DNA from: a virus
Length of the DNA: 64,000 nucleotides
Direction: 5' to 3' (one strand)
Virus record (IMG/VR): IMGVR_UViG_3300042868_003731
Span: 1-64,000 of that record
Below are positions 1 through 64,000 of the stretch, one piece after another. The notes below the pieces were generated by a model. It did no database searches, was not told where the DNA came from, and worked only from the letters and a program-made list of their open reading frames with translations. The first letter of the stretch is position 1. The number at the start of each line of letters is the position of its first letter. A program made the position numbers and the translations under genes.

Positions 1-85
1 GTATGATACCTAGGTATGCAATGCCTAACAGCACGATACCTAGGATCAACCAGAACAATTTCTTTACTTCTGAATACTTACTCAC
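1..85 (-). CDS. Partial small membrane protein (N-terminus only)
   Basis: Only the first 28 codons are inside the window. The GTG at 85-83 overlaps the end of the preceding gene by 8 bp. The peptide has a short charged start (VSKYSEVKK) followed by a strongly hydrophobic stretch typical of a membrane helix. It belongs to the coupled run that includes the cell-wall hydrolase at 266-760. Function unknown. Confidence 0.5.
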   Translation of the reverse strand, partial: MSKYSEVKKLFWLILGIVLLGIAYLGII

Positions 86-269
86 GTTTTTCTTCCATAC
101 GCAGCCTTACCTGACAATATATATTAGTCCAAAGATCCCAGATAAGAGCAAAAAGTAAACTTATGCCTATCTGCAGCCAAAAAGTCTCTGCTATCGCAGC
201 ATTTATAATCAATCCTGTTAAAAGATCGGCAACCAGAAAGGCCATCGCATAGTCATACCATCGAATCAT
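78..269 (-). CDS. Small two-helix membrane protein
   Basis: 63 residues with two hydrophobic segments (about residues 6-25 and 32-48) and a charged C-terminal tail, so probably an inner-membrane protein. Its start overlaps the stop of the cell-wall hydrolase gene by 4 bp (ATGA), which implies coupled translation. The position next to a peptidoglycan hydrolase would suit a lysis accessory or holin-like role, but no family is recognised. Confidence 0.6.
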   Translation of the reverse strand: MIRWYDYAMAFLVADLLTGLIINAAIAETFWLQIGISLLFALIWDLWTNIYCQVRLRMEEKRE

Positions 270-760
270 AGTTTACTTCCAACACGATAAAAGACATGAC
301 CACCATAGTATCCTACTTTTGTATAGTGTTTAGCCCAATGAGGCTTTACACGTTTTGTGTGATAGTGTGTGGCGTTAGTACCAATTAGGTCTGCGGTACC
401 ATCAACTAGACCAGTCGCAATCTCTACTGATTCAGACCACAACTCTCGATCACGAGGCATATCAGATCTACCATCGCAGTACCAAGAGAACTGACATTTT
501 CCACGAAGTGGATTACCGTTAGAATCGGTTTTCGCCTGATAGACTACATCGCATATGGTACTTGGAAAGAGGTTATTTCCTGCTCGATTAAGTGTTACTT
601 CACCGACCATCTGCATTGCATCGCTTCCTTCACCTCTTGCCTCGTGATACATGTTGAGTGCCAGAGCATGAATTTTATCCTCTGTGTCACAAGCCGAAGC
701 ATATGCCAAAGAAGAACTTAAAAGCATGGTTAACGTAAATGTTAGTGTTGATAAACGCAT
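266..760 (-). CDS. SleB-like cell-wall hydrolase
   Basis: 164 residues. An N-terminal signal peptide (about residues 1-21, ending ASA) precedes a domain matching the SleB/Hydrolase_2 family: ALNMYHEARGE with the putative catalytic Glu, then CQFSWYCDG and a histidine-rich GTNATHYHTK segment. Members cleave peptidoglycan glycan strands. Export to the periplasm is predicted. It is coupled to the small membrane gene downstream. A second, GH19-type lysin is encoded at 8387-9280, so this enzyme could act in entry or in late lysis. Confidence 0.85.
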   Translation of the reverse strand: MRLSTLTFTLTMLLSSSLAYASACDTEDKIHALALNMYHEARGEGSDAMQMVGEVTLNRAGNNLFPSTICDVVYQAKTDSNGNPLRGKCQFSWYCDGRSDMPRDRELWSESVEIATGLVDGTADLIGTNATHYHTKRVKPHWAKHYTKVGYYGGHVFYRVGSKL

Positions 761-784
761 TAGATTTCCTGTTCGTTGTTTCGA

Positions 785-979
785 TTACGAAGCTTCAACC
801 CAATCGTTTTGCATTTGAATAATCATCTGCAGTTCAACACGTTCAGCAACTTCTTCGTAGTTCTGAGCGACATCAATAATGGCTTCTAGGATTTGTTGGC
901 GACTATAACCAAAGGAGTCTGCCCGACGAGCCAAACTACGCATTTTACGGGCAAACTCAATCGCGGATTGAAGTTCCAT
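785..979 (-). CDS. Conserved hypothetical helical protein
   Basis: 64 residues, mostly amphipathic helix, acidic C-terminus, no signal or membrane segment. The start at 979 follows a GATAAATA late-like box (980-987) and a sigma70-like promoter (1014-1040). Not recognised. Confidence 0.6.
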   Translation of the reverse strand: MELQSAIEFARKMRSLARRADSFGYSRQQILEAIIDVAQNYEEVAERVELQMIIQMQNDWVEAS

Positions 980-1013
980 TGTATTTATCCCTTATCGGTT
1001 TCTGTAATACTAC

Positions 1014-1040
1014 AGTATACCGATTCGGGGACAATGTAAA
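1014..1040 (-). promoter_or_regulatory. Sigma70-like early promoter
   Basis: On the minus strand TTTACA and TATACT are separated by 15 bp, and the spacer contains GAATCGG, close to the GAATCAGT seen in other promoters of this window. It lies between the nrdA stop and the gene starting at 979. Confidence 0.45.
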
Positions 1041-1047
1041 TAGAAAA

Positions 1048-2703
1048 TTAGGCTTCGCAGGCTGCGCAGCTGCTTGCCATCACTCTTTTTCTAGTCAACG
1101 ACTGCGCAGCAGACATCGAGTAGCTGTAGTAGAGACTCTTAACACCCATTTCATGCGCATATAGGTATAGTTGGTTTATTTCCTTCACGGACATGTGAGG
1201 ATCCAACATGAGGTTAAGGCTTTGCCCCTGATCTATATATTCTTGACGGACAGCCGCATGATCGATGATCGTGTATGGATTGATTTCTGCGAACGTCTTG
1301 AATACATCCTTCTCTTCCTGAGACAAGAAGCTTAGGTGTTGAACGGAACCGTCTGCTATCTTAATGGAGTCCCAAACTTCTTCCGTGTCCATACCTTTTT
1401 CCTGAAGCAGCTGAAGAAGATAAGGGTTCTTAATCGTAACCTTCATCTTTGCGAGATCCTTCACGTAGCAGTTAGAGAACTCTGGCTCGATGGATTGACT
1501 TACTTGACCAAGGATGAACGAGCTGCTCTTTGTTGGAGCGATAGCCATCGTAGTCGTATTGCGCATTCCGTAACCAACAAGAAGAGGAGCCTCGCCAAAC
1601 ATTTCTGCGAGAACTTTAGAAGCTCTATGGCTCTGTTCACGAAGGACCTTTGCGATCTCAAGATTCTTTTGAGCGGCTTCTTTTGACTCAAATGCAATCA
1701 TCTTTGACTGAAGATATGAATGCCATCCAAGTATTCCTACACCAAGTGCTCTGTGATTGATTGCGAACTGACGAGCTCTCTTGAGATATTCTTGGCCTTC
1801 AGTCTTACGAATGAACTCCTCGCATACTGTGTCGAGGAAATAAGTCATGACTTCGATCGCATCGGTCTTAATGATCTCATCCCAATGAAGAACGTTGATT
1901 GACGATAGAACGCAAGTAAAGGTTTCTTCTACGGAAGAAGGAAGCGCGATCTCAATACACATGTTCGATGCATGGATCTTGAGGTCTTTATCCTTATATA
2001 CTTGAGGCTTGTTATTGTTAACATTATCTCCGAAGAGAACATATGGATAACCAATCTCAGAACGACGCTGAAGAACCTTTGCCCAAAGACGACGTTTTTC
2101 TGCGTCTCCATCCTTCATTGCCTGAATGAATTCGTTTGAAACAACAACACCGGTCGTTAGTCCCTGAATTGGATTTCCTTCCGTTCCGATGTCAAGAAAC
2201 TCGTCTGCGTCTGGGTGATCGATGTCGTGATATGCAGCAAAGAAGCCACGACGAACAGAACCCTGAGATACGACTGAAGCCAACGAATCATATAGCTGCA
2301 TAAAGTGCACAGAACCCGAAGACTCGCCCGAGTCACGAATAGGAGCACCACGATGACGTACTGCACCGAAGTAACCGGAAGTACCTCCGCCGTTCTTCAT
2401 AAGCATTCCGTTCTCGGCGACACCGTATAGAATGGATTCCATGTTATCGTCGATGTAAGAACCAAAGCAGGATACTGGAAGTCCTCTTTCCTTACCATAG
2501 TTTGCCCAGACTGGCGACGACAGAGAGTAGAAACCACGAGCCATGTAGTCATAGAACTTGTCAGCATATCCTGGCATGGTCAAATACTTTTCTGCAGTAT
2601 CAGCAATCGCACGAATGCGTTCCTCAGGAGTTTCACCTTCGCTTAGATATCCGCGAGACAAAAACTTTCTTGAGTCATCGTTGAGCCAATAGAATTTTTC
2701 CAT
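1048..2703 (-). CDS. nrdA: Class I ribonucleotide reductase, alpha (catalytic) subunit
   Basis: 551 residues. It reduces ribonucleoside diphosphates to deoxy forms together with NrdB. The active-site set is visible: Cys79 (VSCFGS), the NMCIE motif with Cys249 and Glu251, and Cys264 (FTCVLSS), plus the C-terminal redox pair CAAC for thioredoxin or glutaredoxin. The N-terminal ATP-cone of many NrdA proteins is missing, so the subunit is shorter than the usual 750 or more residues. An ATP-cone is instead fused to the NrdB encoded at 2923-4203. It forms an operon with a 67-residue gene and nrdB and supplies dNTPs for phage replication. Confidence 0.96.
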   Translation of the reverse strand: MEKFYWLNDDSRKFLSRGYLSEGETPEERIRAIADTAEKYLTMPGYADKFYDYMARGFYSLSSPVWANYGKERGLPVSCFGSYIDDNMESILYGVAENGMLMKNGGGTSGYFGAVRHRGAPIRDSGESSGSVHFMQLYDSLASVVSQGSVRRGFFAAYHDIDHPDADEFLDIGTEGNPIQGLTTGVVVSNEFIQAMKDGDAEKRRLWAKVLQRRSEIGYPYVLFGDNVNNNKPQVYKDKDLKIHASNMCIEIALPSSVEETFTCVLSSINVLHWDEIIKTDAIEVMTYFLDTVCEEFIRKTEGQEYLKRARQFAINHRALGVGILGWHSYLQSKMIAFESKEAAQKNLEIAKVLREQSHRASKVLAEMFGEAPLLVGYGMRNTTTMAIAPTKSSSFILGQVSQSIEPEFSNCYVKDLAKMKVTIKNPYLLQLLQEKGMDTEEVWDSIKIADGSVQHLSFLSQEEKDVFKTFAEINPYTIIDHAAVRQEYIDQGQSLNLMLDPHMSVKEINQLYLYAHEMGVKSLYYSYSMSAAQSLTRKRVMASSCAACEA

Positions 2704-2706
2704 TTA

Positions 2707-2910
2707 TTATTCCTTAAAATATGTATTAATAATTTCGAGTTGATCGTGGTACTTTGCCATCTCCTCGAGTTCCTTTTCTATTGTGTCCATGATATCTGAA
2801 TGCTCACCAACTCCGACTGGATTATTCAAATAGATTTCAACGTTTACCTTATGCTTATTGATATGCGCAATCGCGTGGTCTCGAAGCGCAATTAAGATTT
2901 CTTTTCTCAT
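2707..2910 (-). CDS. Small protein between nrdA and nrdB
   Basis: 67 residues, charged and helical, with no membrane segment. It sits 12 bp after nrdB and 3 bp before nrdA, so it is almost certainly co-transcribed with them. It is too large and lacks the CxxC motif expected for a glutaredoxin. Function unknown; an RNR-associated role is only positional inference. Confidence 0.65.
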   Translation of the reverse strand: MRKEILIALRDHAIAHINKHKVNVEIYLNNPVGVGEHSDIMDTIEKELEEMAKYHDQLEIINTYFKE

Positions 2911-2922
2911 TATATGTTCTCC

Positions 2923-4203
2923 TTAGAATAGATCTGATTCTGTGAATGACTTTGTCTTCTTTGAGTATGCAGTGCTACGCTTGACGAAGAAGTCAACGTT
3001 CTTTGTGCTGAGGATTTCTTCAACAAACCAGTTCGTGCTCTTCACTACATTGACATCGGTTTCATAGATAGGTTTAAGGTCGATTGCCTGAAGCGACTGA
3101 TTGAAACGGTGCTTGAGGAATTCTTTTACGGTTTCTTTCGGAAGAAAGTCAAGATCCGAATCACCATAGATCCAATCAACGATCATAGCTTCTGCCTTAT
3201 ATGCTTCTTTGCAGAGACGGTTGACTTCGGATATGGTATCCTTGTTCCACCAGTCTGGGTTCTCTGCTTTAATGATATTCACGAGTTCGAAACCAAAACG
3301 AGCGTGAATGTCTTCTTCTTTTGAGGTAGCTTCAACAGCGTTAGAGATACCCTTAAGGACGTTCTTATGTTTATTGAATGCCATCATAATAAGGAACTGA
3401 GAGAATAGCGATACATTTTCAACGAACATAGAAAAGAGAATGATCTTATGGAAGTAGTCCTTATCATCAACTGGAGTCTGAAGCGACTGCTCGAGATATG
3501 CGATACGCTTCTTAATCGCTGGTACTTCAACTAGGTTCTCAAACTCAGAGTTAAGACCCATTATCTCAAGAAGGTTTGAATACGCATCAGCATGACGAAC
3601 TTCAGACTCACCAAAGGTAACACCAACGGCTTGTACTTCTGGCTTTGGCATCTTATCGCCAACCTTCGCCCAGAACGTTTTGACTTGAACTTCGATCTGA
3701 GAGATAGCAAGCATTGCCTTCTTTACAATATCTGCTTCCTGAGGAGTCATACGAACCTTCATATCCTGAATGTCGGATGAATAGTTAAACTCTGTATGAA
3801 CCCAATAGGAATGGCGGATTGCTTCAAGGTACTCGATGAGTTGTGGATATTCGTAAGGTTTAAGATTTGTTCTCTTACGAAAGATACTTGGCATATTGTT
3901 ATAACGATAGAGGATGTATTCTCGAGCGAGATCGTGCAGACCCATATCCATGATTACGTTTTCAACTGTTCTATGAATTGCGTCGACGCTTACGATAACA
4001 TCATTGAGAGCATCGCTGTTAAGTTTATCGGCCACTTCCAATGAAACTTCTTCTGGTATAGTTTTACTTTTAATTCCAACTGATCTCATAGCTTTTGAAA
4101 CTGCGGTAACAATTTTATTTCTATCGAAGTTTTCAGTTGAACCGTCTCTTTTCGAAACATAGCTCACTGTCTTTCTTATTTCGTTATTCGAAACGTCCAG
4201 CAT
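2923..4203 (-). CDS. nrdB: Class I ribonucleotide reductase beta subunit with N-terminal ATP-cone
   Basis: 426 residues, longer than the usual 320-380. Residues about 13-105 match an ATP-cone (KRDGSTENFDRNKI, then the AREYILYRYNN end). The ferritin-like radical-generating domain follows, with carboxylate and His ligands in segments such as SEVRHADAYS and EEDIHARFGFE. ATP-cones normally sit on NrdA; here NrdA lacks one, so allosteric activity control has apparently moved to the radical subunit, as known in a few bacterial NrdBs. Confidence 0.95.
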   Translation of the reverse strand: MLDVSNNEIRKTVSYVSKRDGSTENFDRNKIVTAVSKAMRSVGIKSKTIPEEVSLEVADKLNSDALNDVIVSVDAIHRTVENVIMDMGLHDLAREYILYRYNNMPSIFRKRTNLKPYEYPQLIEYLEAIRHSYWVHTEFNYSSDIQDMKVRMTPQEADIVKKAMLAISQIEVQVKTFWAKVGDKMPKPEVQAVGVTFGESEVRHADAYSNLLEIMGLNSEFENLVEVPAIKKRIAYLEQSLQTPVDDKDYFHKIILFSMFVENVSLFSQFLIMMAFNKHKNVLKGISNAVEATSKEEDIHARFGFELVNIIKAENPDWWNKDTISEVNRLCKEAYKAEAMIVDWIYGDSDLDFLPKETVKEFLKHRFNQSLQAIDLKPIYETDVNVVKSTNWFVEEILSTKNVDFFVKRSTAYSKKTKSFTESDLF

Positions 4204-4244
4204 GCGTAAGTACCTCTTATCGTTATTAGTGAAAATGAATCAAC

Positions 4245-4260
4245 ACCCTACGAATAGGGT
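4245..4260 (-). terminator. Hairpin with UUCG loop downstream of thyA
   Basis: A perfect 6-bp stem ACCCTA/TAGGGT closes a TTCG tetraloop on the minus strand. The 3' tail is only moderately T-rich, so it may be a weak terminator or an mRNA-stability hairpin between thyA and nrdB. Confidence 0.5.
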
Positions 4261-4360
4261 TTATCAAATACATATATTGTGGATTTTAGTCTGTTTTAGT
4301 CAACATGTAGTATTTATTCTTATCTCAAGAGCTTTTTGAAGTTATATACAATATTTTACT

Positions 4361-5251
4361 TCACACTGCCATGTCCATTTTGATAGTTGAATGATGAAAA
4401 TAGTTTATAAGTTGAAACTTATTTACGTCGTCGAGTCTAAATCCGTTCTTAAGTCTATCCATGAGATCAAAGTCGGTGTCTATGTGTAGAGTAGGAAGAG
4501 GAAACTCTTCGCGAGTCAATTGTTCTCTTACTTGTTCGATATGGTTCGTATAGATATGTGCGTCTCCGATAGTATGAACAAAATCGCCAACGCCTAGATT
4601 ACATTCTTTTGCTATGATATGAGTTAATAGAGAGTATGAAGCAATGTTAAATGGAATTCCGAGACCGGCGTCGCCGCTTCTCTGATACATCTGGCAACTC
4701 AACTTACCGTTAACGACCCGAAACTGCGTGAGTACGTGACAGGGCGGTAGGGCCATTTCGGAGGTCTGTAGAGGGTTCCATGCTGAAAGGATAATTCTTC
4801 TTGAGTCAGGGTTGGTTTGTATCTGTCGGATAACATCCACGATCTGGTCGACTCCCCAGTCTCCACCCTTGATGTTGTTGAAGTTGCGCCACTGAGCTCC
4901 ATAGACTGGGCCAAGCTCTTTGGTGAATTCATTGTTGATGTATCCAAGAGCCTTCCCTTGAGTGTCGGCATTGGCGGTCCAAATTGTAGATCTTCCGATA
5001 AGGTCGACGCGATGTTTGTTAAAAGTGAGTTCCGCCAAACGCCGTTCGTCTGTTCCACCTTCGAGGAACCAGAGTAGTTCTCCAACGACTGCTTTCCATG
5101 CGAGCTTTTTTGTCGTAACTGCAGGGAATCCGTCTTGTAAATTAAATCGCATTTGGTAACCGAATATGGATCTTGTCCCTGTTCCTGTCCTGTCATTTAC
5201 GTCCTCTCCGTACTCTAGGATATCTTCGAGTAATTTATGATACTGTTTCAT
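4361..5251 (-). CDS. thyA: Thymidylate synthase (ThyA type)
   Basis: 296 residues. It methylates dUMP to dTMP using methylene-tetrahydrofolate. The family signature RRIILSAWNP, the catalytic Cys171 in LPPCHVL and the QRSGDAGLGIPFN folate/dUMP segment are all present, and the length is normal. The start overlaps the stop of the dihydrofolate reductase gene by 4 bp, coupling the two enzymes of the thymidylate cycle. Confidence 0.97.
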   Translation of the reverse strand: MKQYHKLLEDILEYGEDVNDRTGTGTRSIFGYQMRFNLQDGFPAVTTKKLAWKAVVGELLWFLEGGTDERRLAELTFNKHRVDLIGRSTIWTANADTQGKALGYINNEFTKELGPVYGAQWRNFNNIKGGDWGVDQIVDVIRQIQTNPDSRRIILSAWNPLQTSEMALPPCHVLTQFRVVNGKLSCQMYQRSGDAGLGIPFNIASYSLLTHIIAKECNLGVGDFVHTIGDAHIYTNHIEQVREQLTREEFPLPTLHIDTDFDLMDRLKNGFRLDDVNKFQLINYFHHSTIKMDMAV

Positions 5252-5745
5252 CTTTTAACCCACTTTGTAATAATTCCAAAACTTAAAACTTCTACGCTAC
5301 CCATATGAAACTGTTCCGTGATCTTTTGTTTAGGAAGGAATGTATCGCAATCATAAACACCGCCGACATCGTTTAACCAGAGTTCATCAATGATTTCAAG
5401 ACAACTCTCAACGAGCTGCGCACCACCGATGATCCAGATTTTAGAATGATCCGAGTATCGTTTCACAATCTTATCTTTAATTACTTCTACAATATCATTG
5501 CCGCCATACGTACCATGATAGCCACGCGAAATATTATTCGAAGACGAGATAACGTAGTTGAGTCTATTAGGTAATGGCTTGACGTGTAGACTCTCCCAAG
5601 TCTTTCTACCCATCACAACGACACCACCGAGCGTCTTTTCTTTAAACCATTTAAGATCATCGCTATTCTTTGGCCAAGGAAGATCACCGTCCTTTCCAAT
5701 TCCCCAAAAAGCATCGTGAGCTAAAATAGCATTTACATTCTTCAT
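5248..5745 (-). CDS. Dihydrofolate reductase
   Basis: 165 residues. It regenerates tetrahydrofolate consumed by ThyA. Motifs: NAILAHDAFWGIGKDGDLPW near the N-terminus, VVMGRKTWESL, and IWIIGGAQLV in the nucleotide-binding part. The ATG at 5745 is chosen over 5757 because it has a GGAGA site 6-7 bp upstream and overlaps the primase stop as ATGA. It is the second gene of a gp61-dhfr-thyA run. Confidence 0.95.
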   Translation of the reverse strand: MKNVNAILAHDAFWGIGKDGDLPWPKNSDDLKWFKEKTLGGVVVMGRKTWESLHVKPLPNRLNYVISSSNNISRGYHGTYGGNDIVEVIKDKIVKRYSDHSKIWIIGGAQLVESCLEIIDELWLNDVGGVYDCDTFLPKQKITEQFHMGSVEVLSFGIITKWVKR

Positions 5746-6749
5746 ACTTTTCTCCATGATGCTAACTTAAGTGTCGCTTGAAGACCCTTATAAGTGTTTT
5801 CTCGAATGACTTCTTCAACGTTTGATATACCGTTTAGAACCATTTCATTTATATCCTTGCCAGGCACGCTAGAGGGCCATACGCACACTCGATAACCGGC
5901 GTTGATGAGCCTCTCAATCCTTTTATGGATCTCTTTATTCCGAGGCTCAGCATCGAATACAAAGATCGCGTTGTCAGCTCTTTTCAGACCACTTACGTTT
6001 CCGTCAGCACCTGCCATTGCAACAGCGTTTGAAAGAAACATACAGTCGAGAGCACCTTCAACTACGAAGTATGTCTGTTCAAAATTTACAGTGTCGAGGC
6101 CAAAGATCTTAGAACGTTCTTCAAACATAATGGTAATGTATCTTACGCCGTTCGGATCAAAACCACGAGCCGACACACCAAACATCTTTCCGTTCTCATC
6201 AAAGAATGGAATTACGAGACGAGGTTCGTCTTTGCCTACGTTCTCAAACTTATTTGGAATAATGCTATTGATCCAAGTTTTAAACTTTGGGGCAAAATAC
6301 ATTCGATAGTGGTGCTGTGGTGGAATTCCTCTTTTCATTACGTACTTTTTAAGAGGATGATCCGTGGATAGTTGACTCACCTTCTTAAGTTGTTTAAGAG
6401 GGTCAACATTGAACACAGGCTTTTCAAATTTTGTTTTTTCTAAGATGGACGCATCGGACTTCTTCGCGTCCTTCACAAACTTTTCTGCGATGTAATCATT
6501 ATATGCCATACCGTCAATACTCTTGAGAAAGTACGAGAACGATTGGCTTGCGCCGCAGTTATGGCAGTAGAAGTGGAAGCTGTTATCTTTTTCGAGCAGC
6601 CAGCCTCGTGCCTTCGTCTTTGACGTCTGAGAGTCGCCGCAGACAGGGCACCTGAAGTTTATCTTATACGGATTCGTCGACCGAACTTTAAACCGATCCA
6701 ATCGGCTCGAAAGCATAGTCGCGTATTGGAGATCTACAAAATCTACCAC
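5742..6749 (-). CDS. 61: DNA primase, T4 gp61-like
   Basis: 335 residues. It synthesises RNA primers and works with the gp41 helicase encoded at 30520-31977. The N-terminal zinc-binding domain has CPVCGD and CHNCGA pairs (about residues 35-65). A TOPRIM-like catalytic region follows (VVEGALDCMF, then IFVFDAEPRN with its acidic residues). A sigma70-like promoter lies just upstream at 6784-6811. Confidence 0.93.
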   Translation of the reverse strand: MVDFVDLQYATMLSSRLDRFKVRSTNPYKINFRCPVCGDSQTSKTKARGWLLEKDNSFHFYCHNCGASQSFSYFLKSIDGMAYNDYIAEKFVKDAKKSDASILEKTKFEKPVFNVDPLKQLKKVSQLSTDHPLKKYVMKRGIPPQHHYRMYFAPKFKTWINSIIPNKFENVGKDEPRLVIPFFDENGKMFGVSARGFDPNGVRYITIMFEERSKIFGLDTVNFEQTYFVVEGALDCMFLSNAVAMAGADGNVSGLKRADNAIFVFDAEPRNKEIHKRIERLINAGYRVCVWPSSVPGKDINEMVLNGISNVEEVIRENTYKGLQATLKLASWRKV

Positions 6750-6783
6750 GTTGCCTCACATTAGTTGCATGATATTGAATTAC

Positions 6784-6811
6784 AATATATTCCATATATC
6801 CCAAATGTCAA
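6784..6811 (-). promoter_or_regulatory. Sigma70-like early promoter of the primase operon
   Basis: TTGACA and TATATT separated by 16 bp on the minus strand, 35 bp upstream of the gp61 start. The TTGACATTxGG start of the spacer resembles the other early promoters in the window. Confidence 0.55.
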
Positions 6812-7275
6812 CCAAAAAGTGACATCAGGGATTCATATCTGTCAAAGAGGAAGATCAAGACCGCGGCTGCACCGAGGATCCACCATCTCCAGTTTTCAAG
6901 GGCTTGTATTCTTGCATCCTGAGTCTCAAGTTTTGCAGTTATGACCGTATGCATATTCTGTATTGACTCTAATACTTCTTTGTGACGACGTTCTCTTTGT
7001 ATCTGAGCGTCCTCTCTCATGTCGGCGATTACTTTGCTGAGTTCTTTACGATGCTCAGCCTCATCATCGGCATGTTTAATAAAGGTATCTTCTAGGTTTT
7101 CAATTCTTCTTTCAGCGTTCTCAAGAATCTTCTCTTGAACCGCAGCTATCTTATGTAGCTCGGCCATGTCACCAACTGCGTGGTCGACTTTATTAAATAC
7201 TCTCTCTATCTGTTTAATGTCTTTTTTGATAAGAGCGACATCTGTCTTTAGAACGTTTACTTCGGTGTCAGTCAT
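6808..7275 (-). CDS. Coiled-coil protein with C-terminal membrane anchor
   Basis: 155 residues. Residues 1-125 are almost all predicted coiled coil; a hydrophobic helix follows WRWWILGAAAVLIFLF near the C-terminus, giving a tail-anchored layout like XhlA-type lysis accessory proteins. It lies just downstream of the spanin genes and under the late promoter at 7349-7356, which suits a role in lysis, but no holin family is clearly recognised. Confidence 0.7.
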   Translation of the reverse strand: MTDTEVNVLKTDVALIKKDIKQIERVFNKVDHAVGDMAELHKIAAVQEKILENAERRIENLEDTFIKHADDEAEHRKELSKVIADMREDAQIQRERRHKEVLESIQNMHTVITAKLETQDARIQALENWRWWILGAAAVLIFLFDRYESLMSLFG

Positions 7276-7312
7276 TTTGTTTCCTGAAAGAAATCACATT
7301 CTATAAAGAACA

Positions 7313-7331
7313 ATGGCCCCTGAAGGGCCAT
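7313..7331 (-). terminator. Hairpin terminator after the o-spanin gene
   Basis: A perfect 7-bp stem ATGGCCC/GGGCCAT with a 5-nt loop is followed on the minus strand by TTGTTCTTT. It lies between the late promoter at 7349 and the gene starting at 7275, so it would be in that gene's leader and may act mainly on early read-through. Confidence 0.55.
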
Positions 7332-7348
7332 CTAAAACCAATCGAGAC

Positions 7349-7356
7349 TATTTATA
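7349..7356 (-). promoter_or_regulatory. T4-type late promoter (TATAAATA)
   Basis: Exact TATAAATA on the minus strand, upstream of the coiled-coil membrane protein that starts at 7275. Confidence 0.7.
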
Positions 7357-7358
7357 TT

Positions 7359-7715
7359 TTAGTCCCACTGCTTTTCATATATCACAATGATTTCTTTTTG
7401 CTGCTGTATGTATGCTCGAATGTCACTTAAGTTGAGAGAAATGTTCTCATAGTCCTTCGCTGTGAGAGCAAAGAGAACTTTGTCTCCCTTTACCTTTGAG
7501 AAAATTTCTTCTGCGTTTTCGGGTGTAATGACCGCGAATTTTACTTCTCTTAGATTCAATTCGTCAGGGGTTGGAACCGACGGTTTCGGAGGTTTCACTA
7601 TTTGTGTCTCCGTTATTATCTTCGGTGGTGGTTCCACTGGCGCTGGGCGTGAGCATGCCGCTAGCGACAAGACGATCATAAATCCAAGGACACTCGCTGT
7701 TAAACGCTCTTGCAT
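7359..7715 (-). CDS. Outer-membrane spanin subunit (Rz1-like lipoprotein)
   Basis: 118 residues with a lipoprotein signal peptide ending in the lipobox LAAC, followed by a proline-rich stretch (PAPVEPPPK, PPKPSVPTP) typical of o-spanins. Its first 152 bp overlap the 3' end of the neighbouring coiled-coil membrane gene in another frame, the classical Rz/Rz1 arrangement. Together the pair would fuse inner and outer membranes at the end of lysis. Confidence 0.78.
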   Translation of the reverse strand: MQERLTASVLGFMIVLSLAACSRPAPVEPPPKIITETQIVKPPKPSVPTPDELNLREVKFAVITPENAEEIFSKVKGDKVLFALTAKDYENISLNLSDIRAYIQQQKEIIVIYEKQWD

Positions 7716-8139
7716 TCTTTGCTTCCTTTTCTTTGTCTGTTAGAACCGATCCAGACTCAAGTTCAAAACATCTCATTGCTTTTTCAGCTGCGCTGTTTAG
7801 TATCTTTTCAACCAAACCCGGTTTTGCAGCTGCGAGGACATCCAACTCGTGCTTTCCGAGTCTGTCTCTCAATTCGTTATTCTGACGACGTATTTCCGTA
7901 AAGTTATTCTGAAGCGCAGCAAAGTTCTCCTGTGCCTGCTGATAACCAGCCTGAAGATTATTAATCGTAGCGATGTTCTGTTTGTTCACTTGTTCCATCT
8001 GTTCAACATTCGCCATAAGAGTGGCGTTATATTGAGTAAGCTGCTCTATCTTGGCTTGCGTGGAGGTGTAATAATAGTATACGCCTCCACTTACCATAGA
8101 AGCCGCCATAAACATTGCTATGATGATATAGATCTTCAT
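7564..8139 (-). CDS. Inner-membrane spanin subunit (Rz-like)
   Basis: 191 residues: one N-terminal membrane helix (about residues 3-22), a long periplasmic coiled coil to residue 100, then an LGKHELDVLAAAKPGLVEK segment seen in T4-like marine phages and a low-complexity acidic/Ser/Thr tail. The o-spanin gene starts inside its 3' end in another frame. The layout fits a two-component spanin; the C-terminal tail is longer than in lambda Rz. Confidence 0.78.
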   Translation of the reverse strand: MKIYIIIAMFMAASMVSGGVYYYYTSTQAKIEQLTQYNATLMANVEQMEQVNKQNIATINNLQAGYQQAQENFAALQNNFTEIRRQNNELRDRLGKHELDVLAAAKPGLVEKILNSAAEKAMRCFELESGSVLTDKEKEAKNARAFNSECPWIYDRLVASGMLTPSASGTTTEDNNGDTNSETSETVGSNP

Positions 8140-8346
8140 TTATTTTTTGGCTTCGTCTTCGTCCTCATCTTCTTCGTCTTCGTCTTCGTCTTCATCTTCC
8201 TCTTCTTCATCTTCGTCTTCTTCGTCATCAGACATCTTTGCTTCGAGAGCAAGACGAATACGTGCTGCAAGCTCTGCTTCTAGAGCTTCCTTCATCGCTA
8301 GAGGATTTTTATCAACTGAATGCTTTATAATATCAGTAACAGACAT
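8140..8346 (-). CDS. Acidic-tailed protein resembling prohead core protein gp67
   Basis: 68 residues. A helical N-terminal half (MSVTDIIKHSVDKNPLAMKE) is followed by a run of about 28 Asp/Glu residues encoded by GAA/GAC-type repeats. The organisation resembles T4 gp67, a small core protein of the prohead with an acidic end. The start follows an AATAAATA late-like box at 8381-8388. Assignment rests on composition, not on a catalytic motif. Confidence 0.55.
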   Translation of the reverse strand: MSVTDIIKHSVDKNPLAMKEALEAELAARIRLALEAKMSDDEEDEDEEEEDEDEDEDEEDEDEDEAKK

Positions 8347-8386
8347 TTTTGTCTCCTTTTCTATTAGGTTTCTAACCTACTATTTA

Positions 8387-9280
8387 TTATTTGAGTAGCT
8401 TTGCTAGAGTCGCTGGCCCAGCGACACCGTCGGCTTCTAATCCATTCTCTCGCTGCCACTTCTTGAGTGCGCCGGCAGTTCCAAAACCAAAGTCACCGTC
8501 TGCGGCAATTCCGAGAGCTTGCTGCATTCTTTTAACATCGTCGCCCTTCATCCCTCTCGTGAGAGTTCTCTGGGCAGCCTTAGGAGCAGCGGCCGCTGGT
8601 TTTGCTGCCGACGCTGGTTTTGCTTGCTCAGTAACAGGAGGTGCAGAAACCTTACCGCCAAGTAGTGCTTTCGCTTTTGTATAACGAGTAGTACGATCTT
8701 CAAGACCAATCGTTCCACCATTGATTTTCTTAGTCATTCCAACAATGTCGTCTGCATCTGCAAACTTAGCGATGTTGTTCGTTTTCCAGAACCAGCATGC
8801 GGACTCAAGAGCACCTTTCTTTGTGTCAAGATAAGCTGATGCCTGTTCTGCGGTCATGTTAACAGTCTTTGCGAATGCGGTGTAGTTATTACGTCCAGTT
8901 AACTGCTTAACTCCGCGACCACGGAATCTCCAACCATCTCCTGCTTGAGTATTTCCCATAGCACCCTGCTTACTTCTAAACTCGTCCATATAGACGTAGT
9001 TCGCAATCTTCTCTGGGTTCTTTGCATACTCAGCTGCATTGCGCTTTCCAGCTCCGAAGTAGCGTGGGAATACCTTGAGAAGAGTTTCTTCACGATAGTT
9101 AAGGTTCTCTTCAAGCATTGTAAAGTCAGCTGACTCGTGAGCACACTGTGCCATGAAAGCCGCAATGCGAAGTGGTGTTGTGATTTCATACTTTTCAAAC
9201 ATGTCGATAGCTACATCATACCATTCTTTAGCTTCTTTATTCTTCGGTATCATTGCGCTGAACTGTTCTAATGTAATCAT
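8387..9280 (-). CDS. Endolysin: GH19 domain plus peptidoglycan-binding domain
   Basis: 297 residues. The N-terminal GH19/chitinase-like domain shows AQCAHESADF with the catalytic Glu and GWRFRGRGVKQLTGRNNY. A proline/alanine linker (about residues 200-225) leads to a PG_binding_1 repeat (GMKGDDVKRMQQALG, GTAGALKKWQ). It would degrade the cell wall at lysis once released by a holin. It is coupled to the upstream gene by a 4-bp overlap. Confidence 0.9.
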   Translation of the reverse strand: MITLEQFSAMIPKNKEAKEWYDVAIDMFEKYEITTPLRIAAFMAQCAHESADFTMLEENLNYREETLLKVFPRYFGAGKRNAAEYAKNPEKIANYVYMDEFRSKQGAMGNTQAGDGWRFRGRGVKQLTGRNNYTAFAKTVNMTAEQASAYLDTKKGALESACWFWKTNNIAKFADADDIVGMTKKINGGTIGLEDRTTRYTKAKALLGGKVSAPPVTEQAKPASAAKPAAAAPKAAQRTLTRGMKGDDVKRMQQALGIAADGDFGFGTAGALKKWQRENGLEADGVAGPATLAKLLK

Positions 9281-9831
9281 GTGTTTGCTCCTATTATATC
9301 TCTAAGTCTCTTAGGACCGGGGTTCTTCTTTTTATACTTCTTCATCTGCGAAGGTGTTAATCCAGGTTCGCCCTGCGGTCCAACACCGAGACCAGCTATG
9401 TTACCAGACCCGACATTTACTGTCGGTTCTTCTATCATTTTTTCCTTGACATCTTCTTCTATACCGATATAATAGCAATATCTGCTAAAAAATAAATCTA
9501 GAGATTCATCGAGTTGCTCATCGGTGATAGACTCAGTGAGTAAAGAATCCTCGGAAAAATGGTTCCACTCTTTTATGAGCCACAACGCAGCAGTGTATGA
9601 AGCAAGACGAGTGGAACCACCTGGGATCTTTGCAAGAAGCTTCTTAAGCTTTAGCACCATAAGATCGAATATACCAAAGGAATCTTTTTCACCTCTAGTG
9701 TTTCTTTCTTTTTTCTTCTTTAGAATATTTCCATCTTTATCGATTACGCCTTGTGCATACGCTTCCCATTTTTCAAATGGAGTTGTAAGTCTACGAATAA
9801 AGCTATATACAAGGAAAAGATCTACGACCAT
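9277..9831 (-). CDS. Conserved structural-region protein
   Basis: 184 residues, no signal peptide. The C-terminal half carries NVGSGNIAGLGVGPQGEPG, a glycine-rich motif that recurs in virion-associated proteins of marine T4-like phages. It lies in a gene run with the lysin and three further structural-region genes. Exact function unknown. Confidence 0.65.
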   Translation of the reverse strand: MVVDLFLVYSFIRRLTTPFEKWEAYAQGVIDKDGNILKKKKERNTRGEKDSFGIFDLMVLKLKKLLAKIPGGSTRLASYTAALWLIKEWNHFSEDSLLTESITDEQLDESLDLFFSRYCYYIGIEEDVKEKMIEEPTVNVGSGNIAGLGVGPQGEPGLTPSQMKKYKKKNPGPKRLRDIIGANT

Positions 9832-9833
9832 TG

Positions 9834-10208
9834 TTAGATGCCTTTAAGAGTTTCTTCAATTGTTCTATCGGATTCGATATGGTTGTTGTGTATCTTTTTA
9901 TTTTCATACTCTATGAAAGCGGGCATGAAGTTTAAGTATTCAACAAACGGTTTTAAGTATTTATGATACTCTTCTAGCTTCATAAAGAGCATGTTCGTAG
10001 CATCTACACCAAAACAATTATACAGAATGATAAGATGATTGAGAATCAACCTTTCCTTAAGATCTCCTGTCTGCTTATATCTACTAAAAAGCTTTCGTAA
10101 GTACTGAAATCTTTTTAGGTCTTCCTCAAACTCTGCTATGTCTGAACAATGCGGATTATCATAGTGTTTTGCAGCGTAGAGAAGAAAGGTTGATTCTCCT
10201 AGTTTCAT
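9834..10208 (-). CDS. Conserved hypothetical protein of marine T4-like phages
   Basis: 124 residues, all-helical and charged, with LLYAAKHYDNPHCSDIAEFE at the N-terminus and NHLIILYNCFG in the middle. This type of protein recurs near structural genes of T4-like marine phages. Function unknown. Confidence 0.65.
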   Translation of the reverse strand: MKLGESTFLLYAAKHYDNPHCSDIAEFEEDLKRFQYLRKLFSRYKQTGDLKERLILNHLIILYNCFGVDATNMLFMKLEEYHKYLKPFVEYLNFMPAFIEYENKKIHNNHIESDRTIEETLKGI

Positions 10209-10214
10209 TTCAAA

Positions 10215-10838
10215 TTATGATGCAGTTACCGTTAGTACTGCGGTAGAAGATGTTACAACAGTAGGTGTATTATTTGGTGCTGAAACAAGTACACGATACT
10301 TATCGCCGTTAGTTGCGCCAGATCCTGGTGCCACTGCAGTTACACCTGTGGTATAGCTAGCGGCGTTCGTACCTACGTTAGTCCATGTAGTTCCAGATTC
10401 GTTAGATTGCTGAATCTGCCACTGGTAAGTAAGTGTTGCGGTAGGTGTCGCTGTTGCGGTAACAGTAAATGTTGCAGTGTTAGGTGCAACTCGTGAAACG
10501 CTAGCTGGTTGTACTGTAATCGCAATGATAGTGTCAGGTACAGTAGTATCTTCAATATTAGTGTTACCGCTAATACCTAGGTCGCCTGCGGCTGCAGCTG
10601 TTACCTTCATCACGATAAGCGGTTCAGCTTTGTGACGTGTATTTCCAGTTCCATCGACGTATGTATGATAAAGGTTCCAGCCAGGAGTACCTAGGCCTTT
10701 TGCTATGTTTGAAGCAACTGCTGCTTCTGTTAGGTCAACGAAGAATGCGTTGTCTAGGTCGTTGGACTTGTTTGGATCGTTAGCATTGAGCCACTTAGGC
10801 ACCGAAGCTAGCGTATCTGTTTTTCCCCATAAACTCAT
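10215..10838 (-). CDS. Virion protein with C-terminal Ig-like domain
   Basis: 207 residues. Residues 1-100 form a conserved phage-type N-terminal domain (MSLWGKTDTLASVPKWL). Residues about 108-207 read as an Ig-like beta-sandwich rich in Thr/Ala/Val (ITVQPASVSRVAPNTATFTV, LTYQWQIQ). The layout resembles head or tail decoration proteins such as Hoc. The start overlaps the stop of a 55-residue gene as ATGA. Confidence 0.75.
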   Translation of the reverse strand: MSLWGKTDTLASVPKWLNANDPNKSNDLDNAFFVDLTEAAVASNIAKGLGTPGWNLYHTYVDGTGNTRHKAEPLIVMKVTAAAAGDLGISGNTNIEDTTVPDTIIAITVQPASVSRVAPNTATFTVTATATPTATLTYQWQIQQSNESGTTWTNVGTNAASYTTGVTAVAPGSGATNGDKYRVLVSAPNNTPTVVTSSTAVLTVTAS

Positions 10839-11002
10839 TTTATTTTCTCCTTATTATTGAGTTTTGTTTTTTCATGATGTTTTTTATTTAACTCAATATC
10901 AGTCTGTTCTTTTATTCCGTATGGATCGAAGTTATTTATGACATCTTCGATCCATTTTCCGTTCAGTACTTCTATTACTCTACGAAACACCTGACTATTC
11001 AA
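10835..11002 (-). CDS. Small coupled protein
   Basis: 55 residues from a TTG start at 11002, one base after the polyprotein stop. A GTG start further in is possible. The sequence ends in a very basic tail (KHHEKTKLNNKEKIK). The stop overlaps the ATG of the Ig-domain gene, which supports real translation, but the start has no clear ribosome-binding site. Confidence 0.5.
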   Translation of the reverse strand: MNSQVFRRVIEVLNGKWIEDVINNFDPYGIKEQTDIELNKKHHEKTKLNNKEKIK

Positions 11003-11003
11003 C

Positions 11004-13139
11004 TTAATCTGTAGCACGAACCTTTGGTTCACCAGCGATCGAAGGGTATGCTTTCTTACCAGCAAGATTTAGACCAGGTCTACGCTTCTCAACTTGCTTG
11101 ACGGATAGTTCTCCGGTGTTCGTCTTATCAGCAATTTTACGGATGTAACGACGAGCTAGGTCGCGAGAGATCTCGTCAAGACCTTCAACTTCTTCCTTCA
11201 TCTTCTTTTTTCTCATAAGATGAAAATCATGCGAGTCGATTTTACCGTTCTTGTTGTGATCCAACTTCTTTTGACCGCCAACCAGTTTTTCTTCGAGATC
11301 TGCTTCTTCTTTTGCGAGTTTATCAGTAGCTCTAGTAATACCCTTCATACGGTTAACTATACCACGCTTTATATCTGGCGAAGATTTTCCCATTGAGGAT
11401 GAGGCTTGTGCAGCAGCAACAGCAGTTTTACCAGCCATACTACCAGCAGCCTTCTTCACATATGAACCGAGGGTTGATTTCTTGAGTTCATCAAGATTTT
11501 CAACTTCTTCTTTAGTTAGTTTATCAACTGCTTTAGCGATGCCCATATCTCTTTTATAGGATTTTTGGAGATTTGACGTGCTTGTATCTTTTTCGGCTCC
11601 ACGCTTATATTCTCTTCCAGCTAGATTGCGTGAGGCTTTCTTAACATATGAACCAAGGGTCTTCTTTGAAAGTTCGTCGATCTGTTCGAATTCTTCTTTA
11701 GCTAGTTTATTTGAAGCGAGGGATACTCCCTTGCTACGCTTGTCCATAGTCTTTTTTTCTTTTGAAATGTCTACAGACTGAGAATCCTTACTGCCTAGCA
11801 TTTTATCAATTGCTGAGTCTGATGCACGATCCATGGCTTTACTTGCCGCAGATTTATATCTTTGCAAAGTTGCGGTCGAAACTTCATCAAGTTCAACTTC
11901 TTCTTTCGCAAGTTTACTAGTTGCTGTAGAAATACCAATCTGTCTTCCTAGGGCTTTCATGTAATTCTTACCACTATCTTTATCTCGAACGTCACCTGCT
12001 CTATAAGCTTTAGTAACAGCATCACCAGCAGCTTTTTTCACGTATGAACCAAGAGTCTTCTTTGAAAGTTCGTCGAGGGACTCGACTTCTTCTGTAGCGT
12101 TAACTTTCGCTTTTAGAGGAGAATTTTTATATTGGTTAGGATAAAGTTTTGCAGACGCTAGATTTGCATACTTCATGTGCTTATCTGCTTTTGGGTCGTC
12201 TGAAAGGCCTTTACGTAGCATTTGGCCTCCCACTTTACGTAAAGTGGCTTTTGAAATTTCATCAAGTTCAACAGACTCATTACGGTCGTAGACATATACG
12301 TCGTGATGGGCTGCATCTGCTTTTTGAATGCGCTGATGAGAATGGCCACCTGATTTTCCTGAAACGTCACTATTTACGCGCTTGCCGTCTTTGTATTTCG
12401 CACTAGGTGCATCCTTAGAATACTTATGTGCGTTAGGATTGTCTTTACCCAAACGACCTTGTAGTACAACACGCTTACCAGTACCTTTTACTGACTTTTT
12501 AAGGTCGGCTAATCTTTTTTCAGATTCAGCATCGCCTGGTTTGTGAGTAAATTGATATGAGTCGCTCTTACGAGCTTCATCAAGTTCAACTTCTTCCATT
12601 TTATTGGCAGCTCTATTCAAACCAGTTACGCGGTTTTGTCCCTGCTTATAATCTTTAGAGGTCAGAGTACCCTTATCAAGTTTTTCTCTTTTCTTTCTTA
12701 AATCGAGAGCAGCCTTCGCGTGATAATTACGGAGCGTCTCCTGTGAAACTTCGTCAAGTTCAGCTTCTTCTTTCTTCATACGCTTATTCCAGCGGTGAGC
12801 TTGAATAGCTTTTAGAATCTCATCCTTGTTATCACCCTTTTTATTGAGATGCTTTTGGACAATAACGTCAATCGAATGACCAGCGTCATGATCTGCAGCA
12901 ATCTTTTTAGCATTTACTGCTTCATCAATATTTTCTTCGTTGAGTGAAGGTTTTACGGCCATATATGCAGGCCCTTGGGTCTTTCTACGACGATCGTGTT
13001 CTGCCGATAGCTCTTTTTTGGTATAGCTACCATGTGGTACATTTTTCAAAACGTGAAACTTGAGACGAGCATCAGACATTTTCGTGATTGACTCATCGAG
13101 CTCAACTGATTCGTTAATATAAGATTTGAATCTCTTCAT
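11004..13139 (-). CDS. Internal head polyprotein with repeated LDE cleavage-like sites
   Basis: 711 residues. It begins MKRFKSYINE, a T4-type capsid targeting sequence. About ten segments of 45-90 residues follow, each introduced by a VELDE(V/I)S-like site (variants SLDEL, QIDEL, NLDEL, GLDEI). Several segments share the block KKTLGSYVKKA and all are very Lys/Arg-rich. The (L/I)xE site is the consensus of T4 prohead protease gp21, so the protein is probably packaged with the core and cut into basic peptides. A late promoter lies at 13201-13208. No enzyme motif was found. Confidence 0.75.
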   Translation of the reverse strand: MKRFKSYINESVELDESITKMSDARLKFHVLKNVPHGSYTKKELSAEHDRRRKTQGPAYMAVKPSLNEENIDEAVNAKKIAADHDAGHSIDVIVQKHLNKKGDNKDEILKAIQAHRWNKRMKKEEAELDEVSQETLRNYHAKAALDLRKKREKLDKGTLTSKDYKQGQNRVTGLNRAANKMEEVELDEARKSDSYQFTHKPGDAESEKRLADLKKSVKGTGKRVVLQGRLGKDNPNAHKYSKDAPSAKYKDGKRVNSDVSGKSGGHSHQRIQKADAAHHDVYVYDRNESVELDEISKATLRKVGGQMLRKGLSDDPKADKHMKYANLASAKLYPNQYKNSPLKAKVNATEEVESLDELSKKTLGSYVKKAAGDAVTKAYRAGDVRDKDSGKNYMKALGRQIGISTATSKLAKEEVELDEVSTATLQRYKSAASKAMDRASDSAIDKMLGSKDSQSVDISKEKKTMDKRSKGVSLASNKLAKEEFEQIDELSKKTLGSYVKKASRNLAGREYKRGAEKDTSTSNLQKSYKRDMGIAKAVDKLTKEEVENLDELKKSTLGSYVKKAAGSMAGKTAVAAAQASSSMGKSSPDIKRGIVNRMKGITRATDKLAKEEADLEEKLVGGQKKLDHNKNGKIDSHDFHLMRKKKMKEEVEGLDEISRDLARRYIRKIADKTNTGELSVKQVEKRRPGLNLAGKKAYPSIAGEPKVRATD

Positions 13140-13200
13140 TTATTCTGTCCTTAGAAATTGATTGCCTAACATGAATTGCTGATACTAGATCTACTTACTT

Positions 13201-13208
13201 TATTTATA
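13201..13208 (-). promoter_or_regulatory. T4-type late promoter (TATAAATA)
   Basis: Exact TATAAATA on the minus strand, 62 bp upstream of the polyprotein start. Confidence 0.75.
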
Positions 13209-13215
13209 AAAGTAG

Positions 13216-13524
13216 TTACCACTTAACTTTATCGGCCCAATAAGCAGCCGACATTTTTCCCTTAGCGATATTCTTACCGTGACGAGCTTTGAAAGACTTT
13301 CTCTTCATCTTCATTCTTTCGGATTCGCCTTCCTTAGGATCACCCGCAGTCTCGGCTCCTTGCTGTCCAAAGCGGATCGTCTTTACTTGATCGCCGGACT
13401 TTGCAACGACTATGTGACTCTTTTCTGGATGACTAGGAGTCGCCTTTGGCTTATTGAAACCGGCAACTCCTGCTCTCTCGATACGAGGATCCTTTTCTTC
13501 GAGAAACTGCTTAAACGTCTTCAT
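13216..13524 (-). CDS. Capsid-targeted basic protein
   Basis: 102 residues. It starts MKTFKQFLEE, nearly the T4 internal-protein capsid targeting sequence. The C-terminus holds a conserved block, SFKARHGKNIAKGKMSAAYW followed by ADKVKW, found in small phage and bacterial proteins of unknown function. The N-terminal tag is predicted to be removed by the prohead protease. Coupled to the next upstream gene by a 4-bp overlap. Confidence 0.7.
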   Translation of the reverse strand: MKTFKQFLEEKDPRIERAGVAGFNKPKATPSHPEKSHIVVAKSGDQVKTIRFGQQGAETAGDPKEGESERMKMKRKSFKARHGKNIAKGKMSAAYWADKVKW

Positions 13525-13814
13525 TTCATTAACCTTTGGATGTTTTCGATTGCTTTTTTACCATGAGGATGATGAGGATTGATACTTACTACATCACCAT
13601 TCATCAGATCTGATATACTTGCTGCCTTGCCTAAACCGTCGATAGCTTTGTGCATAGGATCGTTCTTATCATATGTAACTTCATAGTTCTTTTTACCGCG
13701 AACCTCAACCCAGCCTCTTTGATTGGTATCACGCAACTTTAATACGTCAATATCTTTATCACGGACATATTGAACAAAATATGCTTCTGAGATGTATTGA
13801 CTAAAACGAATCAT
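13521..13814 (-). CDS. Capsid-targeted small protein
   Basis: 97 residues beginning MIRFSQYISEAYF, which fits the MxxFxxYIxE targeting pattern. The rest is a compact alpha/beta protein with no known motif. It overlaps both neighbours by 1-4 bp, as in a coupled late operon of internal proteins. Confidence 0.65.
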   Translation of the reverse strand: MIRFSQYISEAYFVQYVRDKDIDVLKLRDTNQRGWVEVRGKKNYEVTYDKNDPMHKAIDGLGKAASISDLMNGDVVSINPHHPHGKKAIENIQRLMK

Positions 13815-14092
13815 TATCCACCAAACTCGTGGCCGGCGACTCGACGCATCTGCTTATTGAACTCTGCCTGTGATGGCTTTTCTTTATAGAGCTTGATTGA
13901 GATCTCTGGGCGCTCTTTACCCTTGATGCGCCAGTTCATTCCCTTTTCTTTATGCTCAGCACTCGTAGTCTTTACGACACGACGCTTGTATCCTGCTTCC
14001 CAAGACTCGGCTTCCGAGACGGTGCTGCATTGTCCGCAGCAGTCTGGCGTTCCGCAGTTTGGATGTTCTACGAATTCCTTAAAAGATTTCAT
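13814..14092 (-). CDS. Capsid-targeted small Cys-rich protein
   Basis: 92 residues from the ATG at 14092, chosen because it opens with the capsid tag MKSFKEFVEH. A cysteine cluster follows (CGTPDCCGQC, residues 13-22), which may bind a metal, then a basic C-terminal half. Function unknown; packaging into the head is inferred from the tag and the neighbouring genes. Confidence 0.65.
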   Translation of the reverse strand: MKSFKEFVEHPNCGTPDCCGQCSTVSEAESWEAGYKRRVVKTTSAEHKEKGMNWRIKGKERPEISIKLYKEKPSQAEFNKQMRRVAGHEFGG

Positions 14093-14093
14093 T

Positions 14094-14891
14094 TTACTTA
14101 CCTGTCTTTTCTGCGTGATGAGCTTTTGCTTTTTCCATTGAGTCAAACTCTTTGTAGTACTTGCGATCTGGTGAGTGAACTGCATAGGTCGCTTTCTTAG
14201 GAAACTTATTGTAGACCTTGGTGATGCGAAGATCTGAAGCTTCATCAAGTTTGATTTCTTCTCTGGCTACTAACTTGCGATACTTTTCTCCTGCCCTCAC
14301 AGCACCGGCGGTTCTCTTATCGTATCTTTTCTTATGAGTAGCAAAATCTTTTCCACCAGCGGAAACTCTCATATGACTTCTAGCTTTTGACGCGTCTATG
14401 TTAGCTTTACTTGCATAAGAAGAAAGCGTGTTCGGTGAAAGCTCATCAAGCTCTTCGACAGATTCCTTTGTAGCAAGAACTTTAGCTCTACCAGTTTGTT
14501 TAGCGAATGCTAGGTCACGACCAAACTTGCGCTTACGATACTTGTCAGAACCATCGTCACCAGATGGTTGATCCGCAAATGCCTTCTGACGATACACATC
14601 TAGCTTCTTATCGGATACTTCATCTAGTTGAACTTCTTCGTTCTTCTTATCCCAAGGAGCCTTTTTTAAAGAAACTGGTTTCTTTTCATCATTTGCTTTT
14701 GCAGCTGCATATGCCTTTCTATTCCCCATTGGGGTTGTTTTATCAGTAAAATCAGTATGAACATATGCTTCGTCAACATCAGCTTCTTCTGGAACACAAT
14801 TAGGAACTTTACGTCCATTCTTTTCTTTGATGCCAACCTGCTTGTATCCAGTCCAGCATGCTTCTTTTACAAACTTCTTAAAAGATTTCAT
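14094..14891 (-). CDS. Capsid-targeted protein with internal LDE repeats
   Basis: 265 residues. The order is: capsid tag MKSFKKFVKE; the block CWTGYKQVGIKEKNGRKVPN followed by CVPE, common in T4-like marine phages; then three segments introduced by VQLDEVS, EELDELS and IKLDEAS. The layout is a shorter version of the 711-residue polyprotein and again suggests cutting by the prohead protease. Highly basic. Function after ejection unknown. Confidence 0.7.
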   Translation of the reverse strand: MKSFKKFVKEACWTGYKQVGIKEKNGRKVPNCVPEEADVDEAYVHTDFTDKTTPMGNRKAYAAAKANDEKKPVSLKKAPWDKKNEEVQLDEVSDKKLDVYRQKAFADQPSGDDGSDKYRKRKFGRDLAFAKQTGRAKVLATKESVEELDELSPNTLSSYASKANIDASKARSHMRVSAGGKDFATHKKRYDKRTAGAVRAGEKYRKLVAREEIKLDEASDLRITKVYNKFPKKATYAVHSPDRKYYKEFDSMEKAKAHHAEKTGK

Positions 14892-14900
14892 TTTATCCTC

Positions 14901-17369
14901 TTAAAACTTATTGGCTGGATCGTCGTTATTGACGGCAGCTGCGTTGTAATGGCGAACTTTATATAGTGTACCGTCGTCGTCTCTTACTCTTAGCCAAGAA
15001 ATGTCTCCGCCTACTACAGTACCCTTACGTAGTTGACCGTCGAACATATCCATCGAGTGTTTCGTAAAACGAACTCTATCGCCTCTCTTGAATGTGCCAA
15101 ACGATCCTGCGAGCATAAACTCTTTAAGGGATTTCTCTCCGGGCGTATCTTTCTTATAAGTCTTGACTAGCTTATCGGTCCCATCCTCACGATTATGAGG
15201 GTTCGGATCACCTTCTTGAATATCTCGAGATAGATTCTTGCTTGAAGATTTATCTCTTTGCTTTGCAGCATCAAGCATACGATCGTGCCTTCTTGCATCA
15301 GCCATCTTTTCTTGAGAGATCTTCATCTTCATCTTTGCTTGTTCTACGCCTTCGTCAACAGATTCAAAAGCGTTTCCGATCTTACCTGTTTTGACTTCTC
15401 CAGAATACTTCTTTTGCATTTGACGAGTAAGGTTCTTCTTCTCTGTACCAGTGATTTCGTCTGGTGTAGTCTTATCAAACTTATCCACGTCGCCATCAAC
15501 ATCTAAGTCGATTGCTTTACTTCCATGCATCATCATATGCTTTGGAGTTAGACCAACACCTAGCTTGTGCTTTAGAGCCTTTGGTATCTTAACTGCTTTA
15601 TCAGGGTCCTTTATGTGGACAAAAGGATGAACTGCTGTTGGCGATACTGCTTCGCTTCTTACTTTAGCAGCAAGATCTGAGTCTGCCTTACCCCAAGTAC
15701 CCTTGCCTTTTGTGGCAAACGAGTTAACTCTTGCGAGACCCCACTGAGTTGGAGTCGTACCTGGACGGTGTCCAGTTCTCCAAGCAGCTACACCACGATC
15801 GAACACCTTCTTAAGTATTCCGTATGATATTCCGCTCTTTTCGGCTTTATTCTTGAGAGCTTCTTCTGGATTATTTTCCATAAGAACATCGTACTCTTCA
15901 GACATGACAAAGTTATCAACATCTTCCATGAGACCGAGTATTTCAAACGAAAAATCTTCGTGGCTCTCGTTAATCTGTTTCTTAAAGATCTTAAATCTTT
16001 TATCAAACTTAACAGAACCATTCTTTTCTAGTGCCATATGCGGTCTCTTACGAAACTTAGTATCTGCCTGTGAAGCTTCGTTAAGAGACTCGCCAAACAT
16101 CTGTTTAAATTTTGTTGTGTGAACCGATGGCTTCGTCTTAGCACCTTTATCACCAGGCGCTGGCTTATATGATGATTGCTCATCGTCGCTCTTTTTAGAA
16201 TACTTTGCGAAGTGTCTAGCACGATCATCCTTTACACTTGATTTAACGCCAGCATAGTATCCCTTAGGCTGCGAACCCGGCATATGTGCCACGTCTTTGT
16301 CCTGCGGTTTAACGGTTCTTGATTCTAAGAAAGTTTCGAACGCAGTATCTAAAGATTCTTGTTTAGGCGCAAGGACATTCTTTAGTCTTTCTTTTTCTGC
16401 GGCACGAACTTTAGGAAGAAGCTTTGCTGCAATACGACCAATGACTGCCTTAGGTACTTTTGCAAGTCTTGCGTCTAGATTGATCTTTTCGGCAGGAGAC
16501 ATTTCCGAATACTTCTTGTTCTTCATAAGGCGATCACGAATAACTTCTAAAGCTCGCTTTCTTGCTCTCTTAAGAAGGTTTTCTTTTGGCGCCATCTTTC
16601 TCTTAGCTCTCTCACGAGCAGCCTTTATCTTTGTCTTATAACGTTTCATTATAAGACCACGTTTACGTCTTTGAGCAAGAGTAAGAGGTGCTGCTTCTAA
16701 AACTACTTCTTCAGTGCTTTCTGTCATGTTCATTCCGTTTCTAACCATGTCATACACTTTCTTAGCTGACGATTTTAACTTTTTTGGAAGACCGTTCTTA
16801 AAAGCTTCAAGGTCCTTCTTAGCTGCAAGAGATCTCATCTTTGATGCTGACATACCAGAAACATCGTCAGAATCCGGATCTCTTTCTCCGGCAGATACTA
16901 CTGATATATTCTCAAAATTGTATTCTTTTCCGTTATACTTATTCATAAGAGTCTCAAATTCATTGACTCGATCCGAACCGACAACGATTACGAGTTCCGA
17001 ATATTTTCCTGAGAGCTCTTTGGCTACTTCTATGAGTGTTTTTGATGTAGACTTTTTAACGATCTTGCCAAATGCAGATTGACCGAGAGATATCTTCTGA
17101 TTGTACGATAGCGGGTTCTTTTTAGGATCTTGTGTATGAGACATATAGATCGCAGGTTCGCCCTTACGCTTAATCGCTTCAGACATGACGGTGTTGACTA
17201 ACTTTTCATGACCGGTTGTAATTGGATTAAAACGACCAAAACTAACGACAGCCACACCTCTTGCAGCTTCGTTCATAGTTGGCTCTGTTTCTATGTATTT
17301 TGTTGGGTCAAATTCTTTAAAGCTTTTTTGCTTCTTTTTCTTTGGATCAATCTTTTTATTGTCGTCCAT
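14901..17369 (-). CDS. Large virion protein with N-terminal nucleotidyltransferase domain
   Basis: 822 residues. After a tag-like KSFKEF and a PTMNEAARG site, residues about 38-215 match a cytidylyltransferase/NMN-adenylyltransferase fold: VVSFGRFNPITTGHEKLV carries the T/HxGH nucleotide-binding motif. The remaining 600 residues are basic, low in recognisable domains, with an EF-hand-like DLDVDGDVDKFD near residue 635. Large adenylyltransferase-fused proteins occur in other marine T4-like phages. A late promoter lies at 17397-17404. Confidence 0.75.
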   Translation of the reverse strand: MDDNKKIDPKKKKQKSFKEFDPTKYIETEPTMNEAARGVAVVSFGRFNPITTGHEKLVNTVMSEAIKRKGEPAIYMSHTQDPKKNPLSYNQKISLGQSAFGKIVKKSTSKTLIEVAKELSGKYSELVIVVGSDRVNEFETLMNKYNGKEYNFENISVVSAGERDPDSDDVSGMSASKMRSLAAKKDLEAFKNGLPKKLKSSAKKVYDMVRNGMNMTESTEEVVLEAAPLTLAQRRKRGLIMKRYKTKIKAARERAKRKMAPKENLLKRARKRALEVIRDRLMKNKKYSEMSPAEKINLDARLAKVPKAVIGRIAAKLLPKVRAAEKERLKNVLAPKQESLDTAFETFLESRTVKPQDKDVAHMPGSQPKGYYAGVKSSVKDDRARHFAKYSKKSDDEQSSYKPAPGDKGAKTKPSVHTTKFKQMFGESLNEASQADTKFRKRPHMALEKNGSVKFDKRFKIFKKQINESHEDFSFEILGLMEDVDNFVMSEEYDVLMENNPEEALKNKAEKSGISYGILKKVFDRGVAAWRTGHRPGTTPTQWGLARVNSFATKGKGTWGKADSDLAAKVRSEAVSPTAVHPFVHIKDPDKAVKIPKALKHKLGVGLTPKHMMMHGSKAIDLDVDGDVDKFDKTTPDEITGTEKKNLTRQMQKKYSGEVKTGKIGNAFESVDEGVEQAKMKMKISQEKMADARRHDRMLDAAKQRDKSSSKNLSRDIQEGDPNPHNREDGTDKLVKTYKKDTPGEKSLKEFMLAGSFGTFKRGDRVRFTKHSMDMFDGQLRKGTVVGGDISWLRVRDDDGTLYKVRHYNAAAVNNDDPANKF

Positions 17370-17396
17370 CTTGTCCTCTAAGGAGTATGTTCTTTC

Positions 17397-17404
17397 TATT
17401 TATA
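17397..17404 (-). promoter_or_regulatory. T4-type late promoter (TATAAATA)
   Basis: Exact TATAAATA on the minus strand, 28 bp upstream of the gene starting at 17369. It separates the glycan cluster from the structural run. Confidence 0.75.
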
Positions 17405-17407
17405 ATA

Positions 17408-17968
17408 TCAGTCTCTTAAAGTAAAATTATCCTTTGAGAAGAAGTTCTTTGCGCAGTATTCCTTCTCTGTTGGATAGTCGTGAGGGCACGTCTTTTCTCT
17501 CTTCATTTCAGGATCTGTAAACGTTGCAGTCTCTTTCCAATCAAAACCATACACATCTACGTGCTTTGGGTTACAAGTTGATAAGTAGTCTAGAAAAATT
17601 AGACCCGTTGTTGGGTTACTGTATTTACCAGAATGCTTCTTTAACTCTTTATACAGATTTTCCGGATAAACAAAGTCGACTGCATGTATGTTACTTGGTG
17701 TTCTTCCCTGATGGCCAGCATGCATCTTTTTAATATGTTTAGGTATCTTATTAAAGAAAGACTTATACTCAGCAGCATTCCAAAAGACCCAGACGTTGGT
17801 TTTCGTTCCGTGGCTCTTACTTACCTCTTGACGCGTGTATAACATCGCTGCTTTATTGATGCGCACAACAACATCGTGTGCATCAATCTCTTCGCCGTAA
17901 CTCTTACCAAAGAGTGCCATCGAGTTGCCTATCACGGCAACCGTTTTACTTTTAAACCATTCTTTCAT
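17408..17968 (-). CDS. GT29-like (sialyltransferase-family) glycosyltransferase, copy 1
   Basis: 186 residues. Sialylmotif-like elements are readable: KTVAVIGNSMALFGKSYGEE with IDAHDVVVRIN (motif L), NPTTGLIFLDYL (motif S) and HDYPTEKEYC (the late His...Glu motif). GT29 enzymes transfer sialic acid or Kdo-type sugars from CMP donors. It is the last gene of a 10-gene coupled glycan cluster and has two paralogues in it. Confidence 0.75.
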   Translation of the reverse strand: MKEWFKSKTVAVIGNSMALFGKSYGEEIDAHDVVVRINKAAMLYTRQEVSKSHGTKTNVWVFWNAAEYKSFFNKIPKHIKKMHAGHQGRTPSNIHAVDFVYPENLYKELKKHSGKYSNPTTGLIFLDYLSTCNPKHVDVYGFDWKETATFTDPEMKREKTCPHDYPTEKEYCAKNFFSKDNFTLRD

Positions 17969-18468
17969 TGTCTTAACACAAACTTTTTGTTGCTGAAAAA
18001 TTTATTTATGCAGTATTGCTTTTCAAGAGCGAAATCATGTCGGTCGTCGTGAAGTTTTCTATCGTGAAAAGAAGAAGTCGCTTTCCAGTCGTAACCATAT
18101 ACGTTTACTTGATCTGGATTGTAAAGAGAGATCAAATGAAGTATCCTCAATCCTGTTGATGGGCGATGATGACCGAGATCGTTTCTTAACCACTCGACGT
18201 CTATCTCAGGATGATGCAGTATCTCAACTATATGATCACAAGTTTTATTCGTAACTCTATTTGGCTTCATAGTCTTAAACCAGTTTAAAAACCAGACATC
18301 TGTTCTCTTACCATGAGACTTAATATCTTCTGGTTTTAACATAAAGAAGCCACGTTTGATCCTGCAAACGACCTGTGCAGAGTCTATTTCTTTACCATAT
18401 GTTTTATCAAAAAGACTTCTTGCGTTTCCGACTATAGACACAGTCTTACCTTCAAATACTTCTCTCAT
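17965..18468 (-). CDS. GT29-like glycosyltransferase, copy 2
   Basis: 167 residues. Same three elements as copy 1: KTVSIVGNARSLFDKTYGKE, HRPSTGLRILHLI and HDFALEKQYC. Shorter in the middle. Overlaps both neighbours by 4 bp. The donor sugar is unknown; a CMP-Kdo or CMP-sialic acid donor is inferred from the family and from the KdsA gene at 46226. Confidence 0.72.
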   Translation of the reverse strand: MREVFEGKTVSIVGNARSLFDKTYGKEIDSAQVVCRIKRGFFMLKPEDIKSHGKRTDVWFLNWFKTMKPNRVTNKTCDHIVEILHHPEIDVEWLRNDLGHHRPSTGLRILHLISLYNPDQVNVYGYDWKATSSFHDRKLHDDRHDFALEKQYCINKFFSNKKFVLRQ

Positions 18469-19142
18469 AATCCTCTCTGAAGACTGTAGTTCATGTAGAT
18501 TCTTTCTCTATGCCATTCATCAGCCATTGGTGTTGTAGCGAAGTCATGGAAGCACGGAGTTCCTAATGTATAGTGAAGAAGCTTTGCATTCTTGTTCTCT
18601 CCAAATTCGTCAGGTAGCCAGTTCCATTCGATAGGCAGTTCTCCAATTAGACTATCGTCTAGCCAAGTGAAACGATGAACGACTGCACCTGTCGCATTCT
18701 GCACAAACTCGGGAGTCACAACTCGATTCGCCTCGTGTCCACAGTTCCATAGTATCACACTTGACCAATTTTTGCGAGGATAATTTTCATTCTTTGCACC
18801 AAGATACTTTTCTTCCATGCGAGTCTTATAGTCGTGTTTTACGACCATGACGGCTTTCGTCTCGTCACGCATATTCCACAACTCTGTAATGTCGTCACGA
18901 AGAATCATATCTCCGTCAAGGAACAAAGCCCAACCCTTATAGTTCATTAGGTGCGGAATAAGAAAGCGACTGTATATGAAGTGATTGCTGCCATCAGTAT
19001 GCTTTTCTTCGTATCCGCTCAAGAGATTGAGTGATAGAGGATTTAAACTAATTGGCGATGTGGACAGTCTCATAATTGAGTTTGAACACACGTGATAAGC
19101 TGCTGATTCTCTCTTATCAAAACCAATAAAAATTGGTATCAT
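18465..19142 (-). CDS. GT-A type glycosyltransferase (GT8-like)
   Basis: 225 residues. The start IPIFIGFDKRESAAYHVC is typical of phage GT8-like enzymes, and the metal-binding DxD sits in LFLDGDMILRDD. A late HYTLGTPCFHDF segment resembles the family's His-containing end. It would use a nucleotide sugar to decorate a glycan. Coupled to the SDR gene upstream by 4 bp. Confidence 0.75.
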   Translation of the reverse strand: MIPIFIGFDKRESAAYHVCSNSIMRLSTSPISLNPLSLNLLSGYEEKHTDGSNHFIYSRFLIPHLMNYKGWALFLDGDMILRDDITELWNMRDETKAVMVVKHDYKTRMEEKYLGAKNENYPRKNWSSVILWNCGHEANRVVTPEFVQNATGAVVHRFTWLDDSLIGELPIEWNWLPDEFGENKNAKLLHYTLGTPCFHDFATTPMADEWHRERIYMNYSLQRGL

Positions 19143-19681
19143 GACGCTTCCTTTCTTCTACTATGCATTATATCTATCGTTAAGTTCTTAAAGAACATTT
19201 TTTCGGGTTGGTGTAGCATCCACTCAACTACATTTGCGATGTAATCCGTATCTATGCGTGGGTATTCTTTTTTGGAATCCGTCATTGGAGTGTTCATTCT
19301 TCCAAGTTTTAAATGAATGACTTTGCAGCCGGTGTCAATTAACTGAAGCTGAGAACAAGCTTTTTCCAATGCAGATTTATGAATAGCATATTCATTAACG
19401 GTGTCTTTATTACCGTCAGCGCTTACACTTCCAATGTTAATGATTGTGCAGTTTCTATATTTATTTTGTTCAAATAACTTATATAATAGATCAACTTGCG
19501 CATAAGCATGATACGCGTTATTAATATAGACATCAAAATTTTCTATTAAAAATGACTCGACACCATTTGAAAGATTGTGTCCGTTTGACCTACTGAGACC
19601 TATTGTGTGATGTTTCTCTGATAGTCTATCGTATAGCGTCTTGCCAAGACCGCTAGTATGACCAGTTACTACTACCTTCAT
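19139..19681 (-). CDS. Short-chain dehydrogenase/reductase
   Basis: 180 residues, shorter than most SDRs. N-terminal TGHTSGLG is the NAD(P)-binding glycine motif; YAIHKSALEK gives the catalytic YxxxK. Directly downstream of gmd, so it may reduce a 4-keto sugar in the GDP-sugar pathway. A second short SDR is encoded at 48688-49191. Confidence 0.75.
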   Translation of the reverse strand: MKVVVTGHTSGLGKTLYDRLSEKHHTIGLSRSNGHNLSNGVESFLIENFDVYINNAYHAYAQVDLLYKLFEQNKYRNCTIINIGSVSADGNKDTVNEYAIHKSALEKACSQLQLIDTGCKVIHLKLGRMNTPMTDSKKEYPRIDTDYIANVVEWMLHQPEKMFFKNLTIDIMHSRRKEAS

Positions 19682-20655
19682 GTTATACTGTGTCTTTCAA
19701 TATCGCATGCGACCATCTCGCATATCATAGACTCAAACGAATACTTTGGTTCCCAACCAAGTAGTCTCTTTGCTTTGTCCGAGTCTGCGTGTAGGCTGTG
19801 AAGCTCATTCGGTCTTTGGAATTCATTATCGGATACTACATAGTCTTCCCAGTTTGATATCCCAGCCGCCAAGAACGCGATCCTGCATAGATCCCTTACG
19901 CTGTGTTTAACTCCAGTTGCAATGATAAAGTCTTCAGGTTTGTCCTGTTGCAACATTAACCACTGAGCACGTACGTAATCCTTTGCATGACCCCAATCGC
20001 GTTCTGCATCTAGGTTACCAAGGATAATCTTATCACCCTTTCCAGTTACGATTCTTGCAACGCCGTCGGTTATCTTTCTTGAGACGAACTCTATTCCACG
20101 AATAGGAGACTCGTGATTGAATAGAATACCTGTGCAGGCAAAAGCATCGTAGCTCTCTCTATAGTTTCGTGTAATGTGGTATCCATAGAGTTTAGCAATG
20201 CCGTATGGACTTACTGGTTCGAAAGGTGTCTTTTCTGTCTGCCTTCCGTCTATACTACTGTTTCCAAACATCTCGCTCGTACCAGCTTGATAGAACTTAG
20301 TATCAGGTTTGATACGACGAATTGCCTCAAGACAATTAAGAGGACCGAGCGCATCAACGTGAGTAGTTACATAAGCAAGTCTCCAAGATCCACCAACGAA
20401 GCTCTGTGCTGCGAGGTTGTAGAACTCGTCGGGTTGCACTATCTCCATTACATCCATCAGGCTACATGGATCAGTAACATCTCCTACGATTGTCTTAAGA
20501 CCCTTACTAAATAAATCTAGAAACTCTATGTTGCTCCAATTTGGACTTGTATATCTCTTAACGACTCCGTATACAACGTAACCTTTTTCTAACAAGAAAT
20601 CAGCAAGGTAACATGCATCTTGGCCAGGGAATCCTGTAATTAGCGCAGTCTTCAT
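19678..20655 (-). CDS. gmd: GDP-mannose 4,6-dehydratase
   Basis: 325 residues. It converts GDP-mannose to GDP-4-keto-6-deoxymannose. Visible: TGFPGQDACYLADFLLEKGY (NADP binding), NLAAQSFVG, the catalytic TSEMFG Thr/Ser region and YGIAK. Near normal length. It is coupled by 4 bp to the ColD-like PLP enzyme, which would use its product. Confidence 0.9.
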   Translation of the reverse strand: MKTALITGFPGQDACYLADFLLEKGYVVYGVVKRYTSPNWSNIEFLDLFSKGLKTIVGDVTDPCSLMDVMEIVQPDEFYNLAAQSFVGGSWRLAYVTTHVDALGPLNCLEAIRRIKPDTKFYQAGTSEMFGNSSIDGRQTEKTPFEPVSPYGIAKLYGYHITRNYRESYDAFACTGILFNHESPIRGIEFVSRKITDGVARIVTGKGDKIILGNLDAERDWGHAKDYVRAQWLMLQQDKPEDFIIATGVKHSVRDLCRIAFLAAGISNWEDYVVSDNEFQRPNELHSLHADSDKAKRLLGWEPKYSFESMICEMVACDIERHSIT

Positions 20656-21812
20656 TTTATGTTCCTTATTATATCTGCGACCATGTTTATATTATCGACC
20701 AAGTTAACACAGTCGTTTCCTATAAAGAATCCATTTTCATGAAGATCATCCGCACCTTCAAACGTTCCAACACTATCCCAGTTCAAAAGATTGATCACTG
20801 GGTTCTTCATAAAGTTTCCTGCTACGATCGGTCTAGTTTCAACTTCATTCTCTGTGAGGATCTGAATGACTTCTTTTCTTCTTCCCTTTAGATGTCCTTC
20901 TAGGACTAATCCAAAACCAAACCAACTACTGGTACCATGTTCTGATTGTAATCTAATACCAGGGACGTTACGAAATGCGGCTTTGGCTGCGGTCGCGTTC
21001 TGTCTACGCTTCGTCATCATATCTGGCCACTTCCTGAGTTGCTCTTGCCCAACGGCGCCGCTCATCTCAAGCGGACGAACACAGTAACCAGGAAGAACAA
21101 ACTTAAAGCTATCCTCGAACGGATCGCCAGTTTTCTGATGTAGAGTACTACCTTCAGACATATCACGTATCCAACCGTGAGCTCTCAGACTCTTTAGATA
21201 CTCGTATGTTAGGTCGTCGTTCGTAAGAACCATTCCGCCTTCCATAGTCTGCATATGATGGCTAAAGAAGAAACTAAACGTGCCCATCTCACCAATGGAT
21301 CCACAGAATGATGAACCTTCCCAAGCTCCTAGACTCTCACAGTTATCCTCAAGAAGAGCAATGCTGCGTTCGTCGCATATCGTCTTAAGTTCTTCAAGTT
21401 CTGCTGGGTTACCTAGTAGGTTCACAACAAATACGGCTGCCGTATCTTCATCGATCGCCGCAATCACTTTCTTTGTATTAATATTGAACGTGTTAGGATC
21501 AACATCAACAAAGCGAAGCTTATATCCCCACTGATGTACTGGGAAATACGTTGTACTCCAACTCACAGCAGGAACAACGATGTTTCCTTTATTCTTGTAC
21601 TTAGGATTGAGAGCGAGCGCAGCAAGTGCTATTAAGTTAGCACTACTTCCGCTATTCGTCATGACTGCATATTTACTACCGAAGAACTTAGCGAATTGCT
21701 TTTCAAACTTCTTAACCTCTTCACCCATAGTATATCGCCCACTTGCGATTACTCGATGAATAGCATCTATTTCTTCCTGGCCCCAAGTATCACTCGCAAG
21801 TTTGTATTTCAT
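20652..21812 (-). CDS. PLP-dependent sugar 3-dehydratase (ColD-like) of the DegT family
   Basis: 386 residues from the ATG at 21812 (ATGA overlap with the upstream stop). Overall a DegT/DnrJ/StrS-family enzyme, but the position that normally holds the PLP-binding Lys reads SHHMQTMEGG, with His. That replacement is the hallmark of 3-dehydratases such as ColD and RfbH rather than aminotransferases. With Gmd next door it could make GDP-4-keto-3,6-dideoxymannose, a precursor of colitose-type sugars. It could still be another His-type member of the family. Confidence 0.8.
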   Translation of the reverse strand: MKYKLASDTWGQEEIDAIHRVIASGRYTMGEEVKKFEKQFAKFFGSKYAVMTNSGSSANLIALAALALNPKYKNKGNIVVPAVSWSTTYFPVHQWGYKLRFVDVDPNTFNINTKKVIAAIDEDTAAVFVVNLLGNPAELEELKTICDERSIALLEDNCESLGAWEGSSFCGSIGEMGTFSFFFSHHMQTMEGGMVLTNDDLTYEYLKSLRAHGWIRDMSEGSTLHQKTGDPFEDSFKFVLPGYCVRPLEMSGAVGQEQLRKWPDMMTKRRQNATAAKAAFRNVPGIRLQSEHGTSSWFGFGLVLEGHLKGRRKEVIQILTENEVETRPIVAGNFMKNPVINLLNWDSVGTFEGADDLHENGFFIGNDCVNLVDNINMVADIIRNIK

Positions 21813-22690
21813 TTTATAGGTCCCTTCCATTGTGTTGCACCGTTTATGAATTTGAATGTTTTCTTGTCTTTTATTTCTTCCATCGTAAACTGACCCCACG
21901 CAAGACTCGCGAATAGATGAAACCTTTCTTTTTCTTTTAAATGCTCTATCTCTTCAAATGAATGGGTTAACGGAAACGCGGCACAGTATCTTTCACATAT
22001 CACAGGTATTCCTCTTTCCAATGCCGTAAGAGCTACTGCACTATTGAAAGCAACTACGCAGTAAGCATTGTTTAGAACATCGTCAAGAGATTCTTCGTAA
22101 TCGTGTTTTTCTTCGTACTTAACATTAATCATTAGATTATCCATGACAGGCCCGGTCTTTCTTCTAACTACGATCGGCCTATCCGTGTATTGTTTTATTT
22201 TTTCTATAGTTTCAGCTTCCCAGTTTGTATGATTGAATACTCGAGCAACGGTATCGCTCGGTGGAAACACGACAATATTTTGTTTCTTGTTAAAATTATA
22301 GTCTAAAAAGTTAATATCAAATAGTTTTAAACGATCACTGTTAACATCAGGTAATATGGTATTCTGAACAAATCCGTTTTTTACAACTCTCATCCAGTTT
22401 GGATATCTATAACCTGGTTTAAAGTATGCGTGATCTATGTAATAGAAATTCATATTATCATTCACGGCCATATCCAAAATATGAGCGTTTCCTCTTAGCA
22501 GACCAGCAAATACCACAGATTCATAACTAGGTAATAGCTTTTTAATTCTTAGATGCGGTGGTGCATGCCGTGAAGTTTGGTGTTTGTATACATGATGACG
22601 TGTATAAACAATTTTTGCTTCGTTTGTGTAACCAAAAGATTTAACATACGAGTCTTGGTCTTTTTTTCCTGAAAGAAATGCGCACATCAT
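21809..22690 (-). CDS. KpsS/capsule-synthesis-like glycosyltransferase
   Basis: 293 residues of GT-B character. The second half contains RPIVVRRK and VVAFNSAVALTALERGIPVI, matching the donor-binding region of capsule-synthesis proteins (KpsC/KpsS type, often Kdo transferases). Fully coupled to its neighbours. A related protein is encoded at 23475-24377. Confidence 0.65.
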   Translation of the reverse strand: MMCAFLSGKKDQDSYVKSFGYTNEAKIVYTRHHVYKHQTSRHAPPHLRIKKLLPSYESVVFAGLLRGNAHILDMAVNDNMNFYYIDHAYFKPGYRYPNWMRVVKNGFVQNTILPDVNSDRLKLFDINFLDYNFNKKQNIVVFPPSDTVARVFNHTNWEAETIEKIKQYTDRPIVVRRKTGPVMDNLMINVKYEEKHDYEESLDDVLNNAYCVVAFNSAVALTALERGIPVICERYCAAFPLTHSFEEIEHLKEKERFHLFASLAWGQFTMEEIKDKKTFKFINGATQWKGPIK

Positions 22691-23478
22691 TTTACTTTGT
22701 TCCAGTATTCTGTGTTTCTCTTTACGACTAGATCCCTCTTATTACTAGTCCCTTTCTTTTTACGAGGACCCTTCATATGGTCCATAAACATACCGAGAGG
22801 CCCGTTAATGAAAGGATGATTATTCTTAATTGGTGGGCTAAGGTTATACCAGTGATCATCGTTAAACTTTGTCTTTGCTGCATCATAAGTATGACAATCC
22901 GTCCACATATCAAGGCGAAAGATACTATCATCAATATAGTATTGCTTCCAAGCATTAAGAAACTCTTTGGATATTGGATGTTTCGTATTTAAGATATGAA
23001 AACCAGTTTCAGTGTACATCCAAGGGCGGGCAAGATATCCAGCGAACTTTTCGTTTGGGCACCAACTGTTAATATCATTTACAGAGACAGATGAATGAGT
23101 TCTGCTATCGCCATCTAACCATATAAGAACATCTGTATCGTTCTCTTCAAGGAATTGGAACAAAGCAAACACTTTATGACTAAATCTTACTGCGTCGTAT
23201 CTGTAATTTTTCTGACCTGCTTCAGATTTACTTCCGAGACCATTTGCTTCCAAGTTGTTCGCGTGTCTTTCTTTAAAAGCTATTAGATCTTTCTGATTTA
23301 ATATCTTATATGTAACTCTCTCGTCTCGAATGAGTTCGTTCTTTGGAATAGGGTCGTCAACATACACAGTTAATGATACTTCTTTTGGCCAGTATCGAAT
23401 AAACCCATTGATGAGCAGCGATCCAGTCTCTCTGAACCCGCTTGTATTATAACAAGTTACTGCATTAATTCTTTTCAT
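22687..23478 (-). CDS. GT-A-like glycosyltransferase
   Basis: 263 residues. The DxD metal motif is in LIWLDGDSRTHSS; the N-terminus MKRINAVTCYNTSGF and the NDDHWYNLSPP end resemble phage sugar transferases acting on phage or host glycans. Coupled on both sides. Acceptor unknown. Confidence 0.62.
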   Translation of the reverse strand: MKRINAVTCYNTSGFRETGSLLINGFIRYWPKEVSLTVYVDDPIPKNELIRDERVTYKILNQKDLIAFKERHANNLEANGLGSKSEAGQKNYRYDAVRFSHKVFALFQFLEENDTDVLIWLDGDSRTHSSVSVNDINSWCPNEKFAGYLARPWMYTETGFHILNTKHPISKEFLNAWKQYYIDDSIFRLDMWTDCHTYDAAKTKFNDDHWYNLSPPIKNNHPFINGPLGMFMDHMKGPRKKKGTSNKRDLVVKRNTEYWNKVK

Positions 23479-24377
23479 ATCTTACCTACGTCTAAATATT
23501 TTGATACTTCTTTCCACAGGAGGCCATCTTTTATATCTTGAATACTGTAATGAGACATTGCTATCTTTTGGATCCAAGTTTCTCTATCTATTATATATGG
23601 ACTTTCTAACATTGACATGTCATAATTTCCAACATCTGCCACCGGGCTCTTTTTCCAATCCGGGTCCATGATAAACACCGGAACGCCTTCAATCGCGCTA
23701 ACGGCTCCAGGAGAACTGTTATATGTAATGGAACACCATGCGTTTTTTAAATCTTCTAAAATGCTTTTATTTCTCGATATGGTTACTCTACTTTTTTCTA
23801 AGTTACTAATGTATCCATTTACTAAATGATTATCGGTTGGGTGTAATCGAATGACAATATCTCTATCGGAATATTCCCTTATCTTTTTTATCGTTGAAGT
23901 GCACCACTTTAATCCGTCTAAACCACACATAGTCCAACCGGAACTCTTTTGCATAAGTATGAGAATATGATCTCCGGTTTTTCTCCAAGGTTTAAGTTTG
24001 CATTCGGTTACCTTACTTATATTAGTCCATCTGTTTGGATCTATCTCTTTATCAAAATAATAACCAGTGTTTGCAAATATGCCGTTCATGCTGTATCTAA
24101 AATAAATGTTTTTACTTAGATAATTAAAGATGTTCCCATCAACAGTTAAAATGTGGCCGCAATGGTTTTTCTGTTTTTCTATGACGTATCTTCTAAACAT
24201 ATTATGAGGTGTATCGGATCCTGGCTTTGGCCATCCCTGTATGATAGCAAGATTGCATTTATTCCAAACCGAGTTTTTCACGACAGAGCAATTTGGAAAT
24301 GTTTTTTGAATTGCCTCAAATCTTTCATCTTTTCTATCAGACTTTAGAGTTTTGTAAAATATAGAAGATGTAATCAC
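23475..24377 (-). CDS. KpsS/capsule-synthesis-like glycosyltransferase, second copy
   Basis: 300 residues. ILILMQKSSGWTM, IVIRLHPTD and ITYNSSPGAVSAIEGVPVFI form the conserved core of capsule polysaccharide synthesis proteins. AT-rich compared with the structural genes, as are its neighbours, which fits a glycan cluster acquired by transfer. Coupled to the GT29-like gene upstream. Confidence 0.68.
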   Translation of the reverse strand: MITSSIFYKTLKSDRKDERFEAIQKTFPNCSVVKNSVWNKCNLAIIQGWPKPGSDTPHNMFRRYVIEKQKNHCGHILTVDGNIFNYLSKNIYFRYSMNGIFANTGYYFDKEIDPNRWTNISKVTECKLKPWRKTGDHILILMQKSSGWTMCGLDGLKWCTSTIKKIREYSDRDIVIRLHPTDNHLVNGYISNLEKSRVTISRNKSILEDLKNAWCSITYNSSPGAVSAIEGVPVFIMDPDWKKSPVADVGNYDMSMLESPYIIDRETWIQKIAMSHYSIQDIKDGLLWKEVSKYLDVGKI

Positions 24378-24919
24378 GATGAACCTCTAAGTAAAAATGT
24401 ATCATCGTTAAATATGTTATTCAAACAGTAATTTCGTTCTGTTCCAAAGTCATGAGCGATACATTTTCTTCTCTCGTGCCAGGAATAAGATGCTTTCCAA
24501 TCGAAGCCATATGCAAAAACTTTTTGTGGGTTCTGCTTCTTTATATAGTATAAGACTCTTAGACCAGTCGAAGATTTCTTTGGCAAGTTACCGTCTAACT
24601 GCTTTCTATCCTCATCAGAGAACACCAGATCTGCCATCTCTATATGCAATGGGGATACGTCTACAGTATCCATCTGCATCTTACGTACGTGTCTTGTATG
24701 AGGTTTATTAAAGTATGCTTTGTTTTGGTTAATGTTCTGCATACACCAGATATCAAGACGCGATCCCATCTGAGATGGAAACTCGGTGAAGCGATATCCA
24801 CCACGGTTGATACGAACCACTACTTCTGCTCGATCTATTTCTTTACCGTACTTTTGTTGTAAGAGCGAAGCCGCATTACCAACAACCGCAACAGTTTTTC
24901 CTGCGAACCATTCTTTCAT
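24374..24919 (-). CDS. GT29-like glycosyltransferase, copy 3
   Basis: 181 residues. KTVAVVGNAASLLQQKYGKE, SSTGLRVLYYI and HDFGTERNYC give the three sialylmotif-like elements. It opens the glycan cluster. The three copies differ throughout, so they probably have different acceptors rather than being recent duplicates. Confidence 0.73.
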   Translation of the reverse strand: MKEWFAGKTVAVVGNAASLLQQKYGKEIDRAEVVVRINRGGYRFTEFPSQMGSRLDIWCMQNINQNKAYFNKPHTRHVRKMQMDTVDVSPLHIEMADLVFSDEDRKQLDGNLPKKSSTGLRVLYYIKKQNPQKVFAYGFDWKASYSWHERRKCIAHDFGTERNYCLNNIFNDDTFLLRGSS

Positions 24920-24944
24920 CGTTAACTCAGTTTTAGATAATAAA

Positions 24945-24992
24945 AAAGGAGGACTGTATCCTCCTTTAAAAGGAGGACTGTATCCTCCTTTA
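24945..24992 (-). terminator. Two identical tandem hairpin terminators
   Basis: Two copies of the same 9-bp hairpin (AAAGGAGGA, loop CTGTA, TCCTCCTTT) at 24945-24967 and 24969-24991. The minus-strand tail is TTTTTTATT. They separate the micro-operon at 25024-25583 from the glycan cluster. Confidence 0.75.
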
Positions 24993-25023
24993 TTTATTCA
25001 AACGATACAAATAAGATTTACTC

Positions 25024-25089
25024 TTACTTTCCGCCCTTTTTCTTTTCGGTGTTATCTTTGTGGAAGGTGTGATCTGGATCTATCATCAT
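25024..25089 (-). CDS. Possible 21-residue coupled microprotein
   Basis: MMIDPDHTFHKDNTEKKKGG plus K, 21 residues. Its start overlaps the stop of the DUF3563-like gene (ATGATG), which is the only support. Very basic end. It may simply be a translated tail. Confidence 0.35.
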   Translation of the reverse strand: MMIDPDHTFHKDNTEKKKGGK

Positions 25090-25256
25090 GCCCACCCTAC
25101 TAAATTCTGATTTGATTTGATCTGCCACGGAGCTTCTTGGCGATCGATTCTTCGAATACGGTTCTCTAGGTCAGCAAGATCAGAAGAGTCTGCAAGATAT
25201 TCATCAATATTATCTTTTTCGGTTCTTACTTTAAATAAATTTTTAAAATTAAACAC
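25086..25256 (-). CDS. DUF3563-like small protein
   Basis: 56 residues from a GTG at 25256 with an AGGAGG site 7 bp upstream. It carries EYLADSSDLADLENRIRRID, the core of DUF3563 proteins, small proteins of proteobacteria of unknown role. It overlaps the DUF1127 gene by 8 bp. Confidence 0.65.
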   Translation of the reverse strand: MFNFKNLFKVRTEKDNIDEYLADSSDLADLENRIRRIDRQEAPWQIKSNQNLVGWA

Positions 25257-25419
25257 CGCGAGCCTCCTTACCATACGCAGCTTCAAACGCGATTTGATCG
25301 ATAGAACTATAATGTAATCCTAGATCTTTGAGCTGATGTATGGTTAAAGAACTGAGTTCTTTGTAGGTTTTTCTATAGGTTCTGTTTCTAGAATACCACT
25401 TAACGAGTAGGGATATCAT
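25249..25419 (-). CDS. DUF1127 family small basic protein
   Basis: 56 residues. RNRTYRKTYKELSSLTIHQL plus KDLGLHYSSIDQI matches the short Arg-rich DUF1127 pattern (R..reLs.Ls..qL.DLGl....i). DUF1127 proteins are abundant in Alphaproteobacteria and have been linked to RNA and phosphate metabolism. The ATG overlaps the upstream stop as ATGA. Its presence supports an alphaproteobacterial host. Confidence 0.7.
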   Translation of the reverse strand: MISLLVKWYSRNRTYRKTYKELSSLTIHQLKDLGLHYSSIDQIAFEAAYGKEARGV

Positions 25420-25583
25420 ACTGACACCCCTAGTCTTGGTGCGACACCATACTGCTTCATATGGAAGTATGCATAGTCGGCATCAGCTTTATACTCGGTG
25501 CGAGCCCAAGTAGCAAGTTCTTTATCAGATTCTGAACGGTGCGCGGTTTTTATTAGACCATCAAAAAGTCTTAGCGTTAGCAT
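25416..25583 (-). CDS. Small protein opening the DUF1127 micro-operon
   Basis: 55 residues from the ATG at 25583, which has an AGAGAG site 6 bp upstream, starting MLTLRLFDGLIKTAHRSESD. No known motif. A late promoter lies at 25652-25659. It is coupled by ATGA to the DUF1127 gene. Confidence 0.6.
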   Translation of the reverse strand: MLTLRLFDGLIKTAHRSESDKELATWARTEYKADADYAYFHMKQYGVAPRLGVSV

Positions 25584-25651
25584 TATTTTCTCTCTTTCAA
25601 TGTGTGTGTATTTTGTTGCCCGTAGTAGAATTACCACAGATTTAATGATAT

Positions 25652-25659
25652 TATTTATA
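25652..25659 (-). promoter_or_regulatory. T4-type late promoter (TATAAATA)
   Basis: Exact TATAAATA on the minus strand, 69 bp upstream of the micro-operon start at 25583. Confidence 0.7.
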
Positions 25660-25673
25660 GGAATAGTTTACTA

Positions 25674-25700
25674 AAATAGGTAAAAAAGGTTTACCTATTT
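25674..25700 (-). terminator. 11-bp hairpin between structural gene and micro-operon
   Basis: Perfect stem AAATAGGTAAA/TTTACCTATTT with a 5-nt loop, just upstream of the late promoter at 25652. The remaining 25701-25857 holds no convincing gene. Confidence 0.6.
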
Positions 25701-25857
25701 AGAATAGCCGGTATTCGGTTATGTTATAGCTACTATTCGCTTACCTCGGCAAGATTATCTTCAACTGCTTTTAAACGGGTTGATCGTTGCGGCCTTTAGA
25801 GTCGTCTGGGTCTGTGTTCTGTGACGTACACAACGTTGTTATATTTTCTATACATAA

Positions 25858-27660
25858 TTAAACGCTGATCTCAACATAGACATCACCGGTTGCTGTGCCA
25901 AATGTGCGATAGATAAACACACCAGTTCTACCATCATTGACGTTAGGAGCAGTGTTATTCCCAGTGTGATTGCCAGCGTTAACGCCTGTTGTCACAGCAC
26001 GATTGCTACCAGTATCATTCTTAACCAATACGGTCACAGTCTTGCCTGCTGTAATATTAGAGAACGCAATGACCGCAGTAGTAGTAAGTTCAACTAACAC
26101 ATTATGATCTGTAGCAAAGTCAATAGTCAGCGTGCCTGCCGCACCTAGTGTTCCAGCATCACGAGATTGACCGTGATAGTTTCTAGCAGTAACAAGATTT
26201 GTGACGGTTAAGCTACCCAATGTGCCCACACTAGTCAAACTACTTGTAACTACATTGCTTGCTAATGTTGTGCCAGTAACGTTTGCAGCAGCAACTGAAC
26301 CGGCAGAGCCTGACACATTACCTGTTAATACCTTACCTGATTCAAGTGTAATACCTGTACTGTCCACAGTGGCAATTTTAGCTAATGTCGTGGTGTTTAT
26401 CGGAGTAGCCCACAATTCAATATAACCGCCTTGATTAGTTAAGGTTTGGTTACCTAACGCCTTATAGACAATACGTTGATTGGCTGTTCCTGGTATTATC
26501 GTGCCATTATGTGCGGTACCGCTGAGACGCATAATTTCTTCATCGGCCAACACCGCGGATGGTGATGCTGCGGTATTATTATATCTTCTCGAAACAAACG
26601 CAGAAAATGCATTTTGTGAGTCATTGTATATTCTACTAGGTACGCCAGGTGACCCGGCAATACCTGTAACGTGTAACATAACTCCAGTGTTAACTGGCGA
26701 TTGGAAAACTCCGCCCGAACCACCAATAATTTCAACAGCGCCTTCACTACTATTAGCGTTCGGCACAAGTATACGAACTTTGCCGGATTCGTCTACTCTA
26801 AAAACGGCGCCATTTGCATCCGGGTCGATTGGATCATATGTATCTGGTGTATGCACATGAAAATTGCCGATAACATTAATAACACCATTGGCTGATGATA
26901 CTATATCAATGTTTTGACCAAGATTCACTGAACTTAATGTAGCAGCACCATTAGCTGGAACTGTTGCTTGGAAGTCACCGAAACTAAAATCGAGCCCTTC
27001 AGAGCTAATGATAATTTGGCCTTGGTTATTGGTAGTGACACCGGGTCCTAATCTAACACCGCCTATTATATCATTAGTTGCCGCGTTCAGTTGAAGTCTA
27101 TCGGATCCATCTATCGTAAATGCAGTACCTATTTTTATCCCGCCAAGATCACTTGATGAAGCAACAGAAAGAGAAACTTCATTACTGCCATTTAAGTAAA
27201 GACCATCGCCAGTTTCTATCGTATCAAAGATGAATTTTTTGGTAGCTTGATCGTAAGTTAGATACTTGTTTGTGCCCACAGTTGCTGAATTAATATCATC
27301 TAATCTAGAAAAGTTAACTTCACCGCCACCACCGATTGACGACATTTGTTGTTGAATGCGCTGTAAGAACAAACCGTAATGATCGTTCATTTCTTTAAAT
27401 GTTACAAATTTTTCGCTAGGTTCTCTTCGAAGAGGATCGTTCCATCTTTGAGTTTCTATATTTTCAGCCACATTACGTACAATAGGTTCGGATTTACGTG
27501 GACTATTTAAATAGTGCATCGTCTTTTTTACAACGTCTTCTTCCTCAATGGCCGTAGGCGCAATTATAATTTCTTCTTTAAGATTTGGCTCTTGAGACTT
27601 CTTCTGTGCAGCTGCTGCTTCAAGAAGCATTTTCTTCAACTCGTTAATTGCATTACTCAT
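25858..27660 (-). CDS. Virion structural (tail-fibre-like) protein
   Basis: 600 residues from the ATG at 27660 (TAATG overlap with the upstream stop; an in-frame ATG lies 12 bp earlier). A helical N-terminal 100 residues leads into Gly/Ser/Thr/Asn-rich beta repeats such as GGIKIGTAFTIDGSDRLQLN and ASNVVTSSLTSVGTLGSLTV, typical of phage fibre proteins. Codon use and composition are less AT-biased than in the neighbours. Probably a fibre or baseplate-linked structural protein. Confidence 0.7.
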   Translation of the reverse strand: MSNAINELKKMLLEAAAAQKKSQEPNLKEEIIIAPTAIEEEDVVKKTMHYLNSPRKSEPIVRNVAENIETQRWNDPLRREPSEKFVTFKEMNDHYGLFLQRIQQQMSSIGGGGEVNFSRLDDINSATVGTNKYLTYDQATKKFIFDTIETGDGLYLNGSNEVSLSVASSSDLGGIKIGTAFTIDGSDRLQLNAATNDIIGGVRLGPGVTTNNQGQIIISSEGLDFSFGDFQATVPANGAATLSSVNLGQNIDIVSSANGVINVIGNFHVHTPDTYDPIDPDANGAVFRVDESGKVRILVPNANSSEGAVEIIGGSGGVFQSPVNTGVMLHVTGIAGSPGVPSRIYNDSQNAFSAFVSRRYNNTAASPSAVLADEEIMRLSGTAHNGTIIPGTANQRIVYKALGNQTLTNQGGYIELWATPINTTTLAKIATVDSTGITLESGKVLTGNVSGSAGSVAAANVTGTTLASNVVTSSLTSVGTLGSLTVTNLVTARNYHGQSRDAGTLGAAGTLTIDFATDHNVLVELTTTAVIAFSNITAGKTVTVLVKNDTGSNRAVTTGVNAGNHTGNNTAPNVNDGRTGVFIYRTFGTATGDVYVEISV

Positions 27661-28892
27661 TATCGTTGCCATCCCTTTATGTATTCCGCGGAGAAGTTTG
27701 CTTTACTAAATTCGAGTCGGTCTACAAGTTTAACTGCGTTCTTACCCATGTGGTCGATTGCGACAAAACCTTCCTGCTCGGTTACCTTATACCCGTCAGC
27801 TGTCTTGAGGAAGGTACCAATTCTCTTTGCTCTATCGAGCTTTCGTATGATTAATAGTTTTGCGTCTATGATATGATTGTATAGATCAAACATCGCTACG
27901 ATCTGAGATCTCTGAGTCTTGTCAAAGTAAGACATTACTTCGTCTTTTTTAGCCATCACAGCCTTCTTGCCAGCGTCTGTCTTTTTCTTTTCAATCTCGC
28001 CGTCGTAGTATCGGTTCAGATATACGATTAGGTCGTTGACGAACACCGCAGAGTTGCGAACTCTTTCTCCCTGACGGATCTTGGAGTTTACGAAGGTCTT
28101 TACTCTCATAAGTCTCTCTTCGTTCTCAGAGATGCCGTTAAGTGTCTCCCTCTTAATCGAGTTGAAGAGCTTTCCTGCCTTGGATAGTATCTCAGTGACG
28201 GCTTCGGTCTCGTTTGAAGTAAAGTTAGCTGTTCCGGACACGTCTTTATAGACGGCGTCGACGGACCAGACAGAATTTACTTTCTTAAGGCCGCTTGCGA
28301 TCTCTTCTCCAAAACTCGCTGACATTGTTTCAAAAGAGTCTCCTCTGTATCGAGTGTGCCATACCACTCCGATCTTAGATCTGAGGATTTCCTTAGCAAG
28401 CTTGCTGTTTTCAGGTACCGCGTAAACAATCGTATTAGGATGAAAAGTAATATGCGGTTCATCATTAATGTTAACTTCTTTGATATCTTCTCTCGCATAT
28501 AGAAAGTCACCTTGTATCACACCCTTGATGCCAAGCTTTGGAAGCTCAGCAAGAGCAAGTTTCAATTTTGTATTCAAATCGCCTGAGGTATCGGCATCAA
28601 TGTCTTCGTCTGTTTTATAGACCTTTGGATTCTTGTTGAAGATACCCTTCTTAGCGACGAAGAACTTACGGTCAGAAGGGTCTATTCCAGCGAATACGGC
28701 AGGTGCGCCATCCCACTTAACGGTTACGTTGATAGGAGCTTTAGATCTTCCAGCAAGCATGTCTCGAAGCGAGCGGAGGAAGTTGATTGACGAACGAGTT
28801 CCATCAACACCGAGGTTTAGAATGGCATCTTCAAGGTGCTCCATATGGAGATTCTTTTCCTCGGCGAGGTATTCTCTAAAAGTTATCATCAT
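27660..28892 (-). CDS. Capsid-targeted ligase-like nucleotidyltransferase
   Basis: 410 residues. It starts MMITFREYLAEEK, a capsid targeting sequence with a LAE cleavage-like site. VTVKWDGAPAVFAG is a KxDG motif as in the covalent nucleotidyltransferase core of DNA/RNA ligases; GVIQGDFLYA could be a following ligase motif. Related proteins occur in T4-like marine phages. It is coupled to a HAD phosphatase and a PD-(D/E)xK protein, also tagged. Ligase activity is inferred, not proven. Confidence 0.7.
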   Translation of the reverse strand: MMITFREYLAEEKNLHMEHLEDAILNLGVDGTRSSINFLRSLRDMLAGRSKAPINVTVKWDGAPAVFAGIDPSDRKFFVAKKGIFNKNPKVYKTDEDIDADTSGDLNTKLKLALAELPKLGIKGVIQGDFLYAREDIKEVNINDEPHITFHPNTIVYAVPENSKLAKEILRSKIGVVWHTRYRGDSFETMSASFGEEIASGLKKVNSVWSVDAVYKDVSGTANFTSNETEAVTEILSKAGKLFNSIKRETLNGISENEERLMRVKTFVNSKIRQGERVRNSAVFVNDLIVYLNRYYDGEIEKKKTDAGKKAVMAKKDEVMSYFDKTQRSQIVAMFDLYNHIIDAKLLIIRKLDRAKRIGTFLKTADGYKVTEQEGFVAIDHMGKNAVKLVDRLEFSKANFSAEYIKGWQR

Positions 28893-29497
28893 ACTTTCCT
28901 TATTGATCCGTCGTGCTTTACGTGATATGCCTCGAAGGAAATACCTGGATACTGTTTTGCGAGAGCCTTAAACATTGTAATGTTCGACATGGCATCGTCA
29001 AAGAAACGAACTCTCTCGTACTTACCGCCACGAAGATACTTATGGAAGACGAACCTCTTGTTCTTTGCAGATGATCCAAGTTTTAGATTTCCAGCTCTCT
29101 CAACATATACGTTATCAATATCTATACCATAACGACGGAATGTGTCAAGGAACTTTTTCTTATCGTCGAAATCGGATCGAGCAGTCACGATAATGACTCT
29201 AGACCCTGCAGCCGTGGCGTTCTTAATGATCGCCTTTGCTTTTTCGATCATCTTCATGATGGGGACTGAAGTCTTCTGAAAGACTTCTGCGGACTCAAAC
29301 TCCCCGAAGTTATAGGACTCGCCATCTTTCAATTTATAAGTATTAAATTCTTGATTATCGAGTGAACGAACTAACTTGCCGTCCTTCATCACTCGTATCT
29401 TAGCAGAAGTGCGAAAGAGAGTCTCATCGATATCAAAGATCGTTAGACCTTTACCGCGAGTCTGTTCGGTTATGAAAGATTTAAATGAAAGCATCAT
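28889..29497 (-). CDS. Capsid-targeted HAD-superfamily phosphatase
   Basis: 202 residues. After the tag MMLSFKSFITE comes LTIFDIDETLF, the HAD nucleophile motif DxDxT. VIIVTARSDF supplies the motif II Thr, and RVRFFDDAMSN the acidic motif IV. HAD domains of this size act as nucleotide or polynucleotide 3'-phosphatases (compare T4 Pnk). Coupled to the ligase-like gene downstream. Confidence 0.78.
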   Translation of the reverse strand: MMLSFKSFITEQTRGKGLTIFDIDETLFRTSAKIRVMKDGKLVRSLDNQEFNTYKLKDGESYNFGEFESAEVFQKTSVPIMKMIEKAKAIIKNATAAGSRVIIVTARSDFDDKKKFLDTFRRYGIDIDNVYVERAGNLKLGSSAKNKRFVFHKYLRGGKYERVRFFDDAMSNITMFKALAKQYPGISFEAYHVKHDGSIRKV

Positions 29498-30282
29498 TAA
29501 ACTCCAAAAAGATCTTTTAATGTTTTTTCCATCACATCGAAATCTATGTTAACTGTTTTTCCCATCGTAGGTGCAATGTTAAACGGAGATCTTCGTGCTC
29601 TTGGTATTGAAAAACTCATTTCAAATGTAAATTGATATGTTCCGCCACCTTTTGCCTGCACTCTTGCCCTATAACCAGCGTTTGCGGCATTACCAAATGA
29701 AGGAACACCCTTTAATCCAAGCGGATTGTTATTTCCTAATAAAAAGAACCCATCAGTACCAACATTTACATAATAAGTCTTTTTCTTATTGTAGTATTCT
29801 TCTATCTTTGTTGCAGGTATAACACCTTTAATTTCTGAAAAACGAGAAAGCTCTTTTGAATATATTTCTCTTTTGTTTAGTCCTTCTATCTCAGACAAAA
29901 CGTTTCTATTCTTCGTAAACTTATATGGTTCTTGCTTCCAAGAAGATTTGATTGTGTCAAGTATCCCAACTTGTTTAGCGAGTTCTATGACAAATAGTTT
30001 TTCGTCATTGGTTTCATTCTCACTACCTATCGACCAATTGCCATCGTTCCATTTCATGACTAACGAACCTGCAGATGCCGCAGTGATCTTAAGTTCACAC
30101 CCGGTTGCTGTCTGGCCAGGCCCAGGTCTTTTAATCATAAGATCTGGTATATCAGATCCAGCGCCAGCAGGAACAAAACTTTTTGGTACGATGTCAAATG
30201 GTTTTAACGCTTCAACAGCATTTCTTTCGTATTGAAAACCTTGTTGAGCCACTTCAATAATATACCTTCTAAAAGATTGCAT
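29497..30282 (-). CDS. Capsid-targeted PD-(D/E)xK-like nuclease candidate
   Basis: 261 residues beginning MQSFRRYIIEVAQQ (capsid tag). SDIPDLMIKRPG followed 8 residues later by GCELKIT reads as PD...ExK, the active-site motif of many nucleases. The C-terminal half is unassigned. It is the first gene of the three-gene tagged cassette and has its own late promoter at 30305-30312. Nuclease activity is inferred from the motif alone. Confidence 0.6.
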   Translation of the reverse strand: MQSFRRYIIEVAQQGFQYERNAVEALKPFDIVPKSFVPAGAGSDIPDLMIKRPGPGQTATGCELKITAASAGSLVMKWNDGNWSIGSENETNDEKLFVIELAKQVGILDTIKSSWKQEPYKFTKNRNVLSEIEGLNKREIYSKELSRFSEIKGVIPATKIEEYYNKKKTYYVNVGTDGFFLLGNNNPLGLKGVPSFGNAANAGYRARVQAKGGGTYQFTFEMSFSIPRARRSPFNIAPTMGKTVNIDFDVMEKTLKDLFGV

Positions 30283-30304
30283 AGAAAACCTCTGAGTTTT
30301 CTTT

Positions 30305-30312
30305 TATTTATA
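30305..30312 (-). promoter_or_regulatory. T4-type late promoter (TATAAATA)
   Basis: Exact TATAAATA on the minus strand, 23 bp upstream of the tagged nuclease candidate and directly after a terminator. Confidence 0.8.
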
Positions 30313-30320
30313 AAAGAAAG

Positions 30321-30339
30321 AAGAGGCTTTACGCCTCTT
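30321..30339 (-). terminator. Terminator at the end of the replication-region operon
   Basis: Stem AAGAGGC/GCCTCTT with a 5-nt loop; the minus-strand tail is TTTCTTTTAT. It overlaps the last codons of the gene at 30329-30523 and precedes a late promoter, so early and late units are separated here. Confidence 0.75.
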
Positions 30340-30523
30340 CATATACTGCATTTACTTTCGTAGTAAAGAACGTCGGAGTCCATCCATTGAACCCAGACCC
30401 AAGGTTCATTTTTCGACAGATATCCCTTGCTTTGGTTTCGTCGCAGCTAAGATGAATCAATGTACCGGTATCTTTTTCAAGAATATCGTAACCGTCTTCT
30501 TGTTTCTTTACGCTATAGCTCAT
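30329..30523 (-). CDS. Conserved small protein of marine T4-like phages
   Basis: 64 residues with RDICRKMNLGSGFNGWTPTF followed by FT, a block seen downstream of gp41 in related phages. No membrane segment. Coupled to gp41 by 4 bp. Function unknown. Confidence 0.7.
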   Translation of the reverse strand: MSYSVKKQEDGYDILEKDTGTLIHLSCDETKARDICRKMNLGSGFNGWTPTFFTTKVNAVYEEA

Positions 30524-31977
30524 TTCAGATCTCCTACTTCAAATAACGACTTTTTGCCCTTAGGTTTAATATCCCACTGCTGATTGAAAGCACCCTTATC
30601 AAAGACAGAGGAGTCTTCATCATCACTCGTAAATTTAGTCTCACCACGTTTATTCGTTCGGTCATCCTGCGGTTCTTTAAACAGAGTTTTCTGAGCAGAC
30701 TCTTCAGCATCGAACAGTTTCATCTTTGCACGGTCGATCCCAACGATAAATCTTCGATACTGACCAAGATCACCCCAACGGTTTTTAAGCTGTTTGAATA
30801 TGATCTGGCGACGGTCTGACAATTCTTCGGATGTAACTAGGCCGAAGATTGCATCTGCAGTATGAGTAATACCCATGGACTCTGAAGTATTCGATAGTTC
30901 AACGTCAGAACTATCATACGCTCCGCGATTGAACTGCGAAGAAGTTACGATAGCTAAATTAAACTCCATCGCAAGACCACGAACTTCTTCTGCGATAGAT
31001 TTTACGAGAGTATAGGAGTTTGCTTGCGCAGCTCCCTTTACTCTTGAAGACGAACAGATATTCAGATAGTCCAAGAAGATAATATCTGGTGTAAAGTTCT
31101 TCTTCAGGCGCAACTCATTCAGTAGGTGACGGAAATGACCGGAGTGAGCAGACCCAGTCGGATATTCCTTAATGATAAGTTTACCTGGAGTCTTGCGTTT
31201 AAAGATAGCCATCTTCTTTTCAAAAACATCGAGAGGAAGCTCTCGAACTTCATCAAGAGTTATGTCCATGATGTTTGCGTCGATCCTTCTCGCAACTTCT
31301 TCTTCGGCAAGTTCCATTGTAATATACAGAACGTTCTTTCCGAACATAAGACTCGAAGCAGCCATGTGACACTTAACGAGAGACTTACCACCACCGGTAG
31401 TCGCAAGCAGGACAGTCATAGACTTACGAGGAAGACCGCCCTTTGTTACTTTATTCAGAAGTTCAATATCAAACGCGATGCGTTCATCTTTACGATGATA
31501 GTAGCTGTGTCGAGACTCAACATCTTCAAGGAAGTCATGACCGATATGAGAGTCAAAGCCGATGCCAAGGGAGTCCGAAAGTATCTTTGGAATTGCTCCC
31601 TTGTCAAGTTCTTTATCCTGCCCGTCAAGAATAAGGATTGCTCTACGAATTGAGTTATAGAGATCCTTATCCTGACAGAACTTTTCCGTTTCATTGATAA
31701 GAAAGTGTTCGTTCGTATCCTTATCAACTTTCAATTCGTCAATAAGAGTCACCACTTCTTTATATGAAGACTCGTTAAGATCCTTACGTTTATCGATAGA
31801 GATCTTAAGAGCCTCAATAGATGGCGGCTCTTTGTATTCATTCATATAATCGGTATAAGTTGAAAAGATCTTACGAAGACTATTGTCGTCGAAGTATTCC
31901 TCTTTAATATAAGGAAACACTTTACGGCAATAGTCTTCGTTATAGATCAAATTCGACAGGATTGCCTTTTCGATCAT
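30520..31977 (-). CDS. 41: Replicative DNA helicase, T4 gp41-like (DnaB family)
   Basis: 485 residues. It unwinds the replication fork and is loaded by gp59 onto gp32-coated DNA. N-terminal helical domain, then a RecA-like core: Walker A in LATTGGGKSLVKC, Walker B in IIFLDYLNICSS, and VTSSQFNRGAYDSSD near the sensor region. Coupled to uvsX upstream by 4 bp. Confidence 0.95.
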   Translation of the reverse strand: MIEKAILSNLIYNEDYCRKVFPYIKEEYFDDNSLRKIFSTYTDYMNEYKEPPSIEALKISIDKRKDLNESSYKEVVTLIDELKVDKDTNEHFLINETEKFCQDKDLYNSIRRAILILDGQDKELDKGAIPKILSDSLGIGFDSHIGHDFLEDVESRHSYYHRKDERIAFDIELLNKVTKGGLPRKSMTVLLATTGGGKSLVKCHMAASSLMFGKNVLYITMELAEEEVARRIDANIMDITLDEVRELPLDVFEKKMAIFKRKTPGKLIIKEYPTGSAHSGHFRHLLNELRLKKNFTPDIIFLDYLNICSSSRVKGAAQANSYTLVKSIAEEVRGLAMEFNLAIVTSSQFNRGAYDSSDVELSNTSESMGITHTADAIFGLVTSEELSDRRQIIFKQLKNRWGDLGQYRRFIVGIDRAKMKLFDAEESAQKTLFKEPQDDRTNKRGETKFTSDDEDSSVFDKGAFNQQWDIKPKGKKSLFEVGDLK

Positions 31978-33059
31978 TCATCACCTTCTTCTGAGTCGTC
32001 ATCAACGTATGTAACTTCACTATCGTCATCCCTTAGAATAATACTTCCGCCTACGGTGTAAGCGTTCTTAATGTACTCTCCAAAGTTTGTCTCTGTAAAC
32101 ATTTTATTCCAAAATTCTTTACTGTCAACAATTTCTTTTGCTCGAAGAAGCTTTTCGCTGATAATTTCTCCAGTGTCTGGGTTCACAGCCTCGTGCCAAC
32201 CGACCTTAGGCTTGCGAATGAAACCACCTTTTTCGGCAACCTCAAGAAGACCGGACCACTTTGCGATGCCACCCTCCCAGCTTACGCTAATCGGAATCTT
32301 AGACTTTTCTTTGACGTGGCGAGATTTCTCAATGTTGATAACAAAGTGATAACCCTGGATCTCAGTACCAACCTTATCCTGTTGACGACCAATGATCCAA
32401 ATAGCATCTGCCGAATAGTAGATACCAGTACCACCAGAAACGATGTCCTTAGGAAAGAGACCGATTTCTTTATACGTATGGTTAACCGCAATCAAAGGAA
32501 TATCCTTCAGATTGAGATGTGGAGTCACGATACGGAACAACGACTTAAGAGCCTTTGCACGAGACATATCAGCAACGGACTTACCGTCAAGGGCGTCTTC
32601 GACTTCTTTCTTCGATGCAAGGTTTCCGACAGAGTCGATAATGATAATGACGTTATCTTTCTTTTCGATCTTATCGAGCTGCTGAGAGATATCGAATTTA
32701 AGTTCTTCCACGTTCGTGATAGGAGTATGAACAGTCCTACCCATATCAATACCAAAGGATTCAAAATACGATTGTGGAGTACCAAATTCCGAGTCATAGA
32801 ACAACAGGATTGCGTCCTTATTTCTCTCAAGATAAGCTGCAGCCATCAGAAGTGCGAACGCAGACTTAAAGTGTTTTGATGGACCTGCAAGGACGAGCAG
32901 ACCAGGTGCTACACCACCATCGATACGACCAGACAGAGCTACGTTAACCATAGGAACTGGAGTCGGAGCCATGTCTTTCTTACCATAGACTTTCGACTCC
33001 ATGATCGGAGCAGTCAACTTAATGGTACTATTCTTTACGAGTTTATCCAACAGACTCAT
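31974..33059 (-). CDS. uvsX: Recombinase, T4 UvsX-like (RecA family)
   Basis: 361 residues. It forms filaments on single-stranded DNA for recombination-dependent replication. Walker A is GPSKHFKS, Walker B lies in NVIIIIDSVGNL, and the C-terminus is strongly acidic (DDDSEVTYVDDDSEEGDE), as in RecA/UvsX. Coupled to gp41. Confidence 0.95.
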   Translation of the reverse strand: MSLLDKLVKNSTIKLTAPIMESKVYGKKDMAPTPVPMVNVALSGRIDGGVAPGLLVLAGPSKHFKSAFALLMAAAYLERNKDAILLFYDSEFGTPQSYFESFGIDMGRTVHTPITNVEELKFDISQQLDKIEKKDNVIIIIDSVGNLASKKEVEDALDGKSVADMSRAKALKSLFRIVTPHLNLKDIPLIAVNHTYKEIGLFPKDIVSGGTGIYYSADAIWIIGRQQDKVGTEIQGYHFVINIEKSRHVKEKSKIPISVSWEGGIAKWSGLLEVAEKGGFIRKPKVGWHEAVNPDTGEIISEKLLRAKEIVDSKEFWNKMFTETNFGEYIKNAYTVGGSIILRDDDSEVTYVDDDSEEGDE

Positions 33060-33060
33060 A

Positions 33061-33348
33061 CTATCTTCCTTCTATAATTGAGAGTAGCTTATCTTTATAG
33101 GCCTCAATCTTCTTTACACGATCCGGCCAATAAATTGTTGATTTCTCTGGATTTCTGCAGAGATTATCTAAGAACGGAACTATCGAATTGTATAGTCTGT
33201 TCAATCTTTCTTGAAGATCCTCGATTGCAGCTTGGTCGTTTGCGTGAGCAGACTCAAGTTTAATCGCAGTCTCTTTTACTTCTTCGATTTCGTCGTCTAT
33301 GAAACTAAATCCAAAATCAAAGTCTATGATTTCTTTATTCTTTGTCAT
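33061..33348 (-). CDS. Conserved hypothetical next to uvsX
   Basis: 95 residues from the ATG at 33348 with a GAGGTG site upstream. EIIDFDFGFSFIDDEIEE at the N-terminus and LYNSIVPFLDNLCRNPEK plus YWPDRVKKIEAYKDKL at the C-terminus form a pattern recurring beside uvsX in marine T4-like phages. Possible recombination accessory; no known fold. Confidence 0.75.
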   Translation of the reverse strand: MTKNKEIIDFDFGFSFIDDEIEEVKETAIKLESAHANDQAAIEDLQERLNRLYNSIVPFLDNLCRNPEKSTIYWPDRVKKIEAYKDKLLSIIEGR

Positions 33349-33370
33349 GTGAATCACCTCTTTAAGTGGA

Positions 33371-33390
33371 AGAGGAGCCGAAGCTCCTCT
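33371..33390 (-). terminator. UUCG-loop terminator downstream of gp32
   Basis: Perfect 8-bp stem AGAGGAGC/GCTCCTCT closing a TTCG tetraloop on the minus strand, 4 bp after the gp32 stop, with tail TTCCACTT. Strong hairpin; may partly terminate high gp32 transcription. Confidence 0.7.
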
Positions 33391-33393
33391 CTA

Positions 33394-34317
33394 TTATGAC
33401 TTAATAAGGCTTCTGAACTTGGCGAGATCTTCATCATCGTCATCGTCAACGCTATCCATTGACGACTGAGACTGTTTCATTTCTTGCTGAGATTCGCTCT
33501 TTGAGAAACGACTCATGTCAAGATCTTCATCAACTTCGTCTTCAGCTTTGCGATTACCGTCAACCTGGTCACCAGTAAGGTTCAGTACACGATAAAGCTT
33601 TGCCTTCAACTCTGCGTAAGGTTTGAAGTGTTTAGGATCGACGATTTCTTGCAGAGAATGTTCTGATTTCCAAACGTTTTCCAACTTAGAGTCATCTTCG
33701 AACAGAGGCTCAGACGAGTCGAATTCAGACTTATCATAGTTCGCGTAACCTTCGAACTGACGGATCTTAAGACGGAAGTTTGCACCTTCCCAAAGATCGA
33801 ACGGGTTAACCGGCTTTTCATCTTCGAATTGCGGGTTCATCAAGTCGTTCAACTTGTCGAAGATCTTTTTGCCGAACTTGAAAAGGAAAACCTTTCCATC
33901 ATTGTCGGGATTGGCGCTATCCTTAATCACGTACACGTTAGCGATGTAGTGAAGACGACGCTTCTGTTTGCGAGCCTGTTCTTTGTCTGCTTCAACACCG
34001 GAATTCCACAGCTTAGAATTCAATTCTGAGACTGGGTCGTCTTTGTTGATTGTGGTTAAGGAATTTTCGATATACCAAAGACCAGTCGGACCTTGGAAAC
34101 CATGATCCCACAAACGAACGAATGGCATATCTTCTCCGTTTGGTGCAGGAAGAAAGCGAATGATCGCAAAGCCGTTTCCAGCTTTATCTCGCGATGGTTT
34201 CCAAAACTTGCCTTCGTTGGGATCGGTGTAGCTCTTCTGTGCAATCTGCGAGAGCTGAGAGTTCAATTTGTCGAGTGACTTTGAACGATTATTTTTGAGT
34301 GTAGCAAAATCTACCAT
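33394..34317 (-). CDS. 32: Single-stranded DNA-binding protein, T4 gp32-like
   Basis: 307 residues from the ATG at 34317 (AAGGAG site). It coats single-stranded DNA and interacts with gp59, gp41 and UvsX. The N-terminal cooperativity domain, the OB-fold core (PFVRLWDHGFQGPTGLWYIE, NVYVIKDSANPDNDGKVFLF) and an acidic C-terminal tail are present. It contains no Cys at all, so the structural zinc site of T4 gp32 is missing. Confidence 0.93.
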   Translation of the reverse strand: MVDFATLKNNRSKSLDKLNSQLSQIAQKSYTDPNEGKFWKPSRDKAGNGFAIIRFLPAPNGEDMPFVRLWDHGFQGPTGLWYIENSLTTINKDDPVSELNSKLWNSGVEADKEQARKQKRRLHYIANVYVIKDSANPDNDGKVFLFKFGKKIFDKLNDLMNPQFEDEKPVNPFDLWEGANFRLKIRQFEGYANYDKSEFDSSEPLFEDDSKLENVWKSEHSLQEIVDPKHFKPYAELKAKLYRVLNLTGDQVDGNRKAEDEVDEDLDMSRFSKSESQQEMKQSQSSMDSVDDDDDEDLAKFRSLIKS

Positions 34318-34386
34318 CGGTGTATCTCCTTGTATGCGATGTATGACAATGTATTGCAATTTTATGACGGATCAACCATCACAATA

Positions 34387-34992
34387 CTATTTATCTTCGA
34401 AAAACTGTTCTTTCACAATCTTCGAAAATTTTTTTTGATCCACTTCCATGAATGGATAATATTTCTTGGATAACCTTATTATATCGCGCGCGATGAATTT
34501 GTCAACTATTTCTTTTTCCCATAGGTCATAAACGTTTGATATGCGGGCTAAAATAGAAAACGTCTCGAGCGATATTTCTTTACGTAGGTATAGAGTCATA
34601 ACGTATGGATGCTGACCATCTTTCACTACGAAGTTGTCGTGATAGTTCTCTTTAAGTTTCTTGATGTCGTTCTTGAACATATACGTAAGAGACTCTACTC
34701 TCTTTTCCCATTCGACGAATATGTTCTCACCTGTTTCATCTACGATATCGCGGATCCATACCTTTTGATTATGGATAATGTTCGCGAGTAGAATCTTAGT
34801 AGGATCGTTTCTCTTTGACAGTTTGTAAAAGAAAAACGCGTCGTTTCGTGTCTGAAATTTATCAAAGGACGCGCGCACTTTACCATTATACTTATGATAA
34901 TCGTAGCTATCGCTTTCAAAGTGTTTCTTCAATGCCAAGTAGTTGACATAGACACGAAACGACTCCTCATTAGCATAATTTAACGAGACCAT
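34387..34992 (-). CDS. 59: Helicase loader, T4 gp59-like
   Basis: 201 residues. All-helical; FRVYVNYLALKKHFESDSYD and KVRASFDKFQTRNDAFFFYK match the gp59 family, which loads gp41 on gp32-covered forks. Located between gp33 and gp32, the usual order in T4-like phages. Overlaps gp33 by 23 bp. Confidence 0.88.
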   Translation of the reverse strand: MVSLNYANEESFRVYVNYLALKKHFESDSYDYHKYNGKVRASFDKFQTRNDAFFFYKLSKRNDPTKILLANIIHNQKVWIRDIVDETGENIFVEWEKRVESLTYMFKNDIKKLKENYHDNFVVKDGQHPYVMTLYLRKEISLETFSILARISNVYDLWEKEIVDKFIARDIIRLSKKYYPFMEVDQKKFSKIVKEQFFEDK

Positions 34993-35203
34993 TCTCTTCC
35001 TTCTTCACCATTCTTACAGCAACCGCTTCTTCACGAATTTTTTCCTTGAGTATCGAAGATTTCTTAACGATCTCTGCGACTGTTTCAATCTCAAGGTCAT
35101 TTTCTTTCGCGTATTCTACTAGCGCATCGATATATGTAGCGCCGTTCGAAAGCTTGGAGGCGATTTCCATATGTATCTTTTCTGCTGTTCTTGTGACAAT
35201 CAT
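34970..35203 (-). CDS. 33: Late transcription co-activator, T4 gp33-like
   Basis: 77 residues. YIDALVEYAKENDLEIETVA plus EIVKKSSILKEKIREEA match the small gp33 family, which links the sliding clamp to the phage-modified RNA polymerase at late promoters. Its presence fits the many TATAAATA boxes here. Confidence 0.82.
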   Translation of the reverse strand: MIVTRTAEKIHMEIASKLSNGATYIDALVEYAKENDLEIETVAEIVKKSSILKEKIREEAVAVRMVKKEENGLVKLC

Positions 35204-35413
35204 TTAACTTTTCAATACCTTTATATTATCTAACCAGCTGGAAACAGCTGCTCGAGTTCTTTCTACTTGCTTTTCCTCGAAGATACGAGTTTCGATCAAC
35301 TGATCGTTCTTGTAGTAATCAACTCGATGGTTGTCAGAGTCTTCATAGATCTTTGCGGAATACATGATCCCGTGATTTTCGCGAATGATTAATTCGACTA
35401 ATTTACTATCCAT
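35204..35413 (-). CDS. Small hypothetical protein upstream of gp33
   Basis: 69 residues from the ATG at 35413 (AAGGGA site upstream; a TTG two codons earlier is less likely). Mixed alpha/beta, charged. One base before gp33. The perfect sigma70-like promoter at 35493-35521 would drive it. Confidence 0.65.
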   Translation of the reverse strand: MDSKLVELIIRENHGIMYSAKIYEDSDNHRVDYYKNDQLIETRIFEEKQVERTRAAVSSWLDNIKVLKS

Positions 35414-35423
35414 ATGCAATCCC

Positions 35424-35540
35424 TTACTTTACTAAAAACCCAATTCTCGAAACATCTAAAAAGCCGTCTCCATCGTCACGGCTTTCGATATAAGTATAAC
35501 CCATTTTTCTATAAATGTCAACTACTTTTATATCATCCAA
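35424..35540 (-). CDS. 38-residue ORF after the bilin reductase
   Basis: TTG start at 35540 with an AGGAG site 7 bp upstream; it reads MDDIKVVDIYRKMGYTYIES and continues to residue 38. It begins 1 bp after the bilin reductase stop. It also contains a TTGACA/TATACT promoter, so the region may be regulatory rather than coding. Confidence 0.45.
   Translation of the reverse strand: MDDIKVVDIYRKMGYTYIESRDDGDGFLDVSRIGFLVK
35493..35521 (-). promoter_or_regulatory. Perfect sigma70-like early promoter
   Basis: TTGACA, 17-bp spacer, TATACT on the minus strand. It would transcribe the gene at 35204-35413, gp33, gp59 and gp32. Confidence 0.65.
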
Positions 35541-35541
35541 G

Positions 35542-36216
35542 CTAGATCTCCTCGAATAAAACACTATCTATGTAGTTGTTTTTATCGTTTTCAGAGATAC
35601 CCATCGAGAGTATTGATCTGTGAAGATGCGGATTTAGCTTTTGGTTCCTACAGTATTGATTGTGTCTCTCAGTGATCTTTATTGGATTCGTGACGTAAAG
35701 ATTGCTCTTCATATTCGTTACATAGTATTCAACGAGATGAAGGCAGGTCTTTGAGAGTTGATCGATCTCTTCCTCAGATTTTAAATTACCTGCCGCGATC
35801 ATTGAAGTTGAGAAGATACTCTGAGCCCAGTCAGGAAGATCACGAGGTTTAGACCATGAAAGATCCTTCGCCGTGTCTCTCATATAACTCAGGTATGGGT
35901 GTTCTGGAGTTTCGTCCGTAGTTGGAGAGAAGTCAAAGAACGATCCGGTGATCTTACTTGGGCCTGCCACGATGTCGAAACCAAGGATTGGAAAGTTAAA
36001 ATGCTCGTGCGGAAATATATTCACATGCATAAGCCAGAGTTTTTGTGACTCTCTATTGTCAATCGTCTTTAAGTGACACTTTCGAACATACTTGGAACTC
36101 CAGATATTATCTTTCCATCCATCGAATAGTTCTAGGCTAGAGTTCCTACTATAGTGATCGTCAAAGATACTTTCAATCTTCTTTGACAGTTGAATCAGCG
36201 GGGTCCATACCTCCAA
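35542..36216 (-). CDS. Ferredoxin-dependent bilin reductase (PcyX/PebS-like)
   Basis: 224 residues, size typical of the family. It reduces biliverdin, the product of the heme oxygenase encoded upstream. The family region is readable: LWLMHVNIFPHEHFNFPILG, then FDIVAGPSKITG and the Asp of FFDFSP. A TTG start is chosen because GGAGG lies 6 bp upstream; it overlaps the heme oxygenase gene by 44 bp. Phage-encoded members include PebS (cyanophage) and PcyX (oceanic viruses thought to infect Alphaproteobacteria), so a PcyX-type enzyme making phycoerythrobilin is the best guess. Confidence 0.88.
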   Translation of the reverse strand: MEVWTPLIQLSKKIESIFDDHYSRNSSLELFDGWKDNIWSSKYVRKCHLKTIDNRESQKLWLMHVNIFPHEHFNFPILGFDIVAGPSKITGSFFDFSPTTDETPEHPYLSYMRDTAKDLSWSKPRDLPDWAQSIFSTSMIAAGNLKSEEEIDQLSKTCLHLVEYYVTNMKSNLYVTNPIKITERHNQYCRNQKLNPHLHRSILSMGISENDKNNYIDSVLFEEI

Positions 36217-36766
36217 AGTAATCCTCCAATTCTTCTAGAAATTTCTGAACCATGCTAAAGCATACTTTAGCTTCTTTCTCTAAACCGTCGTGTAGATTGT
36301 TTCGAATAAGAGTCTTTAATTCATCGACATCTCTTTCGAACTCGTAGAAGTTAGTTGGTCCTGGTACTAGCTTCTTTATCATCTGGCCACCGGAAAGGTC
36401 TCCCATGTGTCTAACATACATATGTGCAAGAAGCTTGTCTTTATCTTCTTTAATCTTATGAATGTATTCTACATAAGCAGTTGCGGCGGGTAGAGTAGGG
36501 GCAGTTTTTAACGAGATCTCGGACTCTGACTCCATGATCGTAATATCTTCGAGGATAGCAGCCGACCTTAATATGCCGAAGATATCCTCTCCGAAGATTC
36601 CTACTTCTGTCGCATAATACTCTAGAGTAACGTACATAAGTAACTGATTCTTCAAGTACGTGTAATACTGATAAGGTGTAAGTTTTTTCTTTAACATTCT
36701 ATTCATAAAAGCAGTTCGTTCTGCTCTTCTGTGCTCTTCTTTCGTGAGCTCTCTCAAATTGTTCAT
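36173..36766 (-). CDS. ho1: Heme oxygenase
   Basis: 197 residues. It opens heme to biliverdin, CO and iron. The proximal heme ligand is His12 (LTKEEHRRAER) and the distal helix shows GDLSGGQM (residues 122-129). Together with the bilin reductase it forms a two-step pigment cassette. No host-type photosynthesis genes are in the window. Confidence 0.92.
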   Translation of the reverse strand: MNNLRELTKEEHRRAERTAFMNRMLKKKLTPYQYYTYLKNQLLMYVTLEYYATEVGIFGEDIFGILRSAAILEDITIMESESEISLKTAPTLPAATAYVEYIHKIKEDKDKLLAHMYVRHMGDLSGGQMIKKLVPGPTNFYEFERDVDELKTLIRNNLHDGLEKEAKVCFSMVQKFLEELEDYFGGMDPADSTVKED

Positions 36767-36975
36767 GGCTTACAAATATTTCCTTTACTCGTTATTGCAT
36801 CAATACCAATCTTACTGAATTCTTCAAAGTTCTTAGTTACTATTTTACTCAGTTCTGTCTGTTTGTCAATAAAATTCAGCAGCCCAGCCTTGATTTTTTC
36901 ATCAGAGACAGTTGATCTTACGAACTGTCTCTTTGTTTCTTGAACGAAGTCTATAAAGTAATTTACGTTTAGCAT
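36763..36975 (-). CDS. Small helical protein upstream of heme oxygenase
   Basis: 70 residues, amphipathic helices throughout (MLNVNYFIDFVQETKRQF...), ending NICKP. Overlaps the heme oxygenase start by 4 bp, so translated with it. A GATAAATA late-like box lies upstream near 37006. Faintly phasin-like in composition; function unknown. Confidence 0.6.
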   Translation of the reverse strand: MLNVNYFIDFVQETKRQFVRSTVSDEKIKAGLLNFIDKQTELSKIVTKNFEEFSKIGIDAITSKGNICKP

Positions 36976-37012
36976 TTTTGAAATCCTTTGTGGTGTGATA
37001 TAATATTTATCA

Positions 37013-39058
37013 TCATTTTGAAGTTGCTATGAATACTCCGTTCCAATCTTTTGGAAGTTTTTGAGTTTTCATATATTCGCAACGCTCGATCCACATATCA
37101 TAATACTTATCCATTTTTCCATCGAAACAGTGTCTAAGGCTTTGGCAAAGTTCAATAGCTTCGCTAAACTTTTGTCTTAGATACAGTTCATGCATCGCAT
37201 CGTGAATTTTTTTGTTGCTAATATAACTCGGCTGAACATCATCTAGTACCGTGTAAATTGAAATACCTACAGTTTTACCTTTTACTGCTAGATCATCTAT
37301 CTTAAGGAAAAAGAAGTCATCTTTACAATGTTCAACGGTTGCACCACCAACTAATAGCAAGCAGCCGTATTCTTTACATTTGCTTTCAATGCGAGCAGCG
37401 GTTGATACGCTGTCACCTAACACGTCATAGCTGTGGCGTTTAGTTGAGCCCATTTCCCCAATATAACCAAGACCGGTATTAATGCCGGCACCCATGCCTA
37501 CGGGTGGGCGACCTTGAGGTATGATAACATCTTTATTAAATTTTTCTACGGCCTTAAGCATGTCCAATCCACACTGGACAGCGGTTTTAGGATGATGCGG
37601 ATCGTCGATAGGAGCGTTATGTATGTGCATTGACGCGTCACCAATGTACTTAATAATCATACCACTAGAGTCAAGAACTGGCTGTGTAATTGCATCCATG
37701 TATCCATTCATTACCTTTGTAAGACCAGCAACATCATCACCAAAACTTTCGCCTAAAGGAGTAAAGCCACGAAGATCAGAGAATAGAATACTAACTTCTT
37801 TCTTAACGCCTTTTTTAATTAAATCTGGATTCTTCTGTAGGATCTCAACAACCTCAGGTGAAGCATATCCTCCGAACTGTTTCTTAATCGCTTGCTTCTG
37901 TAGGAATTCGTCTATGAACTTTACAGCATAACGAATTAGACCAACGAGCAGTAATCCGGCTGGAATTATAACGCCGTCGATAAGCATCTTATATTCAGCG
38001 AACGCATACATACTTGATGCAATGCTTGCTACGACAACTACCGCAAAGAATGCTAGACCGACGTAGGTCCATCTCGCTAATGCTATCAGAAGTAAACCTG
38101 CGATACTGAATGCGATGAGTTCCATACCTGGTGCCCAAGCCGGTCTCTCAATATTCGTACCGTTGAATACAGTTCCCAATAGAGCAGCTTGAAGATCGTG
38201 CGGCCATACTTGACCAGCTGCAGTCGCTATCGGGTTATTGATACCTGCAGCCGTAGGAGCTACAAACACCACCGCACCACCGAAGTCTTCAGGAAGATCT
38301 GTCGCACTTACTGATATTGACTTTTGACTCCAGTCGATCCATACTCTCGCAAGTTCGTCCGTTGAGATAGGACCAAACTGTGGAACTCTTAACTTATCAA
38401 CTCCAAGTGGCGAAAGACGTATCTGAAAGCTTGGATCACCAGCAAGAACTCGAAGAACCTCGAGTGTTAAGTTTGGATACAAAACACCTTCAGACTCAAT
38501 AACGAGTGGAACACGTCTTGTGACACCATCGGGTTCAGGAAGTGTATTAACGATACCGGATCCAATAGCAAACTTCTCAAGCTCAGGAATGTTTGCAATG
38601 ACGCCAGGATACGAAAGAATGAGATCCTGATACTCAGAGTTAATGATTGCTGCACCAGGATTGATCGGTTCGTTCACGGTTCGATCACCGCCGACTGTAT
38701 TAAGAACGACTGGGTTCTTTTGTAGAGTCTCAGTCAACTTATAGTCTTCACCGAAGCGATCCTTCTCGCTCATCAGGACGCCGAACACGACGAGTCCTGC
38801 ATTCCTAGCATATAGATCTTCGATTAATGCTGCATATTCTCCTCGAGGCCATGGCCACTGACCCTTTTCTTCGATCGCAGCTTCATCAATATTCACAGTG
38901 TAGATATTGTTTTGAACCGGTTCTTGATTCACTATCAATTGGTCAAAATATCTAAGCTTTATGCTTTCTAAGAAACCGGGGTTACTTACAAACAGCATAC
39001 ACAATAATCCGAGTACTAATAGACTCCAAATAGGTGATAACAATATCTTCTTCATCAT
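37013..39058 (-). CDS. CHASE2-domain adenylate cyclase (class III)
   Basis: 681 residues. N-terminal membrane helix (about 10-24), extracytoplasmic CHASE2 sensor (about 30-300, WPWPRGEYAALIEDLYARNA), three membrane helices (about 312-378), then a class III nucleotide cyclase domain. Metal Asp428 (ILFSDLRGFT) and Asp474 (KYIGDAS) are present, as are Lys470 and Asp545 for adenine recognition and Arg556. The transition-state Asn is Ser552 (VSTAARIE). It probably makes cAMP in response to a periplasmic signal. It lies beside FecR and curli genes; how it affects them is unknown. Confidence 0.88.
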   Translation of the reverse strand: MMKKILLSPIWSLLVLGLLCMLFVSNPGFLESIKLRYFDQLIVNQEPVQNNIYTVNIDEAAIEEKGQWPWPRGEYAALIEDLYARNAGLVVFGVLMSEKDRFGEDYKLTETLQKNPVVLNTVGGDRTVNEPINPGAAIINSEYQDLILSYPGVIANIPELEKFAIGSGIVNTLPEPDGVTRRVPLVIESEGVLYPNLTLEVLRVLAGDPSFQIRLSPLGVDKLRVPQFGPISTDELARVWIDWSQKSISVSATDLPEDFGGAVVFVAPTAAGINNPIATAAGQVWPHDLQAALLGTVFNGTNIERPAWAPGMELIAFSIAGLLLIALARWTYVGLAFFAVVVVASIASSMYAFAEYKMLIDGVIIPAGLLLVGLIRYAVKFIDEFLQKQAIKKQFGGYASPEVVEILQKNPDLIKKGVKKEVSILFSDLRGFTPLGESFGDDVAGLTKVMNGYMDAITQPVLDSSGMIIKYIGDASMHIHNAPIDDPHHPKTAVQCGLDMLKAVEKFNKDVIIPQGRPPVGMGAGINTGLGYIGEMGSTKRHSYDVLGDSVSTAARIESKCKEYGCLLLVGGATVEHCKDDFFFLKIDDLAVKGKTVGISIYTVLDDVQPSYISNKKIHDAMHELYLRQKFSEAIELCQSLRHCFDGKMDKYYDMWIERCEYMKTQKLPKDWNGVFIATSK

Positions 39059-39086
39059 TTTCGTTTCTTTCTTAAAATTTCATTCG

Positions 39087-39266
39087 CTATCGCTTCTTTA
39101 ATCCAAGCAGCTTTGCCTTTAAATCATCCGACTCATTTGGCGTATCTTTAATAACTTTCTTAGATGGCTCTCTTTTTATCGAAGGGGTCTCTTCATCAAA
39201 TCCCCACTTTCTTTTTTCTTCTGCAATTCTCATACGAAGTTCGTTTACTTGTTTCGATATATCCAT
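39087..39266 (-). CDS. 59-residue basic protein between cyclase and fibre genes
   Basis: MDISKQVNELRMRIAEEKRK at the start, then an acidic/Pro stretch and a LKAKLLGLKKR end. An AAAGG site lies upstream. Predicted helical and cytoplasmic. It sits in the gap between the cyclase and the curli-linked genes. No family recognised. Confidence 0.6.
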   Translation of the reverse strand: MDISKQVNELRMRIAEEKRKWGFDEETPSIKREPSKKVIKDTPNESDDLKAKLLGLKKR

Positions 39267-39307
39267 CTGTAAACCTTTTGACTAACTATTAATCTATATA
39301 TCTTATT

Positions 39308-39646
39308 CTACTTAGAGTTCTGTAATTCTATACCAAAGACGATGCCAACATTATTGTTTTCAAATCCTGGTGTGATGTAACCTATTACATTATCATTAAA
39401 ATCGTATGTTGTTCTGATAAAAGGAAGCACTTCGTAATTGCCGTATCCAGACACTACGCCAAATTCATGGTTCCACTTGGATCGTGTTATTTGAACACCG
39501 GCGTACGCGCTTAAAGCATCTTCGCTGTTATAATAAGCGCCGGCGATAAAACTATCGTCTTGTAAACGGATATGAGGATGAATGCTATTGTAATGTTGTT
39601 CAAAGTCTAAATGAAAACTCAATGCTATTCCGTATATTAAATCCAT
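39308..39646 (-). CDS. Beta-strand-rich conserved phage protein
   Basis: 112 residues. Alternating beta pattern and the motif NSIHPHIRLQDDSFIAGAYY plus NSEDALSAYAG resemble a small outer-membrane-barrel-like protein found in several T4-like marine phages. No clear signal peptide. Precedes the fibre-like genes. Role unknown. Confidence 0.6.
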   Translation of the reverse strand: MDLIYGIALSFHLDFEQHYNSIHPHIRLQDDSFIAGAYYNSEDALSAYAGVQITRSKWNHEFGVVSGYGNYEVLPFIRTTYDFNDNVIGYITPGFENNNVGIVFGIELQNSK

Positions 39647-39659
39647 TTTAATTTCCTCG

Positions 39660-41342
39660 CTACTGATTCACTGTTAAGTTACACCCCGCAGAAACATTAC
39701 ATACTCCGGATACAGTACTTCCATCGCTCATACTATGTGGCAAACTGTATGTCTTAGAAGTTGATCCGGACTGGTTTAGAATAAAATTCCATGCTCCGCC
39801 ACCGTTCTCTAACTGAACAGTCGCAGCATGACTGCCGCTTCCATCCTGAATTACGCTAGCATTATGATCGTTCCCAATTAACGTTAGATTTAAATAATGG
39901 TTCCCAGTTCCTTTTTGGTTCACGGACAGATCATTGCTGTTTCCGTTAACGTTTAAGAACATGTTTTTTCCAGTTTCTCTTTGCTGTAGTATTAGGCTGT
40001 TTCCATTGCCGATGATGTCAGCCTCTAGATAGTGTCTAGATGATGTAGTTGTTGTCTGTAAAATATCTGTGCTATTGTTATCACCATCGATATTTAAGAT
40101 AGCATAATGGCTTCCACCAATCTGTTGGATCTGAACATCATTGTCGTTTCCAACAATATTTACATTTGCATTATGACCGTTCGTCAAAGCAAGGTTGGCC
40201 GCTCTTCTCATCGCCTGTGAAGGATTGATACCTGACGAGTAAACCGGGGTTGGAGCAGATCCTGGGTTTGATACAGATCCTGAACCAGTCGCCGTTGATG
40301 TTGTTGTGTTGCCTGAATTGTAGTAGAATGTAATTTCTGCAATCTGCATACTGTCACAGTTCAAACCACAGCCGTCTCCGGATTTAGTCGTGGGAAAGAA
40401 TATGTAATAGTAGACATACGCATTGCTGTTTGTGACTGGAATTTTAGGACTGGTCCAGAATCTATCGTTACTAAGTGATAAAGCACCTTCTTGAATCAAC
40501 GTCCAGTTTACACCGTCGTTACTTGCGTATAGCTTATAACTCGTCGGGTCTCTTCCTGAGAAGTCATTCGCAGTGGTAAGTGTAAACTCGTTTACCACTC
40601 GCCCAGCGTTTAGTTTAATAGTAACACCAGCGTTTTTCTTATCAAAGTTTAGATACTTTGTGTTTGGATTATTATCAAACGCTTGCGAAGCACCTTCACC
40701 CGATGGGCTGTTATTACTCGTAGGATAGTGATTGGTTATGTTAACATTCGAGCTGTTATTATAGATTGGAGTTGCGACAGCAGGTGGTGGCGCAGTCTGT
40801 CCCGCAGCCAACGGCGTTGAGCTTGGTGGAACATACGCTTGAAGTTGACTATTCGTTGGGTTATCTTGAGTGACAGACCACGAACCGCTTTGACCAAGAC
40901 TATATCCTTGACCGGTAGTGATGAGAGTTCCCCACATACCGTTGCCGTTATAGAAGATCGCTCCGTTGGCTAATGCTCGAAACGAGCCTGTGTTGTTAAT
41001 TATTTTGTATCTTGTGCCGTCGCTATTGAACACGGCCATACCGTAGGTGCCAGGATTGGTTGTACTATTAAAGAACCCAATGTATCTGCCATTACTGTTT
41101 GCGTCTGCAGTTTGTGCAGCTGTCCATCTAGCAGCCGAATTAGTCTGAGTAGCATAGTTCACGCTCGCAAAGATATAGTTAAATCCGCTCGCATGCAGTG
41201 TTCCGCCGGAAATATACCACTGCACGTCGAATATCTGCGCAGTGCTGAGCTTTAAGTCAGTGATAGCCGCAGCGGCAATACTAACGAACATAAGGTAAAC
41301 GAGTATCGCGCTACTGAGTCTGGATAGTAGTGATAGAAACAT
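39660..41342 (-). CDS. Secreted protein with F5/8C-like domain and curlin-type repeats
   Basis: 560 residues from the ATG at 41342 (GGAGG 5 bp upstream). Signal peptide (to about residue 29, AAAA), an N-terminal beta region, an F5/8 type C (discoidin)-like sugar-binding domain (about 210-345, KLYASNDGVNWTLIQEG), then curlin-like repeats (about 390-540) with spaced QQ/GN motifs such as GNDNDVQIQQIGG and GDNNSTDILQ. Probably an amyloid-forming surface adhesin exported by the CsgG pore encoded nearby. Overlaps the FecR gene by 32 bp. Confidence 0.7.
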   Translation of the reverse strand: MFLSLLSRLSSAILVYLMFVSIAAAAITDLKLSTAQIFDVQWYISGGTLHASGFNYIFASVNYATQTNSAARWTAAQTADANSNGRYIGFFNSTTNPGTYGMAVFNSDGTRYKIINNTGSFRALANGAIFYNGNGMWGTLITTGQGYSLGQSGSWSVTQDNPTNSQLQAYVPPSSTPLAAGQTAPPPAVATPIYNNSSNVNITNHYPTSNNSPSGEGASQAFDNNPNTKYLNFDKKNAGVTIKLNAGRVVNEFTLTTANDFSGRDPTSYKLYASNDGVNWTLIQEGALSLSNDRFWTSPKIPVTNSNAYVYYYIFFPTTKSGDGCGLNCDSMQIAEITFYYNSGNTTTSTATGSGSVSNPGSAPTPVYSSGINPSQAMRRAANLALTNGHNANVNIVGNDNDVQIQQIGGSHYAILNIDGDNNSTDILQTTTTSSRHYLEADIIGNGNSLILQQRETGKNMFLNVNGNSNDLSVNQKGTGNHYLNLTLIGNDHNASVIQDGSGSHAATVQLENGGGAWNFILNQSGSTSKTYSLPHSMSDGSTVSGVCNVSAGCNLTVNQ

Positions 41343-42408
41343 TCGTTCCTCCATCGTTTATTTGTACAACCGCAAATACTCCATCCTGAGTTACGTTATA
41401 CGTTCCGTTCGTATCTAAACTTGTTGTCAGCATTGATATATGCGGTGAACGATCAGAATCTAATAACATGAACTCTTCATTCACGACTGCGCGTATCCAT
41501 GGAAAGTTCTTAATGTTAGGTAGTACTTCGCTTTCTTCCTCTTCTAGCATACTCTCAAGAGATGCCACGTTGATTTCTAGAAGATTATCCAAATAAGTGT
41601 TATTCACTCTGTTTACGTCAAGCGAGTTGGTCGTTAATTCTTCATCTTCAGCAAGCAAGTCTTCAGAGAGTTCTTCATTCTCTAAGAGATCAACATCAAG
41701 TTCGGTTCGTATCTCTTCCTCTTCTTCATCGTTAGAAAATCCGCCTGGAAATTCTGATGGAGGAACTATGATAAGATTGTTATTGATGTTTGATTGATCT
41801 AAAAGAAGTTTACGAGGATCCGCCGGAGATAGCCCGCTGTGAGACACCATAGTTGCTTGATAAGATTCATTTAGCATCACGGTTCCGCCATCAGTACTCA
41901 CTGAGATGGATCCGACTGGGCATTCGTCTTCATTGAGAGTTTCGTCTGGGCAGCTAGGTAGGAGAATGATTAGACTGCGACCAAGCTCGTCAACCGTCAT
42001 AGAGAAGTCTGTTCCTCTGACCGTAATGCTTGCCGTTGGCGTGCGGATGTCGACGTTCTCTCTGCTAGTTTTGGCTAGCAGACCAGATGTCATCTGAACT
42101 GTTCCAAGAGCAACCTCCATCGACATCTTACCAGCGCTCGTGTTTGGATCGTACACAAAATCATCAATCACTAGCTCACTCTGCTCTGTAATTTCAACTC
42201 GCGTGCCATCTTCAAATGTTAGGCCGAGCCGAGTATTAGCAGTAATTAATTGATCTAACATTTCAACACCAAAGCCCATCTCAACAGTGAGTTTATCACT
42301 GTCTCTTCTGGCTTCAGCTGCATTTCCTTTGAAATCAGTCACGGTCCCAACTTCGGCAATCGCGAAGTTGGGAATGATCATCATTACGATGAATAAGATT
42401 CTCCACAT
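41311..42408 (-). CDS. FecR-domain protein
   Basis: 365 residues from the ATG at 42408, 2 bp after the curlin stop. Signal peptide (to IAE, about residue 19), FecR-like core (about 20-170: GNAAEARRDSDKLTVEMG, TRLGLTFEDGTRVEI, TASITVRGTDFSM), then an acidic linker and a C-terminal NVTQDGVFAVVQINDGGTN segment of curlin flavour. FecR domains often accompany CHASE2 cyclases in bacteria. Its part in amyloid assembly or sensing is inferred. Confidence 0.78.
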   Translation of the reverse strand: MWRILFIVMMIIPNFAIAEVGTVTDFKGNAAEARRDSDKLTVEMGFGVEMLDQLITANTRLGLTFEDGTRVEITEQSELVIDDFVYDPNTSAGKMSMEVALGTVQMTSGLLAKTSRENVDIRTPTASITVRGTDFSMTVDELGRSLIILLPSCPDETLNEDECPVGSISVSTDGGTVMLNESYQATMVSHSGLSPADPRKLLLDQSNINNNLIIVPPSEFPGGFSNDEEEEEIRTELDVDLLENEELSEDLLAEDEELTTNSLDVNRVNNTYLDNLLEINVASLESMLEEEESEVLPNIKNFPWIRAVVNEEFMLLDSDRSPHISMLTTSLDTNGTYNVTQDGVFAVVQINDGGTNVSITTIQTQ

Positions 42409-42409
42409 A

Positions 42410-43027
42410 TTAGTGCTGAACGATATCCACGGTGTTAGTATCTCCATCTATGTCAACATTTACGATATGTCCTGTAGATGTAGTCTGAGTAAGATTAATC
42501 ACGTTGAAATCACTTGGTGTTGTCTGGCCGACGTTGAACACGTTGGTTGCATCAGGAGCATTCAATGCAAAGTTGATTTCGTTATTATTACCAGTAAGAT
42601 TGAGTGTAGTATCTGTGAGGTTGACTTGAATACCGCTGCAGTTACCGTTAATGTAATCTTTACATAGAGTGATCACGTTATCGTTACCTATGACGGCTGC
42701 GACGAAATTATTGTCGACTCCGCCACTGATATTTGAAAGCACTTCGTTTAGATCACCTTCAACACGATATTCATAGTTCGTGTCGTTAGCACTTACTTGA
42801 ATAAAGATGTCAGCAATGTTTCCGTCACCATCTTGAACAATCTCGACGTTGATGTCGTTACCGTTCACGATCATAGGAGCCGCATCGGTGTTGATTCTGT
42901 TGTTTCCATTTTGCTGAAGTACGTTTACGTTAGTACTATTTCCAGCCTGGTCGATATAAACTTCGCTTGCGAATGATGGAACCGCGATTCCTATCATAAG
43001 AGCAGAAGTTAATAATAGGTTTTTCAT
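42410..43027 (-). CDS. Curlin-like amyloid subunit (CsgA/CsgB type)
   Basis: 205 residues with a signal peptide (to SFASEVY). Curlin repeat signatures (spaced N/Q/G): SEVYIDQAGNSTNVNVLQQN, GNDINVEIVQDGDGN, TDTTLNLTGNNNEI, NVDIDGDTNTVDIVQH. Likely secreted unfolded through the CsgG pore and polymerised outside. It precedes the FecR gene. Confidence 0.78.
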   Translation of the reverse strand: MKNLLLTSALMIGIAVPSFASEVYIDQAGNSTNVNVLQQNGNNRINTDAAPMIVNGNDINVEIVQDGDGNIADIFIQVSANDTNYEYRVEGDLNEVLSNISGGVDNNFVAAVIGNDNVITLCKDYINGNCSGIQVNLTDTTLNLTGNNNEINFALNAPDATNVFNVGQTTPSDFNVINLTQTTSTGHIVNVDIDGDTNTVDIVQH

Positions 43028-43045
43028 TTGAGTTATTTCCTTTTG

Positions 43046-43819
43046 TTATTGTTTGAAAGCCCAGTAGCCGTTCTCGGCACCTTCTTTGATCATTTCAACA
43101 ACTGCGGCCTGAATCGCGAGTCTTACTGCATGGTTCACAGGTTCGTTCTGTGAATTACCAATTTCAAGTTCGACGTTCTCAGTACCTGCCTCTATAAACT
43201 TGAAAACACCTAAATTTGTACTTGTACTTAATACGGTTTTTGATACTGCTGTACTTGTTAAAACTTCACCAGATTTTACAGAAACAGCTCGCATTGAGAC
43301 AGTGATCACATCTTCAGTGTAACGAGTGCTAGGTCCTATGCCAAGGTATCTTGCACCTGCGCCACCGGTTAATGTATTTGAATCGTAGCCAACGATTGCT
43401 CCCTCAACGATTACTCCTGCGAATAGCATAGGTGATAAAGGAGTTTCGTCACCAACTTCTTCTCTCGTCTGACGTATAATCTGACGTTCGCGTGCTAGGT
43501 TCTCTAACCCTACACGTTCTACAACTCGGAACCAAGTTCCGTTTCCAGCATCACGCAATGCTTTGATCACGTATTGTTCTGCACCCTGTGTAACTGCAGT
43601 CGAGATGTTAGCAAGTTTTTCGCTCGGTAGTCTCTGACCTGTCTTATCTTCGAACGAATACACCGCAACGACCATCGCACCCTGTGCTGGTGGCGGAAGA
43701 TTAATGAAATCTTTCTCTGTCACGACGGCCTTTGGTGATTCAATTGGTATTCGATTCACTGTGGTAGAGCAGCCAGCAACGAGACCTGCGAATAAGAGTG
43801 ATAATACTATCTTTTTCAT
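43046..43819 (-). CDS. csgG: Curli secretion pore lipoprotein CsgG
   Basis: 257 residues. Lipoprotein signal LVAGC (Cys17), then the CsgG family core: VVAVYSFEDKTGQRLPSEKL, GTWFRVVERVGLENLARERQ, RYLGIGPSTRYTEDVITVSM. CsgG forms the outer-membrane channel for curli subunits. Adjacent to csgF and curlin genes. The periplasmic partner CsgE was not found. Confidence 0.92.
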   Translation of the reverse strand: MKKIVLSLLFAGLVAGCSTTVNRIPIESPKAVVTEKDFINLPPPAQGAMVVAVYSFEDKTGQRLPSEKLANISTAVTQGAEQYVIKALRDAGNGTWFRVVERVGLENLARERQIIRQTREEVGDETPLSPMLFAGVIVEGAIVGYDSNTLTGGAGARYLGIGPSTRYTEDVITVSMRAVSVKSGEVLTSTAVSKTVLSTSTNLGVFKFIEAGTENVELEIGNSQNEPVNHAVRLAIQAAVVEMIKEGAENGYWAFKQ

Positions 43820-44274
43820 TAGAATGCAAACTCCCCTACTGGTACATCAAAGCTGGATGCTAAGTCTCCGTTTGAGTCGTAGACTTCTATGTATATTCTA
43901 TCGTCTGTTCCACGCATCCACTTTATTCTGTCACCAAATGGTGTCTCGACTTCTGTCCATTCTCCAACGACAGCACCACCGCCTTCGCCAAATAGGTTAT
44001 CCGCTATCTGACGCGAGAGCTGTGCGTATATTCTTGATTCAAGGTTGTTTTGAAATTTGTAGACGTTGCTATTGCGATACTCGCGCTCAGCGCGCTCGAT
44101 AGCAGCGAGTTCATCAGCGATTATCTTGTCTTTTCTTTGTTGCTCTAACTGATGAATTGTAAGTACGTGTGTACTATATCCGTTTCCGCTAAACGCTGGG
44201 CTATTGAATTCAAAAACTTCAGCGTATGCAGGCGTACTTAAACATAAAGATGTTATAAGCAGTCTCTTTATCAT
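43819..44274 (-). CDS. csgF: Curli assembly factor CsgF-like
   Basis: 151 residues. Signal peptide (ending AYAE), then VFEFNSPAFSGNGYSTHVLT, matching the N-terminal pore-constricting region of CsgF, and a C-terminal domain. CsgF couples secretion to nucleation at the cell surface. Overlaps csgG by one base. Confidence 0.8.
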   Translation of the reverse strand: MIKRLLITSLCLSTPAYAEVFEFNSPAFSGNGYSTHVLTIHQLEQQRKDKIIADELAAIERAEREYRNSNVYKFQNNLESRIYAQLSRQIADNLFGEGGGAVVGEWTEVETPFGDRIKWMRGTDDRIYIEVYDSNGDLASSFDVPVGEFAF

Positions 44275-44335
44275 GCTTTCTTTCCTCTGTTATCATAACA
44301 AAATCAAGAATGGCATTATAAAGAGTCGATGGTTG

Positions 44336-44632
44336 TTATTTCTTTTCTAACTTAGGAGTTTCTTTTTCAGGTAGAACTTCTATCGTATCTTTGGAAATTC
44401 TGAGTTCTTCTTGTCTCTCAAGAATCATGTCAAGCTTCGTTCTCAATCTTATCAGATCATTGTCTAACATTCTTATTCTATCAATAAGAGCGATGAGAGT
44501 CATATGGGATTCACCGACAACTGGATCTACCTCTTCGGTCACCCACGTCCAAATATAATAAATGAAATAGCCTAAGCCGAAGGCGGCTATGATGGGAAAA
44601 CCATACTGACTTATTGCTGCTGCGATATCCAA
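44336..44632 (-). CDS. Small membrane-anchored coiled-coil protein
   Basis: 98 residues: one N-terminal membrane helix (YGFPIIAAFGLGYFIYYIW), then a coiled coil (about 42-80) and a charged tail. Sequence-related to the gene at 44650, suggesting duplication. Both occur in T4-like marine phages; a lysis or membrane role is possible. Confidence 0.65.
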   Translation of the reverse strand: MDIAAAISQYGFPIIAAFGLGYFIYYIWTWVTEEVDPVVGESHMTLIALIDRIRMLDNDLIRLRTKLDMILERQEELRISKDTIEVLPEKETPKLEKK

Positions 44633-44649
44633 ATTCTAATCCGCTCTCT

Positions 44650-44928
44650 TTAGTCTTTTCTTGCGTCTTTTTGCCCGTCGGCTCTTGCAATTCTGTCTAA
44701 ATCTGGCTTTACACCAAAGGCATTACACATTTGAACATCGATACGAACGAGTTCATTGTTCATGGTCTTTACTCTATTGTCCAAAGCCATAACAAACCCG
44801 CGTTGTGTCTTTATACTATCTAGAACTCCAGCAAGTATAAATCGTAGCGTGAGGAACACAAAGAAGCCTCCTGCTAAAGAAGCTGCAATTGGAAACCCTA
44901 CGTCTGATACTAAACTTAAAAAATCCAA
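44650..44928 (-). CDS. Small membrane-anchored coiled-coil protein, paralogue
   Basis: 92 residues from a TTG start at 44928 with GGAGG 9 bp upstream. SLVSDVGFPIAASLAGGFFV is a membrane helix; RVKTMNNELVRIDVQM is coiled coil. Under the late promoter at 44949-44956. Confidence 0.65.
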   Translation of the reverse strand: MDFLSLVSDVGFPIAASLAGGFFVFLTLRFILAGVLDSIKTQRGFVMALDNRVKTMNNELVRIDVQMCNAFGVKPDLDRIARADGQKDARKD

Positions 44929-44948
44929 TTAGGGATCCTCCTCGTCAG

Positions 44949-44956
44949 TATTTATA
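44949..44956 (-). promoter_or_regulatory. T4-type late promoter (TATAAATA)
   Basis: Exact TATAAATA on the minus strand, 21 bp upstream of the gene at 44650-44928, directly after a terminator. Confidence 0.8.
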
Positions 44957-44957
44957 A

Positions 44958-44986
44958 AAAAAGGAGGGCGCGAAACCCTCCTTTTT
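44958..44986 (-). terminator. Strong intrinsic terminator
   Basis: Perfect 11-bp stem (AAAAAGGAGGG/CCCTCCTTTTT) with a 7-nt loop followed by T-rich tail on the minus strand, ending the gene at 45011-45400. Confidence 0.85.
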
Positions 44987-45010
44987 ACTTTTTGCTATAA
45001 TTCTTTTGGA

Positions 45011-45400
45011 TTAGAAGCTAAGAGAAACGCCGACGACGCTGTCAATGTACTCGAAGCTGCCATCGAAGTTATTCTCGAGGTATGCTTCTGCGCTTACTTT
45101 ACCAAGGTTAATGCTTGGGACGTAGGTTGCACCAAGAACTGCACCTTCAAATGCGGAGCTATTGAACTGAATGAAGTCGTCGCCATCATAGATAGCAAGA
45201 TCGGTTTCAGCCCAGATGCCAAGACCTTCGATAGGTGCATAAGCAAGACGTGGAGTTAGAACAGAAGTGAAGACGGTGGTGTCGGTGTTATATTCAGTAA
45301 CAAGTTCAGTGTCAAGAGCGAGACCATTGCCGAAATCCATGGCGGAAGCTACAGAAGTCATCGAGAGAACAGCTGCAGTTGCAAGAAGAAACTTTTTCAT
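45011..45400 (-). CDS. Small outer-membrane beta-barrel-like protein
   Basis: 129 residues from the ATG at 45400 (AAAGGA site). Signal peptide MKKFLLATAAVLSMTSVASA, then amphipathic beta strands ending in FVGVSLSF-like aromatic C-terminus (SVVGVSLSF), as in outer-membrane barrels. It may be a host-derived porin-like protein placed in the outer membrane during infection. Confidence 0.7.
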   Translation of the reverse strand: MKKFLLATAAVLSMTSVASAMDFGNGLALDTELVTEYNTDTTVFTSVLTPRLAYAPIEGLGIWAETDLAIYDGDDFIQFNSSAFEGAVLGATYVPSINLGKVSAEAYLENNFDGSFEYIDSVVGVSLSF

Positions 45401-45439
45401 TTTGTATTCCTTTGAGTTGGTTGGTGTGAGTGTCACCAG

Positions 45440-45600
45440 TTCTGTTTCGAGGTCGGTGACCCACCCAAGTAGATTATGCTGCGAGAGCGTAAGCTACAGG
45501 AGCTGCGTTTGTGTTTGCAGTTGTAATTTTGGCTGAATAACGTAGGCCAACACGGTAATCTCCACTTGCTTTCAACACCTGTCGATCCCTAGTCAGCCCC
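45440..45600 (-). ncRNA. ssrA: tmRNA coding piece (permuted gene, downstream part)
   Basis: The 5' end at 45600 reads GGGGCTGACTAGGGATCGAC, pairing its GGGGCTG with CAGCTCC of the acceptor piece. A pseudoknot-1-like hairpin TTGGC/GCCAA and a helix CAAGTGG/CTACTTG flank the message region. The tag frame 45518-45477 reads ANTNAAPVAYALAA and stops at 45474, the standard form of a proteolysis tag. Two-piece permuted tmRNAs are typical of Alphaproteobacteria. The RNA rescues stalled ribosomes together with SmpB (not seen here). The 3' end is approximate. Confidence 0.88.
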
Positions 45601-45612
45601 GCCAAAAGTAAA

Positions 45613-45918
45613 TTAAAGGTTATGAAGATTGTGATGGTCGTTGTCATATGTGTGAATTGCATGACAGTTATGACATAAAATTCTACACTTACTGATTTCT
45701 TCCATCAACATTTCCATACCCCAACGAGTAAGTTGTTTAGCAGAATATTTTGGATGCTTTGTGCTAGGATCCAAATGATCAAATGCTAATGCTTGTGGAT
45801 GTTTATTAAAACCACAAATTTCGCATCCTCTGCTTATTTTATACTCATTTAGAAACGCGCGCCTTTCCAGACCCTTGTCTTTCTTATACTGCTTAAAAAC
45901 TTCTTTATCTGCAAACAT
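45613..45918 (-). CDS. HNH endonuclease inside the tmRNA intervening segment
   Basis: 101 residues from the ATG at 45918 with AGGAGG 6 bp upstream. CEICGFNKHP, FDHLDPSTK and CRILCHNCHA form the paired Cys2 zinc sites and the catalytic HNH/DH core. The whole gene fits within the 360 bp between the CCA end of the tmRNA acceptor piece (45960) and the first base of the coding piece (45600), where processing would normally discard the RNA. Probably a homing-type mobile gene. Confidence 0.88.
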   Translation of the reverse strand: MFADKEVFKQYKKDKGLERRAFLNEYKISRGCEICGFNKHPQALAFDHLDPSTKHPKYSAKQLTRWGMEMLMEEISKCRILCHNCHAIHTYDNDHHNLHNL

Positions 45919-45959
45919 AGATTCCTCCTTTGTTTCGCAAACATCGTTTAATTTACTTT

Positions 45960-46020
45960 TGGTGGAGCTGCGGGGATTTGAACCCCGGTCCAGAATGTCT
46001 ATCGTCTGCTTCAACGATTA
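45960..46020 (-). ncRNA. ssrA: tmRNA acceptor piece (permuted gene, upstream part)
   Basis: Reads a T-arm (CGGGG TTCAAAT CCCCG), acceptor strand CAGCTCC, discriminator A and encoded CCA at 45962-45960. ACATTCTG can pair with CAGGTGT of the coding piece as helix 2. It lies upstream of the coding piece on the transcribed strand, so the gene is circularly permuted. The 5' end is set from the promoter at 46028-46055. Confidence 0.88.
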
Positions 46021-46027
46021 CTAGTTA

Positions 46028-46055
46028 TATATAAACCAATTTGAGAAAATGTCAA
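46028..46055 (-). promoter_or_regulatory. Sigma70-like promoter of the tmRNA gene
   Basis: TTGACA, 16-bp spacer and TATATA on the minus strand, just upstream of the tmRNA acceptor piece. It suggests early, independent transcription of the RNA. Confidence 0.5.
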
Positions 46056-46065
46056 CTATTAAAAT

Positions 46066-46224
46066 TTAGTTCGGTTTATCTGTTGCATTTTTGTTACTAT
46101 TGAAATCTTGGATCTTTTCGTAGTTGTTGATTGCATATTGGTTCAACAGATACGGAATGCTCGATACTAAGAACCAAGCGGGCCAGAACAATAGGTTACC
46201 GATAACGACGCTCATGTCTACCAT
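46066..46224 (-). CDS. Small membrane protein
   Basis: 52 residues from the ATG at 46224 with AGGAAA 7 bp upstream. SVVIGNLLFWPAWFLVSSIP is a membrane helix; the C-terminal half is polar. Follows kdsA by one base. Function unknown. Confidence 0.55.
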   Translation of the reverse strand: MVDMSVVIGNLLFWPAWFLVSSIPYLLNQYAINNYEKIQDFNSNKNATDKPN

Positions 46225-46225
46225 T

Positions 46226-46993
46226 TTATTTCCTAACATAATGAAAGTTGACAATTTGTTCAACGACTTCTTCAAAGTCATTCAGATATAGCATATTCGC
46301 GCTATCAGACGGAGAACTATCCGGATCCGGATGAACTTCTAAAAAGAAATTAGATACACCAAGAGCACTAGCTGCACGACATAAACCAGGAACATAATTC
46401 CTATTACCGCCACTACTCGACCCCATGCCGCCAGGCTTTTGAACAGAGTGTGTTGCATCAAATACAAACGGAACATCGTAATTATCCATAATGTACTGGA
46501 TACCAGTGTAATCGACCACAAGAGTGTTATACCCAAAGCTCGTTCCCCTTTCAGTTAGCCAGACTTCTTTTGCTCCTTCGGTTTTCGAGAGAATACCTTT
46601 GACATCCCACGGCGCAAGAAACTGTCCTTTTTTAATATTGACGATTTTGCCAGTCTCTACGGCAGCTCGGATAAGATCCGTTTGGCGGCAAAGAAAAGCA
46701 GGGATTTGAATAACATCTACATAATCCTTTACGAACTCTACCTGCCAAGTTTCGTGAACGTCGGTTACGATGTTCAGTTCCAACATATGACTACGAAGAA
46801 CGTCAAAGTCATGCATAGTCTTTTCAATGCCAAGACCGCGTTTTCCTAGTGAGCTTGTTCGATTTGCTTTATCAAAACTAGCTTTAAAGAAGTATTCAAC
46901 TCCATACTTCTTACATACCAGTTCGCAATGCTTTGCGATTTCAAGAGATTGCTCTAGACTCTCGTGTTGACATGGGCCAGCAATGATCCTCAT
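46226..46993 (-). CDS. kdsA: 3-deoxy-D-manno-octulosonate 8-phosphate synthase
   Basis: 255 residues. Condenses arabinose-5-phosphate and PEP to Kdo-8-P for Kdo sugars. Visible: IAGPCQHES, FFKASFDKANRTS, GLGIEK, VWLTERGTSFGY, FDATHSVQKPGG. Complete and of normal length minus the extreme N-terminus. It may feed the KpsS- and GT29-like transferases at 17408-24919. Coupled to a cupin gene. Confidence 0.92.
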   Translation of the reverse strand: MRIIAGPCQHESLEQSLEIAKHCELVCKKYGVEYFFKASFDKANRTSSLGKRGLGIEKTMHDFDVLRSHMLELNIVTDVHETWQVEFVKDYVDVIQIPAFLCRQTDLIRAAVETGKIVNIKKGQFLAPWDVKGILSKTEGAKEVWLTERGTSFGYNTLVVDYTGIQYIMDNYDVPFVFDATHSVQKPGGMGSSSGGNRNYVPGLCRAASALGVSNFFLEVHPDPDSSPSDSANMLYLNDFEEVVEQIVNFHYVRK

Positions 46994-47346
46994 GCCTTTT
47001 TTCCAACAGTCTTACGAACAATATCATCGTGATTAAACTCTGCCCAGTAGAGTTCAAACGCAACGCCATCTTCGAGACCTTCGAACTGATGAACGAGTCC
47101 TGGCCTGACTTGAGTGAATTGACCAGCAGACAACACAGTCTCGTCAACAATACCTTCTTGATCTGCAGTCTGCCATACACGGATCAACATCTTACCGGAT
47201 TCAACAAAGAAGCCGTTCCATTTAAATCGATGAAGATGCTCCGAACACTTAAATCCTGCATTGAATTCAATTCGATGAAACTCAAATACGCCATTCGCGT
47301 GAATGAGCTCTGTGCCTCCCCAGATCTTTCCTGCTTTAATACCCAT
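46990..47346 (-). CDS. Cupin-fold protein
   Basis: 118 residues from the ATG at 47346 (AAAGGA site). Cupin motif 1 is in FKCSEHLHRFKWNGFFVESG with metal-type His pair; motif 2 near VRPGLVHQFEGLEDG. Similar to sugar-phosphate isomerase or epimerase cupins. Overlaps kdsA by 4 bp, so a sugar-pathway role is likely. Confidence 0.75.
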   Translation of the reverse strand: MGIKAGKIWGGTELIHANGVFEFHRIEFNAGFKCSEHLHRFKWNGFFVESGKMLIRVWQTADQEGIVDETVLSAGQFTQVRPGLVHQFEGLEDGVAFELYWAEFNHDDIVRKTVGKKA

Positions 47347-47364
47347 ATCCAATCCTTTATTAAT

Positions 47365-47868
47365 TTACTTCAACGCGGGCTGAACGCTCACGCGTTGACC
47401 AAGCGTATACTTATGTACAGTTTCTTGAGAGTACTCATACCCATTATAGGTATAAGAGATACGATAGTGTGATACGATCGGATCGTTAACAGTCGTTCTT
47501 ACGCTTTCGCACTGAGGTTCGTAACGATATCCAACGACTGCATCACGAGAAGCATTAGCACCCTTATTGGCACCAACGATTGCGCCAAGAACGGTCATTG
47601 CGTCCTTGCCGCTTCCACCACCAAATTGATTGCCAATCGCTCCGCCAATCAACGCTCCGACAAGAACATCGGCATCTGAGCCACCATGAACACGACCGTA
47701 AACAGGCACCTGTACATCATAGCATACGTTCTCGTAGGTATCTACATATCGATCCGTGTAGACCGGATGGACCGCAGTAATCACTGCGTACTGAGCATTA
47801 GAAAGGCCGTCCGCTGAAACAACGGCCGGCACAAGTGATACTGCAATTGCTAGAAGTGTCTTGTTCAT
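47365..47868 (-). CDS. Glycine-zipper outer-membrane-type protein
   Basis: 167 residues. Signal peptide (to VSADG), a conserved YENVCYDVQVPVYG block, and a glycine-zipper segment VLVGALIGGAIGNQFGGGSG of the 17-kDa surface antigen/SlyB type. Such proteins recur in marine T4-like phages. It may alter the host envelope. Confidence 0.72.
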   Translation of the reverse strand: MNKTLLAIAVSLVPAVVSADGLSNAQYAVITAVHPVYTDRYVDTYENVCYDVQVPVYGRVHGGSDADVLVGALIGGAIGNQFGGGSGKDAMTVLGAIVGANKGANASRDAVVGYRYEPQCESVRTTVNDPIVSHYRISYTYNGYEYSQETVHKYTLGQRVSVQPALK

Positions 47869-47891
47869 TTTGATTCTCCGTTTCTAACTAC

Positions 47892-47920
47892 AATATAATT
47901 CATAACGTTGTGAATGTCAA
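47892..47920 (-). promoter_or_regulatory. Sigma70-like early promoter
   Basis: TTGACA, 17-bp spacer, TATATT on the minus strand, 24 bp upstream of the glycine-zipper gene; spacer begins TTCA like others in the set. Confidence 0.6.
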
Positions 47921-48396
47921 CTAAAATTATTTGCGTAGTGATCTGCGCCGAAGCTAGCTGCAAAGGCGTGAGGCTTGAGCTTCACGTGATTTTCAGCAAG
48001 ACCAGTTACACCAAGAACATAACCAGCAGCCTGAGATGCGACACAGTTTGAACCGTGCTTTGGATCGATGTTGACGTCGCAGTGAATCTCAACGTCGAAA
48101 TCGTCGATGAACGGAGCGAGCTGAGTGTACAGTTCGCAAGACTTCATGACTTCATTCATAAGACGCATTGACGGACGATTCTTTTTTAGATCGTAGTCAG
48201 TTTCAACCGTCTTGTGTCGAAACACTCTGCAGCCGTTCTGACCATTCATGTGAACGACGCAGACCGTCGCATACTTAGCGTACCATCTATCGTTTTCTCT
48301 AAAACGAACTGAGTCCGTTCCTATGTAGATCTTCGTAGATTCATTAAGATCGCAAAGAAGATCTACGAGTTCTTCGATCTGTTTTTGCGTAAACAT
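47917..48396 (-). CDS. RNase H-like fold protein (DUF458-type)
   Basis: 159 residues from the ATG at 48396 (AGGAG 8 bp upstream). KIYIGTDSVRF gives the first Asp, followed by IHCDVNIDPKHGSN and a final SFGADHYANN, a pattern of the DUF458/RNase H-like family. Could be a nuclease; the activity is not established for the family. Confidence 0.65.
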   Translation of the reverse strand: MFTQKQIEELVDLLCDLNESTKIYIGTDSVRFRENDRWYAKYATVCVVHMNGQNGCRVFRHKTVETDYDLKKNRPSMRLMNEVMKSCELYTQLAPFIDDFDVEIHCDVNIDPKHGSNCVASQAAGYVLGVTGLAENHVKLKPHAFAASFGADHYANNFS

Positions 48397-48423
48397 AATT
48401 ATCACTCCTGTATGTTGTTCACG

Positions 48424-48645
48424 TTATCGTAATATGTAAGAACCTTCCGGTTTCTTTAAAGCTTGAAGAAACTCTTCAAACATTCTATGAGACATCGCTA
48501 TGAGTTCGCACTGTCCTCTTGTTTCGTTCCACTGTCTTATGTATACTTCGTTATCATCGATGAAGAATTGAACATCTTCATATTGACCGCAGTCATCTAA
48601 GATTGTTGTGATAGTTTCGTCAAATTCAATTTCGTTGGTAAACAT
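48424..48645 (-). CDS. Conserved hypothetical small protein
   Basis: 73 residues: TTILDDCGQYEDVQFFIDDN, then EVYIRQWNE and SHRMFEEFLQALKKPEGSYI. This combination recurs in T4-like marine phages. A GATAAATA box lies just upstream. Function unknown. Confidence 0.68.
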   Translation of the reverse strand: MFTNEIEFDETITTILDDCGQYEDVQFFIDDNEVYIRQWNETRGQCELIAMSHRMFEEFLQALKKPEGSYILR

Positions 48646-48687
48646 ATAATACCTATCCTGTGAATTCAGTACTATCTTATTTATCTG

Positions 48688-49191
48688 TTAATATCTAGAG
48701 CTCTTAAGTTTTTGAACTTCTTTATAGTTTGCAGCGTTCTGTAGAAATATCCTTGGTATCTCTAGATGTTTCGGCAAAGAAAGAACATATTGTATTAAAT
48801 CACAGACTTCTGAGTAAGTTACAGAAGGAAGGGAGTCTTCTAGCATTCCAAGATTGATCGTAGTGATCCTACATTTCTTATGGCTGTTATAAGTAATGTT
48901 ATCCGCAATGTGATCGAGAGACGCTTTTTGAGCCGCATACATGTAACCCTTTGAAAGATTTGGTAGACCTGCTCTCGACGATATGTTGATGATGAGCTTA
49001 CTACTATCTTCGTACCAAGCATGGCACCATTCTTCGAGTAAGAGTGTTTGCTGAAATCCAACGTGAGCATTATTAATGAAGACATCATAGTCTGATTTCT
49101 CTATCCTATCTTCAACTCGATAAGAGTCTGCGCCAAACCTATCTATGATGGCACCAGCGAGTTTACTGCTTCCAGTGACTGCGATTCTCAT
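48688..49191 (-). CDS. Short SDR-family oxidoreductase
   Basis: 167 residues. VTGSSKLAGAII is the nucleotide-binding start, FINNAHVGF the NNA motif and YMYAAQKASLDH the YxxxK site. Similar in size and layout to the SDR at 19139-19681. Overlaps the radical SAM gene by 29 bp. Substrate unknown, perhaps a sugar. Confidence 0.7.
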   Translation of the reverse strand: MRIAVTGSSKLAGAIIDRFGADSYRVEDRIEKSDYDVFINNAHVGFQQTLLLEEWCHAWYEDSSKLIINISSRAGLPNLSKGYMYAAQKASLDHIADNITYNSHKKCRITTINLGMLEDSLPSVTYSEVCDLIQYVLSLPKHLEIPRIFLQNAANYKEVQKLKSSRY

Positions 49192-50068
49192 TATAATGCT
49201 CCATTAAAATATCATAGCTCTTTTCTCCTACGAGTGTACCTATGACGCTGCACTTATTACAGGGACTAAAGTTTCTATTTGCTCTCGAGAGTCTCATTCT
49301 TACCTTCTGCATTTCCTTACTCATCCAAACTTCGGAGATAGGTTGCTGCATTAGGTTACCAACGACTCGTTCTCTACCCCAATCGTTTGCGCAGAACAGA
49401 ACGTCACCATTCCAATCAACGTATAGTTTATAGAAGGGATAGAAGCACTTATTGTTCTTCACGTTCTCAAGAGTATCAGTATCATCCATCCATTTGATAA
49501 GACCGGAACGATTATTGAATATGATCCCATGATCCTTTGGATCCCAATGAACTCTATACTTATAGTTCTTTTCTGGTATACCCTCGAGGATCTCGTCAAA
49601 GTATTGAATCTGTTCTGGGCCGTCGTACATATTGATATTAAGTACATCAAGACCAGCTTCAATCAGATCCTTGATAAGAGTCGTGTTAAGAGGATCTCCA
49701 TTTGTATTGCACTCAATGTACGCTTTACTATTGTGCGTTCTTAAGGCTCTAATGATATTTACAATGTCAGGGTTTAGAAGGTTTTCACCGAAGCCAGAGA
49801 TGGCGATTGTTCCGGTGTATTGTATATCAGCCAATCTCTTGGCTATGATCTCTGCGCCACTCGTCGTCATTCGAAGATTTCGATTTGGATAGACTCGAGG
49901 ATCGTGTCGAGGACAGAACACGCAGGAACGATTGCATAAATCAATCGTAGTGATATCAACAGACGAAATTGATTTCAGAATGTTCTGAGAGTCAAGAGTC
50001 TCGAAGTATTTCGTTTCTATGTCTTGACGTCTTTGAATAAACGTATGTTGGTTATCAGTTTCTTTCAT
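49163..50068 (-). CDS. Radical SAM/SPASM-domain enzyme
   Basis: 301 residues. The CNRSCVFCP motif (CxxxCxxC) binds the radical SAM cluster; ISGFGENLLNPDI and CNTNGDPL are typical later motifs. The C-terminus has extra Cys (CFYPFY, FCANDWG, CNKC) as in SPASM domains that hold auxiliary clusters. Such enzymes modify peptides or sugars. It overlaps an SDR and a putative glycosyltransferase, so a glycan-linked task is plausible. Confidence 0.82.
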   Translation of the reverse strand: MKETDNQHTFIQRRQDIETKYFETLDSQNILKSISSVDITTIDLCNRSCVFCPRHDPRVYPNRNLRMTTSGAEIIAKRLADIQYTGTIAISGFGENLLNPDIVNIIRALRTHNSKAYIECNTNGDPLNTTLIKDLIEAGLDVLNINMYDGPEQIQYFDEILEGIPEKNYKYRVHWDPKDHGIIFNNRSGLIKWMDDTDTLENVKNNKCFYPFYKLYVDWNGDVLFCANDWGRERVVGNLMQQPISEVWMSKEMQKVRMRLSRANRNFSPCNKCSVIGTLVGEKSYDILMEHYNENRSHWKQ

Positions 50069-50853
50069 GTTTCCATACCGTATAACTTGTGTTTCGTTGG
50101 ATCCTGTACGTCGTTCATATATTCTTGATGAGCAATCAGAAGTCTTTGGATATTCTTTTTACTCTGTTTCACGTATTTGGAAATATGATTGTGTAGGAGT
50201 TGATCTGGTGAAGTTATGATTGCGCCTTGAGGAGCAAGAAGAGTCGCGAGTTCTACTCTCTTCGATGCAATCACGATAGGCCGCCATGTAAACTTAAACA
50301 GCTGATGTACCATACCCTCGTAGCCGACTCCAAACTCACATGTCGTGATTACGTCCATGACTTCACGAATAGGAGTTCTATAAGTTAACTCAACTACTTC
50401 GTATCCTTCCATCTTAAGGTTATTTACAACGGTATCCCAATGATCGTATAATGGGTCTTTATGATAACCAGGAAACGTAAGGTTATGTTTCGAAGACCAA
50501 AACGCGACGAGTCCAGGCTTTATCTTTGGTTCTTCTTTTAGATACCAGAGACCATGCAGGTGATTGAATTCTTCAAGCTCGTTGACGAATCTAAACTTTG
50601 GATTAGACGAATATTCATGTGATATCGTTAGACCATCTACCGGCCTTAAGTAATCTTTAATGTAATTAAAACGATAGAGGATTGACTCTTGGTCCTTTTC
50701 ACTGAGCAAGTAATCCTTTGCATTTGGCCAATGAAACTTTATGTGGACTGGTCTCTGATACTTTAACACAGATGAATGTGCATAGCAAAGGCCGGTGATA
50801 AAGTCACCGTATCCTTCTTGCGATCTAAACTCCATGTTCAAAGTATTATTCAT
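50065..50853 (-). CDS. GT-B-like glycosyltransferase candidate
   Basis: 262 residues. The C-terminal half (YEVVELTYRTPIREVMDVIT, TCEFGVGYEGMVHQLF) resembles the donor-binding end of ADP-heptosyltransferase-like GT9 enzymes. A late promoter box at 50859-50866 nearly touches the ATG at 50853, so the mRNA could be leaderless, or start at the internal ATG at 50835. Coupled to the radical SAM gene. Confidence 0.55.
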   Translation of the reverse strand: MNNTLNMEFRSQEGYGDFITGLCYAHSSVLKYQRPVHIKFHWPNAKDYLLSEKDQESILYRFNYIKDYLRPVDGLTISHEYSSNPKFRFVNELEEFNHLHGLWYLKEEPKIKPGLVAFWSSKHNLTFPGYHKDPLYDHWDTVVNNLKMEGYEVVELTYRTPIREVMDVITTCEFGVGYEGMVHQLFKFTWRPIVIASKRVELATLLAPQGAIITSPDQLLHNHISKYVKQSKKNIQRLLIAHQEYMNDVQDPTKHKLYGMET

Positions 50854-50858
50854 TATAG

Positions 50859-50866
50859 TATTTATA
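50859..50866 (-). promoter_or_regulatory. T4-type late promoter (TATAAATA)
   Basis: Exact TATAAATA on the minus strand between tRNA-Gln and the gene at 50065-50853; the start codon lies only 6 bp further. Confidence 0.65.
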
Positions 50867-50869
50867 TGT

Positions 50870-50943
50870 TGGATGCCCGTCGAGGATTCGAACCGCGATT
50901 ACTAGGGTCAGAGCCTAGCGTCCTACCGTTAGACGAACGGGCA
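50870..50943 (-). tRNA. tRNA-Gln (CTG)
   Basis: Cloverleaf with U1-A72 acceptor pair, Glu/Gln-type D-arm TCGTCTAACGG, anticodon stem CTAGG/CCTAG with loop CTCTGAC (anticodon CTG), T-arm and encoded CCA. The discriminator is U. Confidence 0.85.
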
Positions 50944-50944
50944 A

Positions 50945-51021
50945 TGGTGTCCCTGAGAGGACTCGAACCTCCAACACCTAGCACCTCAAGCTAGTGACTC
51001 TACCAGTTGGCCTACAGGGAC
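50945..51021 (-). tRNA. tRNA-Leu (GAG), short variable arm
   Basis: Acceptor GTCCCTG/CAGGGAC, A73, encoded CCA; anticodon stem CTAGC/GCTAG with loop TTGAGGT (GAG). The variable loop is only about 5 nt, although bacterial tRNA-Leu normally has a long arm. Confidence 0.8.
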
Positions 51022-51026
51022 ATATT

Positions 51027-51103
51027 TGGAGCGGAGAATGGGACTCGAACCCACGGCCATCTGCTTGGCAAGCAGAAGCTCTACCACTGAGCTACCTCCG
51101 CAT
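51027..51103 (-). tRNA. tRNA-Gly (GCC)
   Basis: Acceptor GCGGAGG with TCTCCGC, anticodon loop TTGCCAA, T-arm GTGGG TTCGAGT CCCAT, encoded CCA. Confidence 0.93.
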
Positions 51104-51108
51104 TATTG

Positions 51109-51182
51109 GTACCGTGCATGGGCTTCGATCCCATTCCATCTCAGTCACAGTGAGATATGCTTCCACTTACACTTGTCACGGC
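51109..51182 (-). tRNA. tRNA-His (GTG) lacking G-1
   Basis: Anticodon loop CTGTGAC (GTG) on stem ATCTCA/TGAGAT. Acceptor starts G1 with U72, discriminator A73, encoded CCA, and U at -1 instead of the universal G-1. This A73/G1:U72 form is known from a subset of Alphaproteobacteria with a divergent HisRS. Pair 7-66 is a mismatch. Confidence 0.85.
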
Positions 51183-51188
51183 ATTATC

Positions 51189-51371
51189 TTATTTCTTTTC
51201 GAGTTCTAGAATTCTATCTTGAATACAACTCATAATAGCTTGAGGTCCTACTGGTTTATTTACGTCGTAGTCTTTATGTTTACCATACTGAATCTCATAT
51301 GCAGTTTTGTAGTTTTCGATAAAGATTCTAAGACCGGTCAGTTCAGCGTATTCAAGACTCGTTTTAGCCAT
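51189..51371 (-). CDS. Small hypothetical protein in the tRNA region
   Basis: 60 residues (MAKTSLEYAELTGLRIFIEN ...), ending in a helical ILELEKK. One base after the next gene's stop. No known motif, but intact and tightly packed between tRNAs. Confidence 0.6.
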   Translation of the reverse strand: MAKTSLEYAELTGLRIFIENYKTAYEIQYGKHKDYDVNKPVGPQAIMSCIQDRILELEKK

Positions 51372-51372
51372 A

Positions 51373-51621
51373 TTAGTTCAGCCTTTCGTTCCAAAATGCT
51401 TGATACATTTCTTTGTCAGTTTTCCAACGAGGGCGAGTAGATGTTGGGTGTTCATACAGGCCAACACGTTCAACAAACTTAGTAATCTCTCGTTCAATCG
51501 CAGACTCAAACTCAGATTTCACTGGAGTTGCATAGAGCTTTTTCCATTCATCTACGAGTGGAGCATTCTCGGCTTGAACGCGTCGCTGTGTCTGGAACCA
51601 TTCTGTATCGTCAAGAATCAT
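51373..51621 (-). CDS. Small hypothetical protein in the tRNA region
   Basis: 82 residues, mostly helical and charged, with no signal or membrane segment (MILDDTEWFQTQRRVQ...). Paired with the gene at 51189 in one short operon between tRNA-Leu(TAA) and tRNA-His. Function unknown. Confidence 0.62.
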   Translation of the reverse strand: MILDDTEWFQTQRRVQAENAPLVDEWKKLYATPVKSEFESAIEREITKFVERVGLYEHPTSTRPRWKTDKEMYQAFWNERLN

Positions 51622-51646
51622 ATTTCACTCTCTCCATATGTTATAG

Positions 51647-51723
51647 TGGTACGGGCGGTGGGAATCGAACCCACAAAACTCAGATTTTAAGTCTGATACG
51701 GTTACCTGTTACGTCACGCCCGC
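51647..51723 (-). tRNA. tRNA-Leu (TAA), short variable arm
   Basis: Acceptor GCGGGCG/CGCCCGT, A73, CCA; anticodon stem TCAGA/TCTGA with loop CTTAAAA (TAA). Variable loop about 5 nt, again lacking the class II arm. Confidence 0.82.
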
Positions 51724-51740
51724 AGAATCTCTTGTATGGA

Positions 51741-51771
51741 TATATATTAACACGAATTACATTAATGTCAA
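51741..51771 (-). promoter_or_regulatory. Weak sigma70-like promoter
   Basis: TTGACA on the minus strand with an AT-rich TATATA region 18-19 bp downstream, just ahead of tRNA-Leu(TAA). The intervening 51724-51812 also separates it from the divergent plus-strand genes. Confidence 0.35.
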
Positions 51772-51812
51772 TAGGTGAACTACATTATTATCAACGAAGA
51801 GAGGAAAAGGTC

Positions 51813-52259
51813 ATGCAAATCAAGAAATTTTTCGAAATCTACATGTATCTTCCAATACTCGCTTTACTAGTAGGTAGTTACATTGTCTTCTTTGCAGAAG
51901 ATAAGTATCGTTACGAGTGCCAAAATCCAGACTTTTGGAGCGCACCTGAATGTAACCCACCTATCTGTCTAGCTACTGGAACATGTACATCTGATCTAAT
52001 ATCGCTAGACGGAAACTACTCGAACAGATACGAGGAACAAGTCAACAAATTTATGAGTCTGCCAGCAGAAGAAACTCCATCGGAAGAAGCAGCTGCGTCT
52101 GAAGAATATACCGGAAAAGTTGACGAGATTATTCAAACTGAAGAAGCAAGTACTGAAGAGATGATAGATGAAAATAGCAGCGTGTTTGAACTTGAAGAAA
52201 GTCCAAATATAGTCGACGGTATCAACCAAACAATAGAAGAGACCAACGCAAATGAGTAA
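51813..52259 (+). CDS. Membrane-anchored Cys-containing phage protein (plus strand)
   Basis: 148 residues from the ATG at 51813 (GAGG site). One N-terminal membrane helix (about 11-27), then a periplasmic YECQNPDFWSAPECNPPICL plus ATGTC Cys cluster and an acidic tail. This protein type and its partner at 52252 recur in T4-like marine phages; they may form a membrane complex such as a holin or superinfection factor. One of only two plus-strand genes here. Confidence 0.72.
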   Translation: MQIKKFFEIYMYLPILALLVGSYIVFFAEDKYRYECQNPDFWSAPECNPPICLATGTCTSDLISLDGNYSNRYEEQVNKFMSLPAEETPSEEAAASEEYTGKVDEIIQTEEASTEEMIDENSSVFELEESPNIVDGINQTIEETNANE

Positions 52260-52518
52260 TAGTCAAGATAAAATTGAAGAACTAAACGCAAAACTAAGAT
52301 TTATTGTTGGCGTATGCCTTGCATTTACGTTAACCGGTACAATCTTTGCTGTATTGTATAGCCTAATACACGTGACACAACCTATGTTCGTGTCACCTAA
52401 CGATCAAAAGTTTTTTGAACTCATTCAACCAATCGCTACATTTTTAACTGGTACACTATCAGGTATAATGCTCAGCGGATCTGGATCAAGTAAGAGCAAG
52501 AAGAACGAAGAAGAGTAA
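52252..52518 (+). CDS. Two-helix membrane protein, holin-like (plus strand)
   Basis: 88 residues. Helices at about 14-38 (GVCLAFTLTGTIFAVLYSLI) and 58-80 (QPIATFLTGTLSGIMLSG), then a KKNEEE end. Overlaps the upstream gene by 8 bp. Holin-like by shape only. Confidence 0.7.
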   Translation: MSNSQDKIEELNAKLRFIVGVCLAFTLTGTIFAVLYSLIHVTQPMFVSPNDQKFFELIQPIATFLTGTLSGIMLSGSGSSKSKKNEEE

Positions 52519-52525
52519 TAAAGAT

Positions 52526-52577
52526 ATCTCGAACGTAAATTAGTCTTACTCCGGGTTGCTAACTTTACGTTCGAGAT
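52526..52577. terminator. Long inverted repeat between convergent genes
   Basis: Perfect 14-bp arms ATCTCGAACGTAAA / TTTACGTTCGAGAT around a 24-nt loop, at the end of the plus-strand pair and inside the 3' end of the minus-strand gene at 52546. Probably a bidirectional terminator or anti-read-through hairpin, though tails are not T-rich. Confidence 0.5.
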
Positions 52578-52767
52578 TCCCTATGCGCTTCTGCCACGCT
52601 TCCTCAAAACCATCCTCATGAACTACGTTCTCGTGGTTACCCCATAGTCTAACGAAGTAACCATCAAGAACTGAACGAACATCTTTGTCTTGCCAGGTCT
52701 CTGGTATTAAGTGACCTTTGACAATCCAATAATACCGATTGGCTTCCTTGCGTTCGGCTGGTGTCAT
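52546..52767 (-). CDS. Small hypothetical protein
   Basis: 73 residues, Trp/Arg/Glu-rich (MTPAERKEANRYYWIVKGHL...). Its stop lies in the convergent inverted repeat. One base after the SpeD-like gene. Function unknown. Confidence 0.62.
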   Translation of the reverse strand: MTPAERKEANRYYWIVKGHLIPETWQDKDVRSVLDGYFVRLWGNHENVVHEDGFEEAWQKRIGNLERKVSNPE

Positions 52768-53130
52768 TTACCCAGCAGAACGAGTAATGAAGTTAAGACG
52801 GATCTTTTTCGGATTGAAGTACTTAACGATCAATTCTTCTGCGATCTTTACGTCAACAGTCTTACAAGAGAAGATGTCGATGTAAGCATCCCCATTTGAA
52901 TCGACCAAGTGACCGGAAATGTTGCTCGTCTCGATCATTTGAAGAAAACTAATGCCTGCTTTGTCGGGTGCATGAGTAGCAAAATGCTCAATCATAGGTT
53001 CGCCAAACGCAATCATTTCGATAGCAGGTACTAATTCTTTAATGAAATTGTGTACGTTTTCTTTACTAGTAATCTTATCAATATCACAAGATGCGCAATC
53101 AAACATTGCGTGGTAACCCCAATAAGCCAT
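52768..53130 (-). CDS. speD: S-adenosylmethionine decarboxylase-like protein (SpeD)
   Basis: 120 residues. The layout MAYWGYHAMFDCASCD, ISFLQMIETSNISGH and DAYIDIFSCK parallels prokaryotic SpeD, which self-cleaves at a Ser to form a pyruvoyl group and makes decarboxylated SAM for spermidine. The usual ES(H) cleavage site is altered (ETSNISGH), but this variant is common in marine phages. It would affect polyamines for DNA packaging or translation. Confidence 0.75.
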   Translation of the reverse strand: MAYWGYHAMFDCASCDIDKITSKENVHNFIKELVPAIEMIAFGEPMIEHFATHAPDKAGISFLQMIETSNISGHLVDSNGDAYIDIFSCKTVDVKIAEELIVKYFNPKKIRLNFITRSAG

Positions 53131-53151
53131 TCATTTTCTCCTATAATAAAA

Positions 53152-53227
<76 letters not shown>

Positions 53228-53234
53228 AAATTCT

Positions 53235-53307
53235 TGGAGCGGGTGGCCGGAATCGAACCGGTCTCCTATAGCTTGGAAGGCTAGTTGGCTACCTTAGCCT
53301 CACCCGC
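53235..53307 (-). tRNA. tRNA-Gly (TCC)
   Basis: Acceptor GCGGGTG/CACCCGC, anticodon loop CTTCCAA (TCC), T-arm ACCGG TTCGATT CCGG, encoded CCA. Confidence 0.88.
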
Positions 53308-53317
53308 ATTAAATTAT

Positions 53318-54067
53318 TTATCCGTTATTTCTTTCTGCATAGATATCTACTAAAAATACATCAGATTCATACGGATGTAAATGTTCTGTATTCGTTATTT
53401 CTTTATTCAAAAAAGCTCTACAAAGTTTTTCTAAAACTGATATCTGCCATGTAATATTACTATAGTTATGCTTTACTATATTATCTAACCAAAATGCAGA
53501 ATTCTTTTTGTATTCTTGTAACGGCAAAATGTTAAATGATTTAATTTCAAATCCATTTTCATTGAACATATTTTTCCAATTATCTATTGTTCTAATTTTC
53601 ATAACCCAGTTTTCATTTAAATAAAAGTCACTTTTATTTGTTTGTACAAAATCATTTATGAAAATTCTATCAGTAGTTTTTGCCAAGTTTGAAAACGCCG
53701 TATCTTTCATATGTGTAATACTTTGAATGAATGATACGATTTCGTATTTAGAATTTGTAGTGTATTCATTAGCGTTTGCAAGAATAACATTGAATTCGTC
53801 TCCAATGTATTCTGCCTGCTGTTTTGATTCGGTTAAACCTGTTATGTGAGCATTTGGAGATATTGACTTAATACGATGTAGCGAGCCACCCCACCCACAG
53901 CCAACATCTAGAACCGTAGCTACATTTTCAAAAATTTTTCTATTATTTAATATTGACTCGCCAAACGCATAATGCATTTGTGTTTCTTTAGATAATATAT
54001 TTTTCCAAACTTCTATTGAAGTTTCATCGAAAAACTTTTTTGAATTATCTAAATACTCTTCACTCAT
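53318..54067 (-). CDS. SAM-dependent methyltransferase
   Basis: 249 residues. Class I motif VLDVGCGWGGSLHRI (motif I), GLTESKQQAE (motif II acidic), VSFIQSITHM (motif IV region). AT-rich, with a long C-terminal extension; possibly modifies a sugar or small metabolite. Preceded by a structured RNA and a late promoter (54195-54290). Confidence 0.75.
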   Translation of the reverse strand: MSEEYLDNSKKFFDETSIEVWKNILSKETQMHYAFGESILNNRKIFENVATVLDVGCGWGGSLHRIKSISPNAHITGLTESKQQAEYIGDEFNVILANANEYTTNSKYEIVSFIQSITHMKDTAFSNLAKTTDRIFINDFVQTNKSDFYLNENWVMKIRTIDNWKNMFNENGFEIKSFNILPLQEYKKNSAFWLDNIVKHNYSNITWQISVLEKLCRAFLNKEITNTEHLHPYESDVFLVDIYAERNNG

Positions 54068-54194
54068 TAATATACCTTTTAATTAAGTACTCGTCTCTCC
54101 GAGCTGTCATGTTTCGCCGGCTAATACGCCAGGCCTTCATCTTACATTTCGATGGGTTAGCTTCGTTATCGCTTACTATCCACAAATTAAAAAC
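54068..54194 (-). other. Untranslated leader before the methyltransferase gene
   Basis: No gene. It holds small hairpins on the minus strand (CTGGC/GCCGG near 54111-54126 and AGCTCG/CGAGTA near 54090), continuing the structured RNA at 54195-54277 toward the ATG at 54067. Confidence 0.4.
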
Positions 54195-54277
54195 TGGATG
54201 GTCTGTGGACCTCGTCGATACTATCTAACCATATGATAGCGGTTGTTACCCCGCAGATTGGTTGCAGTATCCATCCA
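54195..54277 (-). ncRNA. Structured RNA of unknown class under a late promoter
   Basis: Nested stems: TGGATGG (54271-54277 side) with CCATCCA, ATACT/AGTAT, AACC/GGTT and GCGG/CCGC. The predicted start of the late transcript from 54283-54290 falls at its 5' end. Not a tRNA (no anticodon or T-arm). Could be a 5'-UTR element of the methyltransferase gene or an independent RNA. Confidence 0.5.
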
Positions 54278-54282
54278 AATAG

Positions 54283-54290
54283 TATTTATA
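54283..54290 (-). promoter_or_regulatory. T4-type late promoter (TATAAATA)
   Basis: Exact TATAAATA on the minus strand directly upstream of the structured RNA at 54195-54277. Confidence 0.7.
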
Positions 54291-54752
54291 TCAACTTTCA
54301 GTCCAAGCCTTTACTTTATCACAGTGAGCTTTCCAAGGTTCTGCATCATACTCATAACGCATACGCTCTCTGTTCCACTTCTTACTCAGCTTATCAGCAA
54401 CTGGGCCATACTTATTAACCATCTCACAAACACGAGGAAGGATGCGAGTACGAAGCACAGATGTATCATTGCACTTATTCTCAACAGACTTATATGGTTT
54501 GCCAGTGAGATAAGCACGAGCAAGGAAGGTAGCACGGTTCTCGTTACGCACTTCCCATTTGCGGTGTTGGCTGATAGATTTGTATTCGTTAAATGCTTTA
54601 TCATGCCAACGTGGATAGATGTCGTTGTGTCCAGCTTCTCTGTATTTGTTTAGAGACCACTGATACTGTTTGAGTAACTTACGTTCTTCAAAACGAATGA
54701 TACGAGCTTCTTCTGAAAGGTGTTTAGATTTAATTTTAAGTTCTATAGACAT
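54291..54752 (-). CDS. Conserved hypothetical helical protein
   Basis: 153 residues from the ATG at 54752 (AGGAGA site). Charged, Trp/Arg/Lys-rich (MSIELKIKSKHLSEEARIIR...), probably nucleic-acid related, but no motif identified. Downstream of the gene at 54861. Confidence 0.65.
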   Translation of the reverse strand: MSIELKIKSKHLSEEARIIRFEERKLLKQYQWSLNKYREAGHNDIYPRWHDKAFNEYKSISQHRKWEVRNENRATFLARAYLTGKPYKSVENKCNDTSVLRTRILPRVCEMVNKYGPVADKLSKKWNRERMRYEYDAEPWKAHCDKVKAWTES

Positions 54753-54860
54753 TGTTAGTTCTCCTAAATTGGGTTTCATTTTTACTTCATGATGTATGCC
54801 CCAATTTAGGGCGGTCTAGTAATCTACAAGTGATATCTCTTCATTTGTATTTCTCCTTTA

Positions 54861-55487
54861 TTAACTTTCTGTAATGTTGTAAATGTAATGGTCAGAGGTC
54901 TCAAAAGTTCTCTTATTCTCTACTGAATAACAAGTCATATCAATTTCATACCCGGGATTGGCTGAGATACGATTAGATGTAAATGCGCTATCATACCATA
55001 TAATTCTATTATTTGGATAAGCGTAGTAATTTCCAGTTTCTACTTTGAACAGATGAGCACACTTATGCTCAGGTGTTTCTGCAAAGTTAAAATCGGCCAT
55101 TGCTTTGTTTTCAAAGCCCCAATCAAGAGTGAACATGTAATCACCACGTACTTTTGTATTATCAGGACGAATTAGTTCAGCGCTTAACCCAGCCAAGCGA
55201 TGTCTACGTTGAACGTCAATGTACGTGGAAAAACAATCCCAATACATGATTTGATTTAGTGGTTCTATTTCTGCTTCCGGATCCCAACAAAGCGCGTGCA
55301 GAGGTCTACGAGTCCAGTTTACACCATTTTCTAAAAAGCATTCAAATAATGGCGTTCTTTTCTCCATGCTTGCGACTGAGTGAACATTACATTTGGAAAC
55401 TTCGCCATGTCCTTTTGTGTGATTGTACAAAAACTCATTGCGAATGTAGCAAGGCCAATCTGGTAGGTTGTGATTTAGATACGACAT
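54861..55487 (-). CDS. Hypothetical protein
   Basis: 208 residues, Trp/Tyr/His-rich, with no signal peptide (MSYLNHNLPDWPCYIRNEFL...). The pattern of aromatic beta strands suggests a compact beta fold, perhaps an enzyme or binding protein. AAGGA site upstream. Not recognised. Confidence 0.65.
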   Translation of the reverse strand: MSYLNHNLPDWPCYIRNEFLYNHTKGHGEVSKCNVHSVASMEKRTPLFECFLENGVNWTRRPLHALCWDPEAEIEPLNQIMYWDCFSTYIDVQRRHRLAGLSAELIRPDNTKVRGDYMFTLDWGFENKAMADFNFAETPEHKCAHLFKVETGNYYAYPNNRIIWYDSAFTSNRISANPGYEIDMTCYSVENKRTFETSDHYIYNITES

Positions 55488-55511
55488 TTATTTACACTTT
55501 CCTTAATATAG

Positions 55512-55645
55512 TTATCCGGCTCTAACATATGCACGACCTGAGAAGGTTTTTATCGGCTTTGCCAGCATATACAGCGCTAGTTAATGTAAGCGGTACATAA
55601 GTTGTCTCGGTTACTCTTATGCCATTTCTTACAAAGTCGGATTCG
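55512..55645 (-). pseudogene. 3'-end remnant of a structural-type gene with a frameshift
   Basis: Minus-strand reading VTETTYVPLTLTSAVYAGKA continues, after one extra base in an A5 run (55547-55551), as FSGRAYVRAG and stop at 55512. No start codon is left before tRNA-Sup(CTA). It looks like a decayed gene end captured between tRNAs. Confidence 0.45.
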
Positions 55646-55723
55646 TGGTGGTCCAAGCGGGATTTGAACCCGCGGCCGTGAGTTTTAGAGACTCGCGCTC
55701 TAACCAAGCTGAGCTATAGGACC
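55646..55723 (-). tRNA. tRNA with CTA anticodon (candidate amber suppressor)
   Basis: Full cloverleaf: acceptor GGTCCTA/TTGGACC (one mismatch), D-arm with GGTT, T-arm GCGGG TTCAAAT CCCGC, encoded CCA. Anticodon stem GAGT/ACTC with loop CTCTAAA gives CTA, which reads UAG. The loop differs from the Trp tRNA encoded at 55886 (CTCCAAA) by one base, but the rest is unlike it. Confidence 0.78.
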
Positions 55724-55732
55724 ATATTTAAC

Positions 55733-55796
55733 AGGATCGTTTTGTCCGCTAAGACATCCAATACGATTTAGCGTTTTTGTTTGCTGAACCGATCCT
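55733..55796. ncRNA. 64-nt structured RNA element, copy 1
   Basis: Ends are perfect 7-nt complements AGGATCG/CGATCCT. Inside are a CGCTAA/TTAGCG stem and a small GTTTGCTGAAC hairpin, giving a three-way junction. A second copy of identical length lies at 58274-58337 with the same stems and different loop. No tRNA features. Strand cannot be decided; neighbours are on the minus strand. Confidence 0.55.
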
Positions 55797-55802
55797 AAAT
55801 TT

Positions 55803-55879
55803 TGGTCCGAGTAGCAGGATTTGAACCCACGACATCTTGCTCCCAAAGCAAGCGCTCTACCAAACTGAGCTATACTCGG
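55803..55879 (-). tRNA. tRNA-Pro (TGG)
   Basis: Acceptor begins C1-G72 as usual for Pro; anticodon stem CTTGC/GCAAG with loop TTTGGGA (TGG); encoded CCA. Confidence 0.9.
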
Positions 55880-55885
55880 ATATAT

Positions 55886-55960
55886 TGGCACCGGTGGTAG
55901 GAATCGAACCCACTGCGCGAGGTTTTGGAGACCTCCGCTCTACCATTGAGCTACACCGAT
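55886..55960 (-). tRNA. tRNA-Trp (CCA)
   Basis: Anticodon stem GAGGT/ACCTC with loop CTCCAAA (CCA), G73, encoded CCA, acceptor ATCGGTG/CACCGGT. Confidence 0.9.
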
Positions 55961-55968
55961 ATAAATTT

Positions 55969-56044
55969 TGGCTCCCTGACCAGGGCTCGAACCTGGGACA
56001 TTCTGATTAACAGTCAGACGCTCTACCAACTGAGCTATCAGGAA
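55969..56044 (-). tRNA. tRNA-Asn (GTT)
   Basis: Anticodon stem TCTGA/TCAGA with loop CTGTTAA (GTT), G73, encoded CCA, T-arm CCAGG TTCGAGC CCTGG. Confidence 0.92.
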
Positions 56045-56049
56045 ACTAT

Positions 56050-56139
56050 CTCTGTTTTCCGCTATACCCCAGCGCATTGCGTGTTTCAGTAAAGTTTGGG
56101 TGGCCGACCCTCATTTACGGGATATAGCGGGAAACAGAG
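56050..56139 (-). ncRNA. 90-nt structured RNA under a late promoter
   Basis: A 17-bp closing stem (CTCTGTTTTCCGCTATA on plus pairing with TATAGCGGGAAACAGAG, one G-U). Inside, GTAAA/TTTAC encloses GGGT/ACCC. The promoter at 56155-56162 would start the RNA just upstream. No tRNA features. Resembles the closing stem of the element at 60186-60334. Confidence 0.55.
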
Positions 56140-56154
56140 CACTCGTTACAATAC

Positions 56155-56162
56155 TATTTATA
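56155..56162 (-). promoter_or_regulatory. T4-type late promoter (TATAAATA)
   Basis: Exact TATAAATA on the minus strand overlapping the stop of the gene at 56158, directly upstream of the 90-nt structured RNA. Confidence 0.7.
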
Positions 56163-56556
56163 CAACTTCAGCACGAAAGAAGTTGATCGCGTTGTCAAAC
56201 ATTGCTGCCATGCGATAAGGCAGACCCTTAAGGAAGCAGATGTAGCTGCCACCGTACATCATGTCGATATCGCTAAGCTCCAAACCTTGGACGATCCAAC
56301 GAACTGCGTCTTCACGCGAACGAGCACCAACATCAAGAGCGTTTGCAATCTCAAGCTCGAAAGCATTGATCGCAGCGATCTGTTCTTGAGCTTCCCGCTC
56401 ACGCGCTTGCTCAAGTTCTACAAGCAGGTTATCCCACATGGCTTGACGAGTGTCGTCGCCGCACTGAGTCCACTCTTCCCAGAAGTATGCATCTGGGCGA
56501 TAGCCGTAAGCATCCTTGTGGAGGTCGGAGACGATCGTTTCATCGAAGGTATACAT
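56158..56556 (-). CDS. Hypothetical helical protein
   Basis: 132 residues. Acidic helical middle (LLVELEQAREREAQEQIAAI) and a hydrophobic C-terminal third. DLHKDAYGYRPDAYFWEEW near the start looks conserved. Driven by the early promoter at 56583-56611. Function unknown. Confidence 0.65.
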   Translation of the reverse strand: MYTFDETIVSDLHKDAYGYRPDAYFWEEWTQCGDDTRQAMWDNLLVELEQAREREAQEQIAAINAFELEIANALDVGARSREDAVRWIVQGLELSDIDMMYGGSYICFLKGLPYRMAAMFDNAINFFRAEVV

Positions 56557-56582
56557 GATCAGTTCCTCTTCTGTATATTCTC

Positions 56583-56611
56583 AATCTACACTGATTCGAC
56601 AGAAATGTCAA
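56583..56611 (-). promoter_or_regulatory. Sigma70-like early promoter with GAATCAGT spacer
   Basis: TTGACA, 17-bp spacer containing GTCGAATCAGTG, then TAGATT, upstream of the gene at 56158. Confidence 0.6.
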
Positions 56612-56614
56612 CTA

Positions 56615-56812
56615 TTATTTGTTAGCGAGGTAGTAACGAACCAACATCATATCAGTTTCATCGAGCGGTTTACCTGCCCAGTTTGCACCTTGGACGGCGA
56701 CCTTTTCCGAAACGCGAGCGAGGTTGTTTGCAATCACGTCGTTCTTGTGAGTGCGAGCCATCTCGGACATACCGTAGGCAATCTCAGCAAGTTTGGAGCT
56801 AGCGATATTCAT
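56615..56812 (-). CDS. Small helical protein
   Basis: 65 residues from the ATG at 56812 (AAGGAA site): MNIASSKLAEIAYGMSEMAR..., ending RYYLANK. Preceded by its own early promoter at 56842-56870. Function unknown. Confidence 0.6.
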   Translation of the reverse strand: MNIASSKLAEIAYGMSEMARTHKNDVIANNLARVSEKVAVQGANWAGKPLDETDMMLVRYYLANK

Positions 56813-56841
56813 CAAGGTTTCCTTTCGTTCCTTACATTATT

Positions 56842-56870
56842 AGAATACACTGATTCGACATGAATGTCAA
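56842..56870 (-). promoter_or_regulatory. Sigma70-like early promoter with GAATCAGT spacer
   Basis: TTGACA, spacer TTCATGTCGAATCAGTG (17 bp), TATTCT on the minus strand. Confidence 0.65.
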
Positions 56871-56873
56871 TAG

Positions 56874-57038
56874 TTATTTGTATGTACCATTTTTAATTTG
56901 GGCATACACATAACGTGCATCAGCATCGAAATCTTCCCTAGTGCATTCGCTCAGGTCAAGATCCATCCAAGCAAACACTTTAGTCGCGACTTCTTTATCA
57001 ACTTGAAGAAGCTCCATGATATCACGAATGTAAAGCAT
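56874..57038 (-). CDS. Small acidic protein
   Basis: 54 residues: MLYIRDIMELLQVDKEVATK ... YVYAQIKNGTYK. AAAGGA site upstream and its own early promoter at 57070-57098. Function unknown. Confidence 0.6.
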   Translation of the reverse strand: MLYIRDIMELLQVDKEVATKVFAWMDLDLSECTREDFDADARYVYAQIKNGTYK

Positions 57039-57069
57039 AACGTTGTTTCCTTTCGTTACTTACATTATC

Positions 57070-57098
57070 AATATAAACTGATTCTATGTGAATGTCAA
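57070..57098 (-). promoter_or_regulatory. Sigma70-like early promoter with GAATCAGT-type spacer
   Basis: TTGACA, 17-bp spacer ending AGAATCAGTT, then TATATT on the minus strand. Confidence 0.65.
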
Positions 57099-57110
57099 CC
57101 ATTATTTTTT

Positions 57111-57199
57111 TGGCGGGTGGCACAGAAATCGAATCTGACAGACTTGCGCCTGCGCATCGCTTTCCAGGCGAGCCCTAGTCCCAACTAGGATTACCACCC
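57111..57199 (-). tRNA. tRNA-Ser (GGA)
   Basis: Class II tRNA with a stem-forming variable arm (TGCGC/CGCA); anticodon loop CTGGAAA (GGA); G73; encoded CCA. Confidence 0.88.
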
Positions 57200-57203
57200 G
57201 TAT

Positions 57204-57291
57204 TGGCGGACCGTCTGGGAGTCGAACCCAGTGAACGATTGCTCGTTCTACAGATTAGCAATCTGCTGCATTACCGTCCTGCCCACGATCC
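57204..57291 (-). tRNA. tRNA-Ser (GCT)
   Basis: Class II tRNA with variable arm GAACGA/TCGTTC; anticodon loop TTGCTAA (GCT); G73; encoded CCA. Confidence 0.9.
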
Positions 57292-57292
57292 A

Positions 57293-57526
57293 TTAGTCTT
57301 CATCAGTTGCTTTATAAAAGTCTTCCATCTTCTTTTCTTGAAGAGTCTTTTGATCCCACCACTTGCGTGGATTACCACATAAGTAGCAGGAACACAGATG
57401 CGGTGTATGAGAATAGACTCCAACATCAGCATCGGTTAGATCACGAGCTCGATGTTTTGAGAAAAACTTTCGAACCCACTGCTTCTTCTTAAGTTCTTGA
57501 AATCGTCGAAAAGCTCTATCGCGCAT
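57293..57526 (-). CDS. Conserved CxxC-type small protein
   Basis: 77 residues. Basic helical N-terminus and PHLCSCYLCGNPRKWWDQKT, a Cys-rich motif also found in bacterial and T4-like phage proteins of unknown function; possibly a zinc site. Confidence 0.72.
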   Translation of the reverse strand: MRDRAFRRFQELKKKQWVRKFFSKHRARDLTDADVGVYSHTPHLCSCYLCGNPRKWWDQKTLQEKKMEDFYKATDED

Positions 57527-57549
57527 TGTGCTCTCCTATACTATATAAC

Positions 57550-57739
57550 AGAATGTTTGGGGAAAGCTAAGATTGCTCTTAGCGGCACCTTGCCATACTC
57601 CCCATCAAAGATACACTGTTTGGATTCAAACCTTGTTCTAGTCTTGTCGATCTGCGCTTCTCACAGTGCTGACAGTGTATCCATGGTGGGGAGTACTGGA
57701 ATCGAACCAGTAGTTTTGTTTTGTTGCTGTAAACATTCT
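57550..57739 (-). ncRNA. Candidate permuted tRNA-like RNA
   Basis: On the minus strand the order is: AGAATGTTT (57739-57731); a T-arm ACTGG TTCGATT CCAGT; acceptor 3' strand ACTCCCC, A73 and encoded CCA (57684); a 72-nt segment closed by a 10-bp stem GATACACTGT/ACAGTGTATC; then the 5' acceptor strand GGGGAGT (57603-57597), a small D-arm-like GGC/GCC hairpin with GG in the loop, a GCTAAGA/TCTTAGC hairpin, and AAACATTCT pairing with the first element. The 3' half therefore precedes the 5' half, as in permuted tRNA or tmRNA genes. No anticodon was found. Confidence 0.6.
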
Positions 57740-57745
57740 AAATTT

Positions 57746-57822
57746 TGGTGCCCATGGAGGGACTCGAACCCCCAACATACGCGTTCTAAGCGCGCCGACT
57801 CTACCAATTGGCCTACATGGGC
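57746..57822 (-). tRNA. tRNA-Leu (TAG), short variable arm
   Basis: Acceptor GCCCATG/CATGGGC, A73, CCA; anticodon loop CTTAGAA (TAG). D-arm TAGGCCAATTGGTAGAG nearly matches that of tRNA-Leu(GAG); variable loop about 5 nt. Confidence 0.82.
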
Positions 57823-57829
57823 ATGTAGT

Positions 57830-57904
57830 TGGTGCGGAATGAGAGGGTCGAACTCCCGACAACCTCGGTGTAAACGAGGGGCTCTACCACTGAGCTAATT
57901 CCGC
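57830..57904 (-). tRNA. tRNA-Val (TAC)
   Basis: Acceptor GCGGAAT/ATTCCGC, anticodon stem CCTCG/CGAGG with loop TTTACAC (TAC), encoded CCA. Confidence 0.92.
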
Positions 57905-57913
57905 ATTATTGAA

Positions 57914-58001
57914 TACGATGGAATAGTGAGCGACGGTAGCGACCCGTACCTCTTTCTAGTTTATGTGTTAAGACAACCAAGACTCTAACACAACCATCGT
58001 A
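57914..58001. ncRNA. 88-nt structured RNA element between tRNAs
   Basis: Ends TACGATGG/CCATCGTA pair perfectly (8 bp); inside are ACGG/CCGT and GTGTTA/TAACAC hairpins. No T-arm or anticodon. Confidence 0.5.
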
Positions 58002-58004
58002 AGT

Positions 58005-58078
58005 TGGCGACCTATGAGGGACTTGAACCCTCTTTATCCGGTGGACAGCCGAATGTAATACCCATATACGAATAGGCC
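58005..58078 (-). tRNA. tRNA-Asp (GTC)
   Basis: Anticodon stem ATTCGG/CCGGAT with loop CTGTCCA (GTC), G73, encoded CCA. Confidence 0.9.
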
Positions 58079-58085
58079 AATTCTA

Positions 58086-58169
58086 TTACCAGCGATTTGA
58101 TCCTGGTCCATCTGAAATCCAGAGAATTGCAACTATAACCACTGCCATAAAGATAAGAAATGCAGCCAT
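58086..58169 (-). CDS. 27-residue membrane microprotein
   Basis: MAAFLIFMAVVIVAILWISD then GPGSNRW: one hydrophobic helix and a polar end, with a GGAG site upstream of the ATG at 58169. Small single-helix proteins of this kind can be lysis or membrane regulators; function unknown. Confidence 0.5.
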   Translation of the reverse strand: MAAFLIFMAVVIVAILWISDGPGSNRW

Positions 58170-58188
58170 TAGATGTTCTCCGTTATAT

Positions 58189-58264
58189 TGGTGGACCCTA
58201 GGAGGATCGAACTCCTGACCTCCTGCTTGCAAGGCAGGCGCTCTCCCAGCTGAGCTAAGAGCCC
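58189..58264 (-). tRNA. tRNA-Ala (TGC)
   Basis: Anticodon stem CCTGC/GCAGG with loop CTTGCAA (TGC), A73, encoded CCA. Position 3-70 is G-U, the Ala identity pair. Confidence 0.93.
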
Positions 58265-58273
58265 AAATTAAAC

Positions 58274-58337
58274 AGGATCGTTTTGTCCGCTAAGACTATC
58301 ATAACATTTTAGCGTTTTGGTTTGCTGAACCGATCCT
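58274..58337. ncRNA. 64-nt structured RNA element, copy 2
   Basis: Same 7-bp ends AGGATCG/CGATCCT, same CGCTAA/TTAGCG stem and GGTTTGCTGAACC hairpin as copy 1 at 55733-55796, but a different apical loop. Confidence 0.55.
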
Positions 58338-58343
58338 AAATCA

Positions 58344-58431
58344 TGGCGGAAGCGGTGAGATTCGAACTCACGGAACGTTTCCGTTCGGCAGTTTTCAAGA
58401 CTGCAGGCATAAACCTCTCGCCCACGCTTCC
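58344..58431 (-). tRNA. tRNA-Ser (TGA)
   Basis: Class II with variable arm GAACG/CGTTC; anticodon stem GCAGT/ACTGC, loop CTTGAAA (TGA); G73; encoded CCA. Confidence 0.92.
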
Positions 58432-58432
58432 T

Positions 58433-59098
58433 TTATTTTTGCGCTTCTGTATTTCTATATACAAACAGACCTTTGTCTATCGTATAGTTATGTTGTCTGA
58501 TACCACCAAAAGTCCACAGTTCTCTTTCTTGTTCGATACTCTGTAAGTTGTTTGGTGGTTCAATTCTAGCTGTTTTCTTAATCGAAGAAATGTTTGAATT
58601 CTCTCCGTTTGATGCTTTAATATTAAATTGAACGCTTTCGATTTGAAAAAGTTTATTGCGAATTACGTTCATCATACTATCAATATATGATATTCTCTTT
58701 GTGTCGTGAAACATCATCTCTCCGCCGTTCTTTAACAGATACCATGTCTTACGCGCAAAGTCTTCTCTAAATGTTTTCTCACCATCAACAAATATGAGAT
58801 CAAAGCTTTCTTCTCTAATTTCTTTATTCATGAAATCTTTATACCGATAGAACTCATAATTATTAGACTTATGTTCAATAAGATCTAATCTATTCTGTAG
58901 TTCTTCAATCCATTGCTGTCGAGTCTCAACGCAAGTAACTGATGCGTTAGAATCAATACTCTGAAGAAATATCATTGTCGAGCCACCAGGGCCAAATTCT
59001 AATATCTTTAGAGCAGTCTTTGACTTCTGAGCTAGTACGTCTGCGTCTTCAAGACTAAGAGCGCCAACCCATTGCATATTTTGAATATGAGTTAACAT
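58433..59098 (-). CDS. Class I SAM-dependent methyltransferase-like protein
   Basis: 221 residues from the ATG at 59098 (AAAGG site). ILEFGPGGSTMIFLQSID is motif I, TCVETRQQW motif II, DLIFVDGEK motif IV. Probably a small-molecule or glycan methyltransferase. Sits between tRNA-Arg and tRNA-Ser. Confidence 0.72.
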   Translation of the reverse strand: MLTHIQNMQWVGALSLEDADVLAQKSKTALKILEFGPGGSTMIFLQSIDSNASVTCVETRQQWIEELQNRLDLIEHKSNNYEFYRYKDFMNKEIREESFDLIFVDGEKTFREDFARKTWYLLKNGGEMMFHDTKRISYIDSMMNVIRNKLFQIESVQFNIKASNGENSNISSIKKTARIEPPNNLQSIEQERELWTFGGIRQHNYTIDKGLFVYRNTEAQK

Positions 59099-59121
59099 AG
59101 GAAACCTTTCAATAGAAAGTA

Positions 59122-59197
<76 letters not shown>

Positions 59198-59204
59198 AAT
59201 GTTT

Positions 59205-59273
59205 TTGGCTCTAGCACCTCCTCGTGCCGACTTAGCTGCCCTATCCCAGCAGTACCGATTATAATAAGACCAA
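59205..59273. ncRNA. Structured element between tRNAs
   Basis: About 69 nt closed by TTGG/CCAA, with hairpins GCAC/GTGC and CTGC/GCAG. No tRNA features; weaker than the other elements. Confidence 0.35.
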
Positions 59274-59283
59274 GAAATAATTT

Positions 59284-59360
59284 TGGTAGGCCCGCACGGA
59301 CTCGAACCGCGATCAGCAATCTTATGAGGATTGTGACTTAACCAATTAGTCGACAAGCCC
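59284..59360 (-). tRNA. tRNA-Met or tRNA-Ile2 (CAT)
   Basis: Anticodon stem CAATC/GATTG with loop CTCATAA (CAT), A73, encoded CCA. Whether C34 is modified to lysidine (Ile) cannot be told. Confidence 0.85.
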
Positions 59361-59367
59361 ACTAAAA

Positions 59368-59931
59368 TTATTTCTTTCTATTTCTTGCGCTTTCAGTCAT
59401 TTTCTTTTTTGTTTCTTCTGAAAATGTTTGTCTTGCCCGCGCTTCTTTTATCTTATTTTTTGTTTCTTCTGAAAGTTTTCTTCCACTCATTGTTTTTGAT
59501 ATTTTATCTTTTTGATTTGATGATATTGTTTGACCTTTGTTCCAAGCAGCGTTATCTTTATAGTGTTCTTTAAGACCTTCACTTATTTTTTTACGATGAT
59601 CTACAGAGCTACTTATTTCTTTCATGTAAGAGCCGTGCTTTTTCCCTTTGAAATGAGGTCCTCCTTCTCCGCCAATTCCGGCGTTGTAAGTATCTTTTCT
59701 GGATACAAACTCTTCTGTTATCAACTCTTTCTCTTTTGTATTCATTTCTTCTTCAGTATCGAAGACAAATAGTATCTCTTTAGTAAAGTTCTCTTTACCA
59801 TATTTCTTCATGGCAGACCTTATGAACTTTCCAGAGCCATAATATCTATCATTGAGATTGGTAGTTTGATGCTTTCCTATGTATATTTTTCCGTTAAGCT
59901 CATTAGTTATTTGGTATATTGTGTAAAGCAT
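59368..59931 (-). CDS. GIY-YIG homing endonuclease
   Basis: 187 residues from the ATG at 59931 (AAGGAG site). TIYQITNELNGKIYIGKH holds the GIY-YIG motif with catalytic Tyr/Arg region RYYGSG; the C-terminus has NUMOD3-type DNA-binding repeats (KISKTMSGRKLSEETKNKI). Seg-type mobile gene inserted in the tRNA cluster. Late promoter at 59949-59956. Confidence 0.88.
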   Translation of the reverse strand: MLYTIYQITNELNGKIYIGKHQTTNLNDRYYGSGKFIRSAMKKYGKENFTKEILFVFDTEEEMNTKEKELITEEFVSRKDTYNAGIGGEGGPHFKGKKHGSYMKEISSSVDHRKKISEGLKEHYKDNAAWNKGQTISSNQKDKISKTMSGRKLSEETKNKIKEARARQTFSEETKKKMTESARNRKK

Positions 59932-59948
59932 TATAATCTCCTTTTGTC

Positions 59949-59956
59949 TATTTATA
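59949..59956 (-). promoter_or_regulatory. T4-type late promoter (TATAAATA)
   Basis: Exact TATAAATA on the minus strand, 18 bp upstream of the GIY-YIG gene. Confidence 0.75.
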
Positions 59957-59973
59957 CAAAAAGATATTTCATA

Positions 59974-60006
59974 GCGGGCAACTCTAACCAATTGAGCTAA
60001 TCCCCC
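59974..60006 (-). other. 5'-half tRNA remnant
   Basis: GGGGGATTAGCTCAATTGGT plus TAGAG is a perfect tRNA 5' acceptor and D-arm, but no anticodon arm, T-arm or 3' half follows; the late promoter of the GIY-YIG gene begins instead. Probably a leftover of the homing insertion. Confidence 0.55.
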
Positions 60007-60013
60007 GATTTGT

Positions 60014-60101
60014 TTTAGACTGGGCTGTTTGCAGCTTTGACCTGCCGGCGATGACGGATCAGGGACACCTTCACAAGAGGTGATTAATTCTACAGTCTAA
60101 A
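60014..60101. ncRNA. 88-nt cloverleaf-like structured RNA
   Basis: Closing stem TTTAGACTG/CAGTCTAAA (9 bp), with three hairpins GCTG/CAGC, CCTGCCG/CGGATCAGG and CACCT/AGGTG. Four-way junction but no T-loop, anticodon or CCA. Confidence 0.5.
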
Positions 60102-60103
60102 CT

Positions 60104-60181
60104 TGGTTGCGGTGGGTAGGAATCGAACCTACGTCTTCGGCTTATGAGACCGTGCTGGAACCACCTCCAGTCTACCCCGCA
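60104..60181 (-). tRNA. tRNA-Met (CAT), initiator-like
   Basis: Anticodon loop CTCATAA (CAT). The 3' end reads CGCAACCA, with A72 and A73 as in initiator tRNAs, here with U1. D-arm CTGGA/TCCAG. Acceptor has one mismatch (6-67). Confidence 0.75.
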
Positions 60182-60185
60182 AAAC

Positions 60186-60334
60186 TTCTGTTTTCAACTA
60201 TGACTGTGAAAGCTTCGAACTTTCGAGCGCTCAGGGGCACGCTGGCCCTTTTGGCATTGTAAATCACGGTCAGCCAGACCACCTATGGATTCGAACCATA
60301 GTACTCCCATTTACAGTCATATGTGAAAACAGAA
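60186..60334 (-). ncRNA. 149-nt multi-branched RNA with T-arm-like hairpins
   Basis: Closing stem TTCTGTTTTC/GAAAACAGAA and a second ATGACTGT/ACAGTCAT. A T-arm-like hairpin GAAAG/CTTTC with a TTCGAAG loop stacks on the second stem, and another CTATGG/CCATAG hairpin with TTCGAAT loop lies inside GTAAAT/ATTTAC. No CCA. Its closing stem matches that of the element at 56050-56139. Confidence 0.5.
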
Positions 60335-60393
60335 TTTCTTCTGTTTCCTTTTCTAAATTGTCAAAGAGCTAGTTAGTTTCTTCTTATATTGTT

Positions 60394-60422
60394 AGTATAA
60401 TCTGATTCTAACGTTTTGTCAA
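60394..60422 (-). promoter_or_regulatory. Perfect sigma70-like early promoter of the tRNA cluster
   Basis: TTGACA, 17-bp spacer containing AGAATCAGAT, TATACT on the minus strand, just after a terminator and just ahead of the tRNA and structured-RNA array. Confidence 0.75.
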
Positions 60423-60432
60423 CCATTAAATG

Positions 60433-60595
60433 AAGAAACCCAGGATTTTCATCCTGGGCTACTTTGAGATAGATTTGATCTTGTATCTATGTCAAAGTAG
60501 CCCGTCTCCATCAGTCCATACGCCTGGGAGATTTATCGCCTGTCTTGATATGCTCGAATGTGTAGAAAGCATGTTTCTTCTCTGTTGGTTATACA
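60433..60595 (-). ncRNA. Possible small RNA between a late promoter and a terminator
   Basis: No ORF. From the late promoter at 60600-60607 the transcript would carry a 12-bp hairpin (GGGCTACTTTGA/TCAAAGTAGCCC, 60456-60503) and end at an 8-bp hairpin (CCCAGGAT/ATCCTGGG, 60439-60458). The two share three bases (60456-60458), so they compete. Confidence 0.45.
60439..60458 (-). terminator. Terminator upstream of the tRNA-cluster promoter
   Basis: Stem CCCAGGAT/ATCCTGGG with a GAAA-type loop; minus-strand tail TTTCTTCATTT. Confidence 0.65.
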
Positions 60596-60599
60596 ATAG

Positions 60600-60607
60600 T
60601 ATTTATA
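60600..60607 (-). promoter_or_regulatory. T4-type late promoter (TATAAATA)
   Basis: Exact TATAAATA on the minus strand with no gene directly after it; it would transcribe the hairpin region 60433-60595. Confidence 0.6.
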
Positions 60608-60649
60608 TCATTTGTATGAGATGTCAATGGTCGCAGACATTTTTTACAA

Positions 60650-61114
60650 TTATTTTTTCATTTTACTCGAATCATACGTGATAGCATGAACTGGTGTTGT
60701 TTTTGATCCGTGATGGGTGTTCATTGTGAGTCGAGTGTTTCCAGCTAAAAGATGCGTATGGCCGGTATGAGTATCATGAAGAACTATCGGCTTAGTCATT
60801 GGCTTTCCACTCTTCATCTGTTTTGTGACACGTTCTCTTTTGTCTTGTCTAAACGTGTCACGCGTTGGTTTGTATCCAGCGTCTGTGTTAGAGATCTTTT
60901 TAGCAGACGAAGGAGTCACAACCATGTGTTTCCCACTCTTCATTGCAGAGTGGTAGTTGTCTTTATCTTTCAAATGTTGCAACATTTTATGAACGTGGTC
61001 TGGATATTCGCCATGAGGAACTTCAGACTGGACGTGAACTTCGTCGTGTTCATCAGTATGATGCGGCTTCACCCACTTAGATTGTTCTAACAAAAAATTT
61101 TTAAAAGACTGCAT
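60650..61114 (-). CDS. Capsid-targeted ParB/Srx-like protein
   Basis: 154 residues. Starts MQSFKNFLLEQSK, a capsid targeting sequence with an LLE site. His-rich middle (DEHDEVHVQSEVPHGEYPDH) and PIVLHDTHTGHTHLLAGNTR resembling the ParB/sulfiredoxin nucleotide-binding motif. Late promoter at 61138-61145. The ribosome-binding site lies in a small hairpin (CCTC/GAGG). Confidence 0.68.
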   Translation of the reverse strand: MQSFKNFLLEQSKWVKPHHTDEHDEVHVQSEVPHGEYPDHVHKMLQHLKDKDNYHSAMKSGKHMVVTPSSAKKISNTDAGYKPTRDTFRQDKRERVTKQMKSGKPMTKPIVLHDTHTGHTHLLAGNTRLTMNTHHGSKTTPVHAITYDSSKMKK

Positions 61115-61129
61115 GTATAAATCTCCTCT

Positions 61130-61513
61130 TTACGAGGTATTTATAATTTTTACAAATTTTTCTACTAAAGGAACTGCATTTTCATAAGCTTCTTTTTCCC
61201 ACCAACGATCTTCGTATGGAACGTGACTCTGTTCATCTAGAAGTCTACCAAGTTCCTGTGTCATGTATTGTTTAACATGGATCATCTCGTGAGCAATCGT
61301 AGTAAGTACTTGACCAACACTACGACCACTCTCTTTCACGAGAATAAGAAATGAGTCGGGATCGACATCGATACAGAGACCGACTCCACCTTCTACGTCT
61401 TCGCTCACGATAGTGACTTCACGAGGAAGAACTGAGAGTTCATTGCATAGGAACTTCACAAATGGATTTACGAGATGATCGTACGAATCATGAAGCTGCG
61501 TTTTCAGGATCAT
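61130..61513 (-). CDS. Zinc metallopeptidase-like protein (HExxH)
   Basis: 127 residues. TIAHEMIHVKQYM is the HExxH zinc site (with a downstream WEKEAYENA acidic segment as third ligand candidate), as in SprT-like and phage metalloproteins. Homologous in layout to the gene at 61781-62188. Role unknown. Confidence 0.72.
   Translation of the reverse strand: MILKTQLHDSYDHLVNPFVKFLCNELSVLPREVTIVSEDVEGGVGLCIDVDPDSFLILVKESGRSVGQVLTTIAHEMIHVKQYMTQELGRLLDEQSHVPYEDRWWEKEAYENAVPLVEKFVKIINTS
61138..61145 (-). promoter_or_regulatory. T4-type late promoter (TATAAATA)
   Basis: Exact TATAAATA on the minus strand, 24 bp upstream of the capsid-targeted gene at 60650-61114. Confidence 0.75.
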
Positions 61514-61516
61514 CGA

Positions 61517-61729
61517 TTATGATCCTAGAGGTTCGAGATAGAAGTACCAAGTCTTCATGTTTTCAGAAAAACCGCAATCAGCACGGTGGCCGCAGTGGCG
61601 ATATGCTCTGACCAAACGTAGGCAAGCGAGCTCTGAGCCGAACGCGTAGAGTGCGCCACCCATGTATTCAACATTGAGAGTTTCCTTCGCATGAGTTTCA
61701 AACTCCTGTTTTGCTTTGTGCATATTCAC
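61517..61729 (-). CDS. Small hypothetical protein
   Basis: 70 residues; GTG start at 61729 placed by an AAGGA site 7 bp upstream (ATG at 61723 also possible). Contains CLRLVRAYRHCGHRADCGF, a His/Cys cluster. Function unknown. Confidence 0.6.
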   Translation of the reverse strand: MNMHKAKQEFETHAKETLNVEYMGGALYAFGSELACLRLVRAYRHCGHRADCGFSENMKTWYFYLEPLGS

Positions 61730-61755
61730 GACAGTTTCCTTCTCGGTATATTATG

Positions 61756-61784
61756 AATATACACTGATTCTAAACGAATGTCAA
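61756..61784 (-). promoter_or_regulatory. Sigma70-like early promoter with GAATCAGT spacer
   Basis: TTGACA, 17-bp spacer with AGAATCAGTG, TATATT on the minus strand, upstream of the gene at 61517. Confidence 0.65.
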
Positions 61785-62188
61785 CTGTTTCTTTCGTTAA
61801 AGATATCCCACATAACGAGCTCGAGTTCATATGCCTCGATCTCCCAAGGTGACTCGAAGTATGGTACATCGTACTCCTTTCCGAACCACCTGGCAGGAAG
61901 ACTACTTTTGTCCGGTATCTCGAGCCATCCTCTCATGAATTGTCGAGCATGGACCATCTCATGAAACAGAGTCACAATGATCTTGCTCAGTTTCATCTTT
62001 GGATTGATGAAGATCGTGGCTCCTTCTTCATCGTAGTCGCAGTATCCGCACTTATCTTTTTCAAACTTGTCACCAAAGTCGATCTCAATTGAACCATCGA
62101 GATTTAAAAACTCAGCCGCAAACTGAACTGCAGAATCGATGAGTTCATCAGAGATCGACTTTGGCTTATCATATGTAACGTAGTACAT
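61781..62188 (-). CDS. Zinc metallopeptidase-like protein (HExxH), second copy
   Basis: 135 residues. VTLFHEMVHARQFM is the zinc site, CGYCDYDEEG a CxxC pair and SPWEIEAYELE the downstream acidic helix. It overlaps gp52 by one base. Related to the gene at 61130. Confidence 0.72.
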   Translation of the reverse strand: MYYVTYDKPKSISDELIDSAVQFAAEFLNLDGSIEIDFGDKFEKDKCGYCDYDEEGATIFINPKMKLSKIIVTLFHEMVHARQFMRGWLEIPDKSSLPARWFGKEYDVPYFESPWEIEAYELELVMWDIFNERNS

Positions 62189-63576
62189 TACTTGATCTCA
62201 TCAAGATCATTGATGAACTGCTGCTCTGCAGTCGTGGTCGACCAATACTTATGTTCTTTCTTTGCGTCTTTGATTTCCTGCTCGAGTTGTTTCACCATCT
62301 CGTCAGTAAGGCTGAGCATATTGATACGAAGCAGCTTATTGATATCTTCTTCAGAGATGACGTCGGTGTGAGCAGTGATTTGCTTTGCGACGTCGTCTTT
62401 CTTTTTGTTTTTGAACTCGATCTTATTGTCGAGAACAGCCTGGATGAACTGCATCTTTACGTTCAGCCAACGCATGAGTTCAGAGATCTCGCTCTTACGT
62501 AGGTTAATACGCTTGGTAAGAATACCAACGCGATACTTACAGAAGTCCTTGATGAGCGTACGCTCGTCGGTGTATTCACGAAGTTTACCGTCATAGTCGA
62601 TAACGGTTAGGTTCTCTGTGAACGGCTTGCTGAGTTTAAACTGTTTGACGATCTTCTCGTCAGTCCAATTGGCAGAAGTGTTTTGCTTCAGCTTGACTTC
62701 GAATTTAAAACCAGTCTTATCACAGAGGTCGTCATAGCCAACGATCTCGTCCTTCTCTTCCAGATCGTCGAGGACCTTTACATAGCTTTCACGATCGTAT
62801 CCATACGGCACTTCGGTGATGAGCAGAACGGTTTTGCCTTTCTTCTCATAGACTCCGTTGCAGTAGTAACGATTCTCTTCTTCGTTGTACTCGACGGTGC
62901 CAGAAAAATCTGGAAACTTCACCAGAACCTTCTTCGTTATATTACCATACATAAGGTAATCACGACAAGCACTAGAAAGTGAGTCCGGATCACGAGGTAG
63001 AATATTCGTCGCGAAACCAGTAGCAATTCCCTTCGACCCATTCGTCAGAACCAAAGGAATGACCGGAAGATAGAAGGCAGGCGGCTCGTGTTCAGGATCT
63101 GAGTGCTGCGGTGACAGCTCAAGATCCTTGATATACTTGTTAAAGTTCTTATGAAGGCGAGTGTACACGTATCGAGGAGCACCAGCTTCCTGCACAAGTC
63201 GAGTTCCAAACGAACCTCGACCTTCAATAAGACAGATGTTGTTGTTCCAGGTAGCAGCCATCAGCTGACCGGAACCAGCAGCGCTAGCCTCACCGTGGTT
63301 ATAGCCATAGTCAGAGATGATACCTGAGATGGCACTGACCTTCTTAAAGTCGGTCTTCGAGTTTACGATTGACGAGTAGAGGTAGTAACGCTGAACGGGT
63401 TTAAGACCGTCAATCATGTTAGGAATGGCTCGAGCTTCGACCGTATACATAGCGAATGATTTCCATTCGTTTTTTGCAACGGCTGAGATAGGATAGTCTT
63501 TCTTACTCACAGGTGATTCCTTTTCTGCATTCTTTTTGATTATATCATCAACCATGAAATCTGTCAACTGTGTCAT
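62188..63576 (-). CDS. 52: Type II DNA topoisomerase, medium subunit (T4 gp52-like)
   Basis: 462 residues, homologous to GyrA. ARAIPNMIDGLKPVQRYYLY at the N-terminus and APRYVYTRLHKNF with the DNA-linking Tyr are clear; the coiled-coil gate and C-terminal part follow. With gp39 it relieves supercoils at the fork. Overlaps gp39 by 4 bp. Confidence 0.95.
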   Translation of the reverse strand: MTQLTDFMVDDIIKKNAEKESPVSKKDYPISAVAKNEWKSFAMYTVEARAIPNMIDGLKPVQRYYLYSSIVNSKTDFKKVSAISGIISDYGYNHGEASAAGSGQLMAATWNNNICLIEGRGSFGTRLVQEAGAPRYVYTRLHKNFNKYIKDLELSPQHSDPEHEPPAFYLPVIPLVLTNGSKGIATGFATNILPRDPDSLSSACRDYLMYGNITKKVLVKFPDFSGTVEYNEEENRYYCNGVYEKKGKTVLLITEVPYGYDRESYVKVLDDLEEKDEIVGYDDLCDKTGFKFEVKLKQNTSANWTDEKIVKQFKLSKPFTENLTVIDYDGKLREYTDERTLIKDFCKYRVGILTKRINLRKSEISELMRWLNVKMQFIQAVLDNKIEFKNKKKDDVAKQITAHTDVISEEDINKLLRINMLSLTDEMVKQLEQEIKDAKKEHKYWSTTTAEQQFINDLDEIK

Positions 63577-64000
63577 TGAAACATAAACTCCTTACGAGGC
63601 GTAGAGTCGTCGCCAAACATCATCTGGAAATACGAGGCATCGTCGACAGTCACGACATCATAGGTAGGATTATTGATGATTACATCGTACTCTTCTTCTG
63701 TCAAACTACCAAGACCCTTGATGTAGCGGTGTTTCCACCCGGTCTCTTTCGTTTTGAAGTTGGCTGCCTCTTCGTATGTATAGAACCACTTCGTTTCTTT
63801 TCCGTTCGTCGAGATCATGATTGGAGTACGAGTAATGTACACTCGCTTCTCTTTCAGGAGTCGAGGCCAGAACTTGTAGAAGAAAGCAATCAGCAACGGA
63901 GAGATATGACCGATGCCGTCGTGGTCTGCGTCTGTCAGCGAAGCGATCTGACCATAGGTCATATTGTCGACACTGTTCGGATCGTTGATGTCGAGACCAA
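63573..64000 (-). CDS. 39: Type II DNA topoisomerase, large subunit (T4 gp39-like), partial
   Basis: Only the C-terminal about 142 residues are in the window; the gene continues past 64000. LTDADHDGIGHI is the TOPRIM DxDxDG motif and HRYIKGLGSLTEEEY the conserved KGLG segment of the GyrB family. Confidence 0.95.
   Translation of the reverse strand, partial: GLDINDPNSVDNMTYGQIASLTDADHDGIGHISPLLIAFFYKFWPRLLKEKRVYITRTPIMISTNGKETKWFYTYEEAANFKTKETGWKHRYIKGLGSLTEEEYDVIINNPTYDVVTVDDASYFQMMFGDDSTPRKEFMFQ

Follow-up and report, generated by a model that had tools for sequence, protein, structure and literature searches.

A late operon of a T4-like phage encodes a putative nuclease, a HAD protein and an RNA-ligase-like protein with predicted capsid-targeting sequences

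Results

A late operon with three tagged genes

The phage analysed here, of the marine T4-like type, encodes in one late operon three putative enzymes with N-termini resembling the T4 capsid-targeting sequence. Our preferred explanation, to which we assign a probability of roughly 0.68, is that a nuclease is packed and injected together with a resealing ligase, and that the HAD protein is a separate tagged phosphohydrolase sharing their operon.

Within the window (the whole stretch of 64,000 nucleotides that was analysed) the three overlapping ORFs lie on the minus strand where the original prediction had placed them. The nuclease ORF (29497-30282, 261 aa) is the first gene after the late promoter and is followed by the HAD ORF (28889-29497, 202 aa) and the DUF6267 or ligase-like ORF (27660-28892, 410 aa). 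The overlaps are 1 nt (TAATG) and 4 nt (ATGA), and plausible Shine-Dalgarno sites are present at all three ORFs. The expected late promoter was also recovered, as a T4-type element matching the consensus (TATAAATA, 30312-30305, minus strand) 22 nt ahead of the first ATG. The element occurs 12 times in the window, always on the minus strand, where chance predicts 3.4 occurrences over both strands, and none of 100 shuffles had 12 or more. The next late promoter after these genes is at 25659. The operon probably extends into a fourth gene, an untagged tail-fibre-like gene that overlaps the DUF6267 gene (25858-27672, minus strand; phrog_28263 tail fiber protein, 2.7e-6).

The N-termini carry the T4 targeting residues in exact register

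In the T4 capsid-targeting sequence, residues 4 and 7 direct targeting and residues 8 and 10 direct processing, and on these published residues we built the pattern M..[FY]..[FY][LI].E (PMC9026906). Of the 330 ORFs in the 218-kb record 8 matched, compared with an expectation of 0.19 (binomial 3e-11), and none of the genome's other 231 ORFs was tagged. As a control, the pattern was applied to 39 kb of T4, where it found ipIII (MKTYQEFIAE) and nothing else; ipI was missed because it lacks Glu10.

The predicted targeting sequence occupies residues 1-10 of the nuclease (MQSFRRYIIE). The HAD and DUF6267 ORFs open with a double Met, the second of which fits the register of the tag; this places the tag at residues 2-11 of each (MLSFKSFITE and MITFREYLAE, respectively), and the protease would cut after annotated residue 11. 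The (L/I)xE cleavage site proposed to end at residue 10 fits the nuclease and is displaced by one residue in the other two. In the predicted models, residues 1-7 of the nuclease and 1-14 of DUF6267 are disordered. A gp21-type prohead protease is encoded in the same genome (Peptidase_S77, 1.7e-35; head maturation protease phrog_207, 1.3e-71). Together with the exact T4 register and the retention of the tag in homologues, this sustains the claim that all three proteins have capsid-targeting N-termini, and suggests that the tagged proteins are packaged in the virion, cleaved after the Glu and ejected.

The other tagged proteins in the window, likewise on the minus strand, begin with MKRFKSYINE (11004-13139, 711 aa), MKTFKQFLEE (13216-13524, 102 aa; phrog_7595 7.7e-42, phrog_220 8e-7, with a weak match to a minor head or DNA pilot family), MIRFSQYISE (13521-13814, 97 aa), MKSFKKFVKE (14094-14891, 265 aa) and MQSFKNFLLE (60650-61114, 154 aa). 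A relative of the last of these adjoins the HAD gene in other phages (locus L119). An untagged cytidylyltransferase-like protein is also encoded on the minus strand (14901-17369, 822 aa; phrog_3041 9.8e-94, phrog_455 1.5e-23). Since phrog_455 covers both its domain and DUF6267, the two are fused in some phages; their genes are adjacent in several isolates.

The tag is conserved in many relatives and missing from others

DUF6267 homologues keep F4, [FY]7, [LI]8 and E10, while positions 2, 3, 5, 6 and 9 vary. The entropy was 0-1.2 bits at the key positions versus 2.2-2.8 at the others in 58 of 66 DUF6267 proteins, a set preselected by a pattern of the tag's form, though one in which position 10 could be E or Q. 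The right form was found in 89 of 95 distinct DUF6267 homologues, 36 of 47 HAD homologues and 14 of 41 nuclease homologues, and in some copies the tag is shifted by one or two residues. Around the relatives, 66 of 1813 distinct other genes carry the strict tag, against about 1 expected at the chance rate of the 330-ORF survey; these neighbours include HD_4, ART-PolyVal (below Pfam's cut-off) and Zeta/AAA_33 proteins. The tag has been gained or lost on unrelated domains. It is retained in nearly all non-cyanobacterial DUF6267 copies sampled, and is missing from 7/7 sampled cyanophage DUF6267 proteins, from most freshwater-type nucleases and likewise from freshwater-type HAD copies. Cultured relatives with the tag include Methylophilales phage Melnitz and, for DUF6267, Stenotrophomonas phage DLP6. 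The idea that all three proteins are always packaged finds no support here, and the untagged cyanophage DUF6267 proteins and freshwater-type nucleases indicate that these enzymes can also function, or formerly did so, without being packaged.

Predicted folds and active sites of the three proteins

The fold assignments for the nuclease and the ligase rest on VIA-align and motifs; Foldseek alone gave no significant structural match for either model, and searches of both profiles against PDB sequences with HMMER returned nothing meaningful. The nuclease model is confident (pLDDT 91.7) and aligned with HhaI (Z 9.1, rmsd 5.2, 181 residues aligned), exceeding unrelated rows, and with HinP1I (Z 5.7). 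D47, E63 and K65 are invariant in 28 aligned homologues, in which the motif PD47...E63xK65 as a whole is invariant or nearly so. These data agree with the original assignment and predict a PD-(D/E)xK enzyme with a HhaI/HinP1I-like fold. The protein shares this predicted fold and the PD...ExK active site with both restriction enzymes and differs from them in its head tag; sequence similarity to them was not found, nor was a companion methyltransferase (none by motif beside the nuclease in 88 nuclease loci). Avoidance of GCGC, which would have been a sign of self-protection, is absent from the phage genome (O/E 1.04). A tblastn search of annotated phages gave no match for the nuclease, and a pattern scan of low sensitivity gave no bacterial homologue.

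The third protein belongs to DUF6267 (PF19782, 8e-112, of unknown function in Pfam; phrog_455), a family on which our literature search found nothing. Out of 50,697 phage records 455 contain it, most of them from cyanophages, with the gene adjoining uvsX/gp41. Its model (pLDDT 89.2) resembled the RNA ligases NgrRnl (VIA Z 8.9) and T4 Rnl2 (7.4), and among the VIA matches listed 50 of 50 were ligases. Motifs I (K59xDG62), III (G128D129), IV (E374G375xV377) and V (K388) are invariant in 63 sequences, in keeping with the ligase-type nucleotidyltransferase that had been read from KxDG. DUF6267 is accordingly predicted to be an RNA-ligase-like covalent nucleotidyltransferase. It has the predicted nucleotidyltransferase fold and the four motifs in common with the nick-sealing ligases NgrRnl, TbREL1 and T4 Rnl2, but contains a helical insertion of ~130 residues before motif IV (about residues 226-355), is undetected by PF09414 and occurs in marine-type T4-like phages.

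In the HAD protein D22xD24xT26, T105, K147 and D167D168 are invariant in 22 aligned homologues, and the motif set DxDxT/VTAR/K/DD is invariant or nearly so; the HAD motifs are therefore real. An end-healing role, as originally proposed, found little backing: the matches were to generic HAD, Pfam acid-phosphatase and DUF2608 families and to phrog_415 (named 'polynucleotide kinase', 1.3e-10), and the profile searched against PDB sequences with HMMER gave nothing meaningful and no PNK chain. In annotated phages tblastn gave one weak match only, and in 63 loci HAD lies away from the ligase gene. It is probably a phosphohydrolase; its active site is intact and its gene travels separately.

An exchangeable slot precedes the ligase gene

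The gene between gp41 and DUF6267, upstream of the latter, is a slot in which at least eight families are swapped. Most of its occupants belong to PD-(D/S)xK-like families, with an occasional tagged protein of the HD, ADP-ribosyltransferase-like or zeta-kinase-like type. P..D..SxK was present in 13/13, 6/6, 7/7, 6/8 and 3/4 members of five slot families, compared with 43/550 and 1/68 background proteins. Among the slot families hhalign joined F1-F7 (94%) and F3-F5 (69%) only, so that the case for one nuclease fold across the slot stands at motif level; a single shared ancestor for all of them was rejected on the same result. The conserved unit is a variable nuclease with a constant ligase, HAD being separable and optional, rather than the three-gene kit first envisaged.

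Discussion

We propose that the nuclease, HAD and DUF6267 proteins are late products which a T4-type capsid-targeting propeptide directs into the prohead, and that the gp21-type protease would trim this propeptide after the Glu of FxxFLxE. The trimmed enzymes would be packaged alongside the DNA and enter the cell with it. In the first minutes the nuclease would most likely act on DNA that lacks the protection of the phage's own (from the host chromosome, plasmids or rival phages), while the ligase would reseal breaks or nicks in the phage's nucleic acid; HAD would be a separate tagged phosphohydrolase, here in the same operon by happenstance. Several results weigh against this reading: the untagged cyanophage DUF6267 proteins and freshwater-type nucleases, the failure of Foldseek alone to give a significant match, and the lack both of GCGC avoidance and of a methyltransferase by motif in the 88 nuclease loci, which leaves no evident means of sparing self-DNA. 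In its favour, the tag has been used to load staphylococcal nuclease and EcoRI into T4 heads, and the T4 internal proteins are injected counter-defence proteins (PMC9026906, PMC3012670, PMC12373910). IPI, IPII and IPIII share with the present system a 10-residue N-terminal tag with F/Y4, F/Y7, I/L8 and E10, a gp21-type protease, late expression, diverse cargo with only the tag in common and variable loci (PMC9026906, PMC12373910), but they are small GmrSD inhibitors, whereas the cargo described here consists of putative enzymes (a nuclease, a ligase and a HAD protein, 200-410 aa) encoded beside gp41. T4 Alt is likewise a head-packaged enzyme processed by gp21, and one locus of the relatives (L101) has a tagged protein resembling its ADP-ribosyltransferase class (below Pfam's cut-off); Alt is, however, a single host-takeover enzyme of another class than this nuclease-ligase pair.

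Alternatively, the injected ligase and an end-healing HAD could mend the cuts that bacterial defence nucleases make in phage DNA or host tRNA, with the nuclease trimming ends or being incidental. T4 Pnkp and Rnl1 repair tRNA cut by PrrC, and here too a ligase and a HAD protein come from one phage. The best VIA rows of the DUF6267 model are nick-sealing or repair RNA ligases, HAD is weakly related to the PHROG named polynucleotide kinase, a tagged zeta/AAA_33 P-loop kinase lies near the ligase in relatives, and the T4 internal proteins serve counter-defence. We nevertheless consider this unlikely: the neighbour that the ligase keeps has a restriction fold or is PD-(D/S)xK-like and is no healing enzyme, HAD mostly occurs without the ligase, and its profile matched no PNK structure. 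An ordinary T4 Pnk/Rnl1 kit was rejected, as the cassette is without a kinase domain and HAD is separable; its proteins also differ from that pair in their predicted virion delivery. As a role, conflict (an attacking nuclease and a guarding ligase) is as likely as a repair kit.

DUF6267 might also be mainly a replication or repair ligase of the phage group, its packaging in phages of heterotrophs being secondary. Its place beside gp43-uvsX-gp41 and its mostly cyanophage distribution would fit, as would the fact that C48C1, Melnitz, HTVC008M and S-PM2 gave no match to PF01068, PF09414 or PF01653. The phage studied here and DLP6, however, have a gp30-like ligase (PF01068) as well as DUF6267, the DUF6267 gene here follows a late promoter, and nearly all sampled non-cyanobacterial copies keep the tag, so we regard this explanation as rather improbable, if slightly less so than the repair kit. 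Least probable by far is that the N-terminal motif is a docking peptide of some other kind or an amphipathic helix that arose by chance. Packaging does rest on the signal, which some copies carry out of register, but the four T4 residues in exact register, their excess over expectation and absence from the other 231 ORFs, the swapping of the tag on and off unrelated domains and the encoded gp21 all argue against it.

The internal head proteins described for T4 comprise small inhibitors and Alt. In wider searches, a near-DNA search of phages gave no match, PADLOC gave none, NCBIfam gave nothing above cut-off, a search for literature on capsid targeting together with cyanophages found only the T4 review, and the literature searched yielded no virion proteome for this phage or a tagged relative. 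With somewhat less than even confidence, we extend the packed nuclease and ligase to marine-type T4-like phages at large. These would carry a conserved nuclease-ligase module in which DUF6267, as a new family of RNA-ligase-like proteins, always follows a fast-swapping PD-(D/E/S)xK nuclease slot. In lineages infecting heterotrophs, the addition of a capsid-targeting tag would have turned the module into injected virion cargo, and the locus would serve as an interchangeable stock of effectors for delivery by the virion (nuclease, HAD, HD hydrolase, ADP-ribosyltransferase, P-loop kinase). The tag would make virion delivery directly testable. If the proposal is true, its presence on nucleases, ligases and other enzymes would let the injected cargo of abundant marine phages be read from sequence, and DUF6267, 'hypothetical' in 455 deposited phages, would gain a function; it may be the missing ligase of cyanophages.

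Layout of the locus and other genes in the window

Judged from its sequence, the source of the 217,966-base IMG/VR viral record, of which bases 1-64000 form the window, is a T4-like phage. The stretch at 174.8-181 kb of the record carries portal, gp21-, gp22- and gp23-like genes, of which gp21 alone was confirmed by family search. The three cassette genes are read from the minus strand in the order nuclease (29497-30282), HAD (28889-29497) and DUF6267, the ligase gene (27660-28892), with overlaps of 1 nt and 4 nt. A late-promoter element matching the consensus (TATAAATA) is located 22 nt 5' of the first cassette ATG, and all 12 copies of this element across the window are on the coding strand, with none on the second strand. 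A fourth, tail-fibre-like gene overlaps the 3' end of the ligase gene. The cassette is followed in the record by gp41, uvsX and gp32-like genes.

Several other minus-strand genes of the window were recorded. A curli-type locus (39660-43819) encodes CsgG (1.3e-53), a Curlin_rpt / F5_F8 protein and a FecR protein, together with a 205-aa protein that is curlin-like but has no Pfam match; curli genes have been reported for pelagimyophages and for the Methylophilales phage Melnitz (PMC7029224, PMC9004378). Adjoining the curli genes, positions 37013-39058 encode a 681-aa protein that combines a CHASE2 sensor with an adenylate/guanylate cyclase domain, which is unusual in a phage. DAHP synthase of the aromatic amino-acid pathway is encoded as an auxiliary metabolic gene at 46226-46993, and two glycosyltransferase family 29 (sialyltransferase-like) proteins (17408-17968 and 24374-24919) stand on either side of a sugar-related gene run at 17.4-24.9 kb.

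A predicted capsid-targeting tag on the cassette proteins

In the T4 IPIII propeptide, head targeting depends on residues 4 and 7, and cleavage is governed by residues 8 and 10 (PMC9026906). The corresponding pattern in T4 register, M..[FYL]..[FYL][ILVM].E, matched 8 of the 330 ORFs of the record, all within the window, against 0.19 expected from internal ORF positions. A control scan of 39 kb of T4 returned ipIII as its sole match and missed ipI. A ninth, looser candidate (MKTLRQIISE) is present at record position 176454, adjoining the portal gene.

Among distinct relatives on viral contigs, the tag form was retained in 89/95 DUF6267, 36/47 HAD and 14/41 nuclease proteins. The four key positions of the tag are conserved among relatives and the remaining positions vary freely, in a set that was preselected by a pattern of the tag form and in which Glu10 could still be Gln. 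Since untagged nuclease relatives begin directly at MAAQQGFQYE, the tag is a module that the nuclease domain gains or loses. The DUF6267 tag is present in Stenotrophomonas phage DLP6, C48C1 and Melnitz, and is absent from the sampled cyanophage DUF6267 proteins. Together with the gp21-type protease encoded by the same phage genome, the excess of matches and the conserved key positions lend good support to the tag that the original prediction had placed on the cassette proteins. Freshwater-type HADs (loci L154, L040, L048 and L222 on viral contigs) start (M)IKKRFREFVGSG, keeping the aromatic targeting residues and having lost the cleavage Glu; from its sequence, this N-terminus is perhaps a decayed or uncut tag.

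Predicted activities of the cassette proteins

Because Foldseek alone gave no significant match for the nuclease or the DUF6267 model, fold and motifs were weighed jointly for both. In the nuclease, D47, E63 and K65 are invariant across a 28-sequence alignment, and VIA-align of the AlphaFold model (pLDDT 91.7) gave the HhaI restriction endonuclease as top match (Z 9.1, 181 residues), followed by a SPARDA nuclease and HinP1I. The PD-(D/E)xK assignment is thus well supported, with a predicted HhaI-like fold. Avoidance of GCGC was absent from the phage genome, and a motif search of the relatives' nuclease loci found no adjoining methyltransferase.

The assignment of the KxDG protein as a ligase is also well supported: motifs I (K59WDG), III (GD), IV (EGxV) and V (K388) are invariant in a 63-sequence DUF6267 alignment, and the predicted fold (pLDDT 89.2) is RNA-ligase-like. 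All 50 of the 50 structural neighbours listed were RNA or DNA ligases, with RNA ligases on top (Z scores: NgrRnl 8.9, TbREL1 8.3, Trl1 7.8 and T4 Rnl2 7.4). A helical insertion of ~130 residues precedes motif IV.

DUF6267 was found in 455 phage records, where it neighbours uvsX/gp41 and a cytidylyltransferase-like gene; the two domains are fused in phrog_455, and in our window the cytidylyltransferase-like protein is encoded at 14901-17369 on the minus strand. This phage also encodes a gp30-like ligase. In C48C1, Melnitz, HTVC008M and S-PM2, a family search recognised no ligase other than DUF6267, which may therefore also serve replication there.

For the HAD protein all four motifs are invariant in the homologue alignment, but its family matches are only generic, so that it does not rank with the two well-supported assignments.

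An exchangeable slot beside the ligase gene

In relatives, the gene directly upstream of DUF6267 swaps among many unrelated families, often tagged, which include HD_4, ART-PolyVal-like and Zeta/AAA_33 proteins. Tagged HD_4 (SpoT-like), ADP-ribosyltransferase-like and zeta/AAA_33 kinase-like proteins were located near the ligase (L033:1997-2563, L209:5456-6004, L101:6606-7175 and L241:4171-5016 on viral contigs). At least eight slot families carry a P..D..SxK-type motif, which occurs in most or all members of five of these families versus 43/550 background proteins; the PD-(D/E)xK site is known to exist also in an SxK version, of the Cfr10I/NgoMIV type.

Because the slot gene swaps beside DUF6267 and the HAD also occurs without the ligase (63 loci), what is conserved is the pairing of a variable nuclease with a constant ligase, and the HAD is separate cargo. 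The proposed three-enzyme kit thus finds only partial support.

Proposed mechanism

Within the literature searched, no paper describes a tagged nuclease-ligase locus of this kind. Staphylococcal nuclease and EcoRI have been loaded into T4 by the same tag route (PMC9026906, PMC3012670). From the tag signal and the T4 precedent, the cassette proteins are probably synthesised late, drawn into the prohead by the tag, trimmed of it by gp21 and ejected along with the DNA. The type of delivery would be that of the injected head proteins of T4, whereas the difference here lies in predicted enzymes encoded in an exchangeable nuclease-ligase locus. Inside the host, we infer, the nuclease would attack unprotected DNA, and the ligase would protect or mend the nucleic acid of the phage itself.

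Follow-up and report, generated by a model that had tools for sequence, protein, structure and literature searches.

What would a T4-like phage gain from genes that turn heme into a reduced bilin, and which bilin would it make? The question is raised by two adjoining genes in a 64,000-nucleotide stretch of viral DNA (hereafter the window), which is part of a 217,966-base T4-like virus record. The co-occurrence of hemO with a gene for a ferredoxin-dependent bilin reductase (FDBR) in phages is termed enigmatic in passages of a recent study (PMC11480375). In the list of open reading frames (ORFs), the heme oxygenase (HO) and reductase frames both lie on the minus strand and share 44 bases (Table 1). 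An earlier note, made from the letters alone, had named these two genes at this place, and the profile searches confirmed both: Heme_oxygenase of Pfam matched the HO with 83.9 bits (cut-off 23) and Fe_bilin_red matched the reductase with 67.9 bits (1.4e-18; cut-off 31), matches that are far beyond chance. The family matches also agree with its proposal of a heme-to-bilin pair, a putative activity. Alignment to 1iw0 showed that the HO possesses both the proximal-histidine region and the distal GDLSGGQ motif (GDxxGG), whose roles we assume to be the usual ones. Among GenBank phages, the HO matched three records, with Mosig at the top (35%). The reductase starts with TTG at 36216, a few bases downstream of GGAGG, and the N-termini of its relatives align on this start. 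The 70-residue ORF that precedes the HO gave no Pfam match above the cut-off.

Table 1. Features of the window, with positions counted from its first letter.
Feature	Position	Strand	Remarks
gp32 single-strand DNA-binding protein	33394..34359	-	Pfam gp32 1.3e-42
gp59 helicase loader	34387..34992	-	PHROG 269 3.3e-47
gp33-like late transcription coactivator	34970..35203	-	Pfam Trans_coact 2.1e-12
Lys50-type ferredoxin-dependent bilin reductase of the PcyA/PcyX lineage	35542..36216	-	TTG start, TAG stop; PF05996
Heme oxygenase, canonical GDLSGGQ	36173..36766	-	Pfam PF01126 1.8e-23; PDB heme oxygenases from 4e-13
70-aa ORF, 3' end overlaps HO start	36763..36975	-	ORF list
T4 late-promoter-like octamer GATAAATA	37004..37011	-	between cyclase stop and 70-aa ORF
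CHASE2-domain adenylate cyclase	37013..39058	-	Pfam CHASE2 1.3e-35, Guanylate_cyc 3.2e-17
Curlin-repeat, FecR, CsgG, CsgF genes	39660..44274	-	
Circularly permuted tmRNA, tag ANTNAAPVAYALAA	45474..46022	-	Rfam tmRNA_permuted 104.6 bits, alpha_tmRNA 50.5 bits
ORF between tmRNA acceptor and coding pieces	45613..46014		HNH-endonuclease-like Cys/His pattern by eye
DAHP synthase	46226..46993	-	Pfam DAHP_synth_1 2.1e-53
Radical SAM protein with SPASM domain	49163..50068	-	
Amber tRNA, anticodon CTA	55646..55723	-	65 bits in Rfam

The AlphaFold2 model of the reductase, built from 68 aligned rows, had a mean pLDDT of 93 and a pTM of 0.90. Foldseek matched it to PcyA (3.0e-14), and the Foldseek and VIA-align matches comprised PcyA (Z 25.7), PebB, PebA, HY2, and PcyX, whose 5owg chain is short (Z 22.3 across 174 residues). 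With a profile score above the curated cut-off, the predicted fold is that of an FDBR, without telling which FDBR. A phmmer search of solved structures gave a clearer answer: the best match was PcyX EBK42635 (5owg; 3.7e-39), the phycoerythrobilin synthase of marine phages that is also carried by the cultured Pelagibacter phage Mosig, and PcyA came next at 2e-12. PebS was not among the 13 sequences found at E values up to 1. The enzyme shares with PcyX the fold, the lineage, the overlapping hemO, and the active-site histidine and aspartate, and it is 37% identical to the Mosig reductase. It differs from PcyX in that Asp55 is replaced by Lys50, the methionine at the Ile86 site by Leu62, and the phenylalanine at the Tyr238 site by Tyr215. 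Thus, although PcyX is the nearest family by sequence and tree, its catalytic Asp55 is missing. Compared with PcyA of cyanobacteria and cyanophages, His48, His64, Asp81, and Tyr215 correspond to His74, His88, Asp105, and Tyr238, respectively, whereas Glu76, the residue linked to 18-vinyl reduction, is again the lysine. With PebS of P-SSM2, only the FDBR fold and the central aspartate are common; the lineage and the active-site residues differ, and Asn195 aligns with a PebS aspartate that we take to be the second catalytic one, Asp206. The alphaproteobacterial AX clade of PcyA entered the comparison through its published descriptions. These comparisons place the reductase in the PcyA/PcyX lineage and not with PebS.

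The lysine proved to be a property of a whole branch. Relatives were collected by several scans of viral and bacterial contigs; two of these listed 600 stretches each, of which at least 565 and at least 593 encode relatives. Part of them was typed, so that the totals of lysine-bearing (K-type) members are minimum values. In the 206 distinct reductases of at least 180 residues from the matches listed, the column of PcyA Glu76 and PcyX Asp55 holds lysine in 83, aspartate in 66, glutamate in 56, and alanine in one (PebS). The division follows the families without exception among these matches: lysine in 83 of 83 members of the viral branch of the window, aspartate in 66 of 66 PcyX of the Mosig branch, and glutamate in 56 of 56 PcyA. 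The column is anchored by an invariant histidine two residues earlier (PcyA His74) and by the retained His88 and Asp105 sites. It is one of nine columns, the Ile86 site included, that are fixed or nearly fixed in three ways among the K, D, and E groups. The Tyr238 site is tyrosine in the K-type and phenylalanine in 64 of the 66 PcyX (two gaps); in PcyA, Tyr238 touches Glu76 in mutant and intermediate structures, according to excerpts of PMC9800206. Since the pairwise identity within the 83 K-type members falls to 45%, with Lys50 being one of 53 invariant columns, the residue is probably under constraint. The signature is possibly new: the text of the bilin papers covered, taken without supplements, contains no mention of a lysine variant at this site, and what its passages do describe are hemO-pcyX pairs from Mosig and from pelagiphage-like contigs (PMC11480375).

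Phylogenetic analysis agreed with this division. In a tree of 89 rows, from which PcyA of Bradyrhizobium ORS278 and the CB_2 enzyme, and hence bacterial AX-clade PcyA, were left out, the K-type and PcyX together split from PcyA at 100/99. The window reductase paired with an 80%-identical relative inside a six-row K-type set (95/84). PebS of P-SSM2 was a long-branch outlier, outside the set of K-type, PcyX, and PcyA. When the tree was rooted on PebS, PcyX fell inside the K-type, and a quick tree from which PebS and column 50 had been removed gathered the K-type on one side of a branch supported at 84; the relation of PcyX to the K-type, nested or side by side, varies with the root.

We are inclined, with moderate confidence, to regard the two genes as a co-translated auxiliary metabolic pair that would convert heme via biliverdin to a reduced bilin, the second step being carried out by a Lys50 enzyme of the PcyA/PcyX lineage, probably late and with phycocyanobilin (PCB) an unlikely product. 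The HO would open host heme to give biliverdin IX-alpha, CO, and iron, and the reductase encoded by the overlapping gene would then reduce biliverdin. The electrons would come from a ferredoxin of the host, because none of the Fer2 family was found in the record, which was searched family by family. PCB is unlikely to be formed because Glu76 of PcyA, needed for 18-vinyl reduction, is replaced by lysine at this proton donor site. In the text of the studies cited, Glu76 is the first proton donor of PcyA (PMC9800206) and is required for 18-vinyl reduction, and pre-PcyAs without Glu76 make phytochromobilin or phycoerythrobilin (PEB) (PMC10151467). The expected product would therefore be an A-ring-reduced bilin (phytochromobilin or PEB) or a two-electron intermediate. 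A freshwater CB_2 phage enzyme without Asp55 is reported to make PCB (PMC11480375), which counts against this expectation. FDBR products are described as poorly predictable from sequence in excerpts of PMC13193486; the product here would not be readable from homology, PCB being the least likely one.

The enzyme might instead be an ordinary PcyX that reduces biliverdin by four electrons, via 15,16-dihydrobiliverdin, to PEB, the lysine being a neutral mark of lineage. PcyX is indeed the best solved relative and joins the K-type in the tree, and the two-gene order matches that of Mosig; the lysine could also donate protons itself, which would allow PEB synthesis as in PcyX. However, the strict exchange of lysine for aspartate among the matches listed, together with the differing Ile86 and Tyr238 sites, makes this reading rather doubtful, and on these residues the reductase should not be classed as PcyX.

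The arrangement of the two genes varies within the K-type. Counting copies, 28 of the 121 listed K-type loci with both genes have overlapping frames, as in the window, and 93 have frames spaced by 30 to 1105 bases, whereas among 77 listed Mosig-type loci 70 overlap, four have a distance of one base, and in three the gap measures 603–644 bases. The distal motif of the HO is the canonical GDLSGG in 26 of the 28 overlapping K-type loci, the window likewise, and GELHGG in 81 of the 93 spaced ones. GELHGG occurs in 63 distinct K-type heme oxygenases (e.g., L012, L011, and L014) and puts glutamate and histidine at the sites that we take to be Asp140 and Ser142 of HO-1. Some spaced cassettes (L009, L012-like, L014, and L057) contain small, very basic ORFs of about 55–84 residues with ends like ARKARKAKK between the two genes; others hold small ORFs that look AbrB-like by eye or ORFs of 233–242 residues. 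In Mosig (L026, 11246–14343), an annotated ferrochelatase, endonuclease V, and three 2OG-Fe(II) oxygenases lie just upstream of HO-PcyX, and Mosig may thus both make and break heme.

The window shares two of three genes with the valaS-hemO-pcyA/X cassettes described in the text of Wegner et al. 2024 (PMC11480375). The third was sought in vain: neither AlaS nor ferrochelatase families were found in the record, and we discarded a three-gene cassette, a ferrochelatase beside the HO as in Mosig, and a phage-encoded ferredoxin. Because AlaS was detected in four of the 20 K-type records searched, some K-type phages may overlap the set of Wegner et al. The idea of a PmoC phage, suggested by CB_2-like phages, was likewise dropped, as the record gave no AmoC/PmoC match, a weak negative given that the control matched one genome, below the cut-off. 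A bacterial origin of the K-type was also considered. FDBR matches occurred in three of the 385 genomes from the class to which G009, a bin labelled Rhodobacteraceae, belongs, and those of K-type were confined to G009, the others aligning poorly or not at all. G009 carries K-type HO and reductase together on the same contigs, which we infer to be phage contigs in a mixed bin, and a bacterial origin was rejected on that reading. Of the 57 genome_contigs loci, four were K-type: three in G009 and a fourth in a bin labelled Bacteroidetes.

The genes around the pair support the T4-like assignment and the position beside replication genes that the earlier note had given. On the same strand, the reductase is followed by small ORFs, a gp33-like gene, gp59, gp32, a small ORF, UvsX (identified from tblastn matches), and gp41. 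The genes upstream did not figure in that note: in the order of transcription, with small ORFs between curlin and cyclase left out, they are CsgF, CsgG, a 205-residue ORF, FecR, a curlin-repeat protein, and a CHASE2 adenylate cyclase, after which come the 70-residue ORF and the pair itself. The phages Melnitz and HTVC008M have the order CsgF, CsgG, curlin/FecR, and cyclase in common with the window, and in Melnitz a tmRNA lies upstream; the window differs in that the hemO-reductase pair follows the cyclase, which is 50% identical to that of Melnitz. Phage curli modules as such have been described in the text of earlier papers (PMC7029224, PMC9004378). The phage CHASE2 cyclases appear to retain the metal aspartate and the adenine-type Lys/Asp sites. 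In the VNxAAR motif, HTVC008M has the usual asparagine, and the CHASE2 cyclases of the window, Melnitz, L035, L036, and L275–L277 have serine; for the motif and these sites we presume the customary roles. Further upstream, a phage-encoded DAHP synthase gene adjoins the tmRNA, followed by a radical SAM gene and a well-formed amber tRNA. TAG ends only five of the 66 ORFs of at least 100 residues in the window: the reductase, the ORF at 39308, curlin, and FecR in the cassette/curli stretch, and gp59; read-through at the reductase TAG would add two codons before TGA.

Late expression of the 70-residue ORF, the HO, and the reductase is plausible because a late-promoter-like octamer precedes the cassette and such octamers favour the gene-bearing strand. 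The minus (gene-bearing) strand carries 24 copies of the octamer NATAAATA and the plus strand carries none, and exact copies of TATAAATA, which we take to be the T4 late-promoter consensus, number 12 on both strands against 3.44 expected. Motif and fold nevertheless fall short of proving late expression or activity.

As to the host, the earlier note had seen several alphaproteobacterial marks, on which the evidence was mixed. The major matches of gp23 were Sinorhizobium phage phiN3 (66.5%), Melnitz (64.3%), Stenotrophomonas phage DLP6 (64.2%), and Bellamy (67.6% over a shorter stretch), gp32 matched Sinorhizobium phages at 60%, and the permuted tmRNA is of the alpha type. On the other hand, UvsX is nearest to phage C48C1 (66%), gp41 is about equally similar to Cr30, Melnitz, and cyanophages (about 51–55%), and the base of a 12-row gp23 tree is without resolved branching. 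Melnitz, a Methylophilales phage, shares both the tmRNA class and the curli-cyclase module; it scores 106.7 bits with alpha_tmRNA against 50.5, just above the cut-off, for the window, and the tmRNA was therefore rejected as proof of an alphaproteobacterial host. Such a host is possible. The remark that the hosts of viral PcyX and PebS are unsettled is partly outdated, as Mosig has a recorded host, Pelagibacter HTCC1062. The ORF inside the tmRNA gave no Pfam match.

Regarding the purpose, we tentatively suggest that removal of biliverdin would pull heme breakdown forward, so that iron is released and the heme of the host recycled. A role in feeding light harvesting is less favoured because the record yielded no gene for light harvesting or for a phytochrome core. 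Alternatively, the bilin could be loaded onto a host phytochrome or another bilin-binding protein and alter host light signalling, a programme that the cyclase could join. In Bradyrhizobium ORS278, hemO, pcyA, and alaS adjoin a phytochrome gene according to passages of PMC11480375, and a CHASE2 adenylate cyclase lies upstream in the window and in its 79–80%-identical relatives L035, L036, and L037. We judge this supply of a chromophore unlikely, since no PHY domain was found in the record, CHASE2 was detected in only two of the 10 records searched, and a cyclase match was present in only 14 of 193 loci, namely 10 that are the window's own or identical copies, the three relatives, and Melnitz; a ferredoxin or photoreceptor missing from a phage record, though, tells nothing about the host. 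That the reductase is a cyanophage gene of the PebS/PcyA kind serving phycobilisomes is highly improbable: 26 of the 27 GenBank phage records matching it are cyanophages, but at only 22–28% identity against 37% for Mosig, the positions of Lys50, His64, and Asn195 are taken in PebS by Ala, Asn, and Asp, and a psbA-type match was found in none of nine records (that of the window and eight other K-type records). The phylogeny with PebS, PcyX, and PcyA that the earlier note had proposed as a check did not group the reductase with cyanophage PebS, and the phmmer search, the column residues, and the lack of a psbA-type match agree with this.

Returning to the gene pair, its 218-kb genome gives the cassette a context in the form of a late-type promoter motif and an adjoining phage cyclase. 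It is conceivable, if somewhat doubtful at present, that the Lys50 reductases form a separate, widespread viral class in phages of heterotrophic bacteria, in which the lysine would redirect the reduction to a product unlike those of PcyA, PcyX, and PebS, such as phytochromobilin or a two-electron bilin. Glutamate, aspartate, and lysine at a single residue define three classes with possibly three products, and thus provide a clean test case.

Follow-up and report, generated by a model that had tools for sequence, protein, structure and literature searches.

A permuted two-piece tmRNA gene of a phage with an HNH endonuclease gene in its intervening sequence

The window analyzed here, 64,000 nt long, covers positions 1 to 64,000 of the virus record IMGVR_UViG_3300042868_003731 (217,966 bp) and contains a permuted two-piece tmRNA gene, whose features all lie on the minus strand. 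The Rfam model RF04321 (tmRNA_permuted) matched positions 46022-45474 over the full model (1-213) with 104.6 bits (E 2.4e-19; Rfam cut-off 47). The alpha_tmRNA model RF01849 reached 50.5 bits against a cut-off of 50 on 46068-45429, and this alignment was the sole route by which the pseudoknots were assessed. The gene was not called by ARAGORN, probably because of the long spacer. A first-pass annotation had proposed a permuted two-piece tmRNA in a phage, in which the acceptor piece precedes the coding piece. This placement was recovered, and the identification was borne out by the RF04321 match, by the phage context, which includes a T4-type gp32, and by the presence of a region identical to the tmRNA locus in several other viral contigs. 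Comparison of the whole tmRNA region with 50,697 phage records gave no match. Elsewhere in the window, a large phage tRNA cluster (50870-60362) includes a tRNA with the anticodon CTA (55646-55723, minus strand; tRNA-Pyl according to ARAGORN), a possible amber suppressor.

Direct reading of the sequence revealed a candidate promoter at 46026-46055, formed by TTGACA (46055-46050), a spacer of 16-18 nt, and TATATA; an automatic scan, which demands T at the last -10 position, had missed it. The acceptor piece (45960-46022, from RF04321) comprises the 5' strand of helix 2, the T-arm GGACCGGGGTTCAAATCCCCG, the acceptor 3' strand CAGCTCC (45970-45964), A73 (45963), and an encoded CCA (45962-45960). 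The coding piece (45425-45600, from the covariance match and the sequence, with an approximate 3' end) contains the acceptor strand GGGGCTG (45600-45594), a D-arm analogue, the 3' strand of helix 2, the tag frame, and the 3' region GAAACAGAAC. The 7-bp acceptor stem described in the annotation is present and includes a G3-U70 wobble, a mark of alanine acceptors, and helix 2 is part of the covariance-model alignment. The tag reading frame (45474-45518) was likewise found as described: it runs from the resume codon GCA at 45518 to TAA at 45474 and reads ANTNAAPVAYALAA-stop, with a hydrophobic degron at its end. The annotation had further called the permuted layout an alphaproteobacterial trait, which is too narrow; permuted genes also occur in phages of the gammaproteobacterial hosts Stenotrophomonas, Xanthomonas, Pseudomonas, and Acinetobacter. 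The annotation also suggested that a phage copy might serve ribosome rescue or the retagging of host proteins in infected cells, roles that are possible for this gene. The T-loop of the window tmRNA is the canonical GTTCAAATCC, and that of alphaproteobacterial chromosomes is of the GGTACCC type. Phage tmRNAs generally have a canonical GTTCRANTCC T-loop and differ in this from alphaproteobacterial chromosomes.

Between CCA and GGGGCTG lies an intervening sequence (IVS) of 359 nt (45601-45959), with a G+C content of 0.35 versus about 0.5 in the adjoining tmRNA pieces. The annotation had overlooked that this IVS is almost filled by a complete gene for a 101-aa HNH endonuclease, which is located wholly within it (45613-45918; ATG at 45918, TAA at 45615-45613) and is preceded by a perfect Shine-Dalgarno sequence, AAGGAGG (45924-45930). 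The acceptor stem is extended by a 24-nt inverted repeat with arms at 45947-45970 (5') and 45594-45617 (3'), 92% complementary and 329 nt apart; a stem of 22-24 bp forms in the minimum free energy fold (z -5.4), with the HNH gene as its loop. A 14-bp inverted repeat at the IVS ends was considered as a transposon end and rejected, since phage permuted tmRNAs generally have an extended stem of this kind.

The best PHROG match of the HNH protein was PHROG 2255 (HNH endonuclease, E 5.4e-23), and the search against Pfam returned no family and no recognised DNA-binding domain. The motif residues are C32xxC35, D47-H48, and C82xxC85-H86; in an alignment of five proteins, C32, C35, H48, C82, N84, C85, and H86 were invariant. 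Phage homologues were about 36-51% identical among the matches listed, including YP_007676475.1 of Synechococcus phage S-RIP1 (50.5%), and those in S-RIP1, Lyrsu03, and GAP52 are ordinary stand-alone genes. In Streptomyces phage JimJam, an HNH relative is placed directly between two tRNA-Leu(tag) genes (L563, 1129-1593), which suggests that the family may target tRNA-like genes. No additional HNH copies were found in the phage genome of the window, and the AlphaFold model of the protein (pLDDT 51.5) was too poor for a fold search.

A second phage, IMGVR_UViG_3300007171_000825 (hereafter L133), also has a permuted tmRNA with an HNH gene in its spacer (RF04321, 90.1 bits at 8714-9235). Both tmRNAs retain the acceptor stem, G3-U70, CCA, the T-arm, a tag frame ending in ALAA (ANTNAKPEALALAA in L133), and the extended stem, and L133 has a comparable TTGACT...TATAAA at the place equivalent to the candidate promoter of the window. 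The two HNH proteins are 90% identical. The changes between their genes comprise 17 synonymous ones over 58 sites and 12 nonsynonymous ones over 245 sites (dS 0.37, dN 0.051, dN/dS 0.14); judged by this ratio, the HNH gene is under purifying selection. Alignment of L133 8770-8800 with window 45918-45960 showed that L133 lacks 26 nt between two ATGTTTGC repeats, the Shine-Dalgarno sequence included, and its HNH may therefore be poorly translated.

Other proteins of the two phages are far less similar: identity is 56% for gp32, 71% for PstS, and 43% for a 203-aa protein that on inspection resembles a hydrolase. Their gp32 proteins are about equally far from that of Sinorhizobium phage phiN3 (53% and 60%). 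At the DNA level, similarity spans 45998 to 45578, that is, 421 nt at 86% (gp32 DNA, 69%), so that it sets in 36 nt ahead of the CCA end, runs through the IVS, and breaks off 22 nt inside the coding piece. In the tag and pseudoknot region, the two tmRNAs are 68% identical and no closer to each other than unrelated phage tmRNAs are. The 90% identity of HNH versus 56% for gp32, with similarity restricted to the IVS and short flanks, argues for lateral movement of the HNH unit, whose apparent mobility between distant phages is well supported by these comparisons. The tRNA-like domains are 98% identical, versus 68% for the mRNA part, a level also reached by 11 of 2271 tmRNA pairs whose mRNA part is similarly diverged. 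The tRNA-like flank likely travelled along with the HNH unit (co-conversion), a reading that is no more than suggestive, because tRNA-like domains are conserved anyway; as proof of homing, co-conversion is weakened by the 2271-pair control.

We gathered further phage permuted tmRNAs from viral contigs by DNA patterns chosen blind to open reading frames, which after removal of near-duplicates gave 58 whose extended stem is paired and whose IVS is 60 nt or longer. Where the IVS measured at least 135 nt, an ORF covered at least 75% of it in 15 of 19 cases, with 1.14 expected from dinucleotide shuffles; for an IVS of 60-134 nt, such coverage occurred in 7 of 39 versus 8.4 expected, hence no excess. 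At a coverage of at least 70%, the long-IVS set gave 16/19 in sense and 2/19 in antisense orientation. Among the 15, the ORF of L365 starts with GTG, is not significant when taken singly, and may be non-coding. Spacer ORFs typically start 13-17 nt into the IVS, often behind a purine-rich AAAGGA-like stretch directly after CCA, and often stop at the TGA of TTTTGAT just ahead of GGGG or 12 nt inside. All 13 of the loci checked with Rfam scored for RF04321 (98.7-147.5 bits). A 41-aa membrane-like spacer protein shared by four related tmRNAs had dN/dS values of 0.07-0.27; a second and a third family had 0.35 and 0.49, and a fourth pair was too similar to judge. Searches of the small spacer proteins against PHROGs and Pfam gave no convincing family. 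Among the named isolates examined, spacers measured 7-214 nt, with no convincing spanning ORF. A phosphoribosyltransferase gene in the spacer of Cellulophaga phage phi38:1 was rejected as a candidate, the tmRNA being a standard one.

Several side observations were made on these loci. Small ORFs of about 40-62 aa fill the long spacers of L157, L242, L247, L014, L342, L053, L339, L030, and L407, and of L349, L337, L360, L362, L336, L352, L355, L356, and L092; they often have a ribosome-binding-like stretch immediately behind CCA and a stop at or past the spacer end, and for several of them diverged relatives exist that show purifying selection. For most coding-spacer tmRNAs, the beta_tmRNA model gave a better match than the alpha model did. 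In the crAss-like phage cr50_1 (L556), the 214-nt spacer of a permuted tmRNA (876-1244) includes a segment, GAGGTTCGACTCCTC, that resembles a T-arm and may be left over from a tRNA; 254-420, upstream of this gene, holds a RAGATH-22 RNA.

In six loci (L339, L342, L337, L360, L362, and L407), the spacer ORF meets no stop codon before the spacer ends and continues for 25-60 nt in the tmRNA coding piece, so that tmRNA maturation would leave a non-stop message. We considered whether phage two-piece precursors are in general bifunctional transcripts, in which the discarded spacer serves as a protein cassette with its ribosome-binding site just after CCA, in part stop-less, so that RNase P would make a non-stop message to be tagged by the same tmRNA. 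This generalization is speculative and, in our judgment, rather improbable; if true, it would couple synthesis of the spacer proteins to the maturation and activity of the tmRNA.

For a bacterial comparison, 174 of 190 alphaproteobacterial genomes had a match above the Rfam cut-off. The IVS was measurable in 28 of 47 loci and spanned 15-71 nt in 26 of them; the other two had 169 and 236 nt and no spanning ORF. This sample is small and was picked by score and span, and a phage-specific coding spacer therefore stays a working statement. A bacterial control by DNA pattern yielded only false matches and was dropped, because the pattern is blind to alphaproteobacterial tmRNAs with the GGTACCC T-loop.

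We consider it reasonably probable that a homing-type HNH gene has colonised the removable spacer of a two-piece tmRNA gene that looks functional and belongs to a T4-superfamily phage. There would be a single transcript, whose acceptor stem, as the sequence and the fold show, is prolonged to 22-24 bp with the HNH gene as the loop. Cleavage by host RNase P at GGGG and 3'-end processing behind CCA would release the spacer with its HNH gene, and a regular two-piece tmRNA would remain. Insertion of the HNH gene would leave the tmRNA usable, as the gene lies wholly in the IVS predicted to be removed at maturation. The HNH protein could be translated from the precursor or from the freed spacer by means of its own Shine-Dalgarno sequence, and would most likely cut HNH-less tmRNA genes of co-infecting phages, into which the gene would then be copied by repair. 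DNA cleavage and homing are inferred; precedents are T4 SegB, encoded between tRNA genes, and the co-conversion caused by free-standing homing endonucleases (PMC2988022). The HNH relative between the JimJam tRNA-Leu(tag) genes and LAGLIDADG genes in group I introns of tmRNA genes (PMC11915505) are likewise among the nearest precedents. The site would suit a homing element, since the spacer is discarded, other phages conserve the adjoining target, and the element can do without a self-splicing intron; the spacer would offer a safe harbour at this target.

The main rival is that HNH is a passenger or domesticated gene and the IVS an expression slot filled with useful small genes, which would benefit from a strong early transcript at no cost to the tmRNA, with no homing of HNH into the tmRNA. 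We regard this as possible, if on balance doubtful. Its standing as the main rival comes from the unrelated small ORFs that at least 15 other distinct phage tmRNAs hold in this slot; a simple tolerance of the site for genes may be enough to account for them. It is also favored by the blank search for an uninvaded relative, in which the IVS-end pattern retrieved only HNH-bearing matches from viral contigs, and purifying selection by itself is no proof of homing. On the other hand, stand-alone HNH genes of the same PHROG family are widespread in phages, and HNH moved between distant phages with the nearest tmRNA flanks only, as homing predicts. Another rival is that HNH guards phage territory: it would cut the tmRNA gene of competing phages (marker exclusion) or ssrA of the host (an attack on the host genome), with spread of the gene as a side effect. 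The tRNA-like domain is a conserved target across phage tmRNAs. Marker exclusion by free-standing phage endonucleases is known, to judge from the reference list of PMC2988022; however, the T-loop region of alphaproteobacterial host tmRNAs differs (GGTACCC versus GTTCAAATCC), and we hold this explanation to be unlikely.

That the insertion killed the tmRNA, leaving a pseudogene that merely flanks HNH, could be argued from a gene far longer than usual (IVS of 359 nt versus 15-195 nt in our first survey of phage tmRNAs). This seems very improbable, as the tmRNAs of the window and L133 retain the tmRNA features named above for both, despite mRNA parts diverged to 68%, and both score well above the Rfam cut-off. 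The least plausible explanation, to which we give hardly any credence, takes the spacer for an endonuclease-bearing group I intron. Such introns with LAGLIDADG genes do occur in tmRNA genes (PMC11915505), but cmscan found no group I family at its cut-off anywhere in the window, the insertion is located in the IVS of a permuted gene instead of the T-loop, which is uninterrupted, and the tRNA-like domain reads intact without splicing.

The spacer that two-piece maturation removes anyway is a place where an RNA gene can accommodate other genes, a likely mobile nuclease among them, with no need for a self-splicing intron. This capacity of the spacer offers a testable explanation for the retention of permuted tmRNAs by phages. 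Long spacers suggest that ARAGORN has likewise missed other phage tmRNAs. The wider set of proteins encoded in spacers, few of which belong to any known family, constitutes a new group of small phage proteins linked with ribosome rescue. Our literature search, conducted outside subscription-only papers, showed, among the papers listed, no earlier report of an HNH or homing endonuclease or of an ORF in a tmRNA spacer, and the accessible text of a 2025 survey of 97,179 tmRNA sequences mentions no protein-coding spacer (PMC11915505). The coding-spacer pattern in phage two-piece tmRNAs thus apparently had not been reported before.

Two-piece phage tmRNAs as such are not new, having already been published and making up 53 of 133 unique phage tmRNA structures (PMC9004378). 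The window gene shares gene order, acceptor stem, tag, Rfam family, and phage context with Melnitz and Pelagibacter phage Mosig (PMC9004378; RF04321), whereas it differs from the named phage isolates examined in its 359-nt HNH-coding spacer, compared with 7-214 nt without a convincing spanning ORF. Unusual permuted spacers described in the accessible text of PMC11915505, one with a tRNA-Ala gene and another with a repetitive element, have in common with the window extra genetic content in the IVS of a permuted gene. The group I/LAGLIDADG tmRNA genes covered in the same text also have a nuclease gene in a removable part of the tmRNA; there, it belongs to a self-splicing intron in the T-loop, whereas the HNH gene lies in a spacer removed by maturation, with no ribozyme or ligation. 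Phage HNH proteins of PHROG 2255 and 3106 share with the window protein a common family and the CxxC, H, and CxxCH motifs, but those of S-RIP1, Lyrsu03, and GAP52 stand alone instead of being placed inside a tmRNA spacer. The gene of T4 SegB (PMC2988022) resembles the window case in that it belongs to a T4-type phage, encodes a nuclease, adjoins tRNA-like genes, and spreads laterally with its flanks; SegB, however, is a GIY-YIG enzyme encoded between two tRNA genes, whereas the HNH gene sits inside one RNA gene, within the hairpin of its precursor.
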